A stretch of DNA of 64,000 bases, taken from the NCBI GenBank assembly GCA_951394045.1, contig OX595991.1, positions 3,038,001 to 3,102,000 on the forward strand. The letters are read 5' to 3'. This document shows positions 1 through 64,000 of this stretch, one piece after another. Origin of the DNA: Nitzschia sp. DOCU1. Lineage: Eukaryota > Bacillariophyta > Bacillariophyceae > Bacillariales > Bacillariaceae. Position numbers and translations under genes: made by a program. The notes below the pieces were generated by a model, which was not told the DNA's origin, did not search any database, and was given only the letters and a program-made list of their open reading frames with translations. The stretch's first letter is position 1. Each line of letters begins with the position of its first letter.

Positions 1-262
1 GGGCACGGGCAAAACGAATTCCGAAGGGGGCAACGACGAGGCTCGCATTCGACGTATAATTCTCAATCGAGCGGCACCAGTTGCGACAGCAAGTCGAGTC
101 AGAAATGGCGGCATTGTTTGACCCGTAGTATTGCGTTGAAAGGCTCAGAGTCCGGTAGAAGGAACAGGCCAGTGTCACGGTCTCGTTCCTAGGAAAATTG
201 GCCATGCAGGGCTGAGCCACCTGCTGCGTGATCCACATAAGAGCATCACTAATCGGGCCCAT
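1..262 (-). CDS. partial cysteine-containing hypothetical protein, runs off left edge
   Basis: Reading the minus strand from an ATG at 260-262 gives an open frame of about 87 codons with no stop before the window edge. An in-frame TAA lies just upstream, so the ATG at 262 is the first possible start unless an intron ends at the CCAG about 20 bases upstream. The peptide has a Cys-Cys pair and spaced single Cys residues (T-C-C-R-N-W-C) and no obvious signal peptide. I do not recognise the family. The gene continues outside the window, so coding status rests only on the open frame and is uncertain. Confidence 0.35.
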   Translation of the reverse strand, partial: MGPISDALMWITQQVAQPCMANFPRNETVTLACSFYRTLSLSTQYYGSNNAAISDSTCCRNWCRSIENYTSNASLVVAPFGIRFARA

Positions 263-1709
263 ATTTTTTTGGGGTAAACTGGCCGTTTATGATTTATGGC
301 GGAAGTTTATGGGGCTCTTCGCTTCGCATCACCAACCGCGTCATGGATATTTCCCCTTGATATTTTAGCTATTCCTACGTAGTGACGTTGATACTAGACA
401 TATACTCATACCTTAAATATTGATTCGTTTTGGTCGGCAGAACTGACGACAACGAGGATGATGTGATGATCCTTTCTTGCCAACGATAATTGGATCGACA
501 TTACACCCCCCCTGCTTCCTTTACATCCCTTTGTCCCATGATATGTGGCAATGCTGTCGGATTTGGAGGCGCTGGGCATGGCATTTGTTTTGAGACCGCA
601 GACTGATACAGAAACAACAAGTTGATTGTTGCTTTCACTGCTGCTTTTGCGCTCGCTCTCTCTTTAGCATCGGACCCATCTTCGACCGTGCAAATGGTCA
701 CTGTGCTTGGGTTATCACTAAACTACTTTGGGAGATCGAAACGTTGAGCGACGGTGAAGTTGCGGTAAATGAAGGCGTTGTTTTGTCCTTCTTGTTGTGG
801 TGGTCGTCGGCATTGTGGATTTGATCGAACGGTTCGGCGGGAGAGGAAGCACTTTGCATAAACATATTCGCAATCGTATATGTTTCAATGCTCTTCTGAT
901 TGATATTTTGTGGTTTGGTATAAATCGCCTGTTTATCTGTCGTCATAAATTTTTGAGCATATTTCATAAATTTTTGAGCATAGATTTTCCCCGGTAAGTG
1001 ATGCCAAAGTACGTCGTTTCGGATAAACGGGTCATTTATACCCCCCGATAAGTGATGCTCTAAGGCATGTGCTCCCAAGAACCTAAGTGAGCTATGAGTC
1101 TACTGATAGATCCCACGTGCCCGATGGCAGATAGCTAGATCTATATACAGGCTTTGATTTATCTACAGCGTACTCGCACTTGCTGCAGCGGCAGTGTTCT
1201 ACTCTCGCATCATCGATCAGGCTCAAGCTGTTTGGTAGCCAAAGGGAGTACAACCTCTAGTTCGTGCATGGCGCATCATGTCAGTCACATTGTGAAGATG
1301 CCATCGTTCCAAGTCGTTCCAAGTCGGCAGTCAACGCGCTCGCCTTCCCACCCCAAAAGCTTCCAAGAAATTCTCATGGGAACTGTGGGGGAATGTCATA
1401 ATTACTTTTTGTTTAATGACGACCTGCCTTACTTAACGGTTCACTTTGCCTTCGAAATCACTTTCCTCAACCTTTTTTATGGAAGACGCGAAGTTGGAAC
1501 GAAAACTGCACAGACCGGGCAAGCCGTGATGCGCCTTCACACGGTGGTACGAATGAATTTCGTCCACCCCCCGCGCTTTCAAAAACAACTGTGAACCACC
1601 AACATCTATAAGATATGTGCGAGACCCACCCCAAAAGCCAAAAACGACTCACAATTTACGAAAGCAGCACAGCAATTCAATTGCGTATTGAATAATCGGT
1701 CGCCACACC
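263..1709. other. intergenic, no supported gene
   Basis: Short overlapping frames occur on both strands but lack ATG starts, domain-like composition or splice logic. A 16-base direct repeat (cataaatttttgagca) stands near 945-980. I see no RNA gene. Confidence 0.5.
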
Positions 1710-2456
1710 ATGATGTGCCAGAGACAGTCTTCTTTCACCATCAATTCGTTTGCATCGAAACAAGCCGAGATTGTGTACACTTCCTTCTTGTCGTCCCAGT
1801 CTTCTTTGTTTTCGAACTCTGGCGAAGGTTGTGGCCATGGCGATGATTATCGACTTGATGCATCAAAGCACGGCAGCTGGCCAATTCATCTTGACCTCTT
1901 AAGAAGCAACTTTGACTTTTCCGAAATTTTCCCGTTGATTGAGCTTCAAGTTGCGGGCAACTCTACCACTACACGAGCCCAGAAGGAAGCGTCTGAAGAA
2001 GTCAAAGAAATCTTTTCCAGAACTCTGGAAACCTTGTTTACCGGGAAGTCAGCATCGGCTCGATTGGTCCTGCTCGTTCAAATTTATCTTTCGCATGACG
2101 ATAAAGACCGAAGGCGCCATCCAACTACTTGCAGTACAACCAATAAGAAGAAAAGGAAAAGCAGCGCCCTGTCGTCCATCAAAGTGGCCTACTCTGTGTT
2201 CAACCGGGAAACGCGAAAGTTCCTCATGGCAAAAGAGGTTTTGACAACGAAAAATAATGATCAACCAAGTCAAAAGAAATTGTCTGTTCTATCAAAGCTT
2301 TTTATCAGTCACGATGACAACAAGAAGAAGGGGCAACAAACGTTGAAAGACAAGGCATCAATCTACGCGCATACGATTGTCGACGAAGTGTCCTCTTTGC
2401 GGTGGAACAATTCGGGAAGATTTAACGAACCATTTCACATTAGGAATAGTGTTTAA
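1710..2456 (+). CDS. hypothetical protein, 248 aa, Ser/Lys-rich
   Basis: An ATG-ATG start opens a 248-codon frame ending in TAA. The protein has a Ser-rich N-terminal third, an acidic/amphipathic stretch around residues 90-115 and a basic middle (KKKRKS), which could be a nuclear signal. Two similar segments, LSHDDKD near residue 130 and ISHDDNK near 205, hint at an internal repeat. No known domain is recognised. The frame is the longest in the first 2.5 kb and ends about 110 bp before the convergent GNAT gene. It may be a lineage-specific protein or, less likely, a chance frame. Confidence 0.5.
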   Translation: MMCQRQSSFTINSFASKQAEIVYTSFLSSQSSLFSNSGEGCGHGDDYRLDASKHGSWPIHLDLLRSNFDFSEIFPLIELQVAGNSTTTRAQKEASEEVKEIFSRTLETLFTGKSASARLVLLVQIYLSHDDKDRRRHPTTCSTTNKKKRKSSALSSIKVAYSVFNRETRKFLMAKEVLTTKNNDQPSQKKLSVLSKLFISHDDNKKKGQQTLKDKASIYAHTIVDEVSSLRWNNSGRFNEPFHIRNSV

Positions 2457-2564
2457 AGTAACATATAATCTGTTACGATCCTGCAAGCAATATAGACAAC
2501 ACGGTATTTGAAATTTGAAAACCTAGTACTAGCCACAAGTAGATCATCCTATCATGTGTTATTC

Positions 2565-3533
2565 TTATCCCAACGTGGGATGAATGAGAGCAATGTATGA
2601 GTCTCGCTTGCCCGGAAAAGGCACTCCTTTCATGGTCATCGCACCCAACTCAAAGTTCGTTTCAAACTTTGCTTTGGATAGGATTTGGACCAATGGCGCG
2701 TGGTCAGATACAATGAGCGCCAGCTGCGTCGGGCCTTCCCCGGAAGCGGTCTTGTAGTAATCGCGGATTCCTTGAAGCAGGGTCGGAACTAGGTCTACCT
2801 GCCCTAGAATGGGACCCGCTACAACGACTGGGCTCTGCGGATACAGAGTCATCAAGGCAGCGACAACGACCTTGTCATCTCGCACAATCGTTGCCGTCAA
2901 AACGAATGGATAGCCATGAATAGCACGAAGTGTCTCTGAGCGATCTAAACCCGTCGCTTCCAGATCCATTGCCAAGATCTCGTCTAGCCGTGTCGTACTT
3001 TGCTCAATCTGGACCGCATCTTGAGACGGCAGTATGCTCTCGTCCTCCCAACAGAGCTTGTCAAAGCCGGCAGACATTCGAGTCACGGTACTGACTCTTT
3101 CAAAGCCCATCTTCTCGTACATGGGTCTTCCTAATTCCGTGCAGGTCCCCAAGATGTGCATGGGGTCGGTACTCGGAGTATTCATGGCAGTTTCGAGCAA
3201 GGTTCTACCAAGCCCCAGGCCTCGTGCCTCCCGGCTGACGAGCATCATTCCATAGGCGTAGTCGCGCGAGCCATAGGCAATCCGAAGGACACATCCCAAT
3301 AGATCTACGATGTCGGGCTCCTCCTTTGAATCTGGCTTTTGCAGTACCAGGACCTCCACATTACCCGCATAGAGAAGAAACTTCCACTGCTCTTCGCCAT
3401 AACTGCTCATTTCCGTCGTTGACGACAGTCGGGCCAAGGAAGGAGCAATGGCATCCTTTTCTTTGCGGGTCGAAAGAATCGTGACTTGGGGACATTGATC
3501 GGAATCCTTTTCAGTTGAAAGGGACATGGTCAT
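2565..3533 (-). CDS. GNAT-family N-acetyltransferase, 322 aa
   Basis: The protein carries the acetyl-CoA pyrophosphate-binding loop of the GNAT fold: residues 99-112 read SREARGLGLGRTLL, matching the R/Q-x-x-G-x-G/A signature of motif A. It is followed by a motif-B-like YEKMGFERV segment typical of the last GNAT helix and strand. Known family role: transfer of acetyl from acetyl-CoA to an amine. The C-terminal half (about 170-322) resembles the extra GNAT-like domain found in YitH-type two-domain proteins, so this is probably such an enzyme; the substrate cannot be told. No targeting peptide is evident. The start is the outermost ATG; a second ATG lies two codons in. It is divergent from the fibrillin gene. 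Confidence 0.8.
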   Translation of the reverse strand: MTMSLSTEKDSDQCPQVTILSTRKEKDAIAPSLARLSSTTEMSSYGEEQWKFLLYAGNVEVLVLQKPDSKEEPDIVDLLGCVLRIAYGSRDYAYGMMLVSREARGLGLGRTLLETAMNTPSTDPMHILGTCTELGRPMYEKMGFERVSTVTRMSAGFDKLCWEDESILPSQDAVQIEQSTTRLDEILAMDLEATGLDRSETLRAIHGYPFVLTATIVRDDKVVVAALMTLYPQSPVVVAGPILGQVDLVPTLLQGIRDYYKTASGEGPTQLALIVSDHAPLVQILSKAKFETNFELGAMTMKGVPFPGKRDSYIALIHPTLG

Positions 3534-4076
3534 GGATAGTTGCTAGATATAGCGTCTGGGTAGAGGGGGTGAAACTTGGGTCGACCCAGCGTTCTTTGCA
3601 GGTGGCTTTTCCAAATCGCAGAGGAGTTTGACGGGAAAAGGTGCGCGGTTGCGGTGGATACGCCTGGCTGGTGATAGGAAAAGGATTGGTTTCGTATTAA
3701 TGACCTTTTCATGTTGATGAGTAGTCCAAGCTCATGAATCTCGCCATCGTCGTCATTGGAACAACATGGAATGCAGGAAGGGAGAAGTCAATGGCAGCAC
3801 AGCAAGGAAAGTGCCAAACATCAAGCTACGAGATGCGATTATGACATGGGACAATACATGGTATGGAAGCATACGCTGGCTGATACGTACCTATAGCTGT
3901 ATCGGCACGATCTTTGCTCGGGCAACTTCAACGCGTGCAATCCTACTACCGACCGTAGCCCGCCAACGAATTTGCTGCCGAGACATCAACCACAAATCTC
4001 TCTATTCGACTTTTGACACAGCATTCGAAAGTCACACGGGAGCACATAAAACAATTCTACACCAATAGCTTTTACA
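3534..4076. promoter_or_regulatory. shared upstream region of divergent GNAT and fibrillin genes
   Basis: These 543 bases separate two genes pointing away from each other, so they must hold both promoters. Only weak open frames without a credible protein are present. No specific motif is claimed. Confidence 0.45.
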
Positions 4077-5183
4077 ATGAATCAACGTACGGTCACCTTT
4101 ATCATTGTCTTGGCCGTTGCAACAGAATTTTGGGTTACTCCTGCTGCTGCATACGCGCCTCTTTCGAGCCGGCCTTTCATTGTCAAATCCAGCGGCCTAC
4201 AATCAAGTTTCATACAGTCAAGAGTGTTTTCATCTTGGGCGGGATCCAAAGATGGGCCATTCCCTAGCCATCGATCCATGTCAACCGCAGCCGGCGATGA
4301 AATATTGGTCAATCAACTCATCGAGTCGGTGGAGCAACGAGGAAATTCCCAGAGCTCTGCCGAGGACGACCAAAACATCAAAGCCGTGATTCATCAATTG
4401 ACCAGAAATAATTCTACCGACGTGGATTTTGATGCTTTGATTGGATATTACAATGTATCCTGTACTTTAACAGCGCGGCCAAAGGACAATCCGGTTGGAG
4501 GCAAATGGACACGGCGTGGATCCACACAAAATCTGTGGGTCATTCGACGTACCTTGCAACATGTCTTGCCGAAACGACCAAATGGTCTTGCCAACGCCGT
4601 TGCACAAGCCGTCAATGTTATTCGGCTGGATCTCTTGTTTGGATGGATTCCAGTTTGGATTGTCTTGCGCGGAGATGCCGTTCCCTTAAATCGCGACGAT
4701 GACGACGACAACAACGCTGCTTCGAACCCTAAGCTACTGCCAGATTTGTCGCCATGGGCAATCCGGGCCTATTTTGATCGACCACGAATTGCTTTTGGAA
4801 AATTTGTGTTTTCGTTTGGACCGACATCGAGCGTAGTGTTGGATACTCCTTATGTTGATCAACGGATTCGTATCGGGAAGGGCGGGACGTCAGGGACTTT
4901 GTTCGTCTTTCGTCGAGTGCCCGAGGACGACACAGAAGCTACGACGGAATGGAAATGGTTGCTGGACGAAGATAGGCAAAAGTCGTTTGTAACCAAGCGC
5001 AAAGCAGCAGTGGCAGTAGGATTGGTGGGAATTATGAGTGCACTGACGGCCGCCTTTTTTCAGGGTCTCACACGAAAGCTGTCAGCGGCGGCCGCTTTAT
5101 TGTCGTCCATTTGCTTGATTTGGATAGCTCTGGGGACGGGTGGAATTGAAACAAGGGGAGATACATATGCAAGAGGAAAATAA
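4077..5183 (+). CDS. plastid lipid-associated protein (PAP/fibrillin), 368 aa
   Basis: The N-terminus is a hydrophobic signal peptide (about residues 1-25) followed by the ASAFAP-like AAAYAPL, the diatom bipartite plastid-targeting signature. Residues about 60-280 fit a PAP/fibrillin domain: an LIESVEQRG helix at its start, YYNVSCTL and QNLWVIRRT segments, and the hallmark end pattern YVDQRIRIGKGGTSGTLFVF. Fibrillins bind lipids or prenylquinones and associate with thylakoids or plastoglobules. Unusually, a C-terminal hydrophobic pair (about 315-355, GLVGIMSALTAAF and SSICLIWIALG) suggests membrane anchoring rather than peripheral association. No introns are needed. The ligand is unknown; the domain call is strong. 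Confidence 0.82.
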   Translation: MNQRTVTFIIVLAVATEFWVTPAAAYAPLSSRPFIVKSSGLQSSFIQSRVFSSWAGSKDGPFPSHRSMSTAAGDEILVNQLIESVEQRGNSQSSAEDDQNIKAVIHQLTRNNSTDVDFDALIGYYNVSCTLTARPKDNPVGGKWTRRGSTQNLWVIRRTLQHVLPKRPNGLANAVAQAVNVIRLDLLFGWIPVWIVLRGDAVPLNRDDDDDNNAASNPKLLPDLSPWAIRAYFDRPRIAFGKFVFSFGPTSSVVLDTPYVDQRIRIGKGGTSGTLFVFRRVPEDDTEATTEWKWLLDEDRQKSFVTKRKAAVAVGLVGIMSALTAAFFQGLTRKLSAAAALLSSICLIWIALGTGGIETRGDTYARGK

Positions 5184-5921
5184 AAACATTGTGGCAAGGA
5201 TCTTGTTCAAGGGGGTTTCACACAAGCAATGACGAAGTCACATCCTATACTCTATGACAAGGCCAAATTCCGGTGCCTTTGACACGCGCTCTTCAGAAGA
5301 ATGTGACGTTGCTCAAAAGTCTGTGTGACGCCACCACCGACTAGGGAAACAAGCGCTTTTAGAGTTGACCCTTGACGTTTCTCATCAAAAGAGAACCTGC
5401 ACCAGTCTCGAGTTTGTTGACGGCATCTTCCATTTTATTCGGTGAACTCTGCGGTATTTGTAGAATCTCGGGGGGAGCCTGATTCCTTGCTCGATCGGTA
5501 CTTCCTCATCATCAACGGCCTACAGCCGTTCAAAAGATGACGAGCTACGCAGCAGTCACACTCGTTACGTCGTGAGCGGTAATCCGGCTAGGCCAACCAA
5601 GGTAACTTTATCGACTACTAGACAGCCGATACACGCTACTGCCTTTGTCACGCTATTTCTGTGGTGTATTAGGGTAGCCGACAATCCACAGGACATCAGC
5701 GAACTCAACACGGACACGTTCTTTGACCCACCGATTTGACCGATGGAGTGCATGACGGGGTCGACGTCGCCCGGCGCGTTTTCATTGGTCGACTGAGTCA
5801 AAGTGCTGACTCATCGCGGAGATTTCTCACTCGCTCTCTTTCTCATTGCTGACGAGATCGCGATGACAATGGCGGAATCTCGGCTCAGCGAACAAGATGG
5901 AAGCCCTTGGGTCCACGAAGC
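5184..5921. other. intergenic
   Basis: This 738-base stretch holds the 3' end of the fibrillin transcript and the promoter of the next gene. Short frames on both strands are not convincing. No repeat or RNA gene seen. Confidence 0.45.
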
Positions 5922-7319
5922 ATGTACGGCTGTAACAAAAGGCAGCTGCGAAAGCAAGGAAGATCGGGACGTGTTGGCACTACAAAGCATATTCTTTGTG
6001 GATTGCAAATATTCATGTTGTTGACTTGGGTTGTTATGCTTCTTTTCTCTCTGTTTGGCAAAAGGGGAACAGTTGCAAACGGAATGGTAACCTCTTCGAC
6101 TTCTTCGTTCTCTTCCACGTCCAAGAGACCCTCCAAAATAGACGTTGAAGATAGACTACGGGGTGCTCTTTGGGGGGTAAGTATTTAGACGTATCCTTTC
6201 GTGACACACTGTCTCCTTGCGCTCACAAGGGCATTTGCGCTTTTCCGCCAGTATTTTGCCGGCGATGCTTTGGCGGCACCTACCCATTGGTTTTACGGTG
6301 GAGAAAGACAAGTGGTTGCTGAGTATGGGAAACCTATTACGGATTACACCAAACCAAACATGAACCTGGCTGGATCAATCCTGAACAAATCCAATCTGAA
6401 CGGCGGTGGACGAAGCTCGTGGGGTGCCTCATCGGGTGAACAATCGAAGTCGATAATTGGGGATGTCATCAATCACGGAAAGAAAGACTTGTGGAGTCCC
6501 AATAAATCTATCCACTACCATGCTACTCTTGAAAAGGGCGAAAATACTTTGGAAGCGCAAATCGGTCGAGTACTAATGAAAAGTATCGTTGCAATGGGCG
6601 GCAAGTTTGATCTGGATCATTTTCGAAAGGCCTACATTGAATTCATGACTACCCCAGGAAGTCACAATGATACTTATGCTTCAACTTGTCATCGAATGTT
6701 CTTTTCCAACCTCATTCACCGAAAGCTTCCGCCAGAGCAATGCCCAGACAACGACCAGCACAACGTGGACACAGTCGACGGGTTAGTTCTTCCTACCATT
6801 GCTGCAATGGTCGATCCTGCAGCTGCTAGCGTTTGTGCCAGTGCCACCAGGAAGTCAAAGATCCTGGAGAATGCCTCAAGTTTGTGGGGTCGTGTAGTTC
6901 AAGCGGCTCTTCTGCAATCCGACGATGCTGCCTTTTCGGAAACCCTTTCGCAATTTTCACAGCAGGCAATCGGAAGGGCGCCCAACCCGAACATTAACGA
7001 CAGTCGAACAATGTCGGCATGTTACCTTTCCCAATCGCTACCAGGCCTCATTGATATGATGGTGAAATATGCGACCCTACCCTCCGAGGATCGTGTTTGG
7101 CTAGGCCTTGTCGCAAACGCCAATGTAGGGGGTGAAAATGTCCACCGAGGATCGGTCATGGGTGCTGTTCTTGGGGCCCGGGTAGGCGCATCCAATCTAC
7201 CAGCCAAACTGATCGATGGATTGTACGCTCAGGAACAGCTGGCAAATGAAATCGATGACTTTGTTGCAGCTGTTCTGCCGAAGCTCGCAGAGAACAACAA
7301 CTCTCAGGAAAAAGAATAG
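5922..7319 (+). CDS. ADP-ribosylglycohydrolase-like protein with N-terminal membrane anchor (2 exons, 440 aa)
   Basis: Two exons, 5922-6176 and 6252-7319, join in phase across a 75-nt GTAAGT...CAG intron and recreate the family's N-terminal signature LRGALWG/YFAGDALAAPTHW, which the paralog at 47856 has in one exon. The fold family (DraG/ARH) removes ADP-ribose from proteins or metabolites. Residues about 24-46 form one hydrophobic anchor. The C-terminal glycine motif is GGENVHRGSVMGAVLGA; classical enzymes have two metal-binding Asp in GGDxDT here. The canonical TDDT of motif 1 is also missing (GENT instead). Another candidate active motif is SHNDTY, shared by both paralogs. It is probably a divergent or non-hydrolytic member. 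Confidence 0.78.
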
Positions 7320-9357
7320 TTGTGAAGACACCTTACGATGCACTTTACAGTTCCTGGTACGACTAGCAGCGTGGTAGCATGTGATAAGAGAACCGTAAAC
7401 TGATGCTGGATACAGTAGTCTATTACCTGGTACTCTAGGTAATGCAGATTCGGTTTGTCGTGCTACAGCCCCGTACATATCTGATGGAAAGATGAAACAA
7501 AAAGTGGGGAGATCGTCTTATCAAGCCCCAACAAGAAGACAAGAATCAATCAAGAAGCGGCGAAGAAACCAGAGCTTGATTTTTCAAAGAGCAGGCATAT
7601 TAAAATTGTCCTCCCTAAATCTAGGAGGAATTTCGCTGGTAGTTTTCTTCCAGGGAACATAAGTTTCTGATGACATTCGCTCTGAAAGTATTACATGTTA
7701 CCGAACCTTTCGCTGCCGTCCTGTTCTCGCCTCTTGGGCCCAGTGAGTTTCTGGTTACAACCGCTGCCGGTAAATGGCGGAAGCAGGCTTTTAGCTAGCG
7801 TTTCTTTCTCGTCGATAGTAGATAGCTATTCCTGAGGAACGACACACGGCGCCGAATGTACCTACCGTAGTCAAGTGCTTCTTGATCTTCTGTAGCAAAC
7901 AACGCCCCTCCGCGGCTGAGCAGAATTGTTGCCGGTAGTAGTCTATTAGTGATGAAGCAAGTAGAGTTCTGATTCTCTGGCCTGTGACATTCTCTGCTTG
8001 AACAGAACCGTAGAGGTTCGCCTATGAAGCTCGGCCCAGAACAAAGAACAACCAAATTCAGCCTTCTTTACTTCACCGTTGGGGAAGATGTGGAATGAAT
8101 TCGGACTGTCATCTCACAAATTTCGAAAAAACGAAACGCTACTAGTGAACCCCTTTTAAAATACAACTATGACTAACCCCAGCCTCTTTGCTTCACGAAG
8201 AACGATGTCCTGCGCCATTTCGTCGGGGCTGTCCTCCCACCGCCGCCGTCCTCGTGAAAGGGCCCCCCTCCTTTATCTTCGTGCAACAGATTCTACCATC
8301 ACCATGGCAGTTTCGGAATCACAAGCATCCCGTCGAACAAGAAGGGAAAGGTTATCCAGCATCATTGATGCTGCGCTCACTACTACCCTTGCTGGTGCTG
8401 AATACGATGATGATGACGACGACGAACATTCTGGCTGTGAACAGCAATAGCGAGAAGACTCAGCAAGAACCACAATGAGCACTGCGAGGATCATCAAGAG
8501 CACCACCAACAACAGTAAGAGGCATGCTACTGCTGACGAACAAGAAGGGGAAATTGTTGTTGGTGCTGCTCGTCGCGGTGCTGCCAGCACAGCTCGTCGT
8601 CCTAGTACTCAGCCAGCAGTTCTTAAAGCTGGTGCACTGTTGCGGCGACCGTCGTCGGTGCCCCTCACACAGAAGCAGCAGACAAGGAAGAAGGAGAGGA
8701 AGGGCAGCAATGCCCCGGCCCGTGATCACCGAGGAGGCGACAGGAGGGCCCACCAGGACATCCTTGCTGGCTGCAGCGTTTCTCCCGTGCTGCAGGTGGT
8801 GCTGCGGCCTCGCTCCCCCTGCCTCCTAGTGTGTCCTTGGTGGGTTGGGCTAGCATCGTGTGTCTTCGATTAGAATGGTGGTATACAGGAAGAATGTAAA
8901 ATAGTGCATGCAGTATGATAGTAACAGTTTTGGCCTTCCTTTACTCCGTCATCCGGGTACCTTTTTTGGTTTTGCAGGGGTTGACATTTAGTGTCCAGTG
9001 CGACAAAAATTATTTATGCCATCCCGAATGAGCTTTCCGTTCGGCTCACCTGGCTCGATGAAATTGGTGCATCCGAAATTTAGAGAGCGAGAAATCTTGC
9101 TTCTCCCTCCAATCACATGTACGATTGACGTCCACGTGCCACAATTACTTACAACGACGTGGTTCATTGGCATTATGTGGTTCCGATACTCCGCGATTGT
9201 TGGATGCAAGAACGTGACGAATGAATGCGGCCCGCCACAACACATGGTGTGGGTTAGCTTCTACTCACAACTTGGTTTCGCCACAGTCCTCCATCTTCGA
9301 CAAAGACTTGAAACAAGTTATTCCCGCCATAGTAGACGTTCATACATTGTCCAAAGC
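7320..9357. other. intergenic with low-complexity stretch
   Basis: About 2 kb without a supported gene. Between 8169 and 8873 several overlapping frames on both strands are open, because the DNA is rich in GAT/GAC and CTG/CAG-type triplets; none gives a domain-like protein. Confidence 0.4.
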
Positions 9358-9786
9358 ATGCCTCCTCTTCAAGCGCAATTGTATTCTCAAGATAGCCCTA
9401 CCACCGATCGTCGTCAAAGGCGCCGTGGTTCCGCTCAAGTGCCTCCAGGTTTGCTGAAGAAACATATCTCTCTGGAACCTGGGTTGGAAGAGCCTTCGGG
9501 AGTGTGCTTGTATGCCCATGATGCCGTCGTCACTGCGGGAGATGCCGAGCTGGATGCCTTGATGATGAGTCATCACGACCTCTTGACGAATAATGGCTCT
9601 TCCAGTTCTCTGAACTCCCCTCTGGGACGCAGCGGTGCTGGCAGAGAGGAAGCTCGACGACGCGCTTCGGAAGCTCGAGCCGCTAGAATGGCAGCGGCCA
9701 AGGAAAAGGAACGAGCAGAGCAAGAAATGGGTCCTTTCTGTTTCAAACTCATGTCATGCTCGGACAGTCCCTGCGTCATTTCGTGA
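9358..9786 (+). CDS. small hypothetical protein, 142 aa, Ala/Arg/Glu-rich helix
   Basis: The frame is open further upstream, but composition becomes protein-like only from the ATG at 9358 (MPPLQAQLYSQD). It has a basic RRQRRR patch, a mid region with GVCLYAHDAVVTAGDAELD, and a charged Ala/Arg/Glu helix (EEARRRASEARAARMAAAKE) that could form a coiled coil, ending in a short Cys-containing tail. No family is recognised. It may continue by splicing near its stop. Support is composition and length only. Confidence 0.35.
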   Translation: MPPLQAQLYSQDSPTTDRRQRRRGSAQVPPGLLKKHISLEPGLEEPSGVCLYAHDAVVTAGDAELDALMMSHHDLLTNNGSSSSLNSPLGRSGAGREEARRRASEARAARMAAAKEKERAEQEMGPFCFKLMSCSDSPCVIS

Positions 9787-11240
9787 GACTTGTTGGCAAA
9801 GGTGCTGTGGAGTAACTCCACCCTTGTTTGATTCGAATAGTCCACCCTCCTCCCTCTTCCTACACCTTTCATTTGCAGTTGGTTCATCTCGAGAAAGCGA
9901 GGCAGTTCTTGATCGCAAGGCAACATCACAGGACGTGTCGCAAGTGAACGTGTGACCAGTACAGTGTTGGAAATGTTCGTCGTTGTTCTTGAAGATCCTG
10001 GGTGTCCGGTCAGAACGGGAGCTCGCGCAACGATTTTACGGCGATGAAATGTATTCGGAGGCTCCCGATCCTCATTCTTCTACTCGTAGACTCGCCGAAG
10101 TCATATAAACCCTAACTTAGATACAGTAACTGTTTTCAGTATCAAGAACACTCCTGGGTCTACGATGCGGCTAACGATGACTGCTGGTTAAAAATGGAGA
10201 TATTCCGTATGCTCGGCGGCCAGAAACACAATAGTGGGCGGCGCAATTGTAGCGAGCTAGTTGAACTCTAGGTAGATGAATGATAGACGCCTTCGACTCC
10301 TAGCTGTGCCGCACCGCTGGGGTAGACTTTGCGGACTCACGCACTTCGCAGGCGCGGCTACTGCCGTGCCTCACAGTGTCAAAGAAGACGGAAAGCCGTA
10401 CGATTGGGACTTCTATGGGTTGATATAATCCAGGTACGCCCACTATCGAGGTAGTACGGTGCTTTACTGTATGTACACCTGCTACCGGTTCGATCCCAAG
10501 CGGGTGTAGTATCGAAATCTTCAGCATTAGGCATAACCGGGACTGTCCGATATCACTACATAGTTGAGTAATAGAGATCGCATCGAGTTCATCGCAACTG
10601 ACGACTACTTTCCTTTCTGTAGCCAAGGTACCTGATATGCTATCTCCCCAAGATTGGTAATACAGCCAATCGTCCACCGCCCATCAATGATTGCAAACAG
10701 CTAGCTAGCTAGATACTGCGAAGATGCGGATGATGGAACATGCATAAGGTTTGGTCTAGCTCTCGGTTGCTTGCTTTGTGCGACTGTACTTTGCAGAATA
10801 GCTTCGAGCTATTTGGAGGATGGAGAAACAGTTAAGCATCAACTAGCAAACTGCTAGCCTAGAGTTGGAGGAACATTGTGGATACGCTTCAAAGCTAGGC
10901 TAGTGATATGCGGCGATGGAAGAAGAGGACGATAACAATCAGCTATGGAGGGATGCCGGGACGCCGCTGTCAACCGATTGTAGGAAATCTGAAACCTCAA
11001 AACGGCGGGGGAAACGAGTACGAAAGACAAGGAGCGACAGCAGCTATAAATGGCACCGAGGCTTGCAAACATCCAAAGCATCCTGAACAATAACACGCCT
11101 CACTTTGCCAAAGAAACACCCACCGACAAAACAGCGAATCCATCTCCCAAGCACCCATTATGTTGTCCAATATTTCGTTTGTTTATTGCGTTTAGATGCT
11201 TCCAATCCGAAACATTCTTTTGTTTGTTTCCTTCCAGCGA
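9787..11240. other. intergenic
   Basis: No gene supported on either strand over about 1.45 kb. A T-loop-like GGTTCGATCCC near 10487 was tested and is not part of a tRNA (see rejected items). Confidence 0.45.
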
Positions 11241-11690
11241 TTAACGAAGACGACGAGCCTCTCGTTCCCACTCCAGCAAACACAGAATATCTCCCTCACG
11301 GACGGGCCCCTTAACGTTTCGGACAATCGAACGTCCAGTAGTACCACCGCCCTCGGCATCCATAAATTCGACACGGACTTGTGTCACGTTACCGGTGTTA
11401 CCGGTACGTCCCAACACTCGGTTGACCTTGGCAAGCTTGACTGGTTGATCCTGTCATGGTCAAAGGAAGAAAACAGAAACGGGACAATCATGTCAGTACT
11501 GAAACCATGTACAATTCTACGTATTGAGTAAAACGGTAAGCGGCACGCGGCGCGCCGCCAATAAAATGATGGGCCGATGATGCCAAGACCATCGTCAAAC
11601 AGCAAATGAAGTCAAACAACACCATTTCCATAAAAATTAAAGTGGACAGTCATTCAGCGTTGACCATAAAGCCCAAAAGGTACTCACCAT
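11241..11690 (-). CDS. RPS28: 40S ribosomal protein S28 (eS28), 2 exons, 70 aa
   Basis: On the minus strand, exon 2 (11450 to 11241) encodes [20 protein letters not shown], then [15 protein letters not shown] and [16 protein letters not shown], and ends [12 protein letters not shown]. This is unmistakable eS28, a component of the small ribosomal subunit near the mRNA exit channel. The start codon is the only coding part of exon 1: ATG at 11690-11688 followed at once by a GTGAGT donor. The 237-nt intron (11687-11451) ends ACAG before GAT, giving M-DQPVKL in phase. Total 70 aa, against 69 in human. Two extra glycines sit in the D-A-E-G-G-G loop. Confidence 0.93.
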
Positions 11691-12116
11691 GGTGTCTGTA
11701 ACGTATTTTGAGCGTCGAAACAAAGATAATACCGGCAAGTCGAATGGAGCAAAAGGGAGGAGGCGAGAGAGCGAGCGCTGCTTTTCTGGCGGGTGGCGGA
11801 CGGGCTGTGCCCATAACCCATTTGCGCATCGAAAGGGGTGCGCATGCCAATGTTGGATGCTACCGTAGCTGCAATAGGTACGTACGGCGAGACTGAACAT
11901 GCTCCCCACCACTCCAGTTTACGAGTGCCGCAGACCCGAATATCAACTACTTTATTAAGGCGTTGATCAAATACATTATGATTATTCTAGAATAGGCTGA
12001 AGAGAAACACCGCAGCAAACTCGCAAAATGAATACTATCATCCTCCTCGTGAAGTTTTGTGACAGTGTACTACCAGGCCAAAGACTAGGACAGTGCCCTT
12101 TCTTTGAAAGCAACTA
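11691..12116. other. eS28 upstream region and neighbour 3' region
   Basis: The 426 bases hold the eS28 promoter and 5' UTR (on the minus strand) and the 3' end of the next minus-strand gene. No distinct motif is claimed. Confidence 0.4.
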
Positions 12117-12868
12117 TCATGCCGCTACGGCACCCGTTCCGTTCAGTGACGATTGAAGATTGCCCAGAGTCACTCTATCATCACTTTTCAGTCGGGGAAG
12201 CAGCCGCCTCGGGCTTTTGATGGGGCTCAATAACACGTCGGCTGTAGTTGACGTTAAGAGAGAGCTTCGTCGAGCCGCCTTTTTAATAGTCTTGGTTGTC
12301 TTCTCGATTGCTTGATGAAGACCATCCCATTTGCGGTTATTATACGAGTCCCTTCTATTTTGCCTGGCCTTGAGTACTTCCAACGTGCATCCAACAATAT
12401 CCATCATGGAATATCCAGCCTTCAGCAAACTTTAGTATTACGCGAGGGAGGGGCGAGCTGCAACGTGAGTTTACCGATTCATGATGCACAAAACCGAAAC
12501 AATAGTAATAAAGTGAAGTGGCCTCACATTTCAGATCGATCGCCCACTGTCAGGATAAGGTTTTTTTTCGATCGGCGTTGTTCGGATGGATTGTATGTCT
12601 CGTAGTATTCCACATCAAAAACGGTGTGATTCACTCGTTTCCAATCAATGGTGATGGGTGCACCATCACTGCAAGACGGATTATCGCCCATCATGCTCCG
12701 ATGTTCATGGACTTCTAAGCGACCAAAACAGATTCTTCGCTTGTGTCTTCTCTGTCGAGTGTTGGGCGACGGGTATCCTCCAGCTTCATCAACCTGTTTC
12801 AAGCATGACCTCATGGGCTTGAGGCAGGATTTGAGTTGTGTAGTAGTTGGAGAATTTGGCGGCGTCAT
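12117..12868 (-). CDS. stramenopile GDNP-x-C family protein (2 exons, 217 aa)
   Basis: Exons 12868-12528 and 12429-12117 join in phase across a 98-nt GTGAGG...AAAG intron, giving RSEI/LLKAGYSMMDI. The core reads RRICFGRLEVHEHRSMMGDN then PSCSDGAPITIDW, a motif I recall from many uncharacterised diatom and other stramenopile proteins; it is followed by an aromatic/acidic segment (VFDVEYYE) and the helical R-x-x-I-L-L-x-A-G-Y element. A Cys/Lys-rich N-terminus (SCLKPMRSCLKQ) precedes the core. Function is unknown. A second member lies at 33568-34916. The AAAG acceptor is less typical than CAG, so the junction has a small uncertainty. Confidence 0.68.
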
Positions 12869-14054
12869 GATGTTAATGCAGAAGAGCTTTCAAAAGTTGT
12901 GAGCACGGATGGGAAATAGACGCTCTGTTTTATACCGTTGTATTTCCCTTTCCGTGATCTGGGCCCGATGCACCACCATTCCACCAACCACTCTTTGTTT
13001 TCGCCGAATTCTTGTGGTTGGTCATTTGCATTGGAAGAACCCAAGATTCATCTCTTCTATAGCCCTGCGACCAAAAGGCAATAGGGAAAATACCACCACC
13101 GAATGATAATCGTAAAAGAAGGGCCCAACACGAAATGATAATCGAAAGGGCACGGTCCACAACCGTCGTTGTTAAGATTTACTAATCGTAAGAGGCACTT
13201 TCTACAGCGAAACAGAACGACTTCCATTTGAGGTCCGACATCTTATGCATTTAACATTTCGATATTGAACAAGACTATTTCCAAGGGCAATCAAAGCCCT
13301 CAGCTATTGCCCATAGAAAACAAGACGCCCAACAGGATTCGGGGAAATGATTGCGGTTCCATTTGACAAACATAGTAGTGTTGTGAAAACGCCCGAACGA
13401 AAGGCTACCAGTTTACGCAATACCACCGACGAACGTTGATGGCGCTTCAATAAAGTGATTGCGACCACTACGATACGCGGTATCCGTACCATGATCATAG
13501 ATTTGTACCGTCTAAGCTATGGTAAATGCATACATGCTAACGTTGGCACGAATTTTGACACCCGGGCGTCGTGCGGCTTCGCAACTTGCGGTCGGCGGCA
13601 AATCTCAAGGACGATGAACATGACGCCGATGCGATACCTTTTGTCCAACCAGAATCAATCTGATGGCGACGCGAACCCAAATGTTACATTCGACGTCTTC
13701 AGATTCAATCTGGGAATTAACTTGCTTGTATGCCCGCCATGCTCCGACGTGAAGGATGATGTCGTCCAAAGTTCTGAGCATATTCTAAGAAAGACCAGAT
13801 ATGTTGTGAACAGAACCGAGGTGTCGGCACATGCGCATTCTGCAAGAAGGCCAATTGCGCTATTCCACTCTTTAGCTCAGACGATAGAACATAGCCGATT
13901 GTGTTGGTTGACACTTCGGAATGGAGGGAATCGTCGGAAGTTATCGTGTAAAATGCTTCGGCCGGCCACCTTCTTCCCACACTCACAACCCTTGATTTCT
14001 AAACAAACAATTGAACAGCAACCGGAACCTACGCCGACGACTTGAATCGAAAAT
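12869..14054. other. intergenic
   Basis: No supported gene over about 1.2 kb. A frame ending at 14045 (+) is open for up to 196 codons but begins without ATG, shows no domain features and ends 10 bases before the next start. Confidence 0.4.
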
Positions 14055-15374
14055 ATGACAAGCAACGACACTTGGGAGTATCTCCCTCTCCTCAATGAGT
14101 GTATCAAGATCCTTCTCACCACTGCTATCGGTGGACTGATGGGATACTTTCAGGTCTTGGATTCCAAGACCTTCCTTCCACAAGCTACAAGATTCGTATT
14201 CCATGTTGCCCTTCCCCTTCACATTCTGGTTGGGCTGGGAATCGGCGTTAATTTTTACGACGATTCATTTCTCTGGACCTTTATTGCAGCCTTTCTTGTT
14301 CTTCGAGTCTTTGCCCTGATTGTCAGTCTTGGCATGGTGTTCTTCACCAAGAATGGCAATGGCAGCATTATTGGTCAAGTCGCCGTCATGTGGCTGGCGC
14401 TTACGTGGATCTCAACTATTATCATGGGCGTTCCCATTGCCGGTGCCGTCTTTGGAGATCCTACCAAAGGTCGAACCTACGGTATCTTGGCTGCCATATC
14501 TTCCTTCATATTCCAGTTGCCACTCCAGTTGTTCTTGTTTGAGTGTCACGTTCTCGAGAAGGAATATGTAACCAACCTTACCCGAACTCGAGCCTCCGTC
14601 GCCTCAACGACCGACAGCAACAATGATCCTGAGCAGCCACTTCCGCCTCTGCTGAATGCCAAGAAGGAACCTCTAGACATGCTGGAAGAGGAAGAATTGG
14701 AAGAGGTAAAGCAAGAAACCGACCCGCCCTTGCCCAAGCTCCAAGAACCCGAACCAGCTGTCATCGAGCAGCAACAGCCAACGACGGTCGCCCAGCAACC
14801 TGCAGTGTCATTTGCGCTATGGATGGAATGGTTATGCACTTGGGCGATCTGGAAGAAAATATTGCTCCAGCTTTTGAGCAATCCCGTTTTGTGGGGAATC
14901 ATTGTTGGATTCTTTTTCTCGTTGACCACTATTGGCCCTCGCTTCTTGATGCCAACAAGTGACGAGTATGTACCAGGTCTGGGCTGGGTATTCATTACTG
15001 CAGGATGGCTCGGCGATTGTGTATCGCCGGTGGCACTGATAACGATGGGAGTGTGGATGCAGGCTCAAGGCAACAAGTTGATCCGCATCCCGCTCCTGTC
15101 GGCGTTCCTGTACATGTTATCCAAACTCGTGCTTGTACCGCTCGTCATGGTGGGCCTTGCCAAAATGGTTGGTCTCAACAATGAAGCAGGTCGTGCGGCC
15201 GTCTTGATTGCCGCATTGCCGATTTCCATGGCGTCCTTTTCGTTGGCCAACAAATACCAGGTCGGTGAGGCCATCCTGTCGGAGAATGTGGCGCTTGGCA
15301 CAGCGCTGGTCCTGCCGACAATCATTGTCTGGAATTTGGTGATGGATGCATTGGACCTCTTCCCCATTGCCTAA
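14055..15374 (+). CDS. auxin-efflux-carrier (AEC/PIN-like) family membrane transporter, 439 aa
   Basis: A single exon encodes about ten hydrophobic segments in two blocks (residues about 15-175 and 260-439) separated by a long hydrophilic acidic loop rich in Glu, Pro and Gln (about 180-255). This 5 TM-loop-5 TM plan is that of the membrane transport protein family PF03547. Family-like features include the first helices with GGLMGYFQV and the C-terminal half containing WGIIVGFFFSL, a Pro-containing CVSPVALITMGVWM helix and AALPISMASFSLANKYQ. In plants such carriers export auxin from cytosol or ER; the substrate in algae is unknown. The ATG at 14055 has AAAT before it and is the first in frame. 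Confidence 0.85.
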   Translation: MTSNDTWEYLPLLNECIKILLTTAIGGLMGYFQVLDSKTFLPQATRFVFHVALPLHILVGLGIGVNFYDDSFLWTFIAAFLVLRVFALIVSLGMVFFTKNGNGSIIGQVAVMWLALTWISTIIMGVPIAGAVFGDPTKGRTYGILAAISSFIFQLPLQLFLFECHVLEKEYVTNLTRTRASVASTTDSNNDPEQPLPPLLNAKKEPLDMLEEEELEEVKQETDPPLPKLQEPEPAVIEQQQPTTVAQQPAVSFALWMEWLCTWAIWKKILLQLLSNPVLWGIIVGFFFSLTTIGPRFLMPTSDEYVPGLGWVFITAGWLGDCVSPVALITMGVWMQAQGNKLIRIPLLSAFLYMLSKLVLVPLVMVGLAKMVGLNNEAGRAAVLIAALPISMASFSLANKYQVGEAILSENVALGTALVLPTIIVWNLVMDALDLFPIA

Positions 15375-15565
15375 AAGTGAAAAAGCAGTGATATACAGTG
15401 CTGATAGCTTTTAAAAGATCTACATGTTAAAGTTTACAATTATTGTGTGCACTCTAATAATAGTAGTAAGTGGTATAGCAATAGCACAACCAATGACTCG
15501 CTCGGTCACTTCAAATAGAAATACGTACATATCGAACACCACCGCCATGGTGATAATGCTACTTG

Positions 15566-16054
15566 CTAGGCGCAAACACTTGTTTCCCCAATTTTTCTCC
15601 GGCATTCATTGTGGCCACAAAAGTGATGTGTTCGTCGACAGGACGGGATGCAAAAGGGAATCCAGCAAAGAGGCCAGAAGAATAGAGCTAAAAAAATCAC
15701 GGCAATCACCGTCCCCATTCCCACCAAGTCTTGAACCACTGTAATTGTTGGTCGCTGGCAATACGGACATTGAAGGCCAACGGGATTTCTTCCCAAGTTG
15801 TACATGGGTATCGGTCGGTAAAATTGTACGAGCTGTTGTTGTTGCTGATGGACAGTCATGACTCCAGGTGCTGGAGGTGCCGTTGGCACCGCATACTGCG
15901 GATTCATTGATGGTGGTGGAGGATGGCCATCTTCGACTCGTACTACCACCGCGTCGGTTATTATTGGAATCTCATCTTCGTCGTCATCGCTCGTCTCGTG
16001 TTGTTCCTCTTTCTTCTTCTTGGAAGGTTCTCCTCCACCAAAGAATTTCATCAT
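15566..16054 (-). CDS. LITAF-like zinc-ribbon membrane protein, 162 aa
   Basis: The C-terminal half contains CPYCQ (knuckle 1), then a hydrophobic insert (VIAVIFLALFFWPLCWIPFC) and HFCGHNECRRK (knuckle 2). This is the LITAF/SIMPLE arrangement, in which a membrane-embedded helix lies between two zinc-binding CxxC-type pairs. Known members sit monotopically on endosomal or lysosomal membranes. The N-terminal half is disordered: basic KKKK, acidic DDDEDEIP, a Pro-rich stretch and a Gln run. The frame is open further 5' but without ATG, so MKFFGGGEP at 16054 is taken as start. The gene is divergent from the NSUN5-like gene, with 422 bases between. Confidence 0.75.
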   Translation of the reverse strand: MMKFFGGGEPSKKKKEEQHETSDDDEDEIPIITDAVVVRVEDGHPPPPSMNPQYAVPTAPPAPGVMTVHQQQQQLVQFYRPIPMYNLGRNPVGLQCPYCQRPTITVVQDLVGMGTVIAVIFLALFFWPLCWIPFCIPSCRRTHHFCGHNECRRKIGETSVCA

Positions 16055-16476
16055 TTTTTCTCTTTTTCTTCTACTGCGGTAAGTGTTACTTTTGTTGACC
16101 GATGACAAAACGACGATAGAGCTTTTCGTGGAGGGTCGATGTTATAATCGAGAGATAAAATCCATGGTCTTGGTTACGTTTTCTCTTTTCGTGGGAATCA
16201 GCTCGGCGCGCGCATTGGCGATTTTTCCTTCTAAGTAACCATATGCCCTGCCTGCTCGCAGTTGGCTGGCGCGAAGGGTTGGAAGGGGGTCGATGTCTTG
16301 CCGCGGTCCGAGGCACCTATGATACCCACCAATAGATTTTTGGGTCACGAATTTGCTTCCGACGCAGCAGCAAACATAGCAAAAGATCTTTATTGTTTCT
16401 TGTTGTCCTTGCACAAGTCCAAAGGGAAGGCTTTTCACTTTGACTATTTCACAAAGCAGTTGAACTACGTCTGATC
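16055..16476. promoter_or_regulatory. divergent promoter region, LITAF-like / NSUN5-like genes
   Basis: The 422 bases between two start codons pointing apart must contain both promoters. No specific element recognised. Confidence 0.4.
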
Positions 16477-18321
16477 ATGTCATCGTCACCGTACGCGCCG
16501 GCCGCCAAGCTACTGAATCAAATTTGGACGCAACGCAAGGGTCTGAAAACGGTCGCCTACAATCGACAAGGGGAATTGATTTGCTCCAAGTCCACATATG
16601 CTCAGTGTGCTCATGTCCTTCAAAACAAGCCAGTATTGGATCGGTTGCTTGGAACCAAGAATGTAAAGGATGCGATGAAACTACAAGCCAAGAACGAGGG
16701 TCTATTGTACGTTTTGCTCTACGAATTGTTAATGGGGCCGAATCGGTCGATCCGGGGTGGTGGCTCGTTGAAGCGGCAGTTGATGGCCCAAGAAACGATA
16801 CTTCGGCAAGCGTTACAGGATTTGATAGGAAAAGAAGGCGAAACGGATAGTCCCAAAAGTTTGGATGTCAATTCAAGAATCACCATTCCTCGCTATGTTC
16901 GTGTCAATACTTTGAAAACGACAACATCCAAGGTCGTCAAACGTCTGGAGGCAAAAGGCTTGGACAAAATCTTTTTGGATCCTCATGTCCCGGATGTGCT
17001 AGTTCTACAGCCGACTCCCGAAACTCGGGCCCTGCTTCAAGATATGGTGACCTCGCATGAAGTGGTCCTACAAGACAAGTCTTCGTGCTTCTCGGCTTTG
17101 TGTTTGGTTCATGGATTCGATGATAACCAACGAGACGAGCAACGTTCTAATAGTAGTGACGTCGTTGGCGTGTATTTGGATGCTTGTGCGGCACCTGGAA
17201 ACAAGACGAGTCACTTGGCGGCCTTGTTGGCAGGAGCTGCTTCTAAACAGTCATTGGGACAAACGCAGCCGAGTGTCATTATTCATGCACTGGACAAGTC
17301 GAAGGATCGCTATCAACTTTTACGGCGACGCATGAAGGATTTGGTGGGAGAGTCCAATGGTGATAAGGATTCGTCAGTGTCGTTGCAGTGCCATAACTTG
17401 GACTTTTTCGAAGCTTCGTCAATGAACAACGAGGCCGAGGCGTCGTCGCCCAATGTTTTTCAAAATGTGCAATCTATCCTGCTCGATCCCTCCTGTTCTG
17501 GAAGTGGTATGACCAGTAATCACTTGGAAGCCGCAAACGAGCACAGAGGAGACCCAACCTTTTGCAATGATAGAGTCAAGAGTTTGGCGGAGTTTCAGCT
17601 GAAAGCGCTACAGCATGCGACGTCATCCGAGGCCTTTCCGAACGTTACCAGGGTCGTCTATTCCACATGTAGTCTCTATACAGAAGAAAATGAACGTGTG
17701 GTGCAACGATTTTTGGAGTCGCAAACAAAAGGCAGTGAAGAATCATCATCGACGTGGACTTTGGTAGCACCCAAGTGTCTGTCGACATGGAAGCGAAGGG
17801 GGATTGCCTTGGATGGGCTGTCACCAGAAAAGGCCAATGCCTTGATCCGAGTTCACCCGGAATATGATGCATCCAACGGATTCTTTGTGGCTTGCTTTGA
17901 AAAGCGATCAAAACCTGCTTCTCCAGTGAAAAAGTCGAAGAAAGGGAAAAAGTCAGTTTCAAGTGTCATCAAGACCAGTTTGGCAGTGCCAGGCATACCG
18001 CTTTACAATAACGAATTCCATAATGCCGACGAACCAAAGCAACGAGAAAGCGTCACTGAAACGCCTCAGCCGAAAGCAAAGGCTGCTGCTGCTGCTGCTC
18101 CGCCAAAGCGAAAAGTGGAGTCGACAGTTCCGGCGCCCACTGGTAGCGAATCAAACAAGAGGCAGAAGGTCCAGAAAGTACGTCCGGTGCTACCAGAAAA
18201 GGGTGCCGTCGTTCCTGATGGAGACTCAAAGATTTCCAAGAAACGTGCCAAGAAACTAGAGTGGAAGCGCAAGCAGCATGAAAGAAAGGTCGAACGTTTG
18301 GCACAAAATGATGCAAAGTAG
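16477..18321 (+). CDS. NSUN5/Rcm1-type rRNA cytosine-C5 methyltransferase, 614 aa
   Basis: All catalytic motifs of the NOL1/NOP2/Sun family are visible: motif I around residues 232-246 (YLDACAAPGNKTSHLAALL), motif IV with ILLDPSCSGSGM near 335-346, and motif VI with VVYSTCSLYTEENE near 393-406. The two cysteines in PSCSGSG and STCS are the family's release and nucleophilic residues. The DPSCSGSG form is typical of NSUN5/Rcm1, which makes m5C in large-subunit rRNA. An N-terminal RNA-binding-like region (1-200) precedes the Rossmann domain. The C-terminal 150 residues are basic and disordered, ending KKRAKKLEWKRKQHERKVE, a nucleolar-type tail. One exon; ATG after GATC. Assignment is strong. Confidence 0.9.
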   Translation: MSSSPYAPAAKLLNQIWTQRKGLKTVAYNRQGELICSKSTYAQCAHVLQNKPVLDRLLGTKNVKDAMKLQAKNEGLLYVLLYELLMGPNRSIRGGGSLKRQLMAQETILRQALQDLIGKEGETDSPKSLDVNSRITIPRYVRVNTLKTTTSKVVKRLEAKGLDKIFLDPHVPDVLVLQPTPETRALLQDMVTSHEVVLQDKSSCFSALCLVHGFDDNQRDEQRSNSSDVVGVYLDACAAPGNKTSHLAALLAGAASKQSLGQTQPSVIIHALDKSKDRYQLLRRRMKDLVGESNGDKDSSVSLQCHNLDFFEASSMNNEAEASSPNVFQNVQSILLDPSCSGSGMTSNHLEAANEHRGDPTFCNDRVKSLAEFQLKALQHATSSEAFPNVTRVVYSTCSLYTEENERVVQRFLESQTKGSEESSSTWTLVAPKCLSTWKRRGIALDGLSPEKANALIRVHPEYDASNGFFVACFEKRSKPASPVKKSKKGKKSVSSVIKTSLAVPGIPLYNNEFHNADEPKQRESVTETPQPKAKAAAAAAPPKRKVESTVPAPTGSESNKRQKVQKVRPVLPEKGAVVPDGDSKISKKRAKKLEWKRKQHERKVERLAQNDAK

Positions 18322-18948
18322 GGCAACGACGGCCATATAGCTTTGAGCTTGGAACCAAATGCTTCAATGCTGACCCCATCGGTATCATCGCGTCTTTAGT
18401 CCTGCATACTTGCCCCCAAAGCCGTAAAGGAATTTCCGAGGTGGTCCACGAAACTGTCCCCTGTCTTGCTGGGCAGTGATTATGCCACACGCTTGGTGCC
18501 GACGAGTCCTCCCAAGTCGACGACAAGCATGGCAAGAACCGTGGTTGCTGACATGCGACGTTAATCTCATCTCCGCCAAGAAACCCCGATATCCACAGCG
18601 ACTACGCATTCCAGTATCGCAGCTCTGACCGCGGCAATACTCCGGCGTGCCCATGAAGGCTAATGTAATCGTCCCGAGGTCTTACTTGAAAGGACAGCGC
18701 TCCAAGTCTCACCACCTTGCATTGCGATCTGTGATTCACGGCTAGCTAGAGCGCCTACAATACTATAAACTACTATAAGTGGGATACTAGAATAGACTTC
18801 TGGATCGATACTCTGACTGAGTTTAGGTATTAGTATTCGACTACCGGTATGTCTTCAAAATAGTGCAAAAGTTGCAATTATATGTGTCAGCAGTGTTCTA
18901 GCTATGTGCAGCATGATATGCTTATATACAGTGCATCTGCTGAGGGTG
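18322..18948. other. intergenic between convergent genes
   Basis: The 627 bases hold 3' ends of the NSUN5-like (+) and ankyrin (-) genes. No coding or RNA feature is supported. Confidence 0.45.
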
Positions 18949-19914
18949 TCATTTGTACAAAATTCCCTCAACCTGGCCCATTATGTGAGCTGCCCGTTCT
19001 TTGGGAGTATAAGTAGCCATCAAAGTGGCCACCAAGTCATCCTTCTCGAGGTCCTTTACATCACTATTGTTGTTGCACCTGGAAGCCATGGATTCCCGGA
19101 TGTGCGGGACCACCGCCTCCATGACACGGTCATCCAAGAAGGTGTTCCAAGCCTCGTGCTCCTGAAACGACAAAAGGTCAAGTGGGGTCTTTCCTTGATT
19201 GTCTTCAAACAGAAGCAGTTCCGGAGCTCGTTCTAATACAAGCCGGACCAACCCAAACTGGACGTCACGTGAGATACGCCTGGTGCTCTCAGCGGCAGAC
19301 ATGCACGTTGCGTGCAACACAGTGCGGCCATGTCGATCACGAGTATTCAGAGGCAGGTCGACTTCGTCCAGCAACCAGCGGACAATGTCCACAGCATTTG
19401 GGATCGATCGCCACTTGCAAATAACATGGATCAAGCTTTCCCCGAACTGAGTGTGTAGTCTTAGCTGCGAAGCAGTGCACAGCTTTTGCAGCCTGATAAT
19501 GTTGCCAGTGCGAACGATTTGCAACATGTGGGGTGGAAACTGGTTTTCCACATAAGGTTCAAAGTACTGCAATGCTTCCAAGGAAACTGAATCTAGCCTG
19601 GTTGGAAGGCCATACGATGCCATAATGCCCGATACTCGAATATTTGGGCTCATCGCTCGATGGGTCGTCAAGGAAGATTTGAACGAAGGAAATGCCGAGG
19701 TATTATCGCCATCAGAAATAGGCAATGGCGGCGTGAGCGTCTTGAGCTTCTTGCAAGGTCTCGCTCGAGTAGGAGTAGCTTGCTCCGGTGAAGCCATCGA
19801 AAGAGCAGATCCTAAAGGCGCATTGATGGTATCACAAGGTGATGTTTTCTCATCTATATCACAGGACCCCTCATTGCTGTTATTAGATATGCTAGGACTC
19901 ATCGTGGGCATCAT
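18949..19914 (-). CDS. ankyrin-repeat domain protein, 321 aa
   Basis: The first ATG in the frame is at 19914 (MMPTMSPS); open sequence upstream has no ATG. Residues about 1-110 are low-complexity and Ser/Pro-rich. From about 125 there is a helical lead-in (LQYFEPYVENQFPPHMLQIV), then ankyrin-like units: GNIIRLQKLC, GESLIHVICKWR...AVDIVRWLLDE, DRHGRTVLHATCMS and DNQGKTPLDLLSF. A charged C-terminus with AVVPHIRESM and a final helix follows. Similar solo-ankyrin proteins of this layout are numerous in diatoms; binding partners are unknown. It converges on the NSUN5-like gene. Confidence 0.72.
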   Translation of the reverse strand: MMPTMSPSISNNSNEGSCDIDEKTSPCDTINAPLGSALSMASPEQATPTRARPCKKLKTLTPPLPISDGDNTSAFPSFKSSLTTHRAMSPNIRVSGIMASYGLPTRLDSVSLEALQYFEPYVENQFPPHMLQIVRTGNIIRLQKLCTASQLRLHTQFGESLIHVICKWRSIPNAVDIVRWLLDEVDLPLNTRDRHGRTVLHATCMSAAESTRRISRDVQFGLVRLVLERAPELLLFEDNQGKTPLDLLSFQEHEAWNTFLDDRVMEAVVPHIRESMASRCNNNSDVKDLEKDDLVATLMATYTPKERAAHIMGQVEGILYK

Positions 19915-21109
19915 TTCAATTGATCTAAAAAAGTGAACGATGGGTGTTGTTTTTATGGAGAGCGACTGTGGCAGTTCCTGTGAGATTGATTGCCACGAGC
20001 TTGGTCGTGACTCTGCGGTCACCACTTTTATTTGTTGGCGGATGAGACTGATTAGCGCGGTTCGAGTTCGCAGCGAAATTCCCGATTCTAGGGTCTACAC
20101 CGTAAAATCACTATCGACCAGGTACAGAGAACGCGGAATCGCTTCGAACCCAGCGAGATGGTCCTACGCACGCAATATTCGTGTGAGTTTCCTTTGGTAT
20201 TCAAAAGTTCTGCCGCCCGCCATAGTGCGGGAGATCTTATCGCTTTCTAAATTTTTATTAGGGGTTCGACATTTTGGCTGGGCTTCGGCTCACTTATCGA
20301 AATGATAATAGAGGGGAACGACATTCTGGCTGGGCTTATTGGACAGCACGTGTCCGAATACACCAAAACACTGGGATTCGCTTTGTCAGCCAATTTATGA
20401 ATATGCCCCTGCGTCTTTTCCAGCTTTTGAAGCGCCACGCATGCGGGATAACGATATATATATTGCTTTTGATATTTTGCTTCCGTCATACTGGGTCTCT
20501 AAGTTCTGCAGATGTCGAGGCCAGGTGCGGAAGTCTGTATGGAGAACAACGATGACGATTTTGCGGTCGTGGCGGCATCATTATTTATTGCCCGACCTGT
20601 CACATGACTTCCAGTGTGGAGAGAGAACTGAATAAATATATACCTGGTAAGCGAGGCGGATAACGGTATGGAGTTTTTTGCTCGTTTTGCGGATTAAAGT
20701 GAGCAGCACCGAAAAGCCGTTCAGAAACACTGGAACTTTTTGTTCGCATAGTTTCGAGGGGGAGATCAGCGGGGCATGGACCATCATCTTCATCTGTTTC
20801 CTCCCCCAAACTACCATTTCAATTGCAGGTCGCTCTCCTCTTTCTTCCTCTATCATAGGTTTGATCCCGGCATGCTCCCATGATGAAGAAGAAGAGCACG
20901 CCTCTACTATCTCTATCTCTACATCGCCCGCCGAGATTTGAGATATCTTAACGAGTATCCGAAGTATAGGTGAAGTAGAGTGGTGAATTCGTGTCAAAAG
21001 CGAAGTTTATCTGCAGACAGTATCGATTTTGGCGGGCCTACGATATCAAGCAACATTACCTATACCGAGAAATGTGCTTGAACTGTGTTAACGAGAGAAA
21101 AGTCGCCAG
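19915..21109. other. intergenic, divergent promoters; short direct repeat
   Basis: About 1.2 kb between the ankyrin (-) and MFS (+) genes. Near 20265-20340 a short direct repeat is visible (gacattttggctgggctt and gacattctggctgggctt, about 55 bp apart). No gene is supported. Confidence 0.45.
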
Positions 21110-22864
21110 ATGAGATCTACGGGGGCAGATAATATTGCTGCTTCTGCATTCCGTCGGCACACAAACGATCGGATTCCATTGGAAAATCGAGCGTTGACGG
21201 CCGGGATACCTCCTACCAGGGACACTGAGAATGTGGAGCAAAGCGAGACGTCCAGTTCGATCGCCGAGGAATATCATACAACGCCGCCACGCCCTTTGCC
21301 TCTAGAAAGTCCCTGGCAGTATCTTTCTTTAATTGCTCAGATCTATCGATCTTCTACTGCAATGATTTTCGGGAATATGCTGGAATTTCTCGACTTTGGC
21401 ATTTATGGCTACTCGGAACAAGAAATCAGTCAAGCGTTGTTTGCCAGTAATGTGAAGGCAGGGTGGGCAACCTTTGGCTTAGGCTACGCCTTTCGGCCGC
21501 TGGGGGCTTTTGTGTTGGGTCGATTGGCAGATTCGACGTCCAGACATTATTCGTTCGTCATTGCCATTATTGGTATGGCGGCATCGACGGCGGGGCTAGC
21601 GTTATTGCCAGCTGTTTGTCGCCACGGAGAAGCGGCGAATGATACTATGGATGGCTGCTTTTGGTGGACGTCGTATTGTGTAAATGCAGTTTGGAAGACA
21701 GCTGTCCCAGCGATTGTTTTGAGGTGTATGCAAGGATTTTCTGCTGGTGCCGCTGCTGGAGGCGTGAATGTCATACAATCCGAGGCCTGGGGCCAAAAGC
21801 TACCGCAAGCACTGGCACAAGGTGTGGGTGTCAATAATGTTTCTGGGGCGGCAGCATCCCTCTTGTCAGCTGCACTTGTGTATGGATTGCGTGCTTTGAT
21901 GGGAGGAGCTAGTTATGCTGCTTGGGGATGGCGCCTAGCTTTCTGTATTGTGATCCCTCCAAGTGTCATGGCGGCTTGCCTTCTTGCTAATACGCAGGAA
22001 ACTGGGGGGAACGATCCTTCGGCATTGCCACTCAAACAAACATATGAATATGAGCTTTCCACGCAGAACTATGTTGCACGCCACGAGGAAGACGACATTC
22101 GCATGGACTGTGTCAACGAAGATGACGCGTTTCAGGACGAACCATCTCCGTCTATAAACTCCATGAAGGGCTCGACGCTGCTCGCTGAGACTAGAAGTGA
22201 TATTGTCGACAGTGGCTCTGCGGTCTCCCTGTGGCTGTTGATAGCTCTCTCCATCTACATTCAGTTTGCCGTGTCCACATACAACAATCTGAATATCTAC
22301 ATGGTTCAGTATGCAAAGGAGAACTATCATGTCTCAGCGGAGACAGCAACGCTCATGGCCTTGGCAGGAAAGGCTGTGCAGCTGTTGATGACTCCACTTG
22401 CCGCGGGCATGGCCGATTGCTATGGTTGGTTTGGCGTTTGTGGTGTCAGCGGTATCGGCTGCGCCATTTTGGCTGTCCCTCTCATGGCGGCCAATATGAC
22501 GGTTAAAAGTACTACACTGGTGTGGATCCTCGTCTCAGTGGTCCTCCCAATGATCTCTACATTTTGGATTTTGAATGCTCCCTTGCTGGCAACATCGATA
22601 TTTCCTACTGATAGGCGGAGTGAAGGAACGAGTTTTGTTATGGCCATGGGGACCGCACTAGCAGGTTTCTTTCCGCTGCTACTAAACAACATGGAATATT
22701 CCTTGACTGGTGGGAGCGGCGAACCATCCTCTTCTCGAGCCGCCTACGTCTGTGGCGCCGTGCTTGCAATGGTCGCTGCCTTGGCGGCGGCGGCCATCTT
22801 TTGGATTCGACGACGTGCCCATTTGAATGAAGTAATCATCTACCAACGCCCGAATCTGTTTTAA
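21110..22864 (+). CDS. major facilitator superfamily transporter, MHS/ProP-like, 584 aa
   Basis: After an 85-residue hydrophilic N-terminus the protein has about 12 hydrophobic segments. Helix 1 contains GNMLEFLDFGIYGY, matching the G-N-x-x-E-x-x-D-F signature of the metabolite:H+ symporter family. Between TM2 and TM3 there is FRPLGAFVLGRLADSTSR, the MFS motif-A type (G-x-x-x-D-x-x-G-R-R) loop. TM4-5 contain RCMQGFSAGAAAGG, like the RxxQGxxxGGE motif of the group. A long central loop (about 300-360) is acidic. Relatives import organic acids, proline or betaine with protons; the substrate here is unknown. Single exon, ATG at 21110. It converges on the Mpv17 pair. Confidence 0.82.
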   Translation: MRSTGADNIAASAFRRHTNDRIPLENRALTAGIPPTRDTENVEQSETSSSIAEEYHTTPPRPLPLESPWQYLSLIAQIYRSSTAMIFGNMLEFLDFGIYGYSEQEISQALFASNVKAGWATFGLGYAFRPLGAFVLGRLADSTSRHYSFVIAIIGMAASTAGLALLPAVCRHGEAANDTMDGCFWWTSYCVNAVWKTAVPAIVLRCMQGFSAGAAAGGVNVIQSEAWGQKLPQALAQGVGVNNVSGAAASLLSAALVYGLRALMGGASYAAWGWRLAFCIVIPPSVMAACLLANTQETGGNDPSALPLKQTYEYELSTQNYVARHEEDDIRMDCVNEDDAFQDEPSPSINSMKGSTLLAETRSDIVDSGSAVSLWLLIALSIYIQFAVSTYNNLNIYMVQYAKENYHVSAETATLMALAGKAVQLLMTPLAAGMADCYGWFGVCGVSGIGCAILAVPLMAANMTVKSTTLVWILVSVVLPMISTFWILNAPLLATSIFPTDRRSEGTSFVMAMGTALAGFFPLLLNNMEYSLTGGSGEPSSSRAAYVCGAVLAMVAALAAAAIFWIRRRAHLNEVIIYQRPNLF

Positions 22865-22952
22865 ATTCACCGCGCAAGCGTGGCATTAGCTGAAAAGTCT
22901 AAATTATGTACAAAAATGCACCGTGTCGTTGAAACACGCATCATAGAAACGA

Positions 22953-23774
22953 CTAGTGCCCGCCTCGAGCAAACGACAAGTATGCCGTCCAAACAAAACT
23001 GACAATGTGTCGGACCGGTAATCGAAGATATAGCGGCACAGAAAAGCACACCAAATCCGCTGGAAGCCACACCTTGATCAAATCAGCTTCGTCTTTGGAA
23101 AAGTTCGTGTGGTAGTTGTCCATTCCTGTCGAAAACCAAACAGTTGGATCCAAGCTTCCGCTAAAGACGCTAGCTTTGAAAATATAGAAAGTAGGAAGAT
23201 AGACAAAAGTCAAAACGGTCAAATCCAACCCCGTTTGCGCCCCTAGAGCTGTGAGCCCGGGAATATCTTTGAGCTTGTCGGCCCATGGTTGGCTGGTGAA
23301 TTTGTCGACATCAAACAACCGCTTAAAGACTTGCACCTGGTAGGCATATTGGAAGGCGCCAAGATAGAGAGCTCCGAACAAGCAAAATAGGAAACTTCGC
23401 TGAAGATCAATGTCGGTGACTGGGGTTCCAGCAATTACAGTCTGCGCCAATAGGTCGGCAGCAGCAGTTTTGGCGGTCGCAATTGCAATGTTGTTGACAA
23501 AGGGATAGTCCTTCGCAAACTGCACATAGGAAAATCCCGATTGGTCACGACTAGTAAACTCTTTCAATGTGTCTTCTTCTCTTTCTTTGGTAAGGATGGC
23601 TCGATCGGTGTCTGTTCGACTGCTCTGGAAAATGCGAGTCGACGATGAAGTTGACGACTTGGACGGTCTCAAGGCGGTATTCATACTGGTAGAATGCGGC
23701 GAAAATGCCGAAGACGGCGCAAGAACTAGAGCCCCCCAGATCAATGCTAGCTGCAGTATCCGAAATGTGTTCAT
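22953..23774 (-). CDS. plastid-targeted Mpv17/PMP22-family membrane protein, copy A, 273 aa
   Basis: The start is MNTFRILQL at 23774, with a signal peptide ending in the ASAF-like SSAFSP motif, then a transit-like Ser/Thr region. The mature part has four hydrophobic helices and the C-terminal Mpv17/PMP22 pattern: a Trp-containing helix with VWLPADLVCFSVPLYLRLPV and SFVWTAYLSFARGGH, matching the W-x-P-x-x-D/N-x-x-x-F-x-x-x-x-x-x-x-R family signature. Mpv17 proteins form small channels of mitochondrial or peroxisomal inner membranes; here the presequence points to the plastid. It is the downstream partner of a near-identical gene 530 bp away (about 93% identity in the mature domain by eye). Confidence 0.8.
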   Translation of the reverse strand: MNTFRILQLALIWGALVLAPSSAFSPHSTSMNTALRPSKSSTSSSTRIFQSSRTDTDRAILTKEREEDTLKEFTSRDQSGFSYVQFAKDYPFVNNIAIATAKTAAADLLAQTVIAGTPVTDIDLQRSFLFCLFGALYLGAFQYAYQVQVFKRLFDVDKFTSQPWADKLKDIPGLTALGAQTGLDLTVLTFVYLPTFYIFKASVFSGSLDPTVWFSTGMDNYHTNFSKDEADLIKVWLPADLVCFSVPLYLRLPVRHIVSFVWTAYLSFARGGH

Positions 23775-24304
23775 TGGATCGATAGACAGTGTTTGTTGCC
23801 TCTTAATCAATACGAAATGAGTATGGAAGGTTGCGACTTCGAGGAAACAGTTGGGTGAAACGACGACGAAGACGGAAAGTCGCCTTGCTCGTGCGTGGCC
23901 GACGTCAGACGTCAGCGACGCGCAGGGAGCGCGTCAACCTTGATCTAATACCCCCTGTCATACGGAAAGTTTTCTCCTTCTCAGTCTGTCTCTCTAGTAG
24001 TAGCTAGTACACAGTAGCATTGATGCTTTACCTTTTTGATACAGTAGGCTACATGGAATAGCCTTCATAACTCTCAAGAGACTGGAAATCCTCTTGTTGG
24101 TGATGCAAACTGACGAGTGTAATACTTCCTCCTCGCTGGCTCCGGCCAGATGAGATCTTGACTTTTCCCACTGAACAGGGAGACGACCTGGCAGTGAGCC
24201 ATCTCGGCTTTGAATATTTGAGTACTATGGGTCCGTAAAGCTATCCAAGCCGCCACCCACAAGAACACGGGGCGCAAGGTACCGACAACGTATCATTGGG
24301 ACGA

Positions 24305-25105
24305 CTAGTGTCCGCCCCGGGCAGACGATAAGTATGCCGTCCATGCAAAGCTGAAAATGTGCCGAACCGGCAATCGAAGATATAGGGGCACAGAAAAGCA
24401 CACCAAATCCGCTGGAAGCCACACCTTGAGCATATCAGCTTCGTCGTTGGAAAAATTCGTGTGGTAGTTGTCCATTCCTGTCGAAAACCAAACAGTTGGA
24501 TCCAAGCTTCCGCTAAAGACGCTAGCTTTGAAGATATAGAAAGTAGGAAGGTAGATAAGAGTCGCAACAGTCAAATCCAACCCCGTTTGAGCTCCTAGAG
24601 CTTTGAGCCCTGGAATATCCTTGAGCTTGTCGGCCCACCGTTGGCTGGTGAATTTATCGACATCGAATAATCTCTTAAACACTTGCACTTGATAGGCATA
24701 TTGAAACGCACCAAGATACAGAGCCCCAAACAAGCAAAATAGGAAACTTCGCTGCAGATCAATATCGGTGATCGGGGTCCCAGCGATTGCAGTCTGCGCC
24801 AATAGGTCGGCAGCAGCAGTCTTGGCGGTCGCAATTGAAATGTTGTTGACAAAGGGATAGTCCTTCGCAAACTGGACATATGAAAATCCTGCTTGGTCAC
24901 GACTAGTAAACTCTTTCAATGTGTCTTCCTCTCTTTCTTTGGTAATGGTGGCTCGATCGCTCTGGAAAATGCGAGTTGACGTTGACAAGTCGGACTGTCT
25001 CAAGGCTATATTCAAACTCGAAGACAGCGGGGGGAAAGCCGAAGACGGCACAAGAACTAGAGCCCCCCAGATCAATGCTAGCTGCAGTAATTGAAAGGTC
25101 TTCAT
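24305..25105 (-). CDS. plastid-targeted Mpv17/PMP22-family membrane protein, copy B, 266 aa
   Basis: This is a tandem paralog of the preceding gene with the same four-helix Mpv17 core (LPADLVCFSVPLYLRLPV, then WTAYLSSARGGH). About 16 substitutions in the mature roughly 215 residues were counted by eye. The presequence is MKTFQLLQLALIWG with SSAFPPL at the cleavage region; it has a small deletion against copy A just before the mature part. An upstream in-frame ATG exists at 25234, but homology with copy A makes 25105 the likely start. Both the gene and its upstream flank are duplicated, so the copies may share regulation. Confidence 0.8.
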   Translation of the reverse strand: MKTFQLLQLALIWGALVLVPSSAFPPLSSSLNIALRQSDLSTSTRIFQSDRATITKEREEDTLKEFTSRDQAGFSYVQFAKDYPFVNNISIATAKTAAADLLAQTAIAGTPITDIDLQRSFLFCLFGALYLGAFQYAYQVQVFKRLFDVDKFTSQRWADKLKDIPGLKALGAQTGLDLTVATLIYLPTFYIFKASVFSGSLDPTVWFSTGMDNYHTNFSNDEADMLKVWLPADLVCFSVPLYLRLPVRHIFSFAWTAYLSSARGGH

Positions 25106-25660
25106 TAGATCAATAGATATTACTTCTTTCCTAGAAATTAGTGAGTACAACGCTGCAACCAAAGCATGGACTAAAGTTGGTGAAACAGCAAACGTCTCGA
25201 GAAAAAGTGGGCCTCGTAACACGTCACTCGTCATCGGCGCGCAGGGACTGCGGCACCGACGTCACAAAATGACCAATTCGATAACTCGTACTTACTATGG
25301 GAAGGATGATCGAACCCTCGACCCCCCAGTCTTTCTCTCTCTAGTATCGTAGCTAGTAGATAGACAGTAGCATCTACGCTTATTATATAGAGCAAGTTAA
25401 AGGGGGATGCCTTCATAGCTCTTAAGCGACCAGGACTCATATGTGCCAGTACTTCTTGGAGATGCAAACCGACGCGTAGAACCAACAATGATTCGCTCGC
25501 TAGAATGGTACCGGCAAGATGAGATCTTGACTTCTACCACTGAAGGAGGAGATTACCTAGCCGTGAGCTATTTCAGCTTTGAATCCCACTGGCCATTGAA
25601 CCTGGCCCACCAGTGCCCTCGAAACAACGCACATTGGTACCACCCCACGGAGTAGTATCC

Positions 25661-26491
25661 CTATCGCACACCAGACTCTTCCTTATTGGTGGAGGAGCTA
25701 CCCGCATCCATCAGTTGACGGAGCTCCTCACGTGGTAATAGTTGTTGTTGCTTTTGCTGTAGCAGCTGTTGCCGCTGATTGTATTCCTTTTGATACCGCA
25801 AGGATTCTCGTTGAAACTGGTTCTCCACGCGCAAATGTTCAATGGTATCTATGCGAATACTGCCTTGTTCTACCTGGTAGCCAAATCCAAAGAGATTCAA
25901 CACCAAACCCAGCGATAGTCCGATTCCCAACACTGAAAAGCCAAGACTCCAAATGGTCAAAATGACACGAAAGACACCCCAAAGACTCTGCCTCAAAGGA
26001 CTAGCAGAGTCATTGGAATCATTATTGGAGGACACCAGCGTAGATTTCTTTGAAGTAGACATGGGTTCATCATCGCTGAGAGTTGTGATAACATCGCGGT
26101 CTTTGGCGGCATCGTCGTCCAATTCTTCGTCTAAAGGTGGCTCACTTGGGTCTTGAGAGGCCTTGACCATAGTGCAAGTCGAACGTCGACGACTGTCAAC
26201 GAGATGATTTATTTGTAACCGATTTGTAGCTACGGCCTCGTCATGGCAAACAAGTCGCGGCCCAAGATAAAACAGTGGTGACTGCCGATGTAGCACCGCG
26301 ATTGGAAACGGACTGAAAGCACTTCTTTTCGAAAAAGACGACGCGTTCGTAGAAGCATCGGATGACTTTGGGCTAACATGTAATCGCTGCGATATTCGAG
26401 TGAAAGCAGGAAAGGCGTCCGCCTGATCATTTGACCTCATCAACGCAAGCCATATTCCCGCCAGGAGCGCGAAATGAAATGCCCGCGCCAT
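25661..26491 (-). CDS. predicted plastid membrane protein of unknown function, 276 aa
   Basis: The chosen start is MARAFHFALLAG at 26491, because it opens a signal peptide followed by an ASAF-like ADAFPAFTR site; upstream open sequence lacks ATG. A long Ser-rich, acidic linker (about 30-170) leads to one strong membrane helix (SLGFSVLGIGLSLGLVLNLF) and a conserved-looking GFGYQVEQGSIRIDTIEHLR segment. After that comes a Gln-rich coiled coil (EYNQRQQLLQQKQQQLLPRE). The helix-GYGY-type-IDT arrangement resembles small chloroplast membrane proteins of plants, but I cannot name a family. Likely plastid envelope or thylakoid location is inference. Confidence 0.6.
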   Translation of the reverse strand: MARAFHFALLAGIWLALMRSNDQADAFPAFTRISQRLHVSPKSSDASTNASSFSKRSAFSPFPIAVLHRQSPLFYLGPRLVCHDEAVATNRLQINHLVDSRRRSTCTMVKASQDPSEPPLDEELDDDAAKDRDVITTLSDDEPMSTSKKSTLVSSNNDSNDSASPLRQSLWGVFRVILTIWSLGFSVLGIGLSLGLVLNLFGFGYQVEQGSIRIDTIEHLRVENQFQRESLRYQKEYNQRQQLLQQKQQQLLPREELRQLMDAGSSSTNKEESGVR

Positions 26492-26655
26492 TCGACCCGT
26501 TGTTCCGAGACGCGACTTTTTTCGTGCCAACCACCGTCCAAAGCAAGTCAATGCTTTTGTTCCGATGAACCGACATCAACTATATCAAGCGTAATGGTCG
26601 TTCGGGTGAGTGAAAGTAAATGAACATGTGAGAATACATTGCCATGGAACGACGC

Positions 26656-26676
26656 GAGAGAGAGAGAGAGAGAGAG
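26656..26676. repeat. (GA)n microsatellite
   Basis: A pure GA dinucleotide run of about 21 bases. Confidence 0.9.
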
Positions 26677-26733
26677 CAACACAAGAGAGACCTGATTCCG
26701 AAAACTGACGAAGCAGCAAAAAAAGCGAAAGAT

Positions 26734-26952
26734 CTAAAATGCCAAAGATCTCGCCTTGGCTGACTCATTGGACTTCTCTATCGTTGTAGAGTGCGGTGGG
26801 CGGCCAGGCGAAAGCCCGGACTGGAGGGATTCAACTTTAGAACTTGCTTCCGACGTCCGTTGATGTTTGGTTGAAGTTCTTTTGATGGCTGATGCCACTT
26901 TTGCCAGTTTTGTGGCTTTCAAAGATCGCAACTCTATATACTTTGAACCCAT
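26734..26952 (-). CDS. possible small basic protein, 72 aa
   Basis: From an ATG at 26952 the frame reads MGSKYIELRSLKATKLAKVA and continues Lys/Ser/Thr-rich to a stop at 26734. Composition resembles a real small nuclear or ribosome-associated protein, but no family is recognised and exons may be missing. It is the only frame in the 26492-27657 gap with a plausible start and composition; the rest of that gap appears empty. Confidence 0.22.
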   Translation of the reverse strand: MGSKYIELRSLKATKLAKVASAIKRTSTKHQRTSEASSKVESLQSGLSPGRPPHSTTIEKSNESAKARSLAF

Positions 26953-27657
26953 GGCACAAGGCTGTTGCAACTCCCGTTGATGTCGTCATGGTGGTTATTG
27001 CGAAATGTGGGCATAGACTGCTGGGACGGGGGTGTCTGCTATGGTATGTTCCTCTTGTGATGAAACCGCGACGAGCGGGGAGTGGTTGCTGCCGTGCGGG
27101 AAACACGGGTCCGGGGAAGCGCGGGATTCCTGCGAGCTCGAGCAATTGTCTGCTAGTAGGCTAACCATGTTGGTAAAGCTACCTGTTGTGTAACGACGAG
27201 GCGACGTCATATCCGTTGACATCCAGTTGTGTCGACTACTGATCTACAAAACCTGTTGGATGCGGACCGCAAGGAAAGGGAACAAAAAAATGCCCGTGCA
27301 TGGTAAGTTCCTCAGCTTATATATTGAAGTCTGTCACTGATCTTGTCTATTCTAACTTTGATATGGCCACCGGGCATGCATAGCCTTCAGCAGACGGGAG
27401 ATCGGCTGGGGCTAGGAGAGGAATTCTGTCTAGTTTATCTACGGAGTCTCTATTGTTTCAGACAGTTATCTCTCGGATACTCTGCTTGGTCTCAAGTTAT
27501 ATAGGTTCGAAGAGCTATTGAGAGTAGTCCCGAGCATTCGGGTAGTGTATGATTGGCGGAGAGGCGGGTGATATAATAGCTAGGGTGCGGGAATTTGACT
27601 GAAAGAAGGATGCCATGATGCCAAGATTCCTTGATTGCATGAATTGTGATTTTCGCA
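26953..27657. other. intergenic
   Basis: No supported gene; scattered short frames only. Confidence 0.4.
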
Positions 27658-29491
27658 TCAAACTTCGACGATTTCCTTGGCTTCTTCGGAATCTTCCGAG
27701 GATTGTCCGTCGCTGGCCGGGGCCGGGTTGATGGCGTCGAGAAGTTCCCGCAGGTTTTCATATAACGGATTATCCTCAGTGATCGATCGTTCCAGAACCA
27801 ACAATGTGGAAGAGGCATGGGTTTTGGATTTGGATTCTTCCTCGCTTTCGTTTTCTGTGAGTAAGTGGGTTTTCAATGCGAGCACAAGATCCGGTTTTGC
27901 TACCATGATTTCCGCATTATCATGGATGGCAAGGTTGTGAATAGCAGCGAATGCTATTTCTACAACGGCCTCGCTAGGCTCATGCAACACCACTTCCGCG
28001 AGGACATCGAGAAGCTTGCCATTGCTGTGCTCGCAGAGGGCAATCTTGGAGCGACGGGGAGCCGCCGCCAAGTTGCGCAGAGCCCCAACCGCGAACCGTC
28101 TGGTTTGGGAAAGAATATCAAGCATTGTCTTGCTCTTGGAATAAGGGGATTGTCGCTTGACGGCCAGCTGGCAGAGCATGGTAACCAAGGCCAAGTTCTC
28201 AGCAAGCAAGATTTTGTTTTCAGGGGGCCAGGAGAGGTTCAAAATGGCTCGACATGCAATGGATCGTGCTCGAAGGACCTCCATGGTTCGCTCAATGGGC
28301 TCCATAGGTTCTACTTGGCGGAAACCAACGTTGACCAGGGAGTTGACAAGGCCTGGAGTACAGATCATCATCATCATGTTATCTGTGTTGCATGCTAGGT
28401 TTGCTATGGTCCAGAGACACGACAGCCGGGCTTCCCATGGAACGGCATCATACGGGCGCATATTGATCAAGTTGAGGATGCTGCCCAAAAGACCCGGGAA
28501 ATGGGCAATATCCCGCGTTGCTCGACCCACTCGGGCGAAATGACCAAGGATCTTAGATACTTTGCGGAGCATCAAGTCCCTATCCCAGTCCCCAACGCCC
28601 CATGCGTTGCTGTAAGGAGGAGGTGTAACGGAACGCTGGCCATAGTCTTCAAGCTCCTGTGGGCTATCCGATCTTCCATTAGTCGGTTGTGGAGCTGACG
28701 CCGCACTAGCCGGGGAAGCATCGCATGTAAATTTTTGCATTCGTGCTTTGACTTCCTCATCAATCAAAATGACCACAATCTGCATCAGATCAGTTCCCAC
28801 CCTGTTGAACGAGACTTCTACAGACTCGGACGAAGCTCTGTACACCATTTCCAAAGCTTGGCAAGCTAATGAGATTTCCTTTGTGATAGCTTCTAGGTTC
28901 GCCTGGATCGGGGGTCGTCGAAATCCCGTCTTGAATTCCAGAAAGGCAAGCATCTTCACCAGCGCAATATCAGCACCGGCTTCAATCTCCAAGTTATGGG
29001 CAATCGTATCCTCGTGATCAAAGGCGGAGATTGCCTTATAAAGCGCATCAAGACGTTCTTCCATCGACATGCTAGAGTTCAGAGCTACAGACAAGGAAGT
29101 CGTGGTCAGAGGAACCCGGTCATTGTTTCCCAAGGTTATAGGTGAATGGAGACATTTCGAAGTTCTTACCGTCCACAATTTCTTTTGGAGTGAAGGACGC
29201 CGCTGACGAAAGTTTACGCCTTTTCGGCGGCACTTGAATAACCACACTCCTTCCTTCTGATCTTTTCTCTCTTGGACTACTACTATCAGTGGCAGTAGTC
29301 ATCGCGGGCATAATGGGCTCTGTACGCTTCCCTTCGCCCTCCACCCCCATACTTTCAGCGTTTTCGTCCCCTTTGTTGTTACTATCGTCTTCATCTTCCA
29401 CTGCAAAACTTTTCAGGCTAGTATGAGACGATTTATATTCATCTGCAAGCATTGCTTCGGCCATGTTCAGTATTGACGGACCCGGTTCCAT
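27658..29491 (-). CDS. armadillo-repeat protein (at least 2 exons, 582 aa)
   Basis: Exons 29491-29170 and 29084-27658 join in phase over an 85-nt GTAAGA...TAG intron, producing PKEIVD/ALNSSMSMEERLDALY. The C-terminal half shows ARM/HEAT-type helices: EARLSCLWTIANLACNTDN, RRFAVGALRNLAAAPRR and VEIAFAAIHNLAIHDNAE, each with the N-L-A-x pattern of armadillo repeats. The N-terminus is disordered with acidic runs and a basic PPKRRKL, a likely nuclear signal. The start shown (MEPGPSILN) is the first ATG in the exon; a further 5' exon beginning at ATG 29756 (MSTPAKLPIGNWDEWEAEAL) is plausible but I could not find a phase-matched junction. Confidence 0.72.
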
Positions 29492-30587
29492 GGGAAAGAC
29501 ACCTTTTCCTTTGTAATCACGCGTTGAGAATTCAAATATCGTTTTTCTATGCCGCCTCGTCGACGATGATGCTGAAGGACCAAAAGGATGCCTTGGGGGC
29601 AATCACGTCTGACGTTGATTTGAAGTTTTGATTCCCCAAACGACAAAACCATGGCATGAAATTTGACACCATTGTTGACACCTTCTGCCGACGATTCAGT
29701 GCCTCGGCTTCCCATTCGTCCCAATTCCCTATGGGAAGCTTCGCGGGAGTTGACATGCTATATTTTTACTTCTATGCCTCGAAGATTCTCGTTAATTAGC
29801 TTTGGGAACCTTGGGGGTTCTCTATGCATTAACATCGGAGAAGTGTTGCCACGAATCATCACTCCGTTTCGCCTTTATTTAGTGCGACGACAACGATGCA
29901 TGTCCGCTTTCAGTCGCGGTGAAGAACGGGCAGAGAAGGAACACATCAGCGATCTCGCGAGTGAAGCTACTACCGGTAGCAACTCTCACATCATTGGCCA
30001 ATAGTGTAACGACTCATCATGTCTACTCGGAGTGCACTAGATATAGAGGTGAAAGAAAAAGAAATTACTCGTCGTTTCTTGTTGTCCTTGCGTCGTCTCT
30101 TGACAACAAGTACAAGTAGCAGAATGGAAACCAAATCGTTTGTTATTTTTTCTTTACTCCTCACTAGGCTTTAAAAGTAGCTTGAGGCTACCATTTACCG
30201 GCAGTAGTCAACATTTTATAGCTACTACTATTAAAGCAGCGAAGAGAGCACAATGGTAGGCTGTTGTTGTTAACCTTGAATCGACTCGGACGAGTTCTTG
30301 GAACAACTCGGAGTAGTCATGTTTGCCACCGAGGGGGTCTTGTCCGTCATTCACCCGGATCCATTTCTTTTGGTCCAATAAGTCCATCAGGCGAAGCCCA
30401 ATAAAAAAGATACGGTTCTCGCGGGTGGTCGAGGTGGCATCAACTCACCGTGTCGAGGATGCAAAGCGGAAGGCAAGAAAGACCTCTCACAACGGAAGAT
30501 ATGTGTTGTTGAGTCCAGCGTTATTGTGACCATCGCTTCGACCACTGTGTTCTCGTCATAGCTTCCTTGGGGACTACTAGTATCGCC
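29492..30587. promoter_or_regulatory. divergent region upstream of ARM-repeat and PKG genes
   Basis: About 1.1 kb between divergent genes, including a possible first exon of the ARM gene at 29680-29756 (minus). No other coding feature is supported. Confidence 0.4.
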
Positions 30588-33393
30588 ATGTTCAAGAGAC
30601 GATCTTCGACTGGGGTAGCTGCGGCTGCCCCAGGGTCCATGGCGCCCCCGACCAGAAAAGTCCAAGGCCGCCCCAGTTTAGGCGTCAATGTGGTCGGACG
30701 AGCCGTTGCGGGTGGGATGGACATAATGGCGGGCGGGTTCGGCATGGTCGCAGGTGGGATCGACAAGGTCGCAGGTACGACCACCCATGTGGTGAAACGA
30801 GCCACCAAGGTCGTGCTTACCGACCCTCTCTCGCGTGTGGCCCGGACTACGGTCAAAGCGAGCAGCAACGTTTCTGGGGCTGTGAGTGCGACGCTGGATC
30901 TTCGTAAAAAGATCTTTCCCAACATTGGGCGCAACAGGGGACCTCGTAGCAGCATGGATGCGCAAAACTACTTGATGGAAGCGTCCGAGCGATGGACTGT
31001 GAAAGAAGAGACGGTCCAGGAGTATATTACAAAGGAATTGAAAAAGAACTTTTTGTTTGCCGAGCTTGAACCTTCGCAATTGCAGACGCTCGTTCAGGCT
31101 TTTGAACAGATCAACCATGCCCAAGGCGACTCGATTATCAAGCAGGGTGAGGAGGGAGATTATTTCTATATCTTGTACAAAGGAACTGTCGTATTTGAAA
31201 TCGATGGGGAAGTCATTGGATTCTCGACTGCAGATGCGGAGGATCCTACGTCGGTCGGCGGCGATTTGGAGGCACCCAAATCCTTTGGGGAACTGGCCTT
31301 GTACTTTTCCGCGCCACGGTCTGCCTCGGTTTTGGCAGAAACAGACTGTGTTCTCTATCGTCTCGATCAAGTCAATTTCCGAATCGTCGCCCAGCATCAA
31401 GGAAAGATTGAAGACAAACAGAGGGTCGCCTTGCTCAAGACGCTTCCCGTTCTTAAAGATTTGGACGAGCCCTCCTTGAACAAACTTGTATCGGCCATGA
31501 CACTCTTTGAATATAAAAAGGATGAAGTACTGTTTCGCAAGGGCGATAAAATGACGGACTTTTTCATTGTTCAGACGGGTGCAGTGCAAGCTACGGATGT
31601 AATGATGGGAGGTTCGTCCTATGAGGATTTACTCATTGGTCCTGGACAAAGCCAGCAGTACTTGGGATGGCAAGCCATGACCCAAGATGAACCACTGATT
31701 GCCAATGTGGTTGCAGTGTGCGATACGACTCTGTTAGCTATTCAGGGCGATACCTTCCGGCGTGTTGTGGGCCGGCATGATGAATTATTGCAACGCATGC
31801 ACTATTGCCGTCAATTGCAAGCCATTGCAGTCTTTCGCGATTCGCAGCTAGAAGAACACCAAATCCTAGCCTTGTTGGATATGATGCAGCCGGAAAGCTT
31901 CAAGCGCAAGACTACTTTGATCAAAGAAGGGGCGACGATCGATGCTTGCATGAACTTTGTCCGCAAGGGATCCGTGGTCCTGGAGAGTAAGGCAGAAGGC
32001 TACACAAAAACGCTGGATGAAGGGGCATACTTTGGACAAGAATGGATGCTGGTGGATCAAAACCAGGAGGTCAACGAAGAGTTGCCACCATTGGTCGAAG
32101 CCAAGTTCACGGTCACGGTCAATCCCCATACAGAACTGGACGTACTCATGTTGGAGGATGTGCGCAAGGTTGTCGATACCTCTCTCCTGGGACTAGGCAA
32201 GCCAGCACAAATTTCGGGATTGGACAAAACCATCAATATTGCCGACGTGCAGCGTCACAAAATGTTGGGGGCGGGAAGCTTTGGGCAAGTATGGTTGGCC
32301 AGTTATACACCACCTCCCAGGAAGGACGGCACCAAGAGGAAGCCACGCATCTATGCACTCAAGGTCCAGTCCAAGCACCAATTGATTGAGACTGGACAAG
32401 CAGAAGGAGTCGTTGCCGAAGTCAATATCATGATGAGTTTGAAGTCGCCGTTTATCATCCGACTTTACAGCACCTTTCAAGACCCGCAACGTGTCTACAT
32501 GCTAACAAGTTTGCTTCAAGGTGGAGAGTTGGAAGCAGTCATGGGGGACGCAGCGATGGATGACAGTGTTTCAAAGTTCTACGCTGGTGGAATCTTGGAG
32601 GGTCTAACCTACATGCACCGGCGCCATATTATTCATCGTGATCTAAAGGTACGTAGGAGACGATGACAATTTTCGGGATGAGGTTGATCTCCCGGTGGCA
32701 AGTCTCACCGATGCTTTGATTTGCAGCCAGAGAACGTTTTGATCGATTCGAAAGGCTATCCAGTAATCATTGATCTCGGATTTGGTACGTTGGTCCCGCG
32801 ACGGAAAAGTGGACTTATTGTGGCGGCGTTCAGTTTCTCAACTTCCTCCTTTATTTCAATTTTTCGCAGCGAAATATGTACCGGACAAGACGTATACCTT
32901 TTGTGGAACGCCAATGTACATTGCGCCGGAGGTAATTCAATACAAGGGACATGACAAGGGGGCCGATTATTGGTCTTGGGCTTGCCTCGTCTTTGAAATG
33001 GTCTCGGCAAAGTATCCTTTTTATGAGAGTGGCATGGCTGAGCTCGCATTGTTCAAGAAGATTATCAGAGGGCAATTCAAAGTCTACGGGTTTATGAGTT
33101 TCGAAGCGAAATTACTTTTCATTTCTCTCTTTGTGCCCGACCCAGTAATGCGGCTAGGAGCGCGCCCGAACGGATGGCAAGATTTGTACAAGATGCCCTT
33201 CTTCAATGGGCTTGACTTCAAGGCGTTGCGCCAGCAAAAGCTCAAAGCCCCATGGGTACCTGAGCTCAAGAACCCGCTTGATTCGTCCAAATTCAATGAA
33301 GTCCAGGAAGTTGAAGACAAGATGATCGTTACCGATCCTGCTATTTCCTCCGAGCAGCAGCAGATTTTTCACGTGTTTGGAAAGACAATTTAA
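30588..33393 (+). CDS. cGMP-dependent-type protein kinase with cyclic-nucleotide-binding domains (3 exons, 880 aa)
   Basis: Exons 30588-32648, 32727-32784 and 32870-33393 join in phase and rebuild the catalytic loop HRDLK/PENVL and the activation segment DLGF/AKYVPDK. Upstream lie tandem CNB domains; the first has a clear phosphate-binding cassette (SFGELALYFSAPRSASVLAE), and related cassettes follow (GQSQQYLGWQAM, GAYFGQEWML). Four domains fit the length, as in alveolate and diatom PKGs. The kinase has GAGSFGQVWL, the ATP-anchoring Lys in YALKVQSK, and GTPMYIAPE; the C-terminal tail is AGC-like. Later cassettes lack the canonical Arg-Ala, so not every site need bind cGMP. Start ATG at 30588; no transmembrane part. 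Confidence 0.88.
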
Positions 33394-33567
33394 CACATCC
33401 CAGCATCGAGAAGTGGTAAGGCACGTGTTTATCAAAGAATGTGTGGCCGTATTGTGCTGCTTCCATTACTACGCTGTTTTATTAACTGATATGTTAGTCC
33501 CCGTATTACTCATGTCTACCCCCATATTATTCTTTTCTATTTTGTTAGATGAGCGAAAGCTAGTCTA

Positions 33568-34916
33568 CTACCGACTGATAGTCGTGTCTGAATGAGACGT
33601 CAATCGGCGTTCGCGACTAATCGTTCGTCGTGCTTTGGTCTTTTCATCAAGTGCCCACATTCTTGCCATGAGCTCGTCGAATCGTTGATTACGAGCATCG
33701 ACTTTCTGTAAAAGCTTGTCAACTTCCGCATTCATCGCAGCTTGCTTGTAAGATAGGCGAGCTCTGCGGGCTTCTCTTGGCTCGATAATGGGAAGACGAC
33801 CACGGCGTTGGCGCCAGGACGCCGCATTCATGTTGTTCAACGGTGCCCCCACCACGTCAGGACATTCGAGTCGGATCGTGGTGTCGTCCAACACTACACG
33901 AATCTTCTGGTTCTCTTCTACTAGAGCGAGATCATCTTCCGAGGACATTGGCGGGGGATCCGGGATGTTTGCACTCAAAGAGATTGTTGGTGCGCTTCGC
34001 CTTCTGGTTGGCTTCTGGATGCTTCGGTGTTGGCGCAGAGGTGTGAGATCCAAAATTGACTGGTGGTCAATTGCAGACTTTCTGGTGATTGGTGACGTTG
34101 GGGAAACACTCCAGCGTTCTTCGTTCAAGAAATCTTCGTCGTCTGAGTGATCGCTTTCTTCATACTTTGGTAATGAAGAAGGCGGGGGTCTAAACTTCTG
34201 AGATGGTCGACAACATGATAGGGCGTCCTCTACGGCTCTGTTGACACTGGGGGAAGAGGGCACACGACGAACAAGAAGAAGCCAAGGCGACGTCAGGAAA
34301 CAGGGAAATAGTTATCACTTCGTACAGGAACCGAAATGAAGCATACATACATTCGTTTTCGCGTCTCTACCGACAAATACATTTGCCTACGAGTCCTTGT
34401 GCGGCGGGTTTTCTTGGCCGCTTCATATGCATCTATCTCGTACACCCTCTGGCTCTGAACATGAGAGGAGAGACACACAGGCGGCCCTTTTTTACATTCA
34501 GGATGGTCTCCCATAGTCATTGTCAATTCAATAACATTGACAAACCCAAAGCGGAGGCGCCGTCGACGATGGTGTGCCCGAGGAATCAGAATAGTTTCGT
34601 CGTCCTCGAGGACGACCTCAGACGAATCTGATGAGATACTGTCTTCTTCGCTGGAAGGTGCGGAGGAATCGCCATCCCCTCTAGTACTACTAGGATCTCT
34701 GTTGGGTAAACCTTGACATTGTTGCTTGAACTCGTAGCCGTTGTCCAACATCCGAACTAGGGTAACATTCGAAGAGGCATCTTGCTCAGCAAATTCCCCA
34801 TCCTCGTCCTCCGACGAATCTCCGTAGCTGCTGCTGCGTCTATTCACAATCCGACCATCGTCACTTTCAACCCGGGGCGAGGCTTTCCCGATATCTGATT
34901 CTGTAAGGATTATCAT
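33568..34916 (-). CDS. stramenopile GDHP-x-C family protein (2 exons, 414 aa)
   Basis: Exons 34916-34351 and 34246-33568 join in phase over a 104-nt GTATGT...CAG intron, giving ETRKRI/VNRAVEDALS. The core RRRLRFGFVNVIELTMTMGD then HPECKKGPPVCLS matches the family of the gene at 12117-12868 (first Asn replaced by His), including the downstream aromatic/acidic YEIDAYEAAKK. Here the N-terminus is long, acidic and Ser-rich, and the C-terminus adds a Pro/Ser region and a terminal charged helix (VDKLLQKVDARNQRFDELMA). Function is unknown. In both genes the intron falls at the same place, right after the core. Confidence 0.68.
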
Positions 34917-35474
34917 TTTCTAAATATGTCCTCCATTTCCTGAAGTCTTGTTGTTTTGGTGGCAATTCTGTGGGTGAGCACTTTCTTTTGTTTGCGAACG
35001 CGTTGATAATCCCGCTTAGGCTTGCGAAACGCGTATGTACTGATGATCTCAATAAATACACAACACAATAAAATCGACGGAACGTCGAAGAACGAAGAAA
35101 GCGAGACATCATCGTAAGCGGAACTCGATCTGGCTTGGTTCGACTCACAATTTCGGTTAAATAGAAATGGAATGATGTGGACAGTCCGTATTCTAATTAA
35201 CGAAACGCGACCATTTGATTTCAGGGATCTCATTGATTCTTTCTCGAGTGCGTGGTGGCTGTTTGTGACGTCTGTCGTATCGTGATTTAATCTCGTCGTT
35301 TCGTAGTAGCGCTTTCAGTTCCTACTTTGGAGGACGAAAGGGCAATATTGGGCGCTTAGGAGAATTGTGCTGGCGTTGGCAATTCGTGACTGTGTTTGAA
35401 TATGCGCTTCAACGTCCCTATAAATGAAAGGTTTATCAGCTACTACGTGACAAATTGGGAATCCCGCGAAACGG
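34917..35474. other. intergenic up to transposon end
   Basis: The 558 bases upstream of the GDHP-family gene end at the left target duplication of the mobile element. A 106-codon ATG frame on the minus strand (from 35233) has no domain-like features. Confidence 0.4.
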
Positions 35475-35477
35475 CAG

Positions 35478-35550
35478 GCCCATGCGTTAGTACGGCCAAC
35501 TCGCGCCGGCCGGGCATAATTTCATATGCCTGTTAGGTCGGAGTTGGCAA
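35478..35550 (+). repeat. left terminal inverted repeat
   Basis: This is the inverted counterpart of 47482-47556. The outer roughly 38 bases are almost identical; after a diverged stretch, the inner GTCGGAGTTGGCAA matches again. The repeat contains its own palindrome (GGCCAACTC ... GAGTTGGC), so each end can fold back. Confidence 0.75.
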
Positions 35551-35726
35551 GACCAATGCGGGTGGACTGTCGATTGATATTTTATATTTATATCGGTTCA
35601 TGAAATCGATAGCGGAAGCCAGCGGAAGCCCCCACTTATCTTGTTCTTTCCCCCAAAAGCAAGTGCAGGATACCGCGCTCAACAGTTCCGGCACTCGGGT
35701 TCTCCTCAAAACCTTGTCGCAGTTCT

Positions 35727-35803
35727 GCCATGATTTCGCCATGATTTTGCCATGATTTCGCCATGATTTTGCCATGATTTCGCCATGATTTCGCCATGAT
35801 CTT
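35727..35803 (+). repeat. subterminal tandem array, seven 11-bp units
   Basis: Consensus unit GCCATGATTTC, with T for the last C in some copies. It lies about 180 bp inside the left inverted repeat, and the same unit in the same orientation forms the array at 47233-47342. Confidence 0.88.
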
Positions 35804-36108
35804 GCCAACGTTCTTCCGGGACTGGTTTATAATAGCCTCTATTACTTTTCAGTCATAACGGCTGGTGGTACAAATCTCCACGACGGATCATGTGATTCAG
35901 ATACGTTGATGGGTGCTACGGATGTGCTACAAAGAATTCTACAACAGATCATGTGTGTGGGAAGCAGTTGATTGGTTTGAATTAAACGGTGAATCAACCT
36001 CCTAGGGCGCGCATGGCCTTCTCAGAGTGGTTGATGCCTCAAATGCCGGCACCTGCAAACAATCTAGAGCCTACCATGTCTGTCAACAACGATGATGCTT
36101 CGGTCGAC

Positions 36109-36420
36109 TGTTCAAATACGGTAAATCTGGTGGTCAAGGATCGCTCTTCACGACGTCATCAGCGTGATGACGCAATCGTATAGGGAAGTGCAACGTTCAC
36201 TCCCGAACAGCCACGTGCTGACTCCAACGAGGAGAAGGCATGGAGATGGCACTAAGTACGATACAAATCAGAGTACATCAGCTGTCTATCTCGACAGCAT
36301 ACATTTAGTTTACGCACTGTTAGTGCTCATAAGTTTCAGAATCAACACACTGCAACACAACCACAAGTTATTTGAGCTCTTTTTACGATTAGCCAGTACC
36401 GGTCATCGTAGATTTCAACA
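36109..36420 (+). repeat. 5' LTR, 312 bp
   Basis: Starts TGTTCAAATACGG and ends GATTTCAACA. I found no difference from the 3' LTR when comparing by eye. It should contain the element's promoter. Confidence 0.93.
36154..36172. promoter_or_regulatory. palindromic CRE/bZIP-like site in LTR
   Basis: CGTCATCA-GCG-TGATGACG is a perfect 8-bp inverted repeat around three bases, built from two CGTCA/TGACG half sites of the kind bZIP/CREB factors bind. It is duplicated in the 3' LTR at 42127-42145. A role in stress-responsive transcription is inference. Confidence 0.5.
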
Positions 36421-36477
36421 CGCTTCCTCTGCGCATAAGAGACATACAAGTTCTTCAACAGTTAATCATCAGCTACA

Positions 36478-37836
36478 ATGGCCGCCAACCTTCAGGTTCC
36501 TCCAGTGGTTCCACCAATGATACCACCGATAGTACCGCCTCCGGTCGTGCCACCAGCGGTCCCCCCAGCGGGGCCGCCAGCTCAGCAAAACATCGCTGCG
36601 CCAACGTTTGCACTCACGCCAGCTCTCGCACATGCGAATGTGCTTGACTACACGACATCCGAGGGAATGAAGATTTGGTCATCCGCAACTTCCTCAATGT
36701 ACTCATCCGACGAAGAAGGCTTCGACTGCTCTCCCGAACGAATGAAGGATTTCCTCAACAGGAAAGGCGGACGAGCAGCTATCAACGGATGGGACGACTC
36801 CTTCCTAGCAATCCCTGAAGATCCCAACAATCCAATCGGACCAGCATCCAATTTCCTCAATCACTACGGAGAGTACACCCTCGACTACCTGCATCAGTGT
36901 GCACAAGTCTACGTCAACGCTCAGAATCGAGCTGCTCAAGACTCCGTGCAAGCGTACAACTGCATCATGAACAGCTTAAATGCATCGGGTCGCAACAAGA
37001 TAGCAGCATACAAGGACGAGTACACTGTCAGCAACAAGGGCGTGGGAATTCTCCTACTCAAAGTGGTCATACGGGAATCAAGCATCGACACGAACGCAAC
37101 AACCGCACACATCAGGACTCAACTCTCCTCTCTGGATACCTACCTACCTACCATAGGCAACGACATAGGCAAGCTGAATCTGTACGTAAAAGGACTTGTG
37201 GATGCTTTAGCCGCGCGAGGCGAGATCACAAACGACCTTTTGGTAAATTTGTTCAAAGGCTATCACGCCGCAAGCGACAAACGATTCATTGCCTACATCG
37301 AGAAGAAAGAAGAGGAATACGAGGATGGAACCACGGCGATCACTCCAAGCACTCTCATGGCATTGGCCAAAAACAAGTACGAGGTGCTAGTCGAAAAGAA
37401 CCAGTGGAACGCACCATCTTCGGAAGAAGAAAAGATTATGGTGCTCGAGGCCACTCTGAAACGACTCCAAGGTCAACAGAGAACTGCCGGCAAGTCTAGA
37501 ACGACTGAAAGCAATGACAACAAAGCCGGCAAGGCCAAAGGCAACAACAAGAAGAAGAAGTCCGACATGCCTGCGTGGGTGTCCGTCAAACCCAAAGCTG
37601 GGGAACCCACAAACAAGACAGTCGATGGCAAGCAATGGTGGTTCTGCGCCAATCATCAAAAGTGGTGCCGCCATTCGACCGACAAGTGCGAGAAGAAAGG
37701 ATTGGGAAAGGGAAAGGATGGAGGCAACGCGACAACTTCGAAACCAGCAACGCCGACTACAACGACTAAACAAGAGTCGAAGTTTGCAAAAGCAATGACT
37801 GCTCTCGCCGATATCGCCGAAGAAACTGAGGAGTGA
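36478..37836 (+). CDS. gag: copia Gag, 452 aa
   Basis: The ATG at 36478 follows a 57-bp leader after the 5' LTR. The protein starts with a Pro/Val-rich run (VPPVVPPMIPPIVPPPVVPP), has a helical capsid-like middle (about 100-330) and a basic Lys-rich C-terminal third (KGNNKKKKSDM) carrying a Cys/His cluster (CANHQKWCRHSTDKCEKKG) in place of a standard CCHC knuckle. It would package the retrotransposon RNA. The frame ends in TGA at 37834-37836, and pol continues in the same frame. Confidence 0.85.
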   Translation: MAANLQVPPVVPPMIPPIVPPPVVPPAVPPAGPPAQQNIAAPTFALTPALAHANVLDYTTSEGMKIWSSATSSMYSSDEEGFDCSPERMKDFLNRKGGRAAINGWDDSFLAIPEDPNNPIGPASNFLNHYGEYTLDYLHQCAQVYVNAQNRAAQDSVQAYNCIMNSLNASGRNKIAAYKDEYTVSNKGVGILLLKVVIRESSIDTNATTAHIRTQLSSLDTYLPTIGNDIGKLNLYVKGLVDALAARGEITNDLLVNLFKGYHAASDKRFIAYIEKKEEEYEDGTTAITPSTLMALAKNKYEVLVEKNQWNAPSSEEEKIMVLEATLKRLQGQQRTAGKSRTTESNDNKAGKAKGNNKKKKSDMPAWVSVKPKAGEPTNKTVDGKQWWFCANHQKWCRHSTDKCEKKGLGKGKDGGNATTSKPATPTTTTKQESKFAKAMTALADIAEETEE

Positions 37837-40800
37837 TTCCTCAATCTGCCGACGAGGTTACAAGATACCCTGGCCGTATGGACATACATTGGCCTGGCGT
37901 ACTTGATAATCTACATATGGGTGACGGTCTATGCCGACAGCTGCTACTACTACTATCCTAAGAAGCAACGCTTTCGGGCTAAGTTAACTCGCTATTTAGC
38001 ATATCTACGAGCCTGGAAAATCGCGATTTGGACTAGTTTTAGGCTGCGAATGAAGCACAGTCAACAAAACAAGGAAGTGAGGCGACGACGGGACATCGCC
38101 AGCAAGTACCGACGCAACGACATGCCGCTACAATGTCACGTCTGCGGCAGCATCAACTTTGCAGCGCCGCGAACACTACAAGTCTGGCAAGTCCTATTGG
38201 CAATGGAGACGATGACGAACAAAGGAGAACGGTTAGCAGTGATCGATACAGACTCGACAACCCTTGGGATCGACAATCGCGCGACGGCTTACCTATCGGG
38301 GTTCATCGAGGACTTCCCCGGTGAACTACAGCCAACAAATCGGATCGTGAACGGGTTCATGGGAGCCAAGGCCACGAATGTGTCAACAGGAACAGCAAAA
38401 GTAAGGTTAGAAGCCGACGGCGGCGACGTGCACGACTTCACTCTGCACGATTCCTACTACGTACCTGGATGCGGAATACGCCTCTTCAGCCCACAACATT
38501 GGGCCCAACAAATGAAAAGACAACATCGCGGCCCAGCCCAATCGACAACCACACACGACCGCGTCATCCTCAGCTCCAAAGACTTCACCAAAACGATCCC
38601 ACTCGATCCGGTCACCAACGTGGCGACGTGTCGGACCGCCCCCGGATACTCCAAGTTTGCGGCGTTTTGTGCGGAGGCAGGATTCGACGATGACGGCGAC
38701 GACGTCCTGGCATTCGATGCACAGGTTATCTCCGACGATGAAGATGACGATCCTGCGGATTTCTCGAATATAGGCAACGATAATGTTAGCGACGACGTTA
38801 ACAACAACATACGCGACGACACAGAAAACTTACTCGGACCAACGCCTGCTCCACCTGCCAATCCTGCGAGGATAGTGGATGAAACAGAGGTTGAGAGAGA
38901 GGAAAGGAAGCTCGAGACCGAATTACTGACTTACCATCTGCGCTTCGCCCATGTATCCTTTCGGAAACTACAGATCATGGCGCGATACTCCATCATCCCA
39001 AGGCGACTGGCCAAATGTCGCGTTCCCGTATGTGCAGCCTGCATGTTCGGTAAAGCAACAAAGCGTCAGTGGAGGCAGAAGGCACCAATCAACAAGGACG
39101 AAGCTTACTTACCAACAAAACCGGGTGAAGTGGTCTCGGTCGACCAAATGAAGTCCCCAACACCGGGGTTCATCGCGCAGATGACAGGTATCTTGACGAC
39201 GAAGCGATACGTGTATGCAACTGTCTACGTGGACAGCTACTCATCGTTCGGCTACGTCTACCTGCAGAAGACCGCTAGTGCTGACGAGACGATCGAGGGC
39301 AAGCATGCATTCGAACGTCTGTGCCAGCAAAACGGTTTCAGAGTCCAACATTATCATGCCGACAATGGAATTTTCAAGGCCAACAAATGGGTGCTTGACT
39401 GCCACAAATGCGAGCAAGGTCTCTCATTCGCGGGAGTCAACGCGCATCACCAGAACGGACAGGCGGAAGCTCGAATCAGACGACTACAAGAGCTGACGCG
39501 CACACAACTGACCTACGCAAAACGACAATGGCCACAGGAGATCTCGGCGAACCTCTGGCCATACGCCCTCCGAATTGCGAACGATGCAAACAACGCGACA
39601 CCCAATCTGGCCGACAAACCTGACTACCGCTCCCCAGCGGAGCTCTTCTACAGTACGAAGGTCTCCACCAACGCCAAGCGCTGGCAACACTTCGGTTGTC
39701 CAGTGTACGTGTTGGACAGGAACTTGCAACAGAACAAACCGCTCCACAAGTGGGTCAGTAGAGCGAGGGTTGGGGTGTACCTGGGACGATCACCACACCA
39801 CTCTCGTTCTATTGCGCTGGTGCTGGACATCAAGACGGGACTTGTGTCTCCACAGTTCCACATCAAGATGGACACAATGTTTGACACCATAGCACAACTC
39901 TACCAGTCGGTGGAGAGTGCTAGCACACAACAATCGCTATGGCAAATCAAGGCGGGGTTTGTTCAGCAGTCACAAGCGAATGTGACAGCACCCAAGCAGG
40001 GCAATGCGACAACCACAGCTTCGAAAAGAAAACAGGTCACTACACAAAACTCTCAGACAAGAGAGGGCACCCAAGTTCCAGAGGGAGCCTACGTGGCACC
40101 ACCTGAACCACGCACAGTCGACATGTCCCCGAAGACAGACAGGGACAGCGGTTCTCCCACCGTTACAGAAGGGAACACACCCGGGAATGGCAAACAACAG
40201 CCATCTACACAACAACACCAGTCTCCACGAATGCAATCAGAATCTGGTACGGCCACCAGGCGATCGCAGAGACGCGTGCAACCTGCGCAACGACTGATAG
40301 AAGCAATGACAGCGGAACTCACTACGCAAAGTGATGTTCCTGGCGAAGTGTTCTCCTTCCAGGCGATGTTCCCAAGCGACGGCAGGTCCATCAACGAGGA
40401 CCTGAACCCACTCTATGCCTACAAAGCCAATGCAGACCCCGACACTCTGTATCTTCACGAGGCTCAGAGGGAGAGCGACTGGGAACAGTTCGGCGAAGCA
40501 ATGGAACTGGAGATCAAGCAACAGGTCGACATGGGAGTCTACACCATCATGTTACTCACCGACATACCAACGGGGACTACCGTGCTACCTGCAGTGTGGC
40601 AACTGCGCCGCAAGCGCGACATAAGGACGGGCGCAATCAAGAAATACAAGGCACGATGCAATATCGACGGTTCTCGAATGCGACACGGCGAGCACTACGA
40701 TCAGACGTATGCTCCGGTTGCCGGATGGCCCTCGATAAGGCTACTGCTGGCGCTGGTTCTACTCTTCAATTGGCGAACGGTCCAACTCGACTACGTGCTC

Positions 40801-42051
40801 GCGTACCCACACGCGCCAGCAGACAGGGACCTCTACATGAAGCTACCAAAGGGATTCACCCTCGACGGCGTTGACGACCCAAGCAAGTATTGTCTACGAG
40901 TCAACCGCAACCTCTATGGGGGAAAAAGCGCCTCTCGTATATGGTATCAATATCTGAGGAAACGGCTCATCGACAAGTGCCATTTCGTGGTGTCCAAGCA
41001 CGACGAGTGTGTATTCTACAAGGGCAACATGATCTACGTCCTCTACACCGACGACTCAATCTTAGCCGGTCCTGACCAGGCAGAGATCGAGCGAACGATA
41101 CAGGAAATGAGAGACGCAAACCTCAACATTACCATTGAGGGAGATCTCACGGACTTTCTCGGAGTCAACATCGATCGGAAAGAAGACGGAACGATACACC
41201 TGACGCAACCCAAGCTAATCGAACAGGTGATATCGGACCTACGCATGCAGTATGACAATGTACGAACCAAGGACATCCCCATGGCGTCCAGCAGGCTACT
41301 GTCACGTCACCTGAGCTCCACACCACACGACGACTCGTTCCACTACAGGAGTGTCATCGGCAAGCTCAACTACGTCGAGCGCGGATCAAGGCCAGACATC
41401 GCATACGCAGTGCACCAGTGTGCACGGTTCTCCATCGACCCAAAGAAAGAACACGGCGATGCAATACGCTGGATCACACGTTACCTGCTCGGCACACGAG
41501 ACAAAGGAATAATCTTCAAGGCAGATCCTTCGAAGGGATTGGAGGTATTCGTCGACGCCGACTTCGCGGGGAACTGGGACAAGGAACTGGCAGGATTCGA
41601 CAAGGACACTGCTCGCTCCAGACACGGCTACATCATCTGCTACGCAGGAGTGCCAGTCACATGGAAATCACAGCTACAGCAAGAGATCGCTCTGTCTAGC
41701 TGCGAATCGGAGATCACAGGACTCTCGTACGCTTTGCGAGAGGCTATACCGATCATTGAGCTTCTGAGGGAGATGCAAGGACTCGGATTCAATGTGCACT
41801 TCGACAAGGCACACATCACTTGCAACGTCTACGAAGACAACATGGGCGCCATTGAGATCGCCCGTACTCCCAAAGCAAGACCAAGAACAAAGCATATCAA
41901 CAATCGTCTATTTCACTTCTACGACTATGTGGAGAGAGGCGACATCGAGATACATCATATCCGATCCGAAGATCAACCTGCCGATATCCTGACCAAAGCA
42001 TTAAGCGAGGATCTCTTCGTCAAACACAGACAGGTCATCATGGGATGGTAA
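37837..42051 (+). CDS. pol: copia Pol: protease, integrase, reverse transcriptase, RNase H
   Basis: The frame is open from directly after the gag TGA to TAA at 42049. There is no ATG near its beginning, so expression probably needs readthrough of that TGA. Order: protease-like region (AVIDTDSTTLGIDNRAT); integrase zinc finger (HLRFAHVSF ... CAACMFGK) and core with D, D, E in VSVDQMKS, YHADNGIF and GQAEARIRR; a Gln/Ser/Thr-rich linker; reverse transcriptase with YAPVAGWPSIRLLLALVL and the active site YTDDS; RNase H with VFVDADFAG, ALSSCESEI and EDNMGAIEIA. All catalytic motifs look intact, so the element may be active. Confidence 0.92.
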   Translation, partial: FLNLPTRLQDTLAVWTYIGLAYLIIYIWVTVYADSCYYYYPKKQRFRAKLTRYLAYLRAWKIAIWTSFRLRMKHSQQNKEVRRRRDIASKYRRNDMPLQCHVCGSINFAAPRTLQVWQVLLAMETMTNKGERLAVIDTDSTTLGIDNRATAYLSGFIEDFPGELQPTNRIVNGFMGAKATNVSTGTAKVRLEADGGDVHDFTLHDSYYVPGCGIRLFSPQHWAQQMKRQHRGPAQSTTTHDRVILSSKDFTKTIPLDPVTNVATCRTAPGYSKFAAFCAEAGFDDDGDDVLAFDAQVISDDEDDDPADFSNIGNDNVSDDVNNNIRDDTENLLGPTPAPPANPARIVDETEVEREERKLETELLTYHLRFAHVSFRKLQIMARYSIIPRRLAKCRVPVCAACMFGKATKRQWRQKAPINKDEAYLPTKPGEVVSVDQMKSPTPGFIAQMTGILTTKRYVYATVYVDSYSSFGYVYLQKTASADETIEGKHAFERLCQQNGFRVQHYHADNGIFKANKWVLDCHKCEQGLSFAGVNAHHQNGQAEARIRRLQELTRTQLTYAKRQWPQEISANLWPYALRIANDANNATPNLADKPDYRSPAELFYSTKVSTNAKRWQHFGCPVYVLDRNLQQNKPLHKWVSRARVGVYLGRSPHHSRSIALVLDIKTGLVSPQFHIKMDTMFDTIAQLYQSVESASTQQSLWQIKAGFVQQSQANVTAPKQGNATTTASKRKQVTTQNSQTREGTQVPEGAYVAPPEPRTVDMSPKTDRDSGSPTVTEGNTPGNGKQQPSTQQHQSPRMQSESGTATRRSQRRVQPAQRLIEAMTAELTTQSDVPGEVFSFQAMFPSDGRSINEDLNPLYAYKANADPDTLYLHEAQRESDWEQFGEAMELEIKQQVDMGVYTIMLLTDIPTGTTVLPAVWQLRRKRDIRTGAIKKYKARCNIDGSRMRHGEHYDQTYAPVAGWPSIRLLLALVLLFNWRTVQLDYVLAYPHAPADRDLYMKLPKGFTLDGVDDPSKYCLRVNRNLYGGKSASRIWYQYLRKRLIDKCHFVVSKHDECVFYKGNMIYVLYTDDSILAGPDQAEIERTIQEMRDANLNITIEGDLTDFLGVNIDRKEDGTIHLTQPKLIEQVISDLRMQYDNVRTKDIPMASSRLLSRHLSSTPHDDSFHYRSVIGKLNYVERGSRPDIAYAVHQCARFSIDPKKEHGDAIRWITRYLLGTRDKGIIFKADPSKGLEVFVDADFAGNWDKELAGFDKDTARSRHGYIICYAGVPVTWKSQLQQEIALSSCESEITGLSYALREAIPIIELLREMQGLGFNVHFDKAHITCNVYEDNMGAIEIARTPKARPRTKHINNRLFHFYDYVERGDIEIHHIRSEDQPADILTKALSEDLFVKHRQVIMGW

Positions 42052-42081
42052 CACTCGCTCGAGTCAATCCTTGAGAGGGAG

Positions 42082-42393
42082 TGTTCAAATACGGTAAATC
42101 TGGTGGTCAAGGATCGCTCTTCACGACGTCATCAGCGTGATGACGCAATCGTATAGGGAAGTGCAACGTTCACTCCCGAACAGCCACGTGCTGACTCCAA
42201 CGAGGAGAAGGCATGGAGATGGCACTAAGTACGATACAAATCAGAGTACATCAGCTGTCTATCTCGACAGCATACATTTAGTTTACGCACTGTTAGTGCT
42301 CATAAGTTTCAGAATCAACACACTGCAACACAACCACAAGTTATTTGAGCTCTTTTTACGATTAGCCAGTACCGGTCATCGTAGATTTCAACA
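42082..42393 (+). repeat. 3' LTR, 312 bp
   Basis: Same sequence as the 5' LTR, preceded by the polypurine tract at about 42073-42081 and followed by GTCGAC, then the resumed transposase frame. Confidence 0.93.
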
Positions 42394-43397
42394 GTCGACC
42401 ACTCCATTCCAGAAGGTCTCGTCATCTTTACAGAAGATGAACTCCTCTACCTTGGTTTGCGTCTCATCCGTTATAAATGTCGTCGTATCAACCGAGCTCG
42501 GAAGGCTACGAACATCAAGCGCTTCCGCAAGAATTTCGGTGGTGTGCCCGATGCCGTCAACGCAATGTGGGAAGATCTGCAAACGACAGATGATCACGAG
42601 GCATTCCTTGAGGAGAAGGATCGGGACATCAAGAAGTTCTTGATGGCTCTCTACCAAATCAAGAAGTACCCGACCGAAGAGGACCGGGAACGCATCTTTG
42701 ACCTTTCCCATGCATGGAGCCGGGAAAAGGTATGGTTCTACCTGGAGAAGATCCAGGCGCTGAAGAAACAAAAGATCGTTTGGCCTGAAAATAACGAAGA
42801 CATATGGGTATGCACTGTCGACGGTACTCATTGCTGGGTCCAAGAACAGGCGCACCCGGAATTCTCGCTGGATCCCGAGTACTTCTCGCACAAACACAAC
42901 AAATGTGGCATCGTGTATGAGCTCGCTATAAGCCTACGAGAGCAGCGACTTGTTTGGATGAACGGTGGTTTCAAGGCCGGCCGAAACGATGTTAGTATCT
43001 TTACTGGTGAAAATGGACTCAAGGCCTTGCTGGAGCAGACCGGCAAAATGGCGATTGGCGACGGCGGCTACCAGGGGCACGAAGAACAGTGTTCCACGCC
43101 CAATTCGATTGACCCCCGACCCGTACGAAAGTTCAAAAGTAGAGCTTTGAAACGACACGAAAAGTTCAATGGATATACCAAGAGATATGATTGCCTCAAG
43201 GGGCGATTCCGTCATAGTCCCAGGCGTTTCAACACTTGCTTTGAGGCGGTCTGTGTGATGGTGCAGTATCAGCTTGATGTCGGACAAGATTACTTGTATG
43301 ATATTGTTGTAGAAGATATTCTATACGACGACTAATGTTGTAATAGAATAACTAATCATTAAATAGATCAAGGTCTTTTAATAACTAACTAGTTCAT

Positions 43398-45095
43398 TCA
43401 CATATTGAAACCTGCAAAGAATGCGTCGGCTTCAGCCTCGCTCATATTTTCAAAGACACCATCAAAGTCCTGCCCATCATCATAATCATCAACATCGCCG
43501 GGCACTCCCGGCGACTGATTCTTCTTGGCCTCATCTTTGAATTCAGTCTTCGTCAGTTTCCTCTTCTCCAATGAGGACTTCTTGGCTTTACGTGGCGAGA
43601 CTTTTGTCCCAGCCCCTTTTCGCCCGCCAGAACTGCCCTCCAGTTTGGCCTTGCGAGTAGCTACTGTTTCTGGTACTGTGTCTGTGTCTGGGACACCGCT
43701 AATAGGTGCTGTCGCTTGATCGCCTGCTAAACAGAATAGTTATTTTAAAATACATATGTTAGTAACATAAGCAGACGCAACGAATCGTCAAGAACTTGTT
43801 ACTCAACTGCTATCCATAGAAGGCTCCACAGAAGCCCTGGCCAATTGCTTTTCGAGATTCCTTGCAAACTTGCTCTTCTTCTTCTTCTCGACTCTACCCC
43901 TCTTGGTTGGGCTTGCATCGGCTCGAGCAACGTCAAATCGCATCCAGGTAAACCCAGTCGTCTCGCTCAAGGAAAAAGTGAAAGGAAGAACGGTCTCATC
44001 CAGCGTCTTGTCATCCTCATCGTCATCGTCATCATCCCTGGGACGGATAACCTCTGGGTTGAGGATTGTGTCCCTGGGCCATTGGATGAGGAGGCGTCGG
44101 AACTTGCGCTCCTCGATAGCCTCCTCAAACTTGTGCGCGGCATTGTCGACTCCGTTAAGCACGCTATCGTTGTTCAGTGACGACCGAAAATCATCTGAGC
44201 CACGGCACAGGTCATAGGGGTAGGCAGGACATGTGAGCATGACGCTGTTTTGCCCATACAACGATGCCTTGTACCATTCAACGTCGAGATTCTCGTTGAC
44301 CCAGCCAACATCAACCTTGATCCAAATCGAGTAGCCTTTGTAGACTCGATTACCCTTGGTGGCAGGATGATCAGCGAACTCAGTAATGAAGACCTCACGA
44401 TGGGCCTCGGGGTGACGGTTCTTGGCATCATAGTTGATGATTTCGGTGCGGGGTGGTAACAAGCTTGCCTTCTGCAACTTGTCAGTAAGCACAGCGACCG
44501 GAATCTGACTCCCTGGAGTAGTCATTGGACTTGATGGACTGGGCGACTTGATGGCGGATGGTAGGGGAGCAGGAGGGGCTTTGTCTTCGGCAAAAGATAC
44601 GCGGGGAGGTTGAGCTGGCGCGCGAGCTTTTCCCTTTGATAGAGCCTTGATTTTCTTGTCCTCAGAATCTGAAGACGATGATGAAGAAGAGGCGTCGTCT
44701 ACTAGAAGACTTGCCTTTTTCTTCTTCTGGCTTCTTGTTGTTGGCGTCGTGGTAGTGTCGTTTGCGAATCCAGTTCGTAGGAGAACTTTGGTAGCGTATT
44801 CACCGTCGTTGTGATACTTCTTCCAATGCCTGACTGTTGTTGCAATGCGGGTACGAATTGGGTCTCCACGCCTTCCGTACTTGCTGGGCTTACAATCAAG
44901 CAATCTGCTCAAAGCTTGGCCACTGTCGTTGCTCAGAGTCTCGATCCCACCAGCCAGTTGGATATCGTTCACTAGCTCCCTCAGCAGACTCACAGGGAGT
45001 GTGTTCCTTGTTTTCTTTTGAGAAGACAACTTGTCACCAAGCGTTTTCTCGTCCTGTGGTGTTTGTGGGTTTTCCTCGTTGTCAGGATCCTGCAT
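43398..45095 (-). CDS. transposon-borne hypothetical protein, acidic/basic (2 exons, 537 aa)
   Basis: From ATG 45095 a 430-codon frame ends at 43803, but a downstream open stretch with protein-like composition follows a good TTTAGCAG acceptor. Using donor A/GTTGAG at 43807 and acceptor 43724, exons 45095-43808 and 43723-43398 join in phase to 537 codons (MDSS/DQATAPISG). The N-terminal 110 residues form a helical module (LLRELVNDIQLAGGIETLS, then WKKYHNDGEY). A basic, Ser-rich linker and a mid domain (EVFITEFADHPATKGNRVYK) follow, and the C-terminus ends SEAEADAFFAGFNM. No known family. It lies tail to tail with the transposase inside the element. The donor is non-standard. Confidence 0.55.
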
Positions 45096-45633
45096 TATGA
45101 GATATTGTGAGGCACCAAAAGAGTTGCTTGCTTCTTTGCATTGCCAACATCCAGTCGTGTCATTGCAGTTTTCAGCATTGGGATTTTGCGTGGTTTTGAT
45201 TTCACATGAAAGGTGTCCTTAAGTAAAGCACTATTTTCTTTGTTACGTGCCGTGGAAATTTTGTGAGATTTTGCGCGAAGAAACTTCTCTGCCGTTGGCC
45301 TCAATTCCACGAAATTTTAGCAGCAACTAGCTTCCACGAAAATACTTCCACCACCGGCCCAGTACTCTATCCACCACCAGCCCATTACTATATACTACTA
45401 GAATGAAAATTTGCCGCAACGGAGATAGAACTTTCCTAAGCACTAGATAGAGGCGATGGAACCGACTTCTGTCTTTGGCATGTTTCATGTGACTCAATGG
45501 AGTGCCGGATCTTCCGCACCGCCACGCAACTTTTTCAAGCAAACGATCGTGCAGGCGAGCATGCCGTTTGAGTAGCAACGGTGAACCACCACATTACCCA
45601 TATTGTAGAGCAAGAGCACACCAGCGACTGACC
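45096..45633. promoter_or_regulatory. divergent region inside the transposon
   Basis: The 538 bases between the 537-aa (-) and 154-aa (+) genes probably hold both promoters. Short inverted half-repeats (ccaccaccggccc, ccaccaccagccc) occur near 45349-45387. Confidence 0.4.
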
Positions 45634-46098
45634 ATGGCCGCAGGATGCAAAGATGGTATTGAATATCTTCTGTCAGATGTAGACAACCTACAAACGAAAT
45701 GCTTGGAATGGTTGCATGATTCAAGCCTGTATCGCTTTGAGCTACAGACGACTTCATTCTGTTCCGCTGAGACCAAGCAAGAAGAACTAGGAATTACAGT
45801 GACGTTCAGGGCTCAAATCGTCCGGAAGTGTTTTGGACCATACCCCGATGTGCCCCTTTGTCTGCTGGTTCTTGATGATCCAGAGGACGACGCAATTTTT
45901 TGTACCTATGGCTCAATCTACCACAAAATCAAGTCCATGCAAGATGCCCGTACTAGGGACGAAACCATAACAGTACTGGAAAGCCATCTTGTTCAAGTGC
46001 GGGACTTTCTGAAGAAGCCCGCATCATGGATGGATTCCATTGTCTTTATGAACAATTACATTCTCTCCTGCTCTAATGGGGTGAAAGGGATCGCTTAG
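45634..46098 (+). CDS. transposon-borne hypothetical protein, 154 aa
   Basis: The ATG at 45634 (MAAGCKDGIEYLLSDVDNLQ) opens 154 codons. The sequence has a globular composition with aromatic and Leu/Val strands (YRFELQTTSF, VPLCLLVLDDPEDDAIFCTY) and a helical C-terminus (ITVLESHLVQVRDFLKK). I recognise no family. It lies between the 537-aa gene and the convergent three-repeat protein, entirely within the element's inverted repeats, so it is either an accessory factor or captured cargo. Confidence 0.5.
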   Translation: MAAGCKDGIEYLLSDVDNLQTKCLEWLHDSSLYRFELQTTSFCSAETKQEELGITVTFRAQIVRKCFGPYPDVPLCLLVLDDPEDDAIFCTYGSIYHKIKSMQDARTRDETITVLESHLVQVRDFLKKPASWMDSIVFMNNYILSCSNGVKGIA

Positions 46099-46232
46099 CT
46101 AGTAGGCAGGAGTCCAACAACTACTTATAAACTCTAGAGTAACAATATTGACCTTTCTATGGCAAAAGCAAGTTCTATTGATCGTTACTGCCTAGTGAAC
46201 TAGATCAAGGTCATAACCATCTTGTCGATGAT

Positions 46233-46970
46233 TTACCAGTCTGCAACCTTCTTCTTTCCTTTTACTTTCAGAGTGTGGATATATTTTGCGGTCCTGATCT
46301 CTTGTGCAATTTTATCCCGAAAGACATCTAATGGGAAGTTCTCATAATATTCGGCCCTCGATAGCCAAAACCCTTTTTTGTTTGGGTTTAAGTGTAGATT
46401 GTTGTCGATATCTTCCAGCATCAAGGCTTGTGCTTCAGAGCCTTGCCACTGAATATAGCCGCGGTGCGAAAAGAGCGAAACAACTGCCCTCGACATGAAA
46501 TCGTCGAATGCATTTTTGTCCGCAGTTGCCCTGGATTTGCTTTTTGCAATCGTCGCAACCAATGATTTGTAGCGGGACTCGAACTTTGAAAACCTGTATA
46601 GCCCAAGTTCAGGAATTGAGTTGTAGATTTCCTGAAGTGGCGTTTCGTCTTCGCCGTCACCAGAATCATAATCCCCCCTCATGATTGCACTGGCGAGTAA
46701 GTCTTTCGCCTTGCTGTTCGCCCATTTGATTTTTGGTTCTTCGGGCTCTTCACTCTCTTTGAGCTTCTTTCGTAGTGCAGTCAGTCGGCGGGAGAACTTG
46801 GTGTAGTCATAATTAGCTAAGCCATCAACGCTTTCGTAGATTTGACGGAGGGTCATTCGAGGCTGCCCCTTTGGCTCTCTCGGAACTCTTCCCTCGTTGA
46901 TCGCCTTCAGAAGATTGGCCTTTGCACGGCTTTGACGCCATGGCTTGGTATCTTCAGATTCTTCTTGCAT
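46233..46970 (-). CDS. transposon-borne protein with three repeated SANT-like helical modules, 245 aa
   Basis: From ATG 46970 the protein shows an internal repeat: W-x-x-S-R-A-K-x-x-L-L-K-A-I ... LRQIYESV ... YDYTKFSRRLTALRKKL, then KWANSKAKDLLASAI ... LQEIYNSI ... YRFSKFESRYKSLV, and a weaker third copy (IQWQGSEAQALMLEDI ... FPLDVFRDKIAQEIR). Spacing of Trp and aromatic/basic residues recalls Myb/SANT-type DNA-binding helices. PIF/Harbinger elements usually encode a Myb-like helper next to the transposase, so this may be that helper; the adjacent 11-bp arrays would be candidate targets. Both points are inference. Confidence 0.55.
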   Translation of the reverse strand: MQEESEDTKPWRQSRAKANLLKAINEGRVPREPKGQPRMTLRQIYESVDGLANYDYTKFSRRLTALRKKLKESEEPEEPKIKWANSKAKDLLASAIMRGDYDSGDGEDETPLQEIYNSIPELGLYRFSKFESRYKSLVATIAKSKSRATADKNAFDDFMSRAVVSLFSHRGYIQWQGSEAQALMLEDIDNNLHLNPNKKGFWLSRAEYYENFPLDVFRDKIAQEIRTAKYIHTLKVKGKKKVADW

Positions 46971-47232
46971 TATTGTGGAGTAGTTGTTGTAATGGCAATA
47001 CGGTCCGCTCTGCAATGACCATTCTTTCCCATCAGCGTACCGATGTGCTGGGGTTGTCGCCTTACTCTTGTTAGCCAGCAGGCCGGTCCATCCAAGCGCG
47101 TGTGCAAACCGTTGTTATTATTCACATAGAGCCCCGAATAACTCGATGTCCAAGTTCCCGCCACTCGCCTATTTCGTGTCAAGGATTTATCAATATCATG
47201 TCAAGGTTGTGTCACAGCCGTGTCAAAGTTCT
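46971..47232. other. right arm of the transposon between helper gene and 11-bp array
   Basis: Contains the upstream region of the three-repeat gene and a stretch of diverged direct repeats (gtgtcaagg, atgtcaagg, gtgtcaaag at 47176-47228) leading into the 11-bp array. Confidence 0.5.
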
Positions 47233-47342
47233 GCCATGTTCTCGCGGTGATTTCGCGATGATTTCGCCATGATTTCGCCATGATTTCGCCATGATTTCGC
47301 CATGATTTCGCCATGATTTCGCCATGATTTCGCCATGATTCT
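47233..47342 (+). repeat. subterminal tandem array, ten 11-bp units
   Basis: Units of GCCATGATTTC; the first three are degenerate (for example GCGGTGATTTC). An 11-bp period places each unit about one helical turn apart, which suits an array of protein-binding sites. Confidence 0.88.
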
Positions 47343-47481
47343 TCCAAGGCTTATAATTTAACGCTTCTGATGCTGATAGGGCAATTGGAACTGGGGGAAG
47401 TTACCAAATGGGGGCTTCTCTTGAATCAACTTGGAATATATTATTCAACGCCATATATTATATTAACATGTTTCCATGTGT

Positions 47482-47556
47482 TTGCCAACTCCGACCCGGC
47501 AGGCCCATGAACAATGAAGCCCGGCCGGCGCGAGTTGGCCGTACTAACGGATGGGC
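47482..47556 (-). repeat. right terminal inverted repeat
   Basis: This is the inverted counterpart of 35478-35550, read TTGCCAACTCCGACC ... GGCGCGAGTTGGCCGTAC. Length differs by two bases because of an indel in the middle. Confidence 0.75.
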
Positions 47557-47855
47557 CAGGAAGCCCACGAGGTCGGCGAGCATCTTGGAATTTCGTCCGG
47601 CGCCGGGCAAAACAAACGCACGAGTAGCGAATGATAGGGCAGAAATGAATTATCGCAAGGCAGACGTACCAGGTACGTCATCAGTCAGCAGCAGCTCGAC
47701 ATTCTCGGATAAAAAATGAAGGATGCATCATCTCGTATCTTTTTTTGACGATGACTGACTCATAGTCGTCCACCCATACACTCCATGCCCTCGCTGTGAT
47801 TGCCTGCTTCTCCAGTTCATGAGACGATTTTTGAATATCCAGGATCTGGGTTGCA

Positions 47856-49163
47856 ATGGTGTCATCGCAAGTATCATCATCGTTGAACAAGAGTCGCGTC
47901 GCCGGCAGTCTGTACGGCATGCTGGTCGGTGACGCCCTGGCTGTCCCTGGCCACTGGTTTTATTCACCGACCCAGTTACGAAAAGACTATGGAGAAATAA
48001 CCGAAATGGTGCCCCCCAAGCCGGTCCATGCCGAATCCATGATTAACGGCATGACTTATGAGGGATCTATCGACATTCTTCACGACAAACGCATTTACTT
48101 CGGAAAGGCGTCCGCACCTCAGTTGACGAGCACGACAGAAGTGACGGATTCCTATCGCGATGATCATGGTAATTATGTCGGGGCAACAGCAGATGAACGA
48201 GTGCATTACCACCAGTCACTAAAGAAGGGAATGAATACGGTCAATGTATGCGTTGCTCGACTCCTCATGCGCTACCTCGGCAAAAAGAATCAAGGCCGCC
48301 AGGACTATTACGACCCCGACGAGTTTCTCGAGGAATTCAAGACTTACATGACGACGGCACCAAAGCATGATGATACCTCTCAGGTATTTTCTCACAACGA
48401 TACATATTTGGATGTTTACGTCCGATATTTCTTCACCCAGGCTGGCAAAGGAACCCGCCTGCGAAACTGTGCCATGAGTCAGCGTGATCAATGGAGCATT
48501 GGTTCGTTGGACGGTGTCGTTATGAGCATCCCCATTATTGCCGTCTACGCTAATGAACCCGAATCTATGGTTTTGGGCAGAGTTGTAGAGCACCATATGT
48601 TGACACATCGGTCGGTGACCGTCACCATGGTATGCTCCATGTTGGTGCCACTTTTGCTAGAGCTGTACCACGGAGCCGATCTCAAAACCTCTTTGGAAAA
48701 GGCCATGTCCAAGATGCGACCGCCCAAGTGCACTGGCAGGGAAATGCGAGACTCTTATGTTAATCACAAAGGTCCGGGCAACATCCCCAAACATGAAAAA
48801 TGGCTCCAACACATGACGACTACGGACGAAGACTTTCTGGAGCTGCAACGAACTCTCATGACCACGGTAGAGAACGACGAAGACGTGGGTGGCTGGGGAG
48901 ACCGTCCCGATTCCCGCTTTGCGACAGCGTGCTATTGCGAGCAAACGATGAGTATTGTGTTGTACCTGTGCTACAAGTACCACAATGATCCCAAAAAGGC
49001 ACTTTTGCAAAATGTCATGATGGGTGGTCATTCGACCTCGCGAGGGGCGGTATTGGGTGCGATTCTGGGCGCGGCACATCCTGACAGCATTCCCTTTGTA
49101 CAAGATTTGGCGGCGTATTCGCATATCCAACAAGAAATTCAAAATCTAGTGGGCACAATCTAG
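47856..49163 (+). CDS. ADP-ribosylglycohydrolase-like protein, paralog of 5922-7319, 435 aa
   Basis: The N-terminal signature RVAGSLYGMLVGDALAVPGH is in one exon, so this copy lacks the intron and the membrane anchor of the first paralog. Shared features are HYHQSLKKGMNT, SHNDTYLDVYVRYFF and the Gly-rich GGHSTSRGAVLGAILGAA. The last is where DraG/ARH enzymes have GGDxDT with two metal-binding Asp; both are absent, as is TDDT in motif 1. A motif WGDRPDSRFATACYCEQ follows typical family topology. A cytosolic role in ADP-ribose or related glycoside chemistry, or a binding-only role, is possible. ATG at 47856. Confidence 0.78.
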   Translation: MVSSQVSSSLNKSRVAGSLYGMLVGDALAVPGHWFYSPTQLRKDYGEITEMVPPKPVHAESMINGMTYEGSIDILHDKRIYFGKASAPQLTSTTEVTDSYRDDHGNYVGATADERVHYHQSLKKGMNTVNVCVARLLMRYLGKKNQGRQDYYDPDEFLEEFKTYMTTAPKHDDTSQVFSHNDTYLDVYVRYFFTQAGKGTRLRNCAMSQRDQWSIGSLDGVVMSIPIIAVYANEPESMVLGRVVEHHMLTHRSVTVTMVCSMLVPLLLELYHGADLKTSLEKAMSKMRPPKCTGREMRDSYVNHKGPGNIPKHEKWLQHMTTTDEDFLELQRTLMTTVENDEDVGGWGDRPDSRFATACYCEQTMSIVLYLCYKYHNDPKKALLQNVMMGGHSTSRGAVLGAILGAAHPDSIPFVQDLAAYSHIQQEIQNLVGTI

Positions 49164-49296
49164 GCGATGGGTTGAAATTTCGAGGGAGCCCCTGTGGAAT
49201 GACATCTATGTACGATGACTTTGGGCTAGTGAAACGTCGGTCGACCATTGCTATCCCTACGACACCTTTCTCGCATCAAAACCTCAAGGTTTATCA

Positions 49297-50625
49297 TTAC
49301 ATGAAGAATGCATACGGTAGAGCCATCGACGGCATCACCACCGCCACCAGCAGGAGACTCGTCACCGAACAAAGGGCAAAAGCACCGTCAGCCTGCATGG
49401 CGTTGGGCGGCTCATTAGTCGGCACCGCGTTCCCATCCTTGCCCGGTGACGTTGTAGGTGTATCCTTTGAAAATGCATCTGGCATGATAACCGCTGTGTG
49501 ATAATAATGATGACGATCGGCGGAGAAAACTGGCTGGTGAGACGTGTGCGGGACCATTTACCAAATCGAAGAAATGGGTCCACACGAAGAGAATCTCGCC
49601 CACTTACTATCAATCGCATGAAGAACTCCGTTCGAACCAATAATATTGGCTTGGACAACAGTAGCGTCTTCAATCATGATGGTACTATCACCATCAACCG
49701 ACACTTTCAACTCGCCGTATACCATTGTTGTCAATCTAAGACCGTCCACCAAGTCGTCTGATGTGAGGCCTCGCCCTCCTATCACATGGTTGGCAAGTAT
49801 GTTAATAACGGCTCCAATATCCGATGTCAATTCGTCGAAATTATCCAGTTTGGCAAAGGCGTCATCAGTGGGAGCAAATACGGTAAAAGGGCCAGGATTG
49901 CTGAATTGTCCTTCCAGTCCGACCATCTGAATCAAATCTCCAAGAACTGAAAATTGACCAGTAGCATTGGCTGCCTCAAATATGCCAGGCAACACTTCGA
50001 CCGAACTGGGGATAAGGACCTGATCAATGACGTGCATAATCTAGAGAGTGGTGGTGTCGTTCGGAGTAGATTTCAGAGAAAACAACGTTAGGCAAAATAC
50101 GTTGGTTTTCTTTTGAAAAGTTAAGAATGATCTTACCCCATTCGAAGCAGGTACATCAGATGCAGTAATGCTGGCCGTATTGACCATGGTCGGAGATAAT
50201 TCCGTGGGAGGGGTCAAACTCACATCCTCGAGCGCCAAAGTCGTCAAAGAAAGGGTACCATTAATAATATCGTCCAGCGTAGTAGCCCCCCTGGCTATAT
50301 GATACCGTAGCACTGCCGACAAGCTGGCATGAGGATACTCCTCTTTAAGCCATTTGGTTAGCGTTCCAGGGCTAGATTTGTCCAAAGCTTCAAAGGCTGC
50401 ATCGGAGGGTGCAAAGAGCGTGTATGGTCCAACTCCACTCAAGGCCGAACATAGACCCGTCGGCACCACGGCCTCCTTGAGGATCGAAAAATTAGGATCT
50501 TCCAATAGTTCGGAAAGGCTGATGAGCTGCTGGGTCTCTCCCCCCACTTGGCTAGAAGTAAACAAGACTGCCACTGTCGCGGCAACAACTTTCAAGGCGG
50601 ACGACGAACCGGGTAACAGCGTCAT
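49297..50625 (-). CDS. secreted/GPI-type protein with two fasciclin (FAS1) domains (3 exons, 372 aa)
   Basis: Exons 50625-50137, 50040-49608 and 49493-49297 join in phase over introns of 96 and 114 nt, both GTAAG...AG. Splicing completes the FAS1 H2 motifs: SNG/IMHVIDQVLIP for domain 1 and NGVLHAID/TVIMPDAF for domain 2. H1 motifs are GPYTLFAPSDAAFEAL and GPFTVFAPTDDAFAKL. The N-terminus after MTLLPG is a signal peptide. The C-terminus, after a Thr/Pro spacer, is a hydrophobic tail (LCSVTSLLLVAVVMPSMAL), as for GPI anchoring. FAS1 domains mediate adhesion at cell walls or surfaces. The ATG at 50625 is the first in frame. Confidence 0.85.
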
Positions 50626-51261
50626 GGTGTTCTTATTACGGTCGAGAAATGACGATCGCCGATAGTAGCGGCATGTCCTCACGGCTCATCGCCGGTCTCG
50701 CCGCCTATTATTTCATGTTACGGCGACTGCTGCACCAGAAGGAAAGCTGAGGTAGTCGGGAAAAGAAACGAAGGTTCCATCCGTTCGGATAGCCAAGACG
50801 GGCATTCGCACGTAGAGGAAACGGCGTCAGGAAGAAGAATGAATCGAATCAATCATCAATTTGTAGGGAGCTCGGCCTTCCGTGTATGGTTCGGCACGGC
50901 ATAGGGTAGAGTAAGAGTGAGGGAAATGTTTTTACCACGTGTAGGGTAACCACCATACAGATGTCAATGTCGCTGCCACGTGGAGGCGTATTGGTGGTAG
51001 AAGGTGTGGCCGGCGAAGATGTTTAGGGTCGGTGGAACTGATTTCGTGTGCAGCTTGAACAGAACGAAGTGATTGGAGGAGAAAAATTCGAAGGTAATAC
51101 AGGACGAATAATATATAAGTCGAAGGGCGTAAAAAAAGTGGTCGTTGCGCCAGAAGGAGGTGTTTGCAGCAAAATCCAAGATTTGCGAGTATTAATGCGC
51201 AAAGGTTGCCATAGAAAGAAGAAGTCAAAGATTTGTTGCAGCTTTGAAATTGAAAGAAACC
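50626..51261. other. intergenic; boundary of accessory block
   Basis: The 636 bases separate the fasciclin gene promoter (minus) from the next plus-strand gene. A 264-codon open frame on the minus strand over 50932-51726 is antisense to coding sequence and not supported. Confidence 0.4.
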
Positions 51262-52160
51262 ATGGACAACCCTGATGAATTGCTGAAGCAGTTTTTCCAA
51301 CGGAACAAGGCGATCCCGGAGGAGAAGTCGATGGAGGATGCAATGGCCGACAACGCGGAAAAGTTGGTAAAGGAAGCGTATGACAGGGCGCAGAAGTATG
51401 ATTTCTTGGCCGACGTGGCTGTGGAAAAGGGAGTACCGAGTCTGCACGTTGAGGAATTGGCAAAAGCGGAGAAGTATGAAGATCTTATTAAAGAGGTAGA
51501 GAAAGTGCGTGAGGAATCTTCGGTTTCCGGCAGTTATCCCGTTGATTTTCCGGAGTATCAGCAGGATAAGCGGCGAATGCTGGAAGCTGTGCAGATGTTG
51601 AACCATTGGATGGTTGATATCCTGTACATGGTTGATGCTAGTTTGGGGCAAATCCAGAACTTCTGGTCGGCTATTGCGGTCTTTACAGGTAAGTAAAAGA
51701 GGATTGATGCGGGAATAGTATGACAAATACTAATTCAGTGTTGAAGATTACCTTTTGAACGAGAATAAGAAGGCTGAAGTTAATTTTGCGCAGGACTTGA
51801 TTGTGATGAAATTGTTGGTTAATGCGGTTAGAAACGATAAAGAGAATGTGAGACTCGATCCGGATATGTCGCGCAAAGGAGTTTTTGGAGAGCTCTTCGA
51901 GTTTAATTCTGCATTGTTTCAAAGACATGACGTGTGGAATGAGTTTGAGATCGCTTCGCCGAAGAATACAAAGAAAGATACGTCCGGGGTGGAGGTTATG
52001 TTGTTTCTTTGGTACTTGGCGTATTCGAATGTGGTTGATACAAAGGCAGCGCTGGATAATCAGATGTAAGTAACCGATGGAGATGTATTTTGACTCATGG
52101 AAAGGTTGCTAAACTTCTTGCAGTAAACCTGCATTTAAAATGAATATTATCCCATGTTGA
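51262..52160 (+). CDS. coiled-coil protein of unknown function, upstream part (3 exons, 260 aa)
   Basis: The start is MDNPDELLKQFFQRN at 51262. Exons 51262-51688, 51747-52065 and 52124-52160 join in phase with GTAAGT donors; the 51746 acceptor (TTGAAG) is the only one that keeps the frame. The protein is strongly charged and helical (EELAKAEKYEDLIKEVEKV), then has a globular part (VFGELFEFNSALFQRHDVW). It ends at TGA 52158, which overlaps the ATG of the next frame by seven bases. The next frame continues in similar style (MLKQLGLVLASACPDQ), so the two were probably one gene and a one-base shift near 52140-52155 separates them. Confidence 0.5.
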
Positions 52161-53822
52161 AACAGCTAGGGTTGGTGCTGGCATCGGCTTGCCCCGACCA
52201 AAGTCTGGTAGGAATCGTTGAGTTGCACAAAATTTGCAGTAATCAGGAGCATTTTCTGAATTATAATCTGCAAGCGAAGCGAGGAAGAAAACATCGCAAT
52301 GAAGGAAGTCCTCCAAAGCCGGAGCAACAGCGTGGCATCCAAACAGTATCGATCTTGTTGGTCCACTGTGCTTTGCTCCCGTTGATGAACCGGATCGAAA
52401 AGAAGAAAGCTGATAAAGCTTTTATCGACAATCCCAAGATCTTTTTCATGCGTTTGCAGCATTTGTCGAAGGGCAAGGCCATCATGTCAAAGATTGGTTA
52501 TGACATTGCAGTTCGCAATTGGATGAAAGAATGTGACAAGGAGAAGATTCTTCAAGTTGATTCAAAAGCCCCTGCTGTCGTTGGAAAGGGAAAACGCGGA
52601 ATGTTGTCGGATGGACAAACGGTTTCGGAAATGAAGAACGGCATTTTGGAGTTGAAAGAGGTGGTGCAAGTTTCGATGGAGAAGGTCGAGAAAATTCCTG
52701 GCGCATTGGCGACAATTTATGACGAATGGAAGGAAGTTCTCATTCGTATGTCGAATAAAGTTGATTCTTTGACGGAATCTGTGGAGAAGTTGGATACGAA
52801 AGTTTCCTTGTTGGAAAAGGTCTTGGAAGCAAACGTCTCTAAGGAAAAGATGGAAAAGATTATGTTCATGTTGGAGTATATTTTCCGAAAGTAAGTGTGA
52901 TGGTGGAAGTGTCGAAGTACTGGAACTATCTAACATTTTGAATTTGTTCATAGCGATGTGGTTAATGATGCTTTCGTAGACGAAGCCAAGAAGATTGAAG
53001 GAAAAGCCGAGAAGATTATTGCAGAGGTAATGGCAGGCGGTCAGCAACTTGGAGGGTTGAAGGAGGATGATAATTGCCAAAGTTTGCAAAAGGACAAAGG
53101 GATAGTGCTTAGAGATAAGGAAACAGGGCGCTTTGAATATATCGAGGAAAGGCCGAAAGAAACTGTTGCAGTGATGAAAAACACTGAGGAGACCGTGGCA
53201 AAAGCACAGAAGGCTTCAACCTTTGTCAGTAAGTGGACGGTGAACTGGGATATTGTGCGTAATTGTCAACTAACCGTTTTACGAAATCGTCAGTCAGCAG
53301 TCCAACCAAGGAGACTTTTGCCGCGGTTGAGAATGTTGAGGAGAAACCCGTGGCAAAAGCGCAGAAGATGGATTTGGATTCGAATGTTGCTTATTTGAAG
53401 CAGGGTGGAAGTTTTGTCAGTAAGTAGAACGGGAACTGTGACATTGTGTTTAATTGTCAACTAACCCTTTTACGAAATCGTCAGTCGGCAGTGCAACGAA
53501 GAAGACTCTTGGAGTGGATGACAATGTTGAGACGGAAGAAGGGAAACCAAGCCCCAAGACCGCTGCTGCGAAGAAACCCGTGTATAAGGGTGGTGATAGT
53601 AGTCCAAGCGTTGAGTCCATTGAAGATGATAGCGGTGATGATGAGGAAAAGGGTAGTGCCAAGGGATTCACTTTGAATTTCAAGGCGAAAGGCGGTGGAG
53701 AAGGTGATGAGGAAAAAAAAGCAGCTGTTGACAAGCCGAAAGATGATGCTGGGCAAAAGAAAAGCCGCCCCATTCGCCAAGCTGCTGGAAAGCAGACCAA
53801 AAAGAGGCGTCGAAATGCCTAA
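52154..53822 (+). CDS. coiled-coil, basic C-terminus protein, downstream part (4 exons, 491 aa)
   Basis: Exons 52154-52890, 52954-53228, 53294-53419 and 53485-53822 join in phase, all with GTAAGT donors. A helical region with LELKEVVQVSMEKVEKIPGA and heptad-like VDSLTESVEKLDTKVSLLEK predicts a coiled coil around residues 190-245. The C-terminus is an alternating acidic/basic tail ending KKSRPIRQAAGKQTKKRRRN, a likely nuclear signal. Exons 3 and 4 begin with related peptides (SSPTKETFAAVEN, GSATKKTLGVDDN), and the introns before them are near copies: an exon-intron duplication. It is likely the 3' part of the same ancestral gene as 51262-52160. Function unknown. Confidence 0.55.
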
Positions 53823-53956
53823 AAATTCTATAATTATAATACTATAGTGACTATTTGATGTTAAGAGTGTTTGCTTTGGTAGTAATAGAAAAGATGACAC
53901 AATTTCTTTAGAGGTTAAGGTTCTTAAGGGTGGTATCTAATGAGGAAATGTCGTTT

Positions 53957-54625
53957 CTACCAGCCCAAGCGTCGAGCAAAGTCAGTGACGTGTTCGTTCT
54001 TCCACATGGTCTCAGCAAGACCAGGATAGCGTTCTTTGAACGCGTCGTTCCACTCCGCTTCATCGAAACAATGCTGAACGATGAAGTCGATGTCCGCATT
54101 CATGAGGAAATCGTCCATAGAGATGGGAGGATCAGCAGCGTAATCCGTTTTATCGACGACGTCGACGTCTTGAGGGGGATACTTAGAGAAACGGGAATCC
54201 ATCACGAAACTGCGGAAAGCGTTGAGTCCAGCTTGCCTAGTCTCCGGGGTGGTTTCGCCGGTTTTGGGCTGACGAAGAAAAACTTTGCGAGCGTACTTTT
54301 CTCCTGGGTTAGTGAGTTCTCCATCGTTGGTGTTAGGGCGACGGCGGTTCAGAGTTCGAATGAAGTTGCATTCGTCGATGAGGGAATGACTTTCCTCGAA
54401 CTCTTGTCGCAAATACTTCGCAAGTCCCGCAGTGTAGCCGTCTTCGTTGTCGGACTTTTCGTACAAATAGATCTCGAACGGAATATCTTCCGCAAAGCTG
54501 TAGCAAACAACACGCAAGTTAGATTTCTTCTGAGGCGTCAACAGAGGTTTCTTGGACTTCATAGGGCTTGCCCGTTTCACGGGCTCTTTGTCCTTGGCTT
54601 TACGCGGGGTGGCAGGCTTCGACAT
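53957..54625 (-). CDS. orphan basic-N-terminus protein, 222 aa
   Basis: The ATG at 54625 opens MSKPATPRKAKDKEPVKRAS, a Lys/Pro-rich histone-tail-like N-terminus (about 30 residues) that probably marks a nuclear protein. A globular region follows, with VVCYSFAEDIPFEIYLYEKS, GYTAGLAKYLRQEFEE and a Trp-containing end (ETMWKNEHVTDFARRLGW). No family is recognised. It converges on the coiled-coil gene (134 bp between stops) and lies at the left edge of the block with GCGTAAAA motifs, so it may be cargo of the same mobile element. Confidence 0.5.
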   Translation of the reverse strand: MSKPATPRKAKDKEPVKRASPMKSKKPLLTPQKKSNLRVVCYSFAEDIPFEIYLYEKSDNEDGYTAGLAKYLRQEFEESHSLIDECNFIRTLNRRRPNTNDGELTNPGEKYARKVFLRQPKTGETTPETRQAGLNAFRSFVMDSRFSKYPPQDVDVVDKTDYAADPPISMDDFLMNADIDFIVQHCFDEAEWNDAFKERYPGLAETMWKNEHVTDFARRLGW

Positions 54626-55036
54626 GATGAGTAGCTTTCAATTCAGGATAGAGCAAGAAATGTGTGAGCTTGTGAAAATGGAAATGAAACCAGGGTAAGC
54701 GCGTAAAGCGACAAAACATGATTATCGCCAATGAAGCATTGCAAACAAAGGATGGTTGTGGTCGCTAAAGATACAATAGGTAAAGTCAATAAACATTCTG
54801 TTGACGTATAGAGGATAATTGAATGTTGCCACTAATGTAGTATGTGATTGGATCGAAGTTTGTACGTGAACCGTTGGGCGCGCAAAATGTTAACGCGTAA
54901 AATAGTTAGTTACCCATGCGACATCGCTAATACGAATAAAATTATTTTAGAAAGCGTAAAATGATATTGTCGCTTATTGGCGATTGTTGATATCAATATA
55001 CTAGGCAGAGTATTAACGGGAACGGATTGTCGAAAA
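54626..55036. other. AT-rich spacer with GCGTAAAA motifs
   Basis: The 411 bases contain GCGTAAAG at 54701, GCGCAAAAT near 54880, GCGTAAAAT at 54895 and again at 54954. No gene is supported. It may contain the left end of the Helitron-like block, but no end could be defined. Confidence 0.45.
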
Positions 55037-55762
55037 ATGCATTGTCACAAATGGGAGTTTCCCTTTTTGGGAAAATTGTCGAAGATGGACGTCAACCGCA
55101 ATAACGACCCTGAATACTTTGACCGCAATAATGACCCTGAAAATGTTGATTGGGAAGACAGAATGGAAGAAGACGCTGAATTGATTTTGCACCGTTTTAC
55201 GTATCCGGTTTCTATGATTCGGTACCAATTGGTGGAACACCAATTACTTCGTCATGATATTTGGCTTCAAATGGTGAAAGCGACAGAGCATGAGAACATT
55301 CGAACTTTGCGCCAGGAAATTATTGAACAGGGTTTGAACGAATGGTGGGAGTATCGTGCATTCGTCGATAACGAACCTTTATTCGATTGGGACCGCCATC
55401 ATTACGTCCTTAACAGATTCGAGAAAATGTTGATGAATGATTCAGAAAGACCCGTGACGCGTTCTACCATAAAATGGTTCCGCAAGCGCTCGATGGAGTT
55501 CGTGTTTCTCCACGTGGACCCGGATGGTACATGCCGATTCAACGATCGTGCCTATTGGGATTTCATTTGGGATCGTGAGGTGCAAGGTTGGGATGCGTTG
55601 GCGGCGTCAGCAAAAGACCCTGCAATTAAAGAATGGTATCAGCAATTGGCCGATAGGTCGCGACGGTACAAAATTGAAATGCAAACTGAGATCGAAGGTG
55701 GTGATGCAGTCGAATATGACATGTCATCAAGTAAAGACAGTCCCATTTCGCATTTGCTTTAG
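55037..55762 (+). CDS. orphan protein, 241 aa
   Basis: The first ATG in frame is 55037 (MHCHKWEFPFLGKLSKMD); open sequence upstream has none. The protein is rich in Trp, Arg and acidic residues and mostly helical (AELILHRFTYPVSMIRYQLV, RHDIWLQMVKATEHENI, DWDRHHYVLNRFEKML). Near the N-terminus RNNDPEYFDRNNDPENVDWE contains a short tandem repeat. No known family. It sits between GCGTAAAA motif clusters, upstream of the truncated helicase gene, and could be Helitron cargo. Confidence 0.5.
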   Translation: MHCHKWEFPFLGKLSKMDVNRNNDPEYFDRNNDPENVDWEDRMEEDAELILHRFTYPVSMIRYQLVEHQLLRHDIWLQMVKATEHENIRTLRQEIIEQGLNEWWEYRAFVDNEPLFDWDRHHYVLNRFEKMLMNDSERPVTRSTIKWFRKRSMEFVFLHVDPDGTCRFNDRAYWDFIWDREVQGWDALAASAKDPAIKEWYQQLADRSRRYKIEMQTEIEGGDAVEYDMSSSKDSPISHLL

Positions 55763-55866
55763 AGTCATTGAATCATGCAAGTTAGAAAATTAAAGAATTG
55801 TAATAGTTTCAAAAGTTGATGTGTCAAAGTAGGTGTGGCATGGTCTCGTCTGAGCTACCACGCCGT

Positions 55867-56141
55867 GCGTAAAGCGTCAATGGAGACTTTACGCCAACAT
55901 TGGAATGCTGCCAAGAGATGTAAGGGCTACAAATGCGGTGCGTAAGCCCCCAACTTTATTTTACACCATTGGTAGTGGAGAGATAACATTCGAGCTCCCA
56001 CATTTGTGGGTAACGCGCAAAATTGCATTTTACGCCGTTGGGTGTGTGGGTGATGCGTGTTGCTGCCGCCCGGTAGCGTAAAACAGCATTTTACGCCGTT
56101 CGTGGGGCTGCGGCAAGGTAGCGTAAAATGGCATTTTACGC
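55867..56141. repeat. four GCGTAAAA hairpins
   Basis: Inverted repeats stand at 55867-55894 (GCGTAAAG...CTTTACGC), 56015-56035 (one mismatch), 56076-56096 (GCGTAAAA-CAGCA-TTTTACGC) and 56121-56141 (GCGTAAAAT-GGC-ATTTTACGC). Another stands at 63231-63257, beyond the helicase gene. Confidence 0.8.
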
Positions 56142-56281
56142 CATTCACGCTTTTGGTTACCGCGCGTTGTAAATGTTTATCGCCGATTGGCGAACGAAGT
56201 TAGAAATTAAGGTGATACAAATCGCTGTTGGTTTTACGACATTATCATAGACTGTCAGAATCGATTGAATACAAACGAAAT

Positions 56282-56780
56282 ATGAATAGGAACAACAACG
56301 AAATGGCGGCGTCTGAGACAGACAACAAGTACCAACGAGCAATTGAATTACTGGCTGCAACTACTGTCCAAGTATATTCGAATGCAGCAAATGCATTCTA
56401 TGAGTGCAGCGCGTTGCAAGGTCTTGAAAACGTTTTAGTTGAGTGTTTTACAAGCAATACACGTTGCACAATGCTTATGAAGTCCTTTGCCGGTGGAGGA
56501 AAATGTAAGTGTCGCGTTGGTTTGGGATGAAAAAAGAAGTTTTTCATTCACTCACAATTTTGCGACAGCACGGTTCCTTGAATCCTTGGTGGTCTATGCA
56601 CAACGTTTAGTGGAGAGTATTGAATGTACATTTTCATCGAACGAAGTTAAGGTTATAGCTGGGACAAGTGCAGCTGCAAGTGAGATTTCCGGAGGGACAA
56701 TTCATAGGCTGCTCGACATTGTGGCAAATGCAAACGTTTCGAACGACGATGTTGACTCTAGTTACTACGCAATTGACTAA
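56282..56780 (+). pseudogene. truncated duplicate of the Helitron PIF1-helicase P-loop region (2 exons, 144 aa)
   Basis: Exons 56282-56504 and 56569-56780 join over a 64-nt intron in exactly the same place and phase as the big helicase gene: after GGK, completing SFAGGGKS/RFLESLVVYA (big gene: GPAGAGKS/RILESLMAYA). The product continues with AGTSAAASEISGGTIHRLL, the counterpart of TGAAASEILGDTTHRLF, and stops at YYAID, where the full helicase has the Walker B YIIDEIS. It thus keeps a P-loop (weakened, Pro-Ala changed) but loses all other helicase motifs. The frame is intact, so it may still be expressed as a small protein. Confidence 0.7.
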
Positions 56781-56855
56781 ACCATATAGAACGTCTAAAT
56801 GGTACATCGAAAGAAATAGCAAAGTAACCTAATGGTTAATTTAGAGTCTGTGATG

Positions 56856-57245
56856 TTACCCACGTTTTTCCCTGATGCGGCGCACAAGCTGCATGTCCTT
56901 AGTCATCAACGTTATGCGTTTGGCATGGTTGGCACACTTGTTGGCTTCATGAAGCAGCTCCGTTAGATGATCTTCCGAAGCATATTGAAGAGCTAACATT
57001 GCTCTTTCTTGGAAACGCAATTCCTTTCCAAGTTGATTGCGAGTTATATCTCGCACAACCCTCTGGAAGGCCAATTTAGGTATGAGCAGGTTCGTTGATC
57101 GTTGGTAATGACGGATTTCCCGAAGTGCAATTGTTCCTGGTCTTACTCGACGACGTCGCAGAAGATTTTGATTCGTCGGTGAAAGGGTTCGACGCAAAAG
57201 GTGCTGAGTGTCTCTGCGAGATGGAATTGGTTTGATCCTTGCCAT
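56856..57245 (-). CDS. divergent histone H3 variant, CENH3-like (129 aa, intronless)
   Basis: From ATG 57245, residues about 33-129 match the H3 core: RPGTIALREIRHYQRSTNLL, then KLAFQRVVRDI, ELRFQERAMLALQYASEDHL and CANHAKRITLMTKDMQLV, ending RRIREKRG. Against canonical H3 (recalled) the loop between RDI and LRF is one residue longer (TRNQLGKE), a feature of centromeric CENP-A/CENH3. The N-terminal tail is Arg-rich, with none of the K4, K9, K14 or K27 contexts of H3. The Cys of the CAxHAKR segment is kept, unlike most CENP-A. It is head to head with the Helitron Rep gene. It would form nucleosomes or a specialised H3-H4 unit. Confidence 0.88.
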   Translation of the reverse strand: MARIKPIPSRRDTQHLLRRTLSPTNQNLLRRRRVRPGTIALREIRHYQRSTNLLIPKLAFQRVVRDITRNQLGKELRFQERAMLALQYASEDHLTELLHEANKCANHAKRITLMTKDMQLVRRIREKRG

Positions 57246-57478
57246 AGTGAATATGTGCGTAATGGTAATACGTTGACGAAATTACCTGTGTTTTGGCGAT
57301 AATAGTAGCGTGATTGACGGCGTAAAACTATCGCCAGTACTGTATTTGCGCAGGTTTTTAGCGACGGAGCATTCGCCTACGTTCGCCAAGAAATTAGTAA
57401 GTGCAAACACAAAGATGTAGTGCCAAACATTGGAGAATGAAAAAAAGGCATAGTTGAACTAAACCGGTGTGTTAAACA
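57246..57478. promoter_or_regulatory. shared promoter region of histone H3 variant and Helitron Rep
   Basis: Only 233 bases separate the two divergent start codons, so one region must drive both. It contains a GGCGTAAAAC motif near 57319. No TATA box is claimed. Confidence 0.5.
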
Positions 57479-60400
57479 ATGGCGCAATACCCGTCGCATG
57501 AAGAAGAAAAAGCATTAGTGCGAGACTTTGAAAATGCTATCCATTCTTGCGTATTCGTCGATATAATGGGTAATCGGCATCCTTTATGTTGTTCTGTTTG
57601 CGATACAATGGCAACAGTGGAAAATAGATGCGAATTCATCCCAATAGAGCAGTTAGCGAAATACGCAGAACAATGTCGAATGCAACGGGAGAGGATAGCA
57701 TCCGTTTATCCATCTCCATTAGTAAAGCATTATAAAGTGCAGCATTGTCCGACACTAACACCATATGTATTATCACCAAGAACAGTGATTAACGTCGAAG
57801 CCGATAGTGTGGCTGTCTGTGAAAGTTGCCAAAAGCACTTTGAGAGTAACGGCGAGAAACCACCGTCACGTTGCTATCCCCCACCAGGAGCAATCATAAT
57901 GGCCTACATGATTGGCGAACCTCCACCAGTTTTAACATGTTTGAACACAATCGAATTGGCACTTGTGAGTACAGCACGAACCTTCTGTCAGAGTTGGTTC
58001 TTTTTTGGGGGTTGCCATCAACATATTCAGGGATGGCATACTATATACGAAAATGATCCAGTGTCTATAGTTGGACACATTGCCAACTTAACTAATGCCG
58101 GATTGCAAGGACAACTGCTGGTGGTTCTCTGTGGTCCGTTTACAACGACTCAAAAGGCAGAGCTCATGCGGCAAACGTCCATCAATGCAAAAAAAGTTAT
58201 ACGCGCTTTCAAATGGCTTAAGAAACACAATCGTCTATACCACGGTATAAAAATTCCCTCCATGGAAGAACTGCCTGTACCTCAGGTCATTGCGCACGAC
58301 TGGTAAGTTGACATTGATCATGGCTGACACGGTTGTATTGTAGTTGGTTCTCACATGGACAAAAGGGAGGAAGCAGTTGCTGGAGGAAACGAAACATTGG
58401 AGAACCGTTTGCAAATGACAATTGTTTTACCAAACACTCATGCACTAAAGGAAACCAATGGTGGATTTTCAACACAAGAAGAATTCCGCAAATTTGTAAT
58501 AGAACGATTTCGCAATGGAAAGTACAACGCTGTCATACATTCCCGTCCAAGTGCCAACATCCTAGTAGATCATAACGGACAAGGAATTGTTCGAGCATTC
58601 CCGCTGTTATTCCCATATGGGCACTCCGGATTACCCTGCGATCCGGCAGTAGACAAAGTTATCACTGCGTTTTCCCCAACTAAGCGAATTCGTCGACCAT
58701 TTACGCGGACGCTACAAACCGTGCTGCGTAAATGGTTGCAATTACGCGTCCCAACATTTCAAACACCCCTGTTCAACTTGGTCGTGTTCAACGTTCTTAT
58801 GAAACAGACTATTTACAAGAACGTGTGTCTGCGGGCAAACTTTACCCACTCATCTGGGAACACATTAGCACACGCAGTTGGAGGAATGACAATACAAGAG
58901 TTGCAACGCGGAATTGCAGCTGTGCGTGCAGGTCATTCTTCCCAATACTCAACACGGACCAATGCCCAGTTTCTGAACTCAATTCATGCTACTTGCAGTA
59001 AATTGCCGCATACAAATGAAGCTGCACGAGAGGCGCGAAGTCAATATTTTGCGTATCTAATCCATTTTGGACTTCCGGCAATTTTCCTCACCGTTACTCC
59101 TGACGACGAACGCAACTATCGCATCACGCTTTACGCATTACCGCCGGATTCGCGCTTTCAATACGAGCCACCATCAGCAGCGGAAACAATGTCGGACGAT
59201 CTTATTCTCAAAAGATTTCGAATGCGCCAACAGATACGAACCGAATATCCTGGGTTTTGTGCTGAAGAATATGACCGTATCATTACTGCCGTCATCGAAC
59301 ATCTTTTACAGTGGAACTGTGAGAAAAAAGAGTCAAAAGGCATCGGGATATGTGGGAAATTAGAAGCTTGGTGTTTGGCAACAGAAGAGCAAGGGCGTAA
59401 AACATTGCATGGTCATTTCTTGTTATTTGTGGAGGGGTGGCCCGAACTTATGAAGAATGCCCAGGACATGCGTGTTGACAAAAGGACACGCAGTAGAGCA
59501 AGACAAACCATCTTGGAGTTTTGCGACAGAATATGCAGTGCTCAATTATTCCGGGAAGAGGATCTAGAGGATGGAATTTTCCAAACTCATCCCGTTTTTG
59601 CTCATGATGAATGTTCTTCCCAACGCATGTACAAGCGGCGACGCCGAGATGAAGCTGGAAACATGGTAGTACGTCACCGTCGTCAGAACGAGTACAAAAT
59701 TGATGCTGTTGACAAGAAGACATTGCGTGCCATGCGACACAAGCGCAAATGCCAAGAAATCGAAGGTCAACTTGCAACTTGTAAGAAATGTGGAGCAAAA
59801 CTCAAGTTGGATGATGTGGTCACAAAAGCAGTGCAGTTTCTTATGCAATCGGATCTTTACAGTTATCAAGATGACAACAAGAGATTAGATCATTACGTCT
59901 TCAACAATCAAATGGATGTTGGATGGTGGGAGCGCAGTGACAATGACATTGCAAAACGAGGATTCATGAATAATGTTATCTCCAACATTCACCGATACCT
60001 TCATGCCAGAAGATGTTTTCTGAAGGGATGCGAATGTTGCTTCAACTTGCCTGAGCAACCCAACGATTCTAGCCGTCTTGTGACAAAAGGAACAAACGAT
60101 GATTGGTGTGATTTGTATGGACGTCGCAATCCGCGCTGTTTGTTTATCTACGAACCTGCTCGACGTTTATAGGATGTATTCATGAATGTTCATTCTCCAT
60201 TGTTGACAACGTCCCTAGGTTACAATACAAATGTCAGGGCAGGGATCAATGGACCGGCAGTCTTCTACACTACAAGCTACAACGTCAAGCCGACGCAAAA
60301 AGAAGATAACGCCGATTTCAAACTCGTTTCTGACACAATGGCAAGGATGATTGAACAACGTTTGCAAGAAACGGAGAGTGACATTTCGCCACATGAAGAG

Positions 60401-63177
60401 GGATTCAGAAGAATGTTGGGAAGCATTTATTCCCATTGTCGCGCACATATATGTGCAGCCCCCATGGCACACTATTTGTCAATACGGGGGTCAAGGTTTC
60501 GTTTCTCCCATGAAACGGTGAACATTCCTGTTCATTCAGCAGAGTCTTGGATGTTGAAGAAAAAGACTGGTGGAGTTTTCCGACTTGTAGATGGCAAACT
60601 TGCATTCTATCTACGACCAATGCATTACATCTATCGCGGGGAAAAGTTTCACTACATGTCATTCTTCCAGTTCTTTCAACAAACGGAAGTTTTGTGTCTA
60701 AGTGTCGCAACAAGTGTGTCACACGTAGTATACGAATTTGATGAAGGACATCCATTACGCAGTACGCATGCAATCATTGAGCACCCTCAACCAAAGGTGG
60801 GAGTCATTCCCTGGTCATTTCTGACAAGTACGAATGAGCTCGGTGGGTCCCTGTTGGATTCGACACTTGTCAACCCCGATTCGCAATACTATGAAAAGAG
60901 AGACACATACTGCCGTCGGTTTCTTCTGTTGTTCAAACCATTTTGGAAATTTGAAGAACTTTTGGGAGAACACGCATCCTATCAAGAAGCATTTCGAGCT
61001 AACTTATCCATCATCAATGATGAGGTCAAAAGAATTGCGAACCACATTCAAGACATTCACAATTCCCTACGAGTTCGATTACCTACTAACCCATTGACAG
61101 ATGAAACCACCTTGGAAGAAGAAGAAGAACCCACCGTTATTGCGCGTGACGATGATTTTGATGCGGCCGCGAACGAAGCCCATCTGCGTAATGCAATTGC
61201 AGCGGAGAGTGATCTATTCGGAACATCGTATGGATTGAACAATGGAGCTTATCGCGAAGTTGCACCCAGTTTTGTCAGCAATGACGAAGTATCAAGTGCA
61301 ATCATGATTTCGCCACATTCGACGCAATATACGCCTTTACGCACAGTGATCGCTTATGCGCCGCCCCCCCAATCCGTCACCAGAAATACTACCGATTCAG
61401 ATGATCCAAAACGACGGATTGTTTGTTCTGTGGCGACACTAAACACGTTGGTGTCGTCCACGGATGGAACTTCGTACGAAACAGTAAATCAACCAAAATA
61501 CGCCACGGGATCGAAAGACTCAATCATTGCATGGGGCAGACGCGACAAACTAGACGAGAAGCAACAACGAGCATTTGAAGTGTTGGCTGCAACCTATGTG
61601 AAGACATTTTACGATGATGCGACTGGTTTTGGTGATTTGCTTGCATTCGAAGGGCTGAAAGAACTCATTGCTAGACACAATAGAAGCAACGCACCTTTGG
61701 TAATGTTCATCACTGGTCCAGCTGGTGCCGGAAAATGTAAGTATTGTGTGACCGGATTGATTGATTTGCGAAAACATTGAGTTCGTAGACTAACGACTTT
61801 GCTATAGCGCGCATTCTTGAATCCTTGATGGCGTATGCAAAAGCTTTCAGTGCCAATATTGATCACCAATTCACGTCAGATACCATTCGTGTTAGCGCAA
61901 TGACGGGTGCAGCAGCAAGTGAGATTCTGGGCGACACAACACATCGATTGTTTGGACTTTGGAAAGATCGGGACGTTACGAATGAGGATATTCAAAGAGC
62001 AGCGGATACCCGTCTTTACATCATTGATGAGATTTCTTTCGCTCATATGGGAAATTTGGCTCGGATTTCAGAGCGGTGCAAAGGAGAATCTCAATGCCAA
62101 GAATATCCTTATGGAAGGATACCGATTCTTTTTCTTGGCGACTTTTGTCAACTCGAAGGTTTCGGAGGAACACCAATTTACAAAGGACCGCCAAGTCCCA
62201 TCTGGGAACTTGCATTGAATGTGATGGTCGAACTGGATGGTACGCATCGCTACAAGGATGATCCAGAGCTTGGGGAAGCAATGGCACAAGCACGGGATGG
62301 GGACCCAACCAAACTAAGAGAAATCCTTGCCACTCGTGATATTGAGAACAACGACTTGGAGATTCCTCAAGATCTTACTGCTCGATATGTGGTTTACACC
62401 AATCGAAAAAGGTCCGCGATTAACGCAAACGTGTTTCGATGCTACTTGGAGAGGTTTCATTATGAAGACGAAGCTATGCCAATACCAAATGGCGCAATCA
62501 TCATTCGGAGTTCCGGAAATTGGGGTGATTCCAAAATACAGCTTGATGCAAAAACGCAACACTACCTTTGGGAAAATTGCTCCGATGCGCACGTTAAACA
62601 ACAATCCTACAAAGTTGATCCGTTCCTTGGGTTGTTCCAAGGTTGCGAGTTGATGGTGAGCGACAACATTGATGTATCAAAAGGCATTGCCAATGGCACA
62701 TGCTGCACGTTTGATCACATCGTTTTGAAACCAGATGCACAATTGACACCAATGAAAGTACATGGACGTTGGGTCAATACCGTTGACATCAATGATGTGA
62801 ATCTTATCAAACTGAAATACAACGAAAAGCGTGATCTTCGATTGGATGACACTTTTGATCTTCTACCTGCCAACAAGAAATTGACAGTACAAATGCCGTT
62901 CGAAGGGCGCATCCTGAAAGCGCAAATGGATTTAAAACATGTTCCGGCGGTGCTAAACTACGCAACAACTGTGCATAAACTCCAGGGTAAATCGATGGAC
63001 AGCTTGGTGATAATGGATTGGAGCCGTACCCGCAATTGGGCCTATGTGGTTCTTTCACGTGTACGAACGCGACACGGTTTGTTTCTTATGAAACCTATGC
63101 CAGAAGATATTTCATTTACCCCAGATCCTGATTACTTGGCTATGATGGAGCGTTTGAGAAATAGATTGAATCATTGA
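57479..63177 (+). pseudogene. Helitron Rep-helicase polyprotein gene with one in-frame TAG (3 exons)
   Basis: Exons 57479-58302, 58366-61736 and 61808-63177 give 1,854 codons, broken only by TAG at 60170-60172. The first 270 residues fit the DUF6570-type N-terminus (LTCLNTIELALVSTARTF, then GGCHQHIQGW). Rep follows, with LFVEG after the H-x-H of RKTLHGHFLL and, beyond the TAG, the paired tyrosines GPAVFYTTSYNVKPTQKED. The C-terminal PIF1-like helicase has Walker A GPAGAGKS, Walker B YIIDEIS, FLGDFCQLEG, HKLQGKSMDSL and VVLSRVRT. Rep nicks and joins DNA for rolling-circle transposition; the helicase unwinds. The TAG separates H-x-H from the tyrosines, so activity needs readthrough. The first intron's AAAAG acceptor is uncertain. 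Confidence 0.85.
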
Positions 63178-64000
63178 GTAATGACAAATTTAAGCACTAT
63201 AGCATATTCACCCGAATGTAAAGTGCAAAGGCGTAAAAGTTGATAAACATTTTGCGCCGTCGAGGTTTGCATTTTTCCAGATCATCGATGCGCAAAAGCA
63301 AATGGTAGTTTACCCAGATGTTTTACGCATATGCCTTAAATTGTGTCGCAACCGTTTCGAATGGATGTCCAATATGACACTCAAGACATGATTTTCTCTA
63401 TTCATCACAAATAACCGTCAAAATAGGCACTAATATTGACGAAAATACCGTTTGGCGGTGTTCTGCGACTTTCTATGATTGAATTCCAATTCGCGCTGGC
63501 CGGTCAAAAATCGCTCTAAATAGGGCATATTTGAATTTCGAAAAGGACCCGGAAAACTGAGAAAAGAGCGGGAAAGAGCGAGGGGCCTCGGATCCAAGAC
63601 CGACGCAAGGTTTGTGGTCGCCCAAACTTGGTCGCAAGCGCAAGGATGACTCCCATAAGACGCGTTTAGTAAATATTGGCCAACCGTCGGCCACGTAGGT
63701 AGTACTTGGTAGGGTCTTGACAGAACTACGCTGTTTCCGTCCAAAAGAGCCCTCTTTTCAAGTTTTTTTCGTAATAAGCTGCTAGGGTTCCGGAATAAAC
63801 TGCTAGGGTCTTGACACAAAGGCGCCGGAAATGCGAAATCACAAAATATATCGCCAGAACCTGCCTCGTTTAGCCACCAAAAATCCCGCAAATCCAAAAA
63901 CTCTTAACACGAGACATCGCGCGAAAAGCTTCCAAAACAGCCCAAAAGAGGGGGGTTGAGCATTTTGCAACTAGATTTGGCTATAGAATGACTACGGTCC
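63178..64000. other. downstream noncoding region with hairpin and short repeats
   Basis: Contains a GCGTAAAA...TTTTGCGC hairpin (63231-63257), a TTTTACGC at 63319, and near 63710-63820 a repeated phrase (tagggtcttgaca, ctgctagggttcc, ctgctagggtcttgaca). A 155-codon minus frame at 63430-63897 has no domain-like features. The 3' end of the Helitron is probably here, but no CTRR-hairpin terminus was identified. Confidence 0.45.

Follow-up and report, generated by a model that had tools for sequence, protein, structure and literature searches.

The locus analysed here raises the question of why a histone H3 gene should stand next to the Rep gene of a Helitron, and what such a gene could do for a transposon. 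The window, i.e. the whole stretch of 64,000 nucleotides that was analysed, is part of contig C7 of the 52-Mb assembly (63 contigs) of the diatom Nitzschia sp. DOCU1. The initial annotation had described an intact, intronless H3 with a diverged tail and a loop 1 exceeding that of canonical H3 by one residue, 233 bp from the start of the Rep gene, and all of this holds. The open reading frame (56856-57245, minus strand) encodes 129 amino acids and matches the Pfam family Histone (PF00125, E 2.7e-35) as well as solved H3 chains (approximately 110 bits over residues 18-128). Its tail is diverged from the host canonical H3, its loop 1 equals the loop of that protein plus one residue, and 233 bp were measured to the first ATG of the Rep-helicase gene (RepHel).

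The Rep gene proposed at this place is also real. Its first exon (57479..58302, plus strand, read by eye) is conserved in six copies and contains DUF6570 (E 2.7e-12); it is followed by an apparent GT-AG intron, likewise read by eye, with candidate acceptors at 58343 or 58365. The Rep part (58355..60172, plus strand) carries the HUH motif LHGH and matches Helitron_like_N (PF14214, E 4.6e-15), both Pfam matches being above the cut-offs. In the window copy it ends at an in-frame TAG (60170-60172), where the frame is open in the other five copies (920-1,159 codons). The middle part of RepHel up to Walker A (60182..61780, plus strand) forms a single frame with Rep in the other copies and is followed by an apparent intron (by eye) and a PIF1-like helicase part (61828..63177, plus strand), which comes next in all six copies and whose matches in the window (AAA_30, 5.8e-5; PIF1, 0.04) are below the curated Pfam cut-offs. 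No AP endonuclease domain was matched by Pfam in the RepHel parts of the window. An external protein search with Rep gave 84 matches, the best-scoring of which reached 44% over 98% of the query.

Both genes are part of a Helitron-like element of 12.7 kb (50860..63592, plus strand), six copies of which were found on six different contigs (C1, C5, C6, C7, i.e. the window, C10 and C12). In a pairwise DNA comparison of the six copies the ends were identical in position, while the outer flanks were unrelated. The assignment of one A to the left or right end is ambiguous; if it belongs to the host, the element sits between A (50859) and T (63593). Canonical Helitron1 elements have the ends 5'-TC and CTRR-3'. 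These are not matched by the ends found here, (A)TT...CGG(A), and the element is therefore termed 'Helitron-like'. A palindromic CGAGGCCTCG-like sequence with a weak predicted fold, a candidate hairpin, is located at the 3' end. The 5' A is common to all six copies, and the base 3' of the element is T in five of them and C in the C1 copy. For three of the six copies, a search with joined flanks retrieved uninterrupted junction matches at other places of the genome; for the C1 copy, two uninterrupted sites read ...CATTTAACACA..., without target duplication. A deletion derivative (C3:1244647-1248938) keeps both ends and has neither H3 nor Rep, and the matches of further partial copies (C13:1237k, C8:823k, C8:1825k and C9:114k) do not span the H3. 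With its unique flanks, common ends, an empty site without duplication and deleted derivatives, the element is mobile. The repeat entered by the C1 copy recurs approximately every 4.2 kb at C6:1141538-1150117 (three matches) and C8:1382362-1395140 (four matches), which suggests tandem arrays.

The gene order is common to all six copies: cargo ORFs, a truncated helicase copy, H3 on the minus strand and RepHel on the plus strand. The cargo ORFs, each found in six copies, encode putative proteins of 144 (51262..51696, plus strand), 246 (52154..52894, plus strand), 222 (53957..54625, minus strand) and 241 amino acids (55037..55762, plus strand). The 222-aa protein has a basic, SP/KK-rich N-terminus, is interrupted by one stop in C1 and gave a predicted structure too poor to use (mean pLDDT 40.9); the 241-aa ORF, detected by tblastn in the six copies, has no Pfam match and one stop in C12. 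A truncated duplicate of the helicase N-terminus (56282..56780, plus strand, apparently two exons) adjoins the H3. Partial tblastn matches to this region (orfC and/or helicase) were obtained in all six copies, with most of exon 1 deleted in C10 and frame-keeping indels between groups; the duplicate is possibly a regulator or a decoy. Damage to individual copies comprises a first-exon stop and a helicase gap in C10, a broken frame in the RepHel middle part of C5 and a repeated part of RepHel in C12, besides the stop in its ORF 55037. Elsewhere in the window, 36167-42643 was read by eye as a Copia-like retrotransposon, the flanking ORFs of which (36167 and 42140) have a common N-terminal sequence, as expected of LTRs. 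Two adjoining, very similar ORFs of 273 and 309 amino acids (22953-25234, by eye) are probably a tandem duplicate of a host gene.

The H3 was found head-to-head with RepHel, 218-234 bp apart, in all six copies that keep the 5' part of Rep. It had been suggested that the histone belongs to the mobile block and that other Helitron copies should be inspected for the same arrangement; its constant place in these copies bears this out and rules out a chance proximity of H3 and Rep. The divergent spacer between both genes (57246..57478) contains a conserved block around GCGTAAAA, which is exact in five of the six copies and reads GCGTGAAA in C10. With both strands counted, GCGTAAAA is present 6 to 12 times per copy across the six copies. 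In the window it occurs 12 times versus 1.86 expected (0 of 100 shuffles reached 12), and all 12 occurrences lie within the element; the first 50,858 bases are free of it. The flanking motifs that had been suggested to tie the H3 to the mobile block are thus represented by a sequence that is element-specific within the window, and the spacer block fits a joint regulation of H3 and RepHel. Some GCGTAAAA occurrences near 56076-56141 form back-to-back palindromes.

Of the 21 Rep matches in the genome, six belong to the copies described, one to a truncated member of the family (C13) and 14 to other subfamilies. In the genome-wide H3 search, no H3 match was located near these 14, nor near the truncated C13 member. 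RepHel pieces of two related subfamilies, examined in one copy each, are 43-58% identical to those of the window, and the HUH motif LHGH is present in the window family and in these two, termed the 53% and 49% families after their Rep matches. In the 49% family, which has no H3, two cargo ORFs have homologs, 53957 at 41% and 52154 at 28%, and a match of 26 residues to ORF 51262 (E 0.001) is doubtful; no homolog of the element cargo was found in the 53% family (one copy examined). Since related Rep subfamilies are without H3 and one of them has cargo homologs, the H3 seems to have been gained in, or specifically kept by, the Helitron lineage of the window. According to the initial annotation, Rep copies without any H3 neighbour, together with an orthologous H3 at a conserved host locus, would point to chance. 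H3-less Rep genes do exist, but they are those of other subfamilies and the truncated C13 member; the best H3 matches outside the six copies are 53% over the full length and up to 56% over the core.

The latter values result from a protein search of the genome, which gave at least 27 H3-like matches, counted as 26 loci since one gene is split by an insertion. Six loci belong to the window family (alike at 85-100%), 14 are further divergent H3s, several of which lie in repeats, and six are of host type (five canonical-type, one CENH3). Beyond the six copies, the best genome matches to the window H3 were L007 over the full length and at most 56% over the core. An external protein search with the window H3 gave 412 matches. 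Among the 120 listed, the sole close relative is P0001 (85%), located on a contig of 1,065 bases, and the next H3 match is at 54% (best 120 of 412). Searches of viral contigs for relatives of the H3 and of Rep returned 14 and 133 pattern matches, respectively, none of which was confirmed.

The H3 frame is intact in all six copies, each encoding 129 amino acids. Between the groups C7, C10, C12 and C1, C5, C6, dN/dS (Nei-Gojobori) was 0.17-0.24 in all nine pairs, at dS 0.33-0.50 and dN 0.08-0.09; Rep gave 0.08-0.10 in the same pairs at similar dS. Fisher tests with rounded counts in three H3 pairs resulted in p-values of 9e-7, 7e-6 and 4e-10. In the comparison of C7 with C12 no constraint is seen (2 synonymous and 9 nonsynonymous changes), within-group numbers being small. 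The values between the groups indicate that the H3 protein is kept by purifying selection across two subfamilies.

The designation 'centromere-type', given to this H3 in the initial annotation, is not supported by residues or tree, although the AU test leaves a kinship with CENH3 possible. Another gene (C6:3437072, read as two exons), which groups with named diatom proteins, is the likely CENH3 of the host. A search with its protein gave 7,910 matches; the 120 listed begin with long H3 proteins of multi-histone type from animals and plants, those matching over the full length at 64-72% include proteins of Pseudo-nitzschia australis, Fragilaria crotonensis and Cyclostephanos, and Seminavis, Nitzschia and Mayamaea gave strong matches to the core, the Mayamaea one being annotated as cse4. 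Of the 120 proteins listed in the external search with the window H3, 30 were used for the H3 trees. In a tree of 52 H3s, which omits L038 and six external sequences and adds eight CENH3-like proteins from the 120 listed for the host CENH3, the Helitron H3s and P0001 form one clade (100/99), nested in a clade of the genome's other divergent H3s (97/95; 93/81 with L038 included). Nine CENH3-like proteins form a separate clade (100/99), so that the H3/CENH3 tree proposed as a check places the element H3 outside of it; a joint clade of both was not rejected by the AU test (p 0.217). The H3s of the window family are nearest to the L007 H3 (93/87), but two long branches meet there. The residues at sites 45, 46, 68 and 84 are T, I, Q and F in the Helitron H3 and T, V, Q and F in the canonical H3, compared to E/Q, R/K, A and W in the nine CENH3s. 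The longer loop 1 does not discriminate, since it is common to the CENH3 of the genome and the divergent H3s aligned.

The 14 further divergent H3s may point to a second group of elements. Three copies of a repeat with an H3 nearby (C12:306626-321000, C17:53077-64487 and C1:82136-92912) have a common left end near C12:306626, the right bound of the C12 copy being provisional. They encode a giant protein with an open frame of approximately 2,500 codons, with a stop within the match in two of the three copies. The protein contains a P-loop region recognized by eye (Pfam AAA_19 only 0.074), a GIY-YIG domain at its end (PF01541, 2.5e-9), where Helentrons have an AP endonuclease, and HUH-like motifs (NLPHLHMLI in the relative beside L007 and, by eye, SHIHCIL in the C12 copy). 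It may represent a second Helitron-like Rep/helicase family, a reading weaker than that for the window family, since a genome search with PF14214 gave no match to the Rep part of the giant protein. A pairing of Helitron and GIY-YIG was not encountered among the papers listed (12 of 16) in a literature search of open-licence papers. Within 20 kb of a match to the giant protein lie 12 of the 14 further divergent H3 loci and none of the six host-type H3s. With 53 merged Rep loci, from which two small helicase fragments beside H3s had been excluded beforehand, 18 of all 20 divergent H3 loci are that close, again compared to 0 of 6 host-type genes. The cut-off of 20 kb was chosen after the distances had been seen, no more than 4.3% of the genome falls within this distance, and the binomial probabilities (4e-23 for 18/20, 3e-15 for 12/14) treat loci as independent, though family copies are not. 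The two divergent H3s away from Rep loci are both damaged (C7:2808636, stop; C1:3069209, truncated, with stop). Distances between H3 and giant Rep reach 16.6 kb and orientations vary; for several loci, both are likely to belong to a single element. For many of the giant copies, no H3 match is located in the vicinity, e.g. C1:5003010, C11:249138, C12:1984486, C12:1460565, C8:1746312, C15:1297303 and C7:1554900. One H3 of family b is split by an ORF of an LTR-type retrotransposon with RVT_1, RNase H and integrase (L041 2974-6999, C1:3802973-3806998).

The residues of the element H3 combine an intact core with an exceptional tail. The window copy agrees with the host canonical H3 in all nine residues considered of the H3-H3' four-helix bundle and in 13 of 16 DNA-contact residues. 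The exchanges R63 to P and R53 to H may alter the grip on DNA. K56 is replaced by R, and G is aligned at K79, with K one residue further on. The chaperone site is conserved at residues 88 and 90 and has R/K at 87 and M at 89. All six copies and P0001 have a single tail lysine, at position 4; K9, K27 and K36 are absent, and so is the ARKS context of K9 and K27. Loss of ARKS is general among the divergent H3 sequences compared. Other Helitron-associated H3s have more tail lysines, with a lysine at position 9 in L007, L009, c, L017 and L019, so that only the window family has lost nearly all of them.

These features might be explained by a long-maintained histone of the element acting against silencing, a role to which we would give an even chance. 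The H3 would be made together with RepHel from the divergent arrangement, pair with host H4 and form nucleosomes, be it on the element itself, on its new copies or on host chromatin. As the tail is without K9, K27, K36 and other lysines, nucleosomes with this K4-only tail could not bear H3K9 or H3K27 methylation, and the element would stay readable. In Phaeodactylum tricornutum, H3K9me2/3 and H3K27me3 are found mainly on transposable elements and H3K4me2 mainly on genes, according to the part of PMC4504042 drawn on here; such marks on the transposons of Phaeodactylum, together with the lost tail sites, favour an explanation by unmarkable nucleosomes. The divergent H3s near giant Rep-helicase matches (12 of 14 loci) provide a supporting parallel. 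On the other hand, acetylation sites are lost as well, which could hinder transcription, the C3 derivative with both ends and without H3 indicates that the histone is not needed in cis, other Rep subfamilies are multi-copy without a nearby H3 match, the near-complete lysine loss is confined to the window family and the C7-C12 pair is unconstrained. The broader reading, that rolling-circle transposons of this diatom evolved their own nucleosomal H3 clade as anti-silencing chromatin in at least two Helitron-like lineages, is tentative and in our judgement falls short of an even chance. The same H3 could instead coat the rolling-circle intermediate, i.e. new double-stranded circles would be packed with element H3-H4 for protection or integration, without a special role in silencing. 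Intact tetramer residues, the head-to-head position, which makes co-expression with RepHel possible, and the H3s near giant Rep proteins of another lineage agree with such a packaging role, which nevertheless appears unlikely: it leaves the loss of tail lysines unexplained, and the H3-less C3 derivative keeps both ends, though help in trans is possible.

A protein that loads the host H3-H4 chaperones or blocks H3 methyltransferases and so weakens the chromatin of the host as a whole, without lasting in nucleosomes, would be in line with the altered chaperone site and K56R; since all residues of the H3-H3' bundle, which are required in the tetramer, are kept, we regard this decoy function as improbable. 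Helitrons capture host genes. For a captured H3 useless to the element, a Culex Helentron with broken histone fragments (PMC4067079, in part) and the unconstrained C7-C12 pair could be cited. Six intact frames, a dN/dS near 0.2 between the groups, the lack of a close host parent (best match 53% full length) and the recurrence of Helitron-associated H3s in another element lineage make a mere passenger distinctly improbable. For an H3 that marks or enters centromeric chromatin and thereby directs insertion or segregation, the loop 1 extended as in the genome's CENH3 and the AU test could be cited; in view of the separate likely host CENH3, the canonical-like residues at the four diagnostic sites and the spread of the six copies over six contigs (contig locations only), targeting of centromeres is very improbable.

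A selected core histone encoded by a transposon would extend the contest between transposon and host into the nucleosome itself, and it could be tested whether silencing marks are evaded by altering the histone instead of the enzymes. A small protein with a one-lysine tail, in diatoms, where H3K9/K27 methylation of transposable elements has been mapped in one species, offers a setting for such tests. Transposons are also a possible origin of divergent eukaryotic H3 variants, given that 18 of 20 divergent loci in this genome are situated no more than 20 kb from the Rep gene of a transposon.

An intact, selected histone in a transposon was not found among the open-licence PMC papers listed in the literature searches. 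Accessory genes reported for rolling-circle elements include RPA, OTU protease and a SET domain (PMC4067079, PMC6431247), the latter as an ORF in a Phytophthora proto-Helentron (PMC4067079); a review of giant transposons (PMC6431247) names RPA, OTU protease and AP-endonuclease as additions to Helitrons and, in the part drawn on here, does not mention a histone. Like Helitrons and Helentrons, the element described here combines an HUH Rep with a PIF1-like helicase and accessory genes kept by the element, and, again as in these, the only empty site read is free of a target duplication and a T follows on the 3' side in five of six copies. It differs from the canonical Helitron in its terminal bases (not TC...CTRR), from Helentrons in having no AP-endonuclease match and from both in carrying, as an accessory gene, an intact core histone kept by purifying selection. 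Helentron-Cq-32A of Culex likewise carries and multiplies histone sequence; there, however, H4 and H15 fragments with stops, frameshifts and indels are found (Thomas et al. 2014, PMC4067079, in part), in contrast to the whole H3 conserved across subfamilies. A diverged tail, the loop 1 longer by one residue as in the genome's CENH3 and an ARxK-like start are common to the element H3 and CENH3/CENP-A, but the former is multi-copy and differs from the diatom CENH3s at sites 45, 46, 68 and 84, and the likely host CENH3 is separate. Selfish genomes with one core histone are also known from viruses: single viral H3s and the bracovirus H4 probably become part of host nucleosomes, and most modification sites are retained in four of six viral H3s, as stated in the part of a review drawn on here (PMC9145170), whereas the H3 of this element belongs to a transposon and retains one tail lysine.
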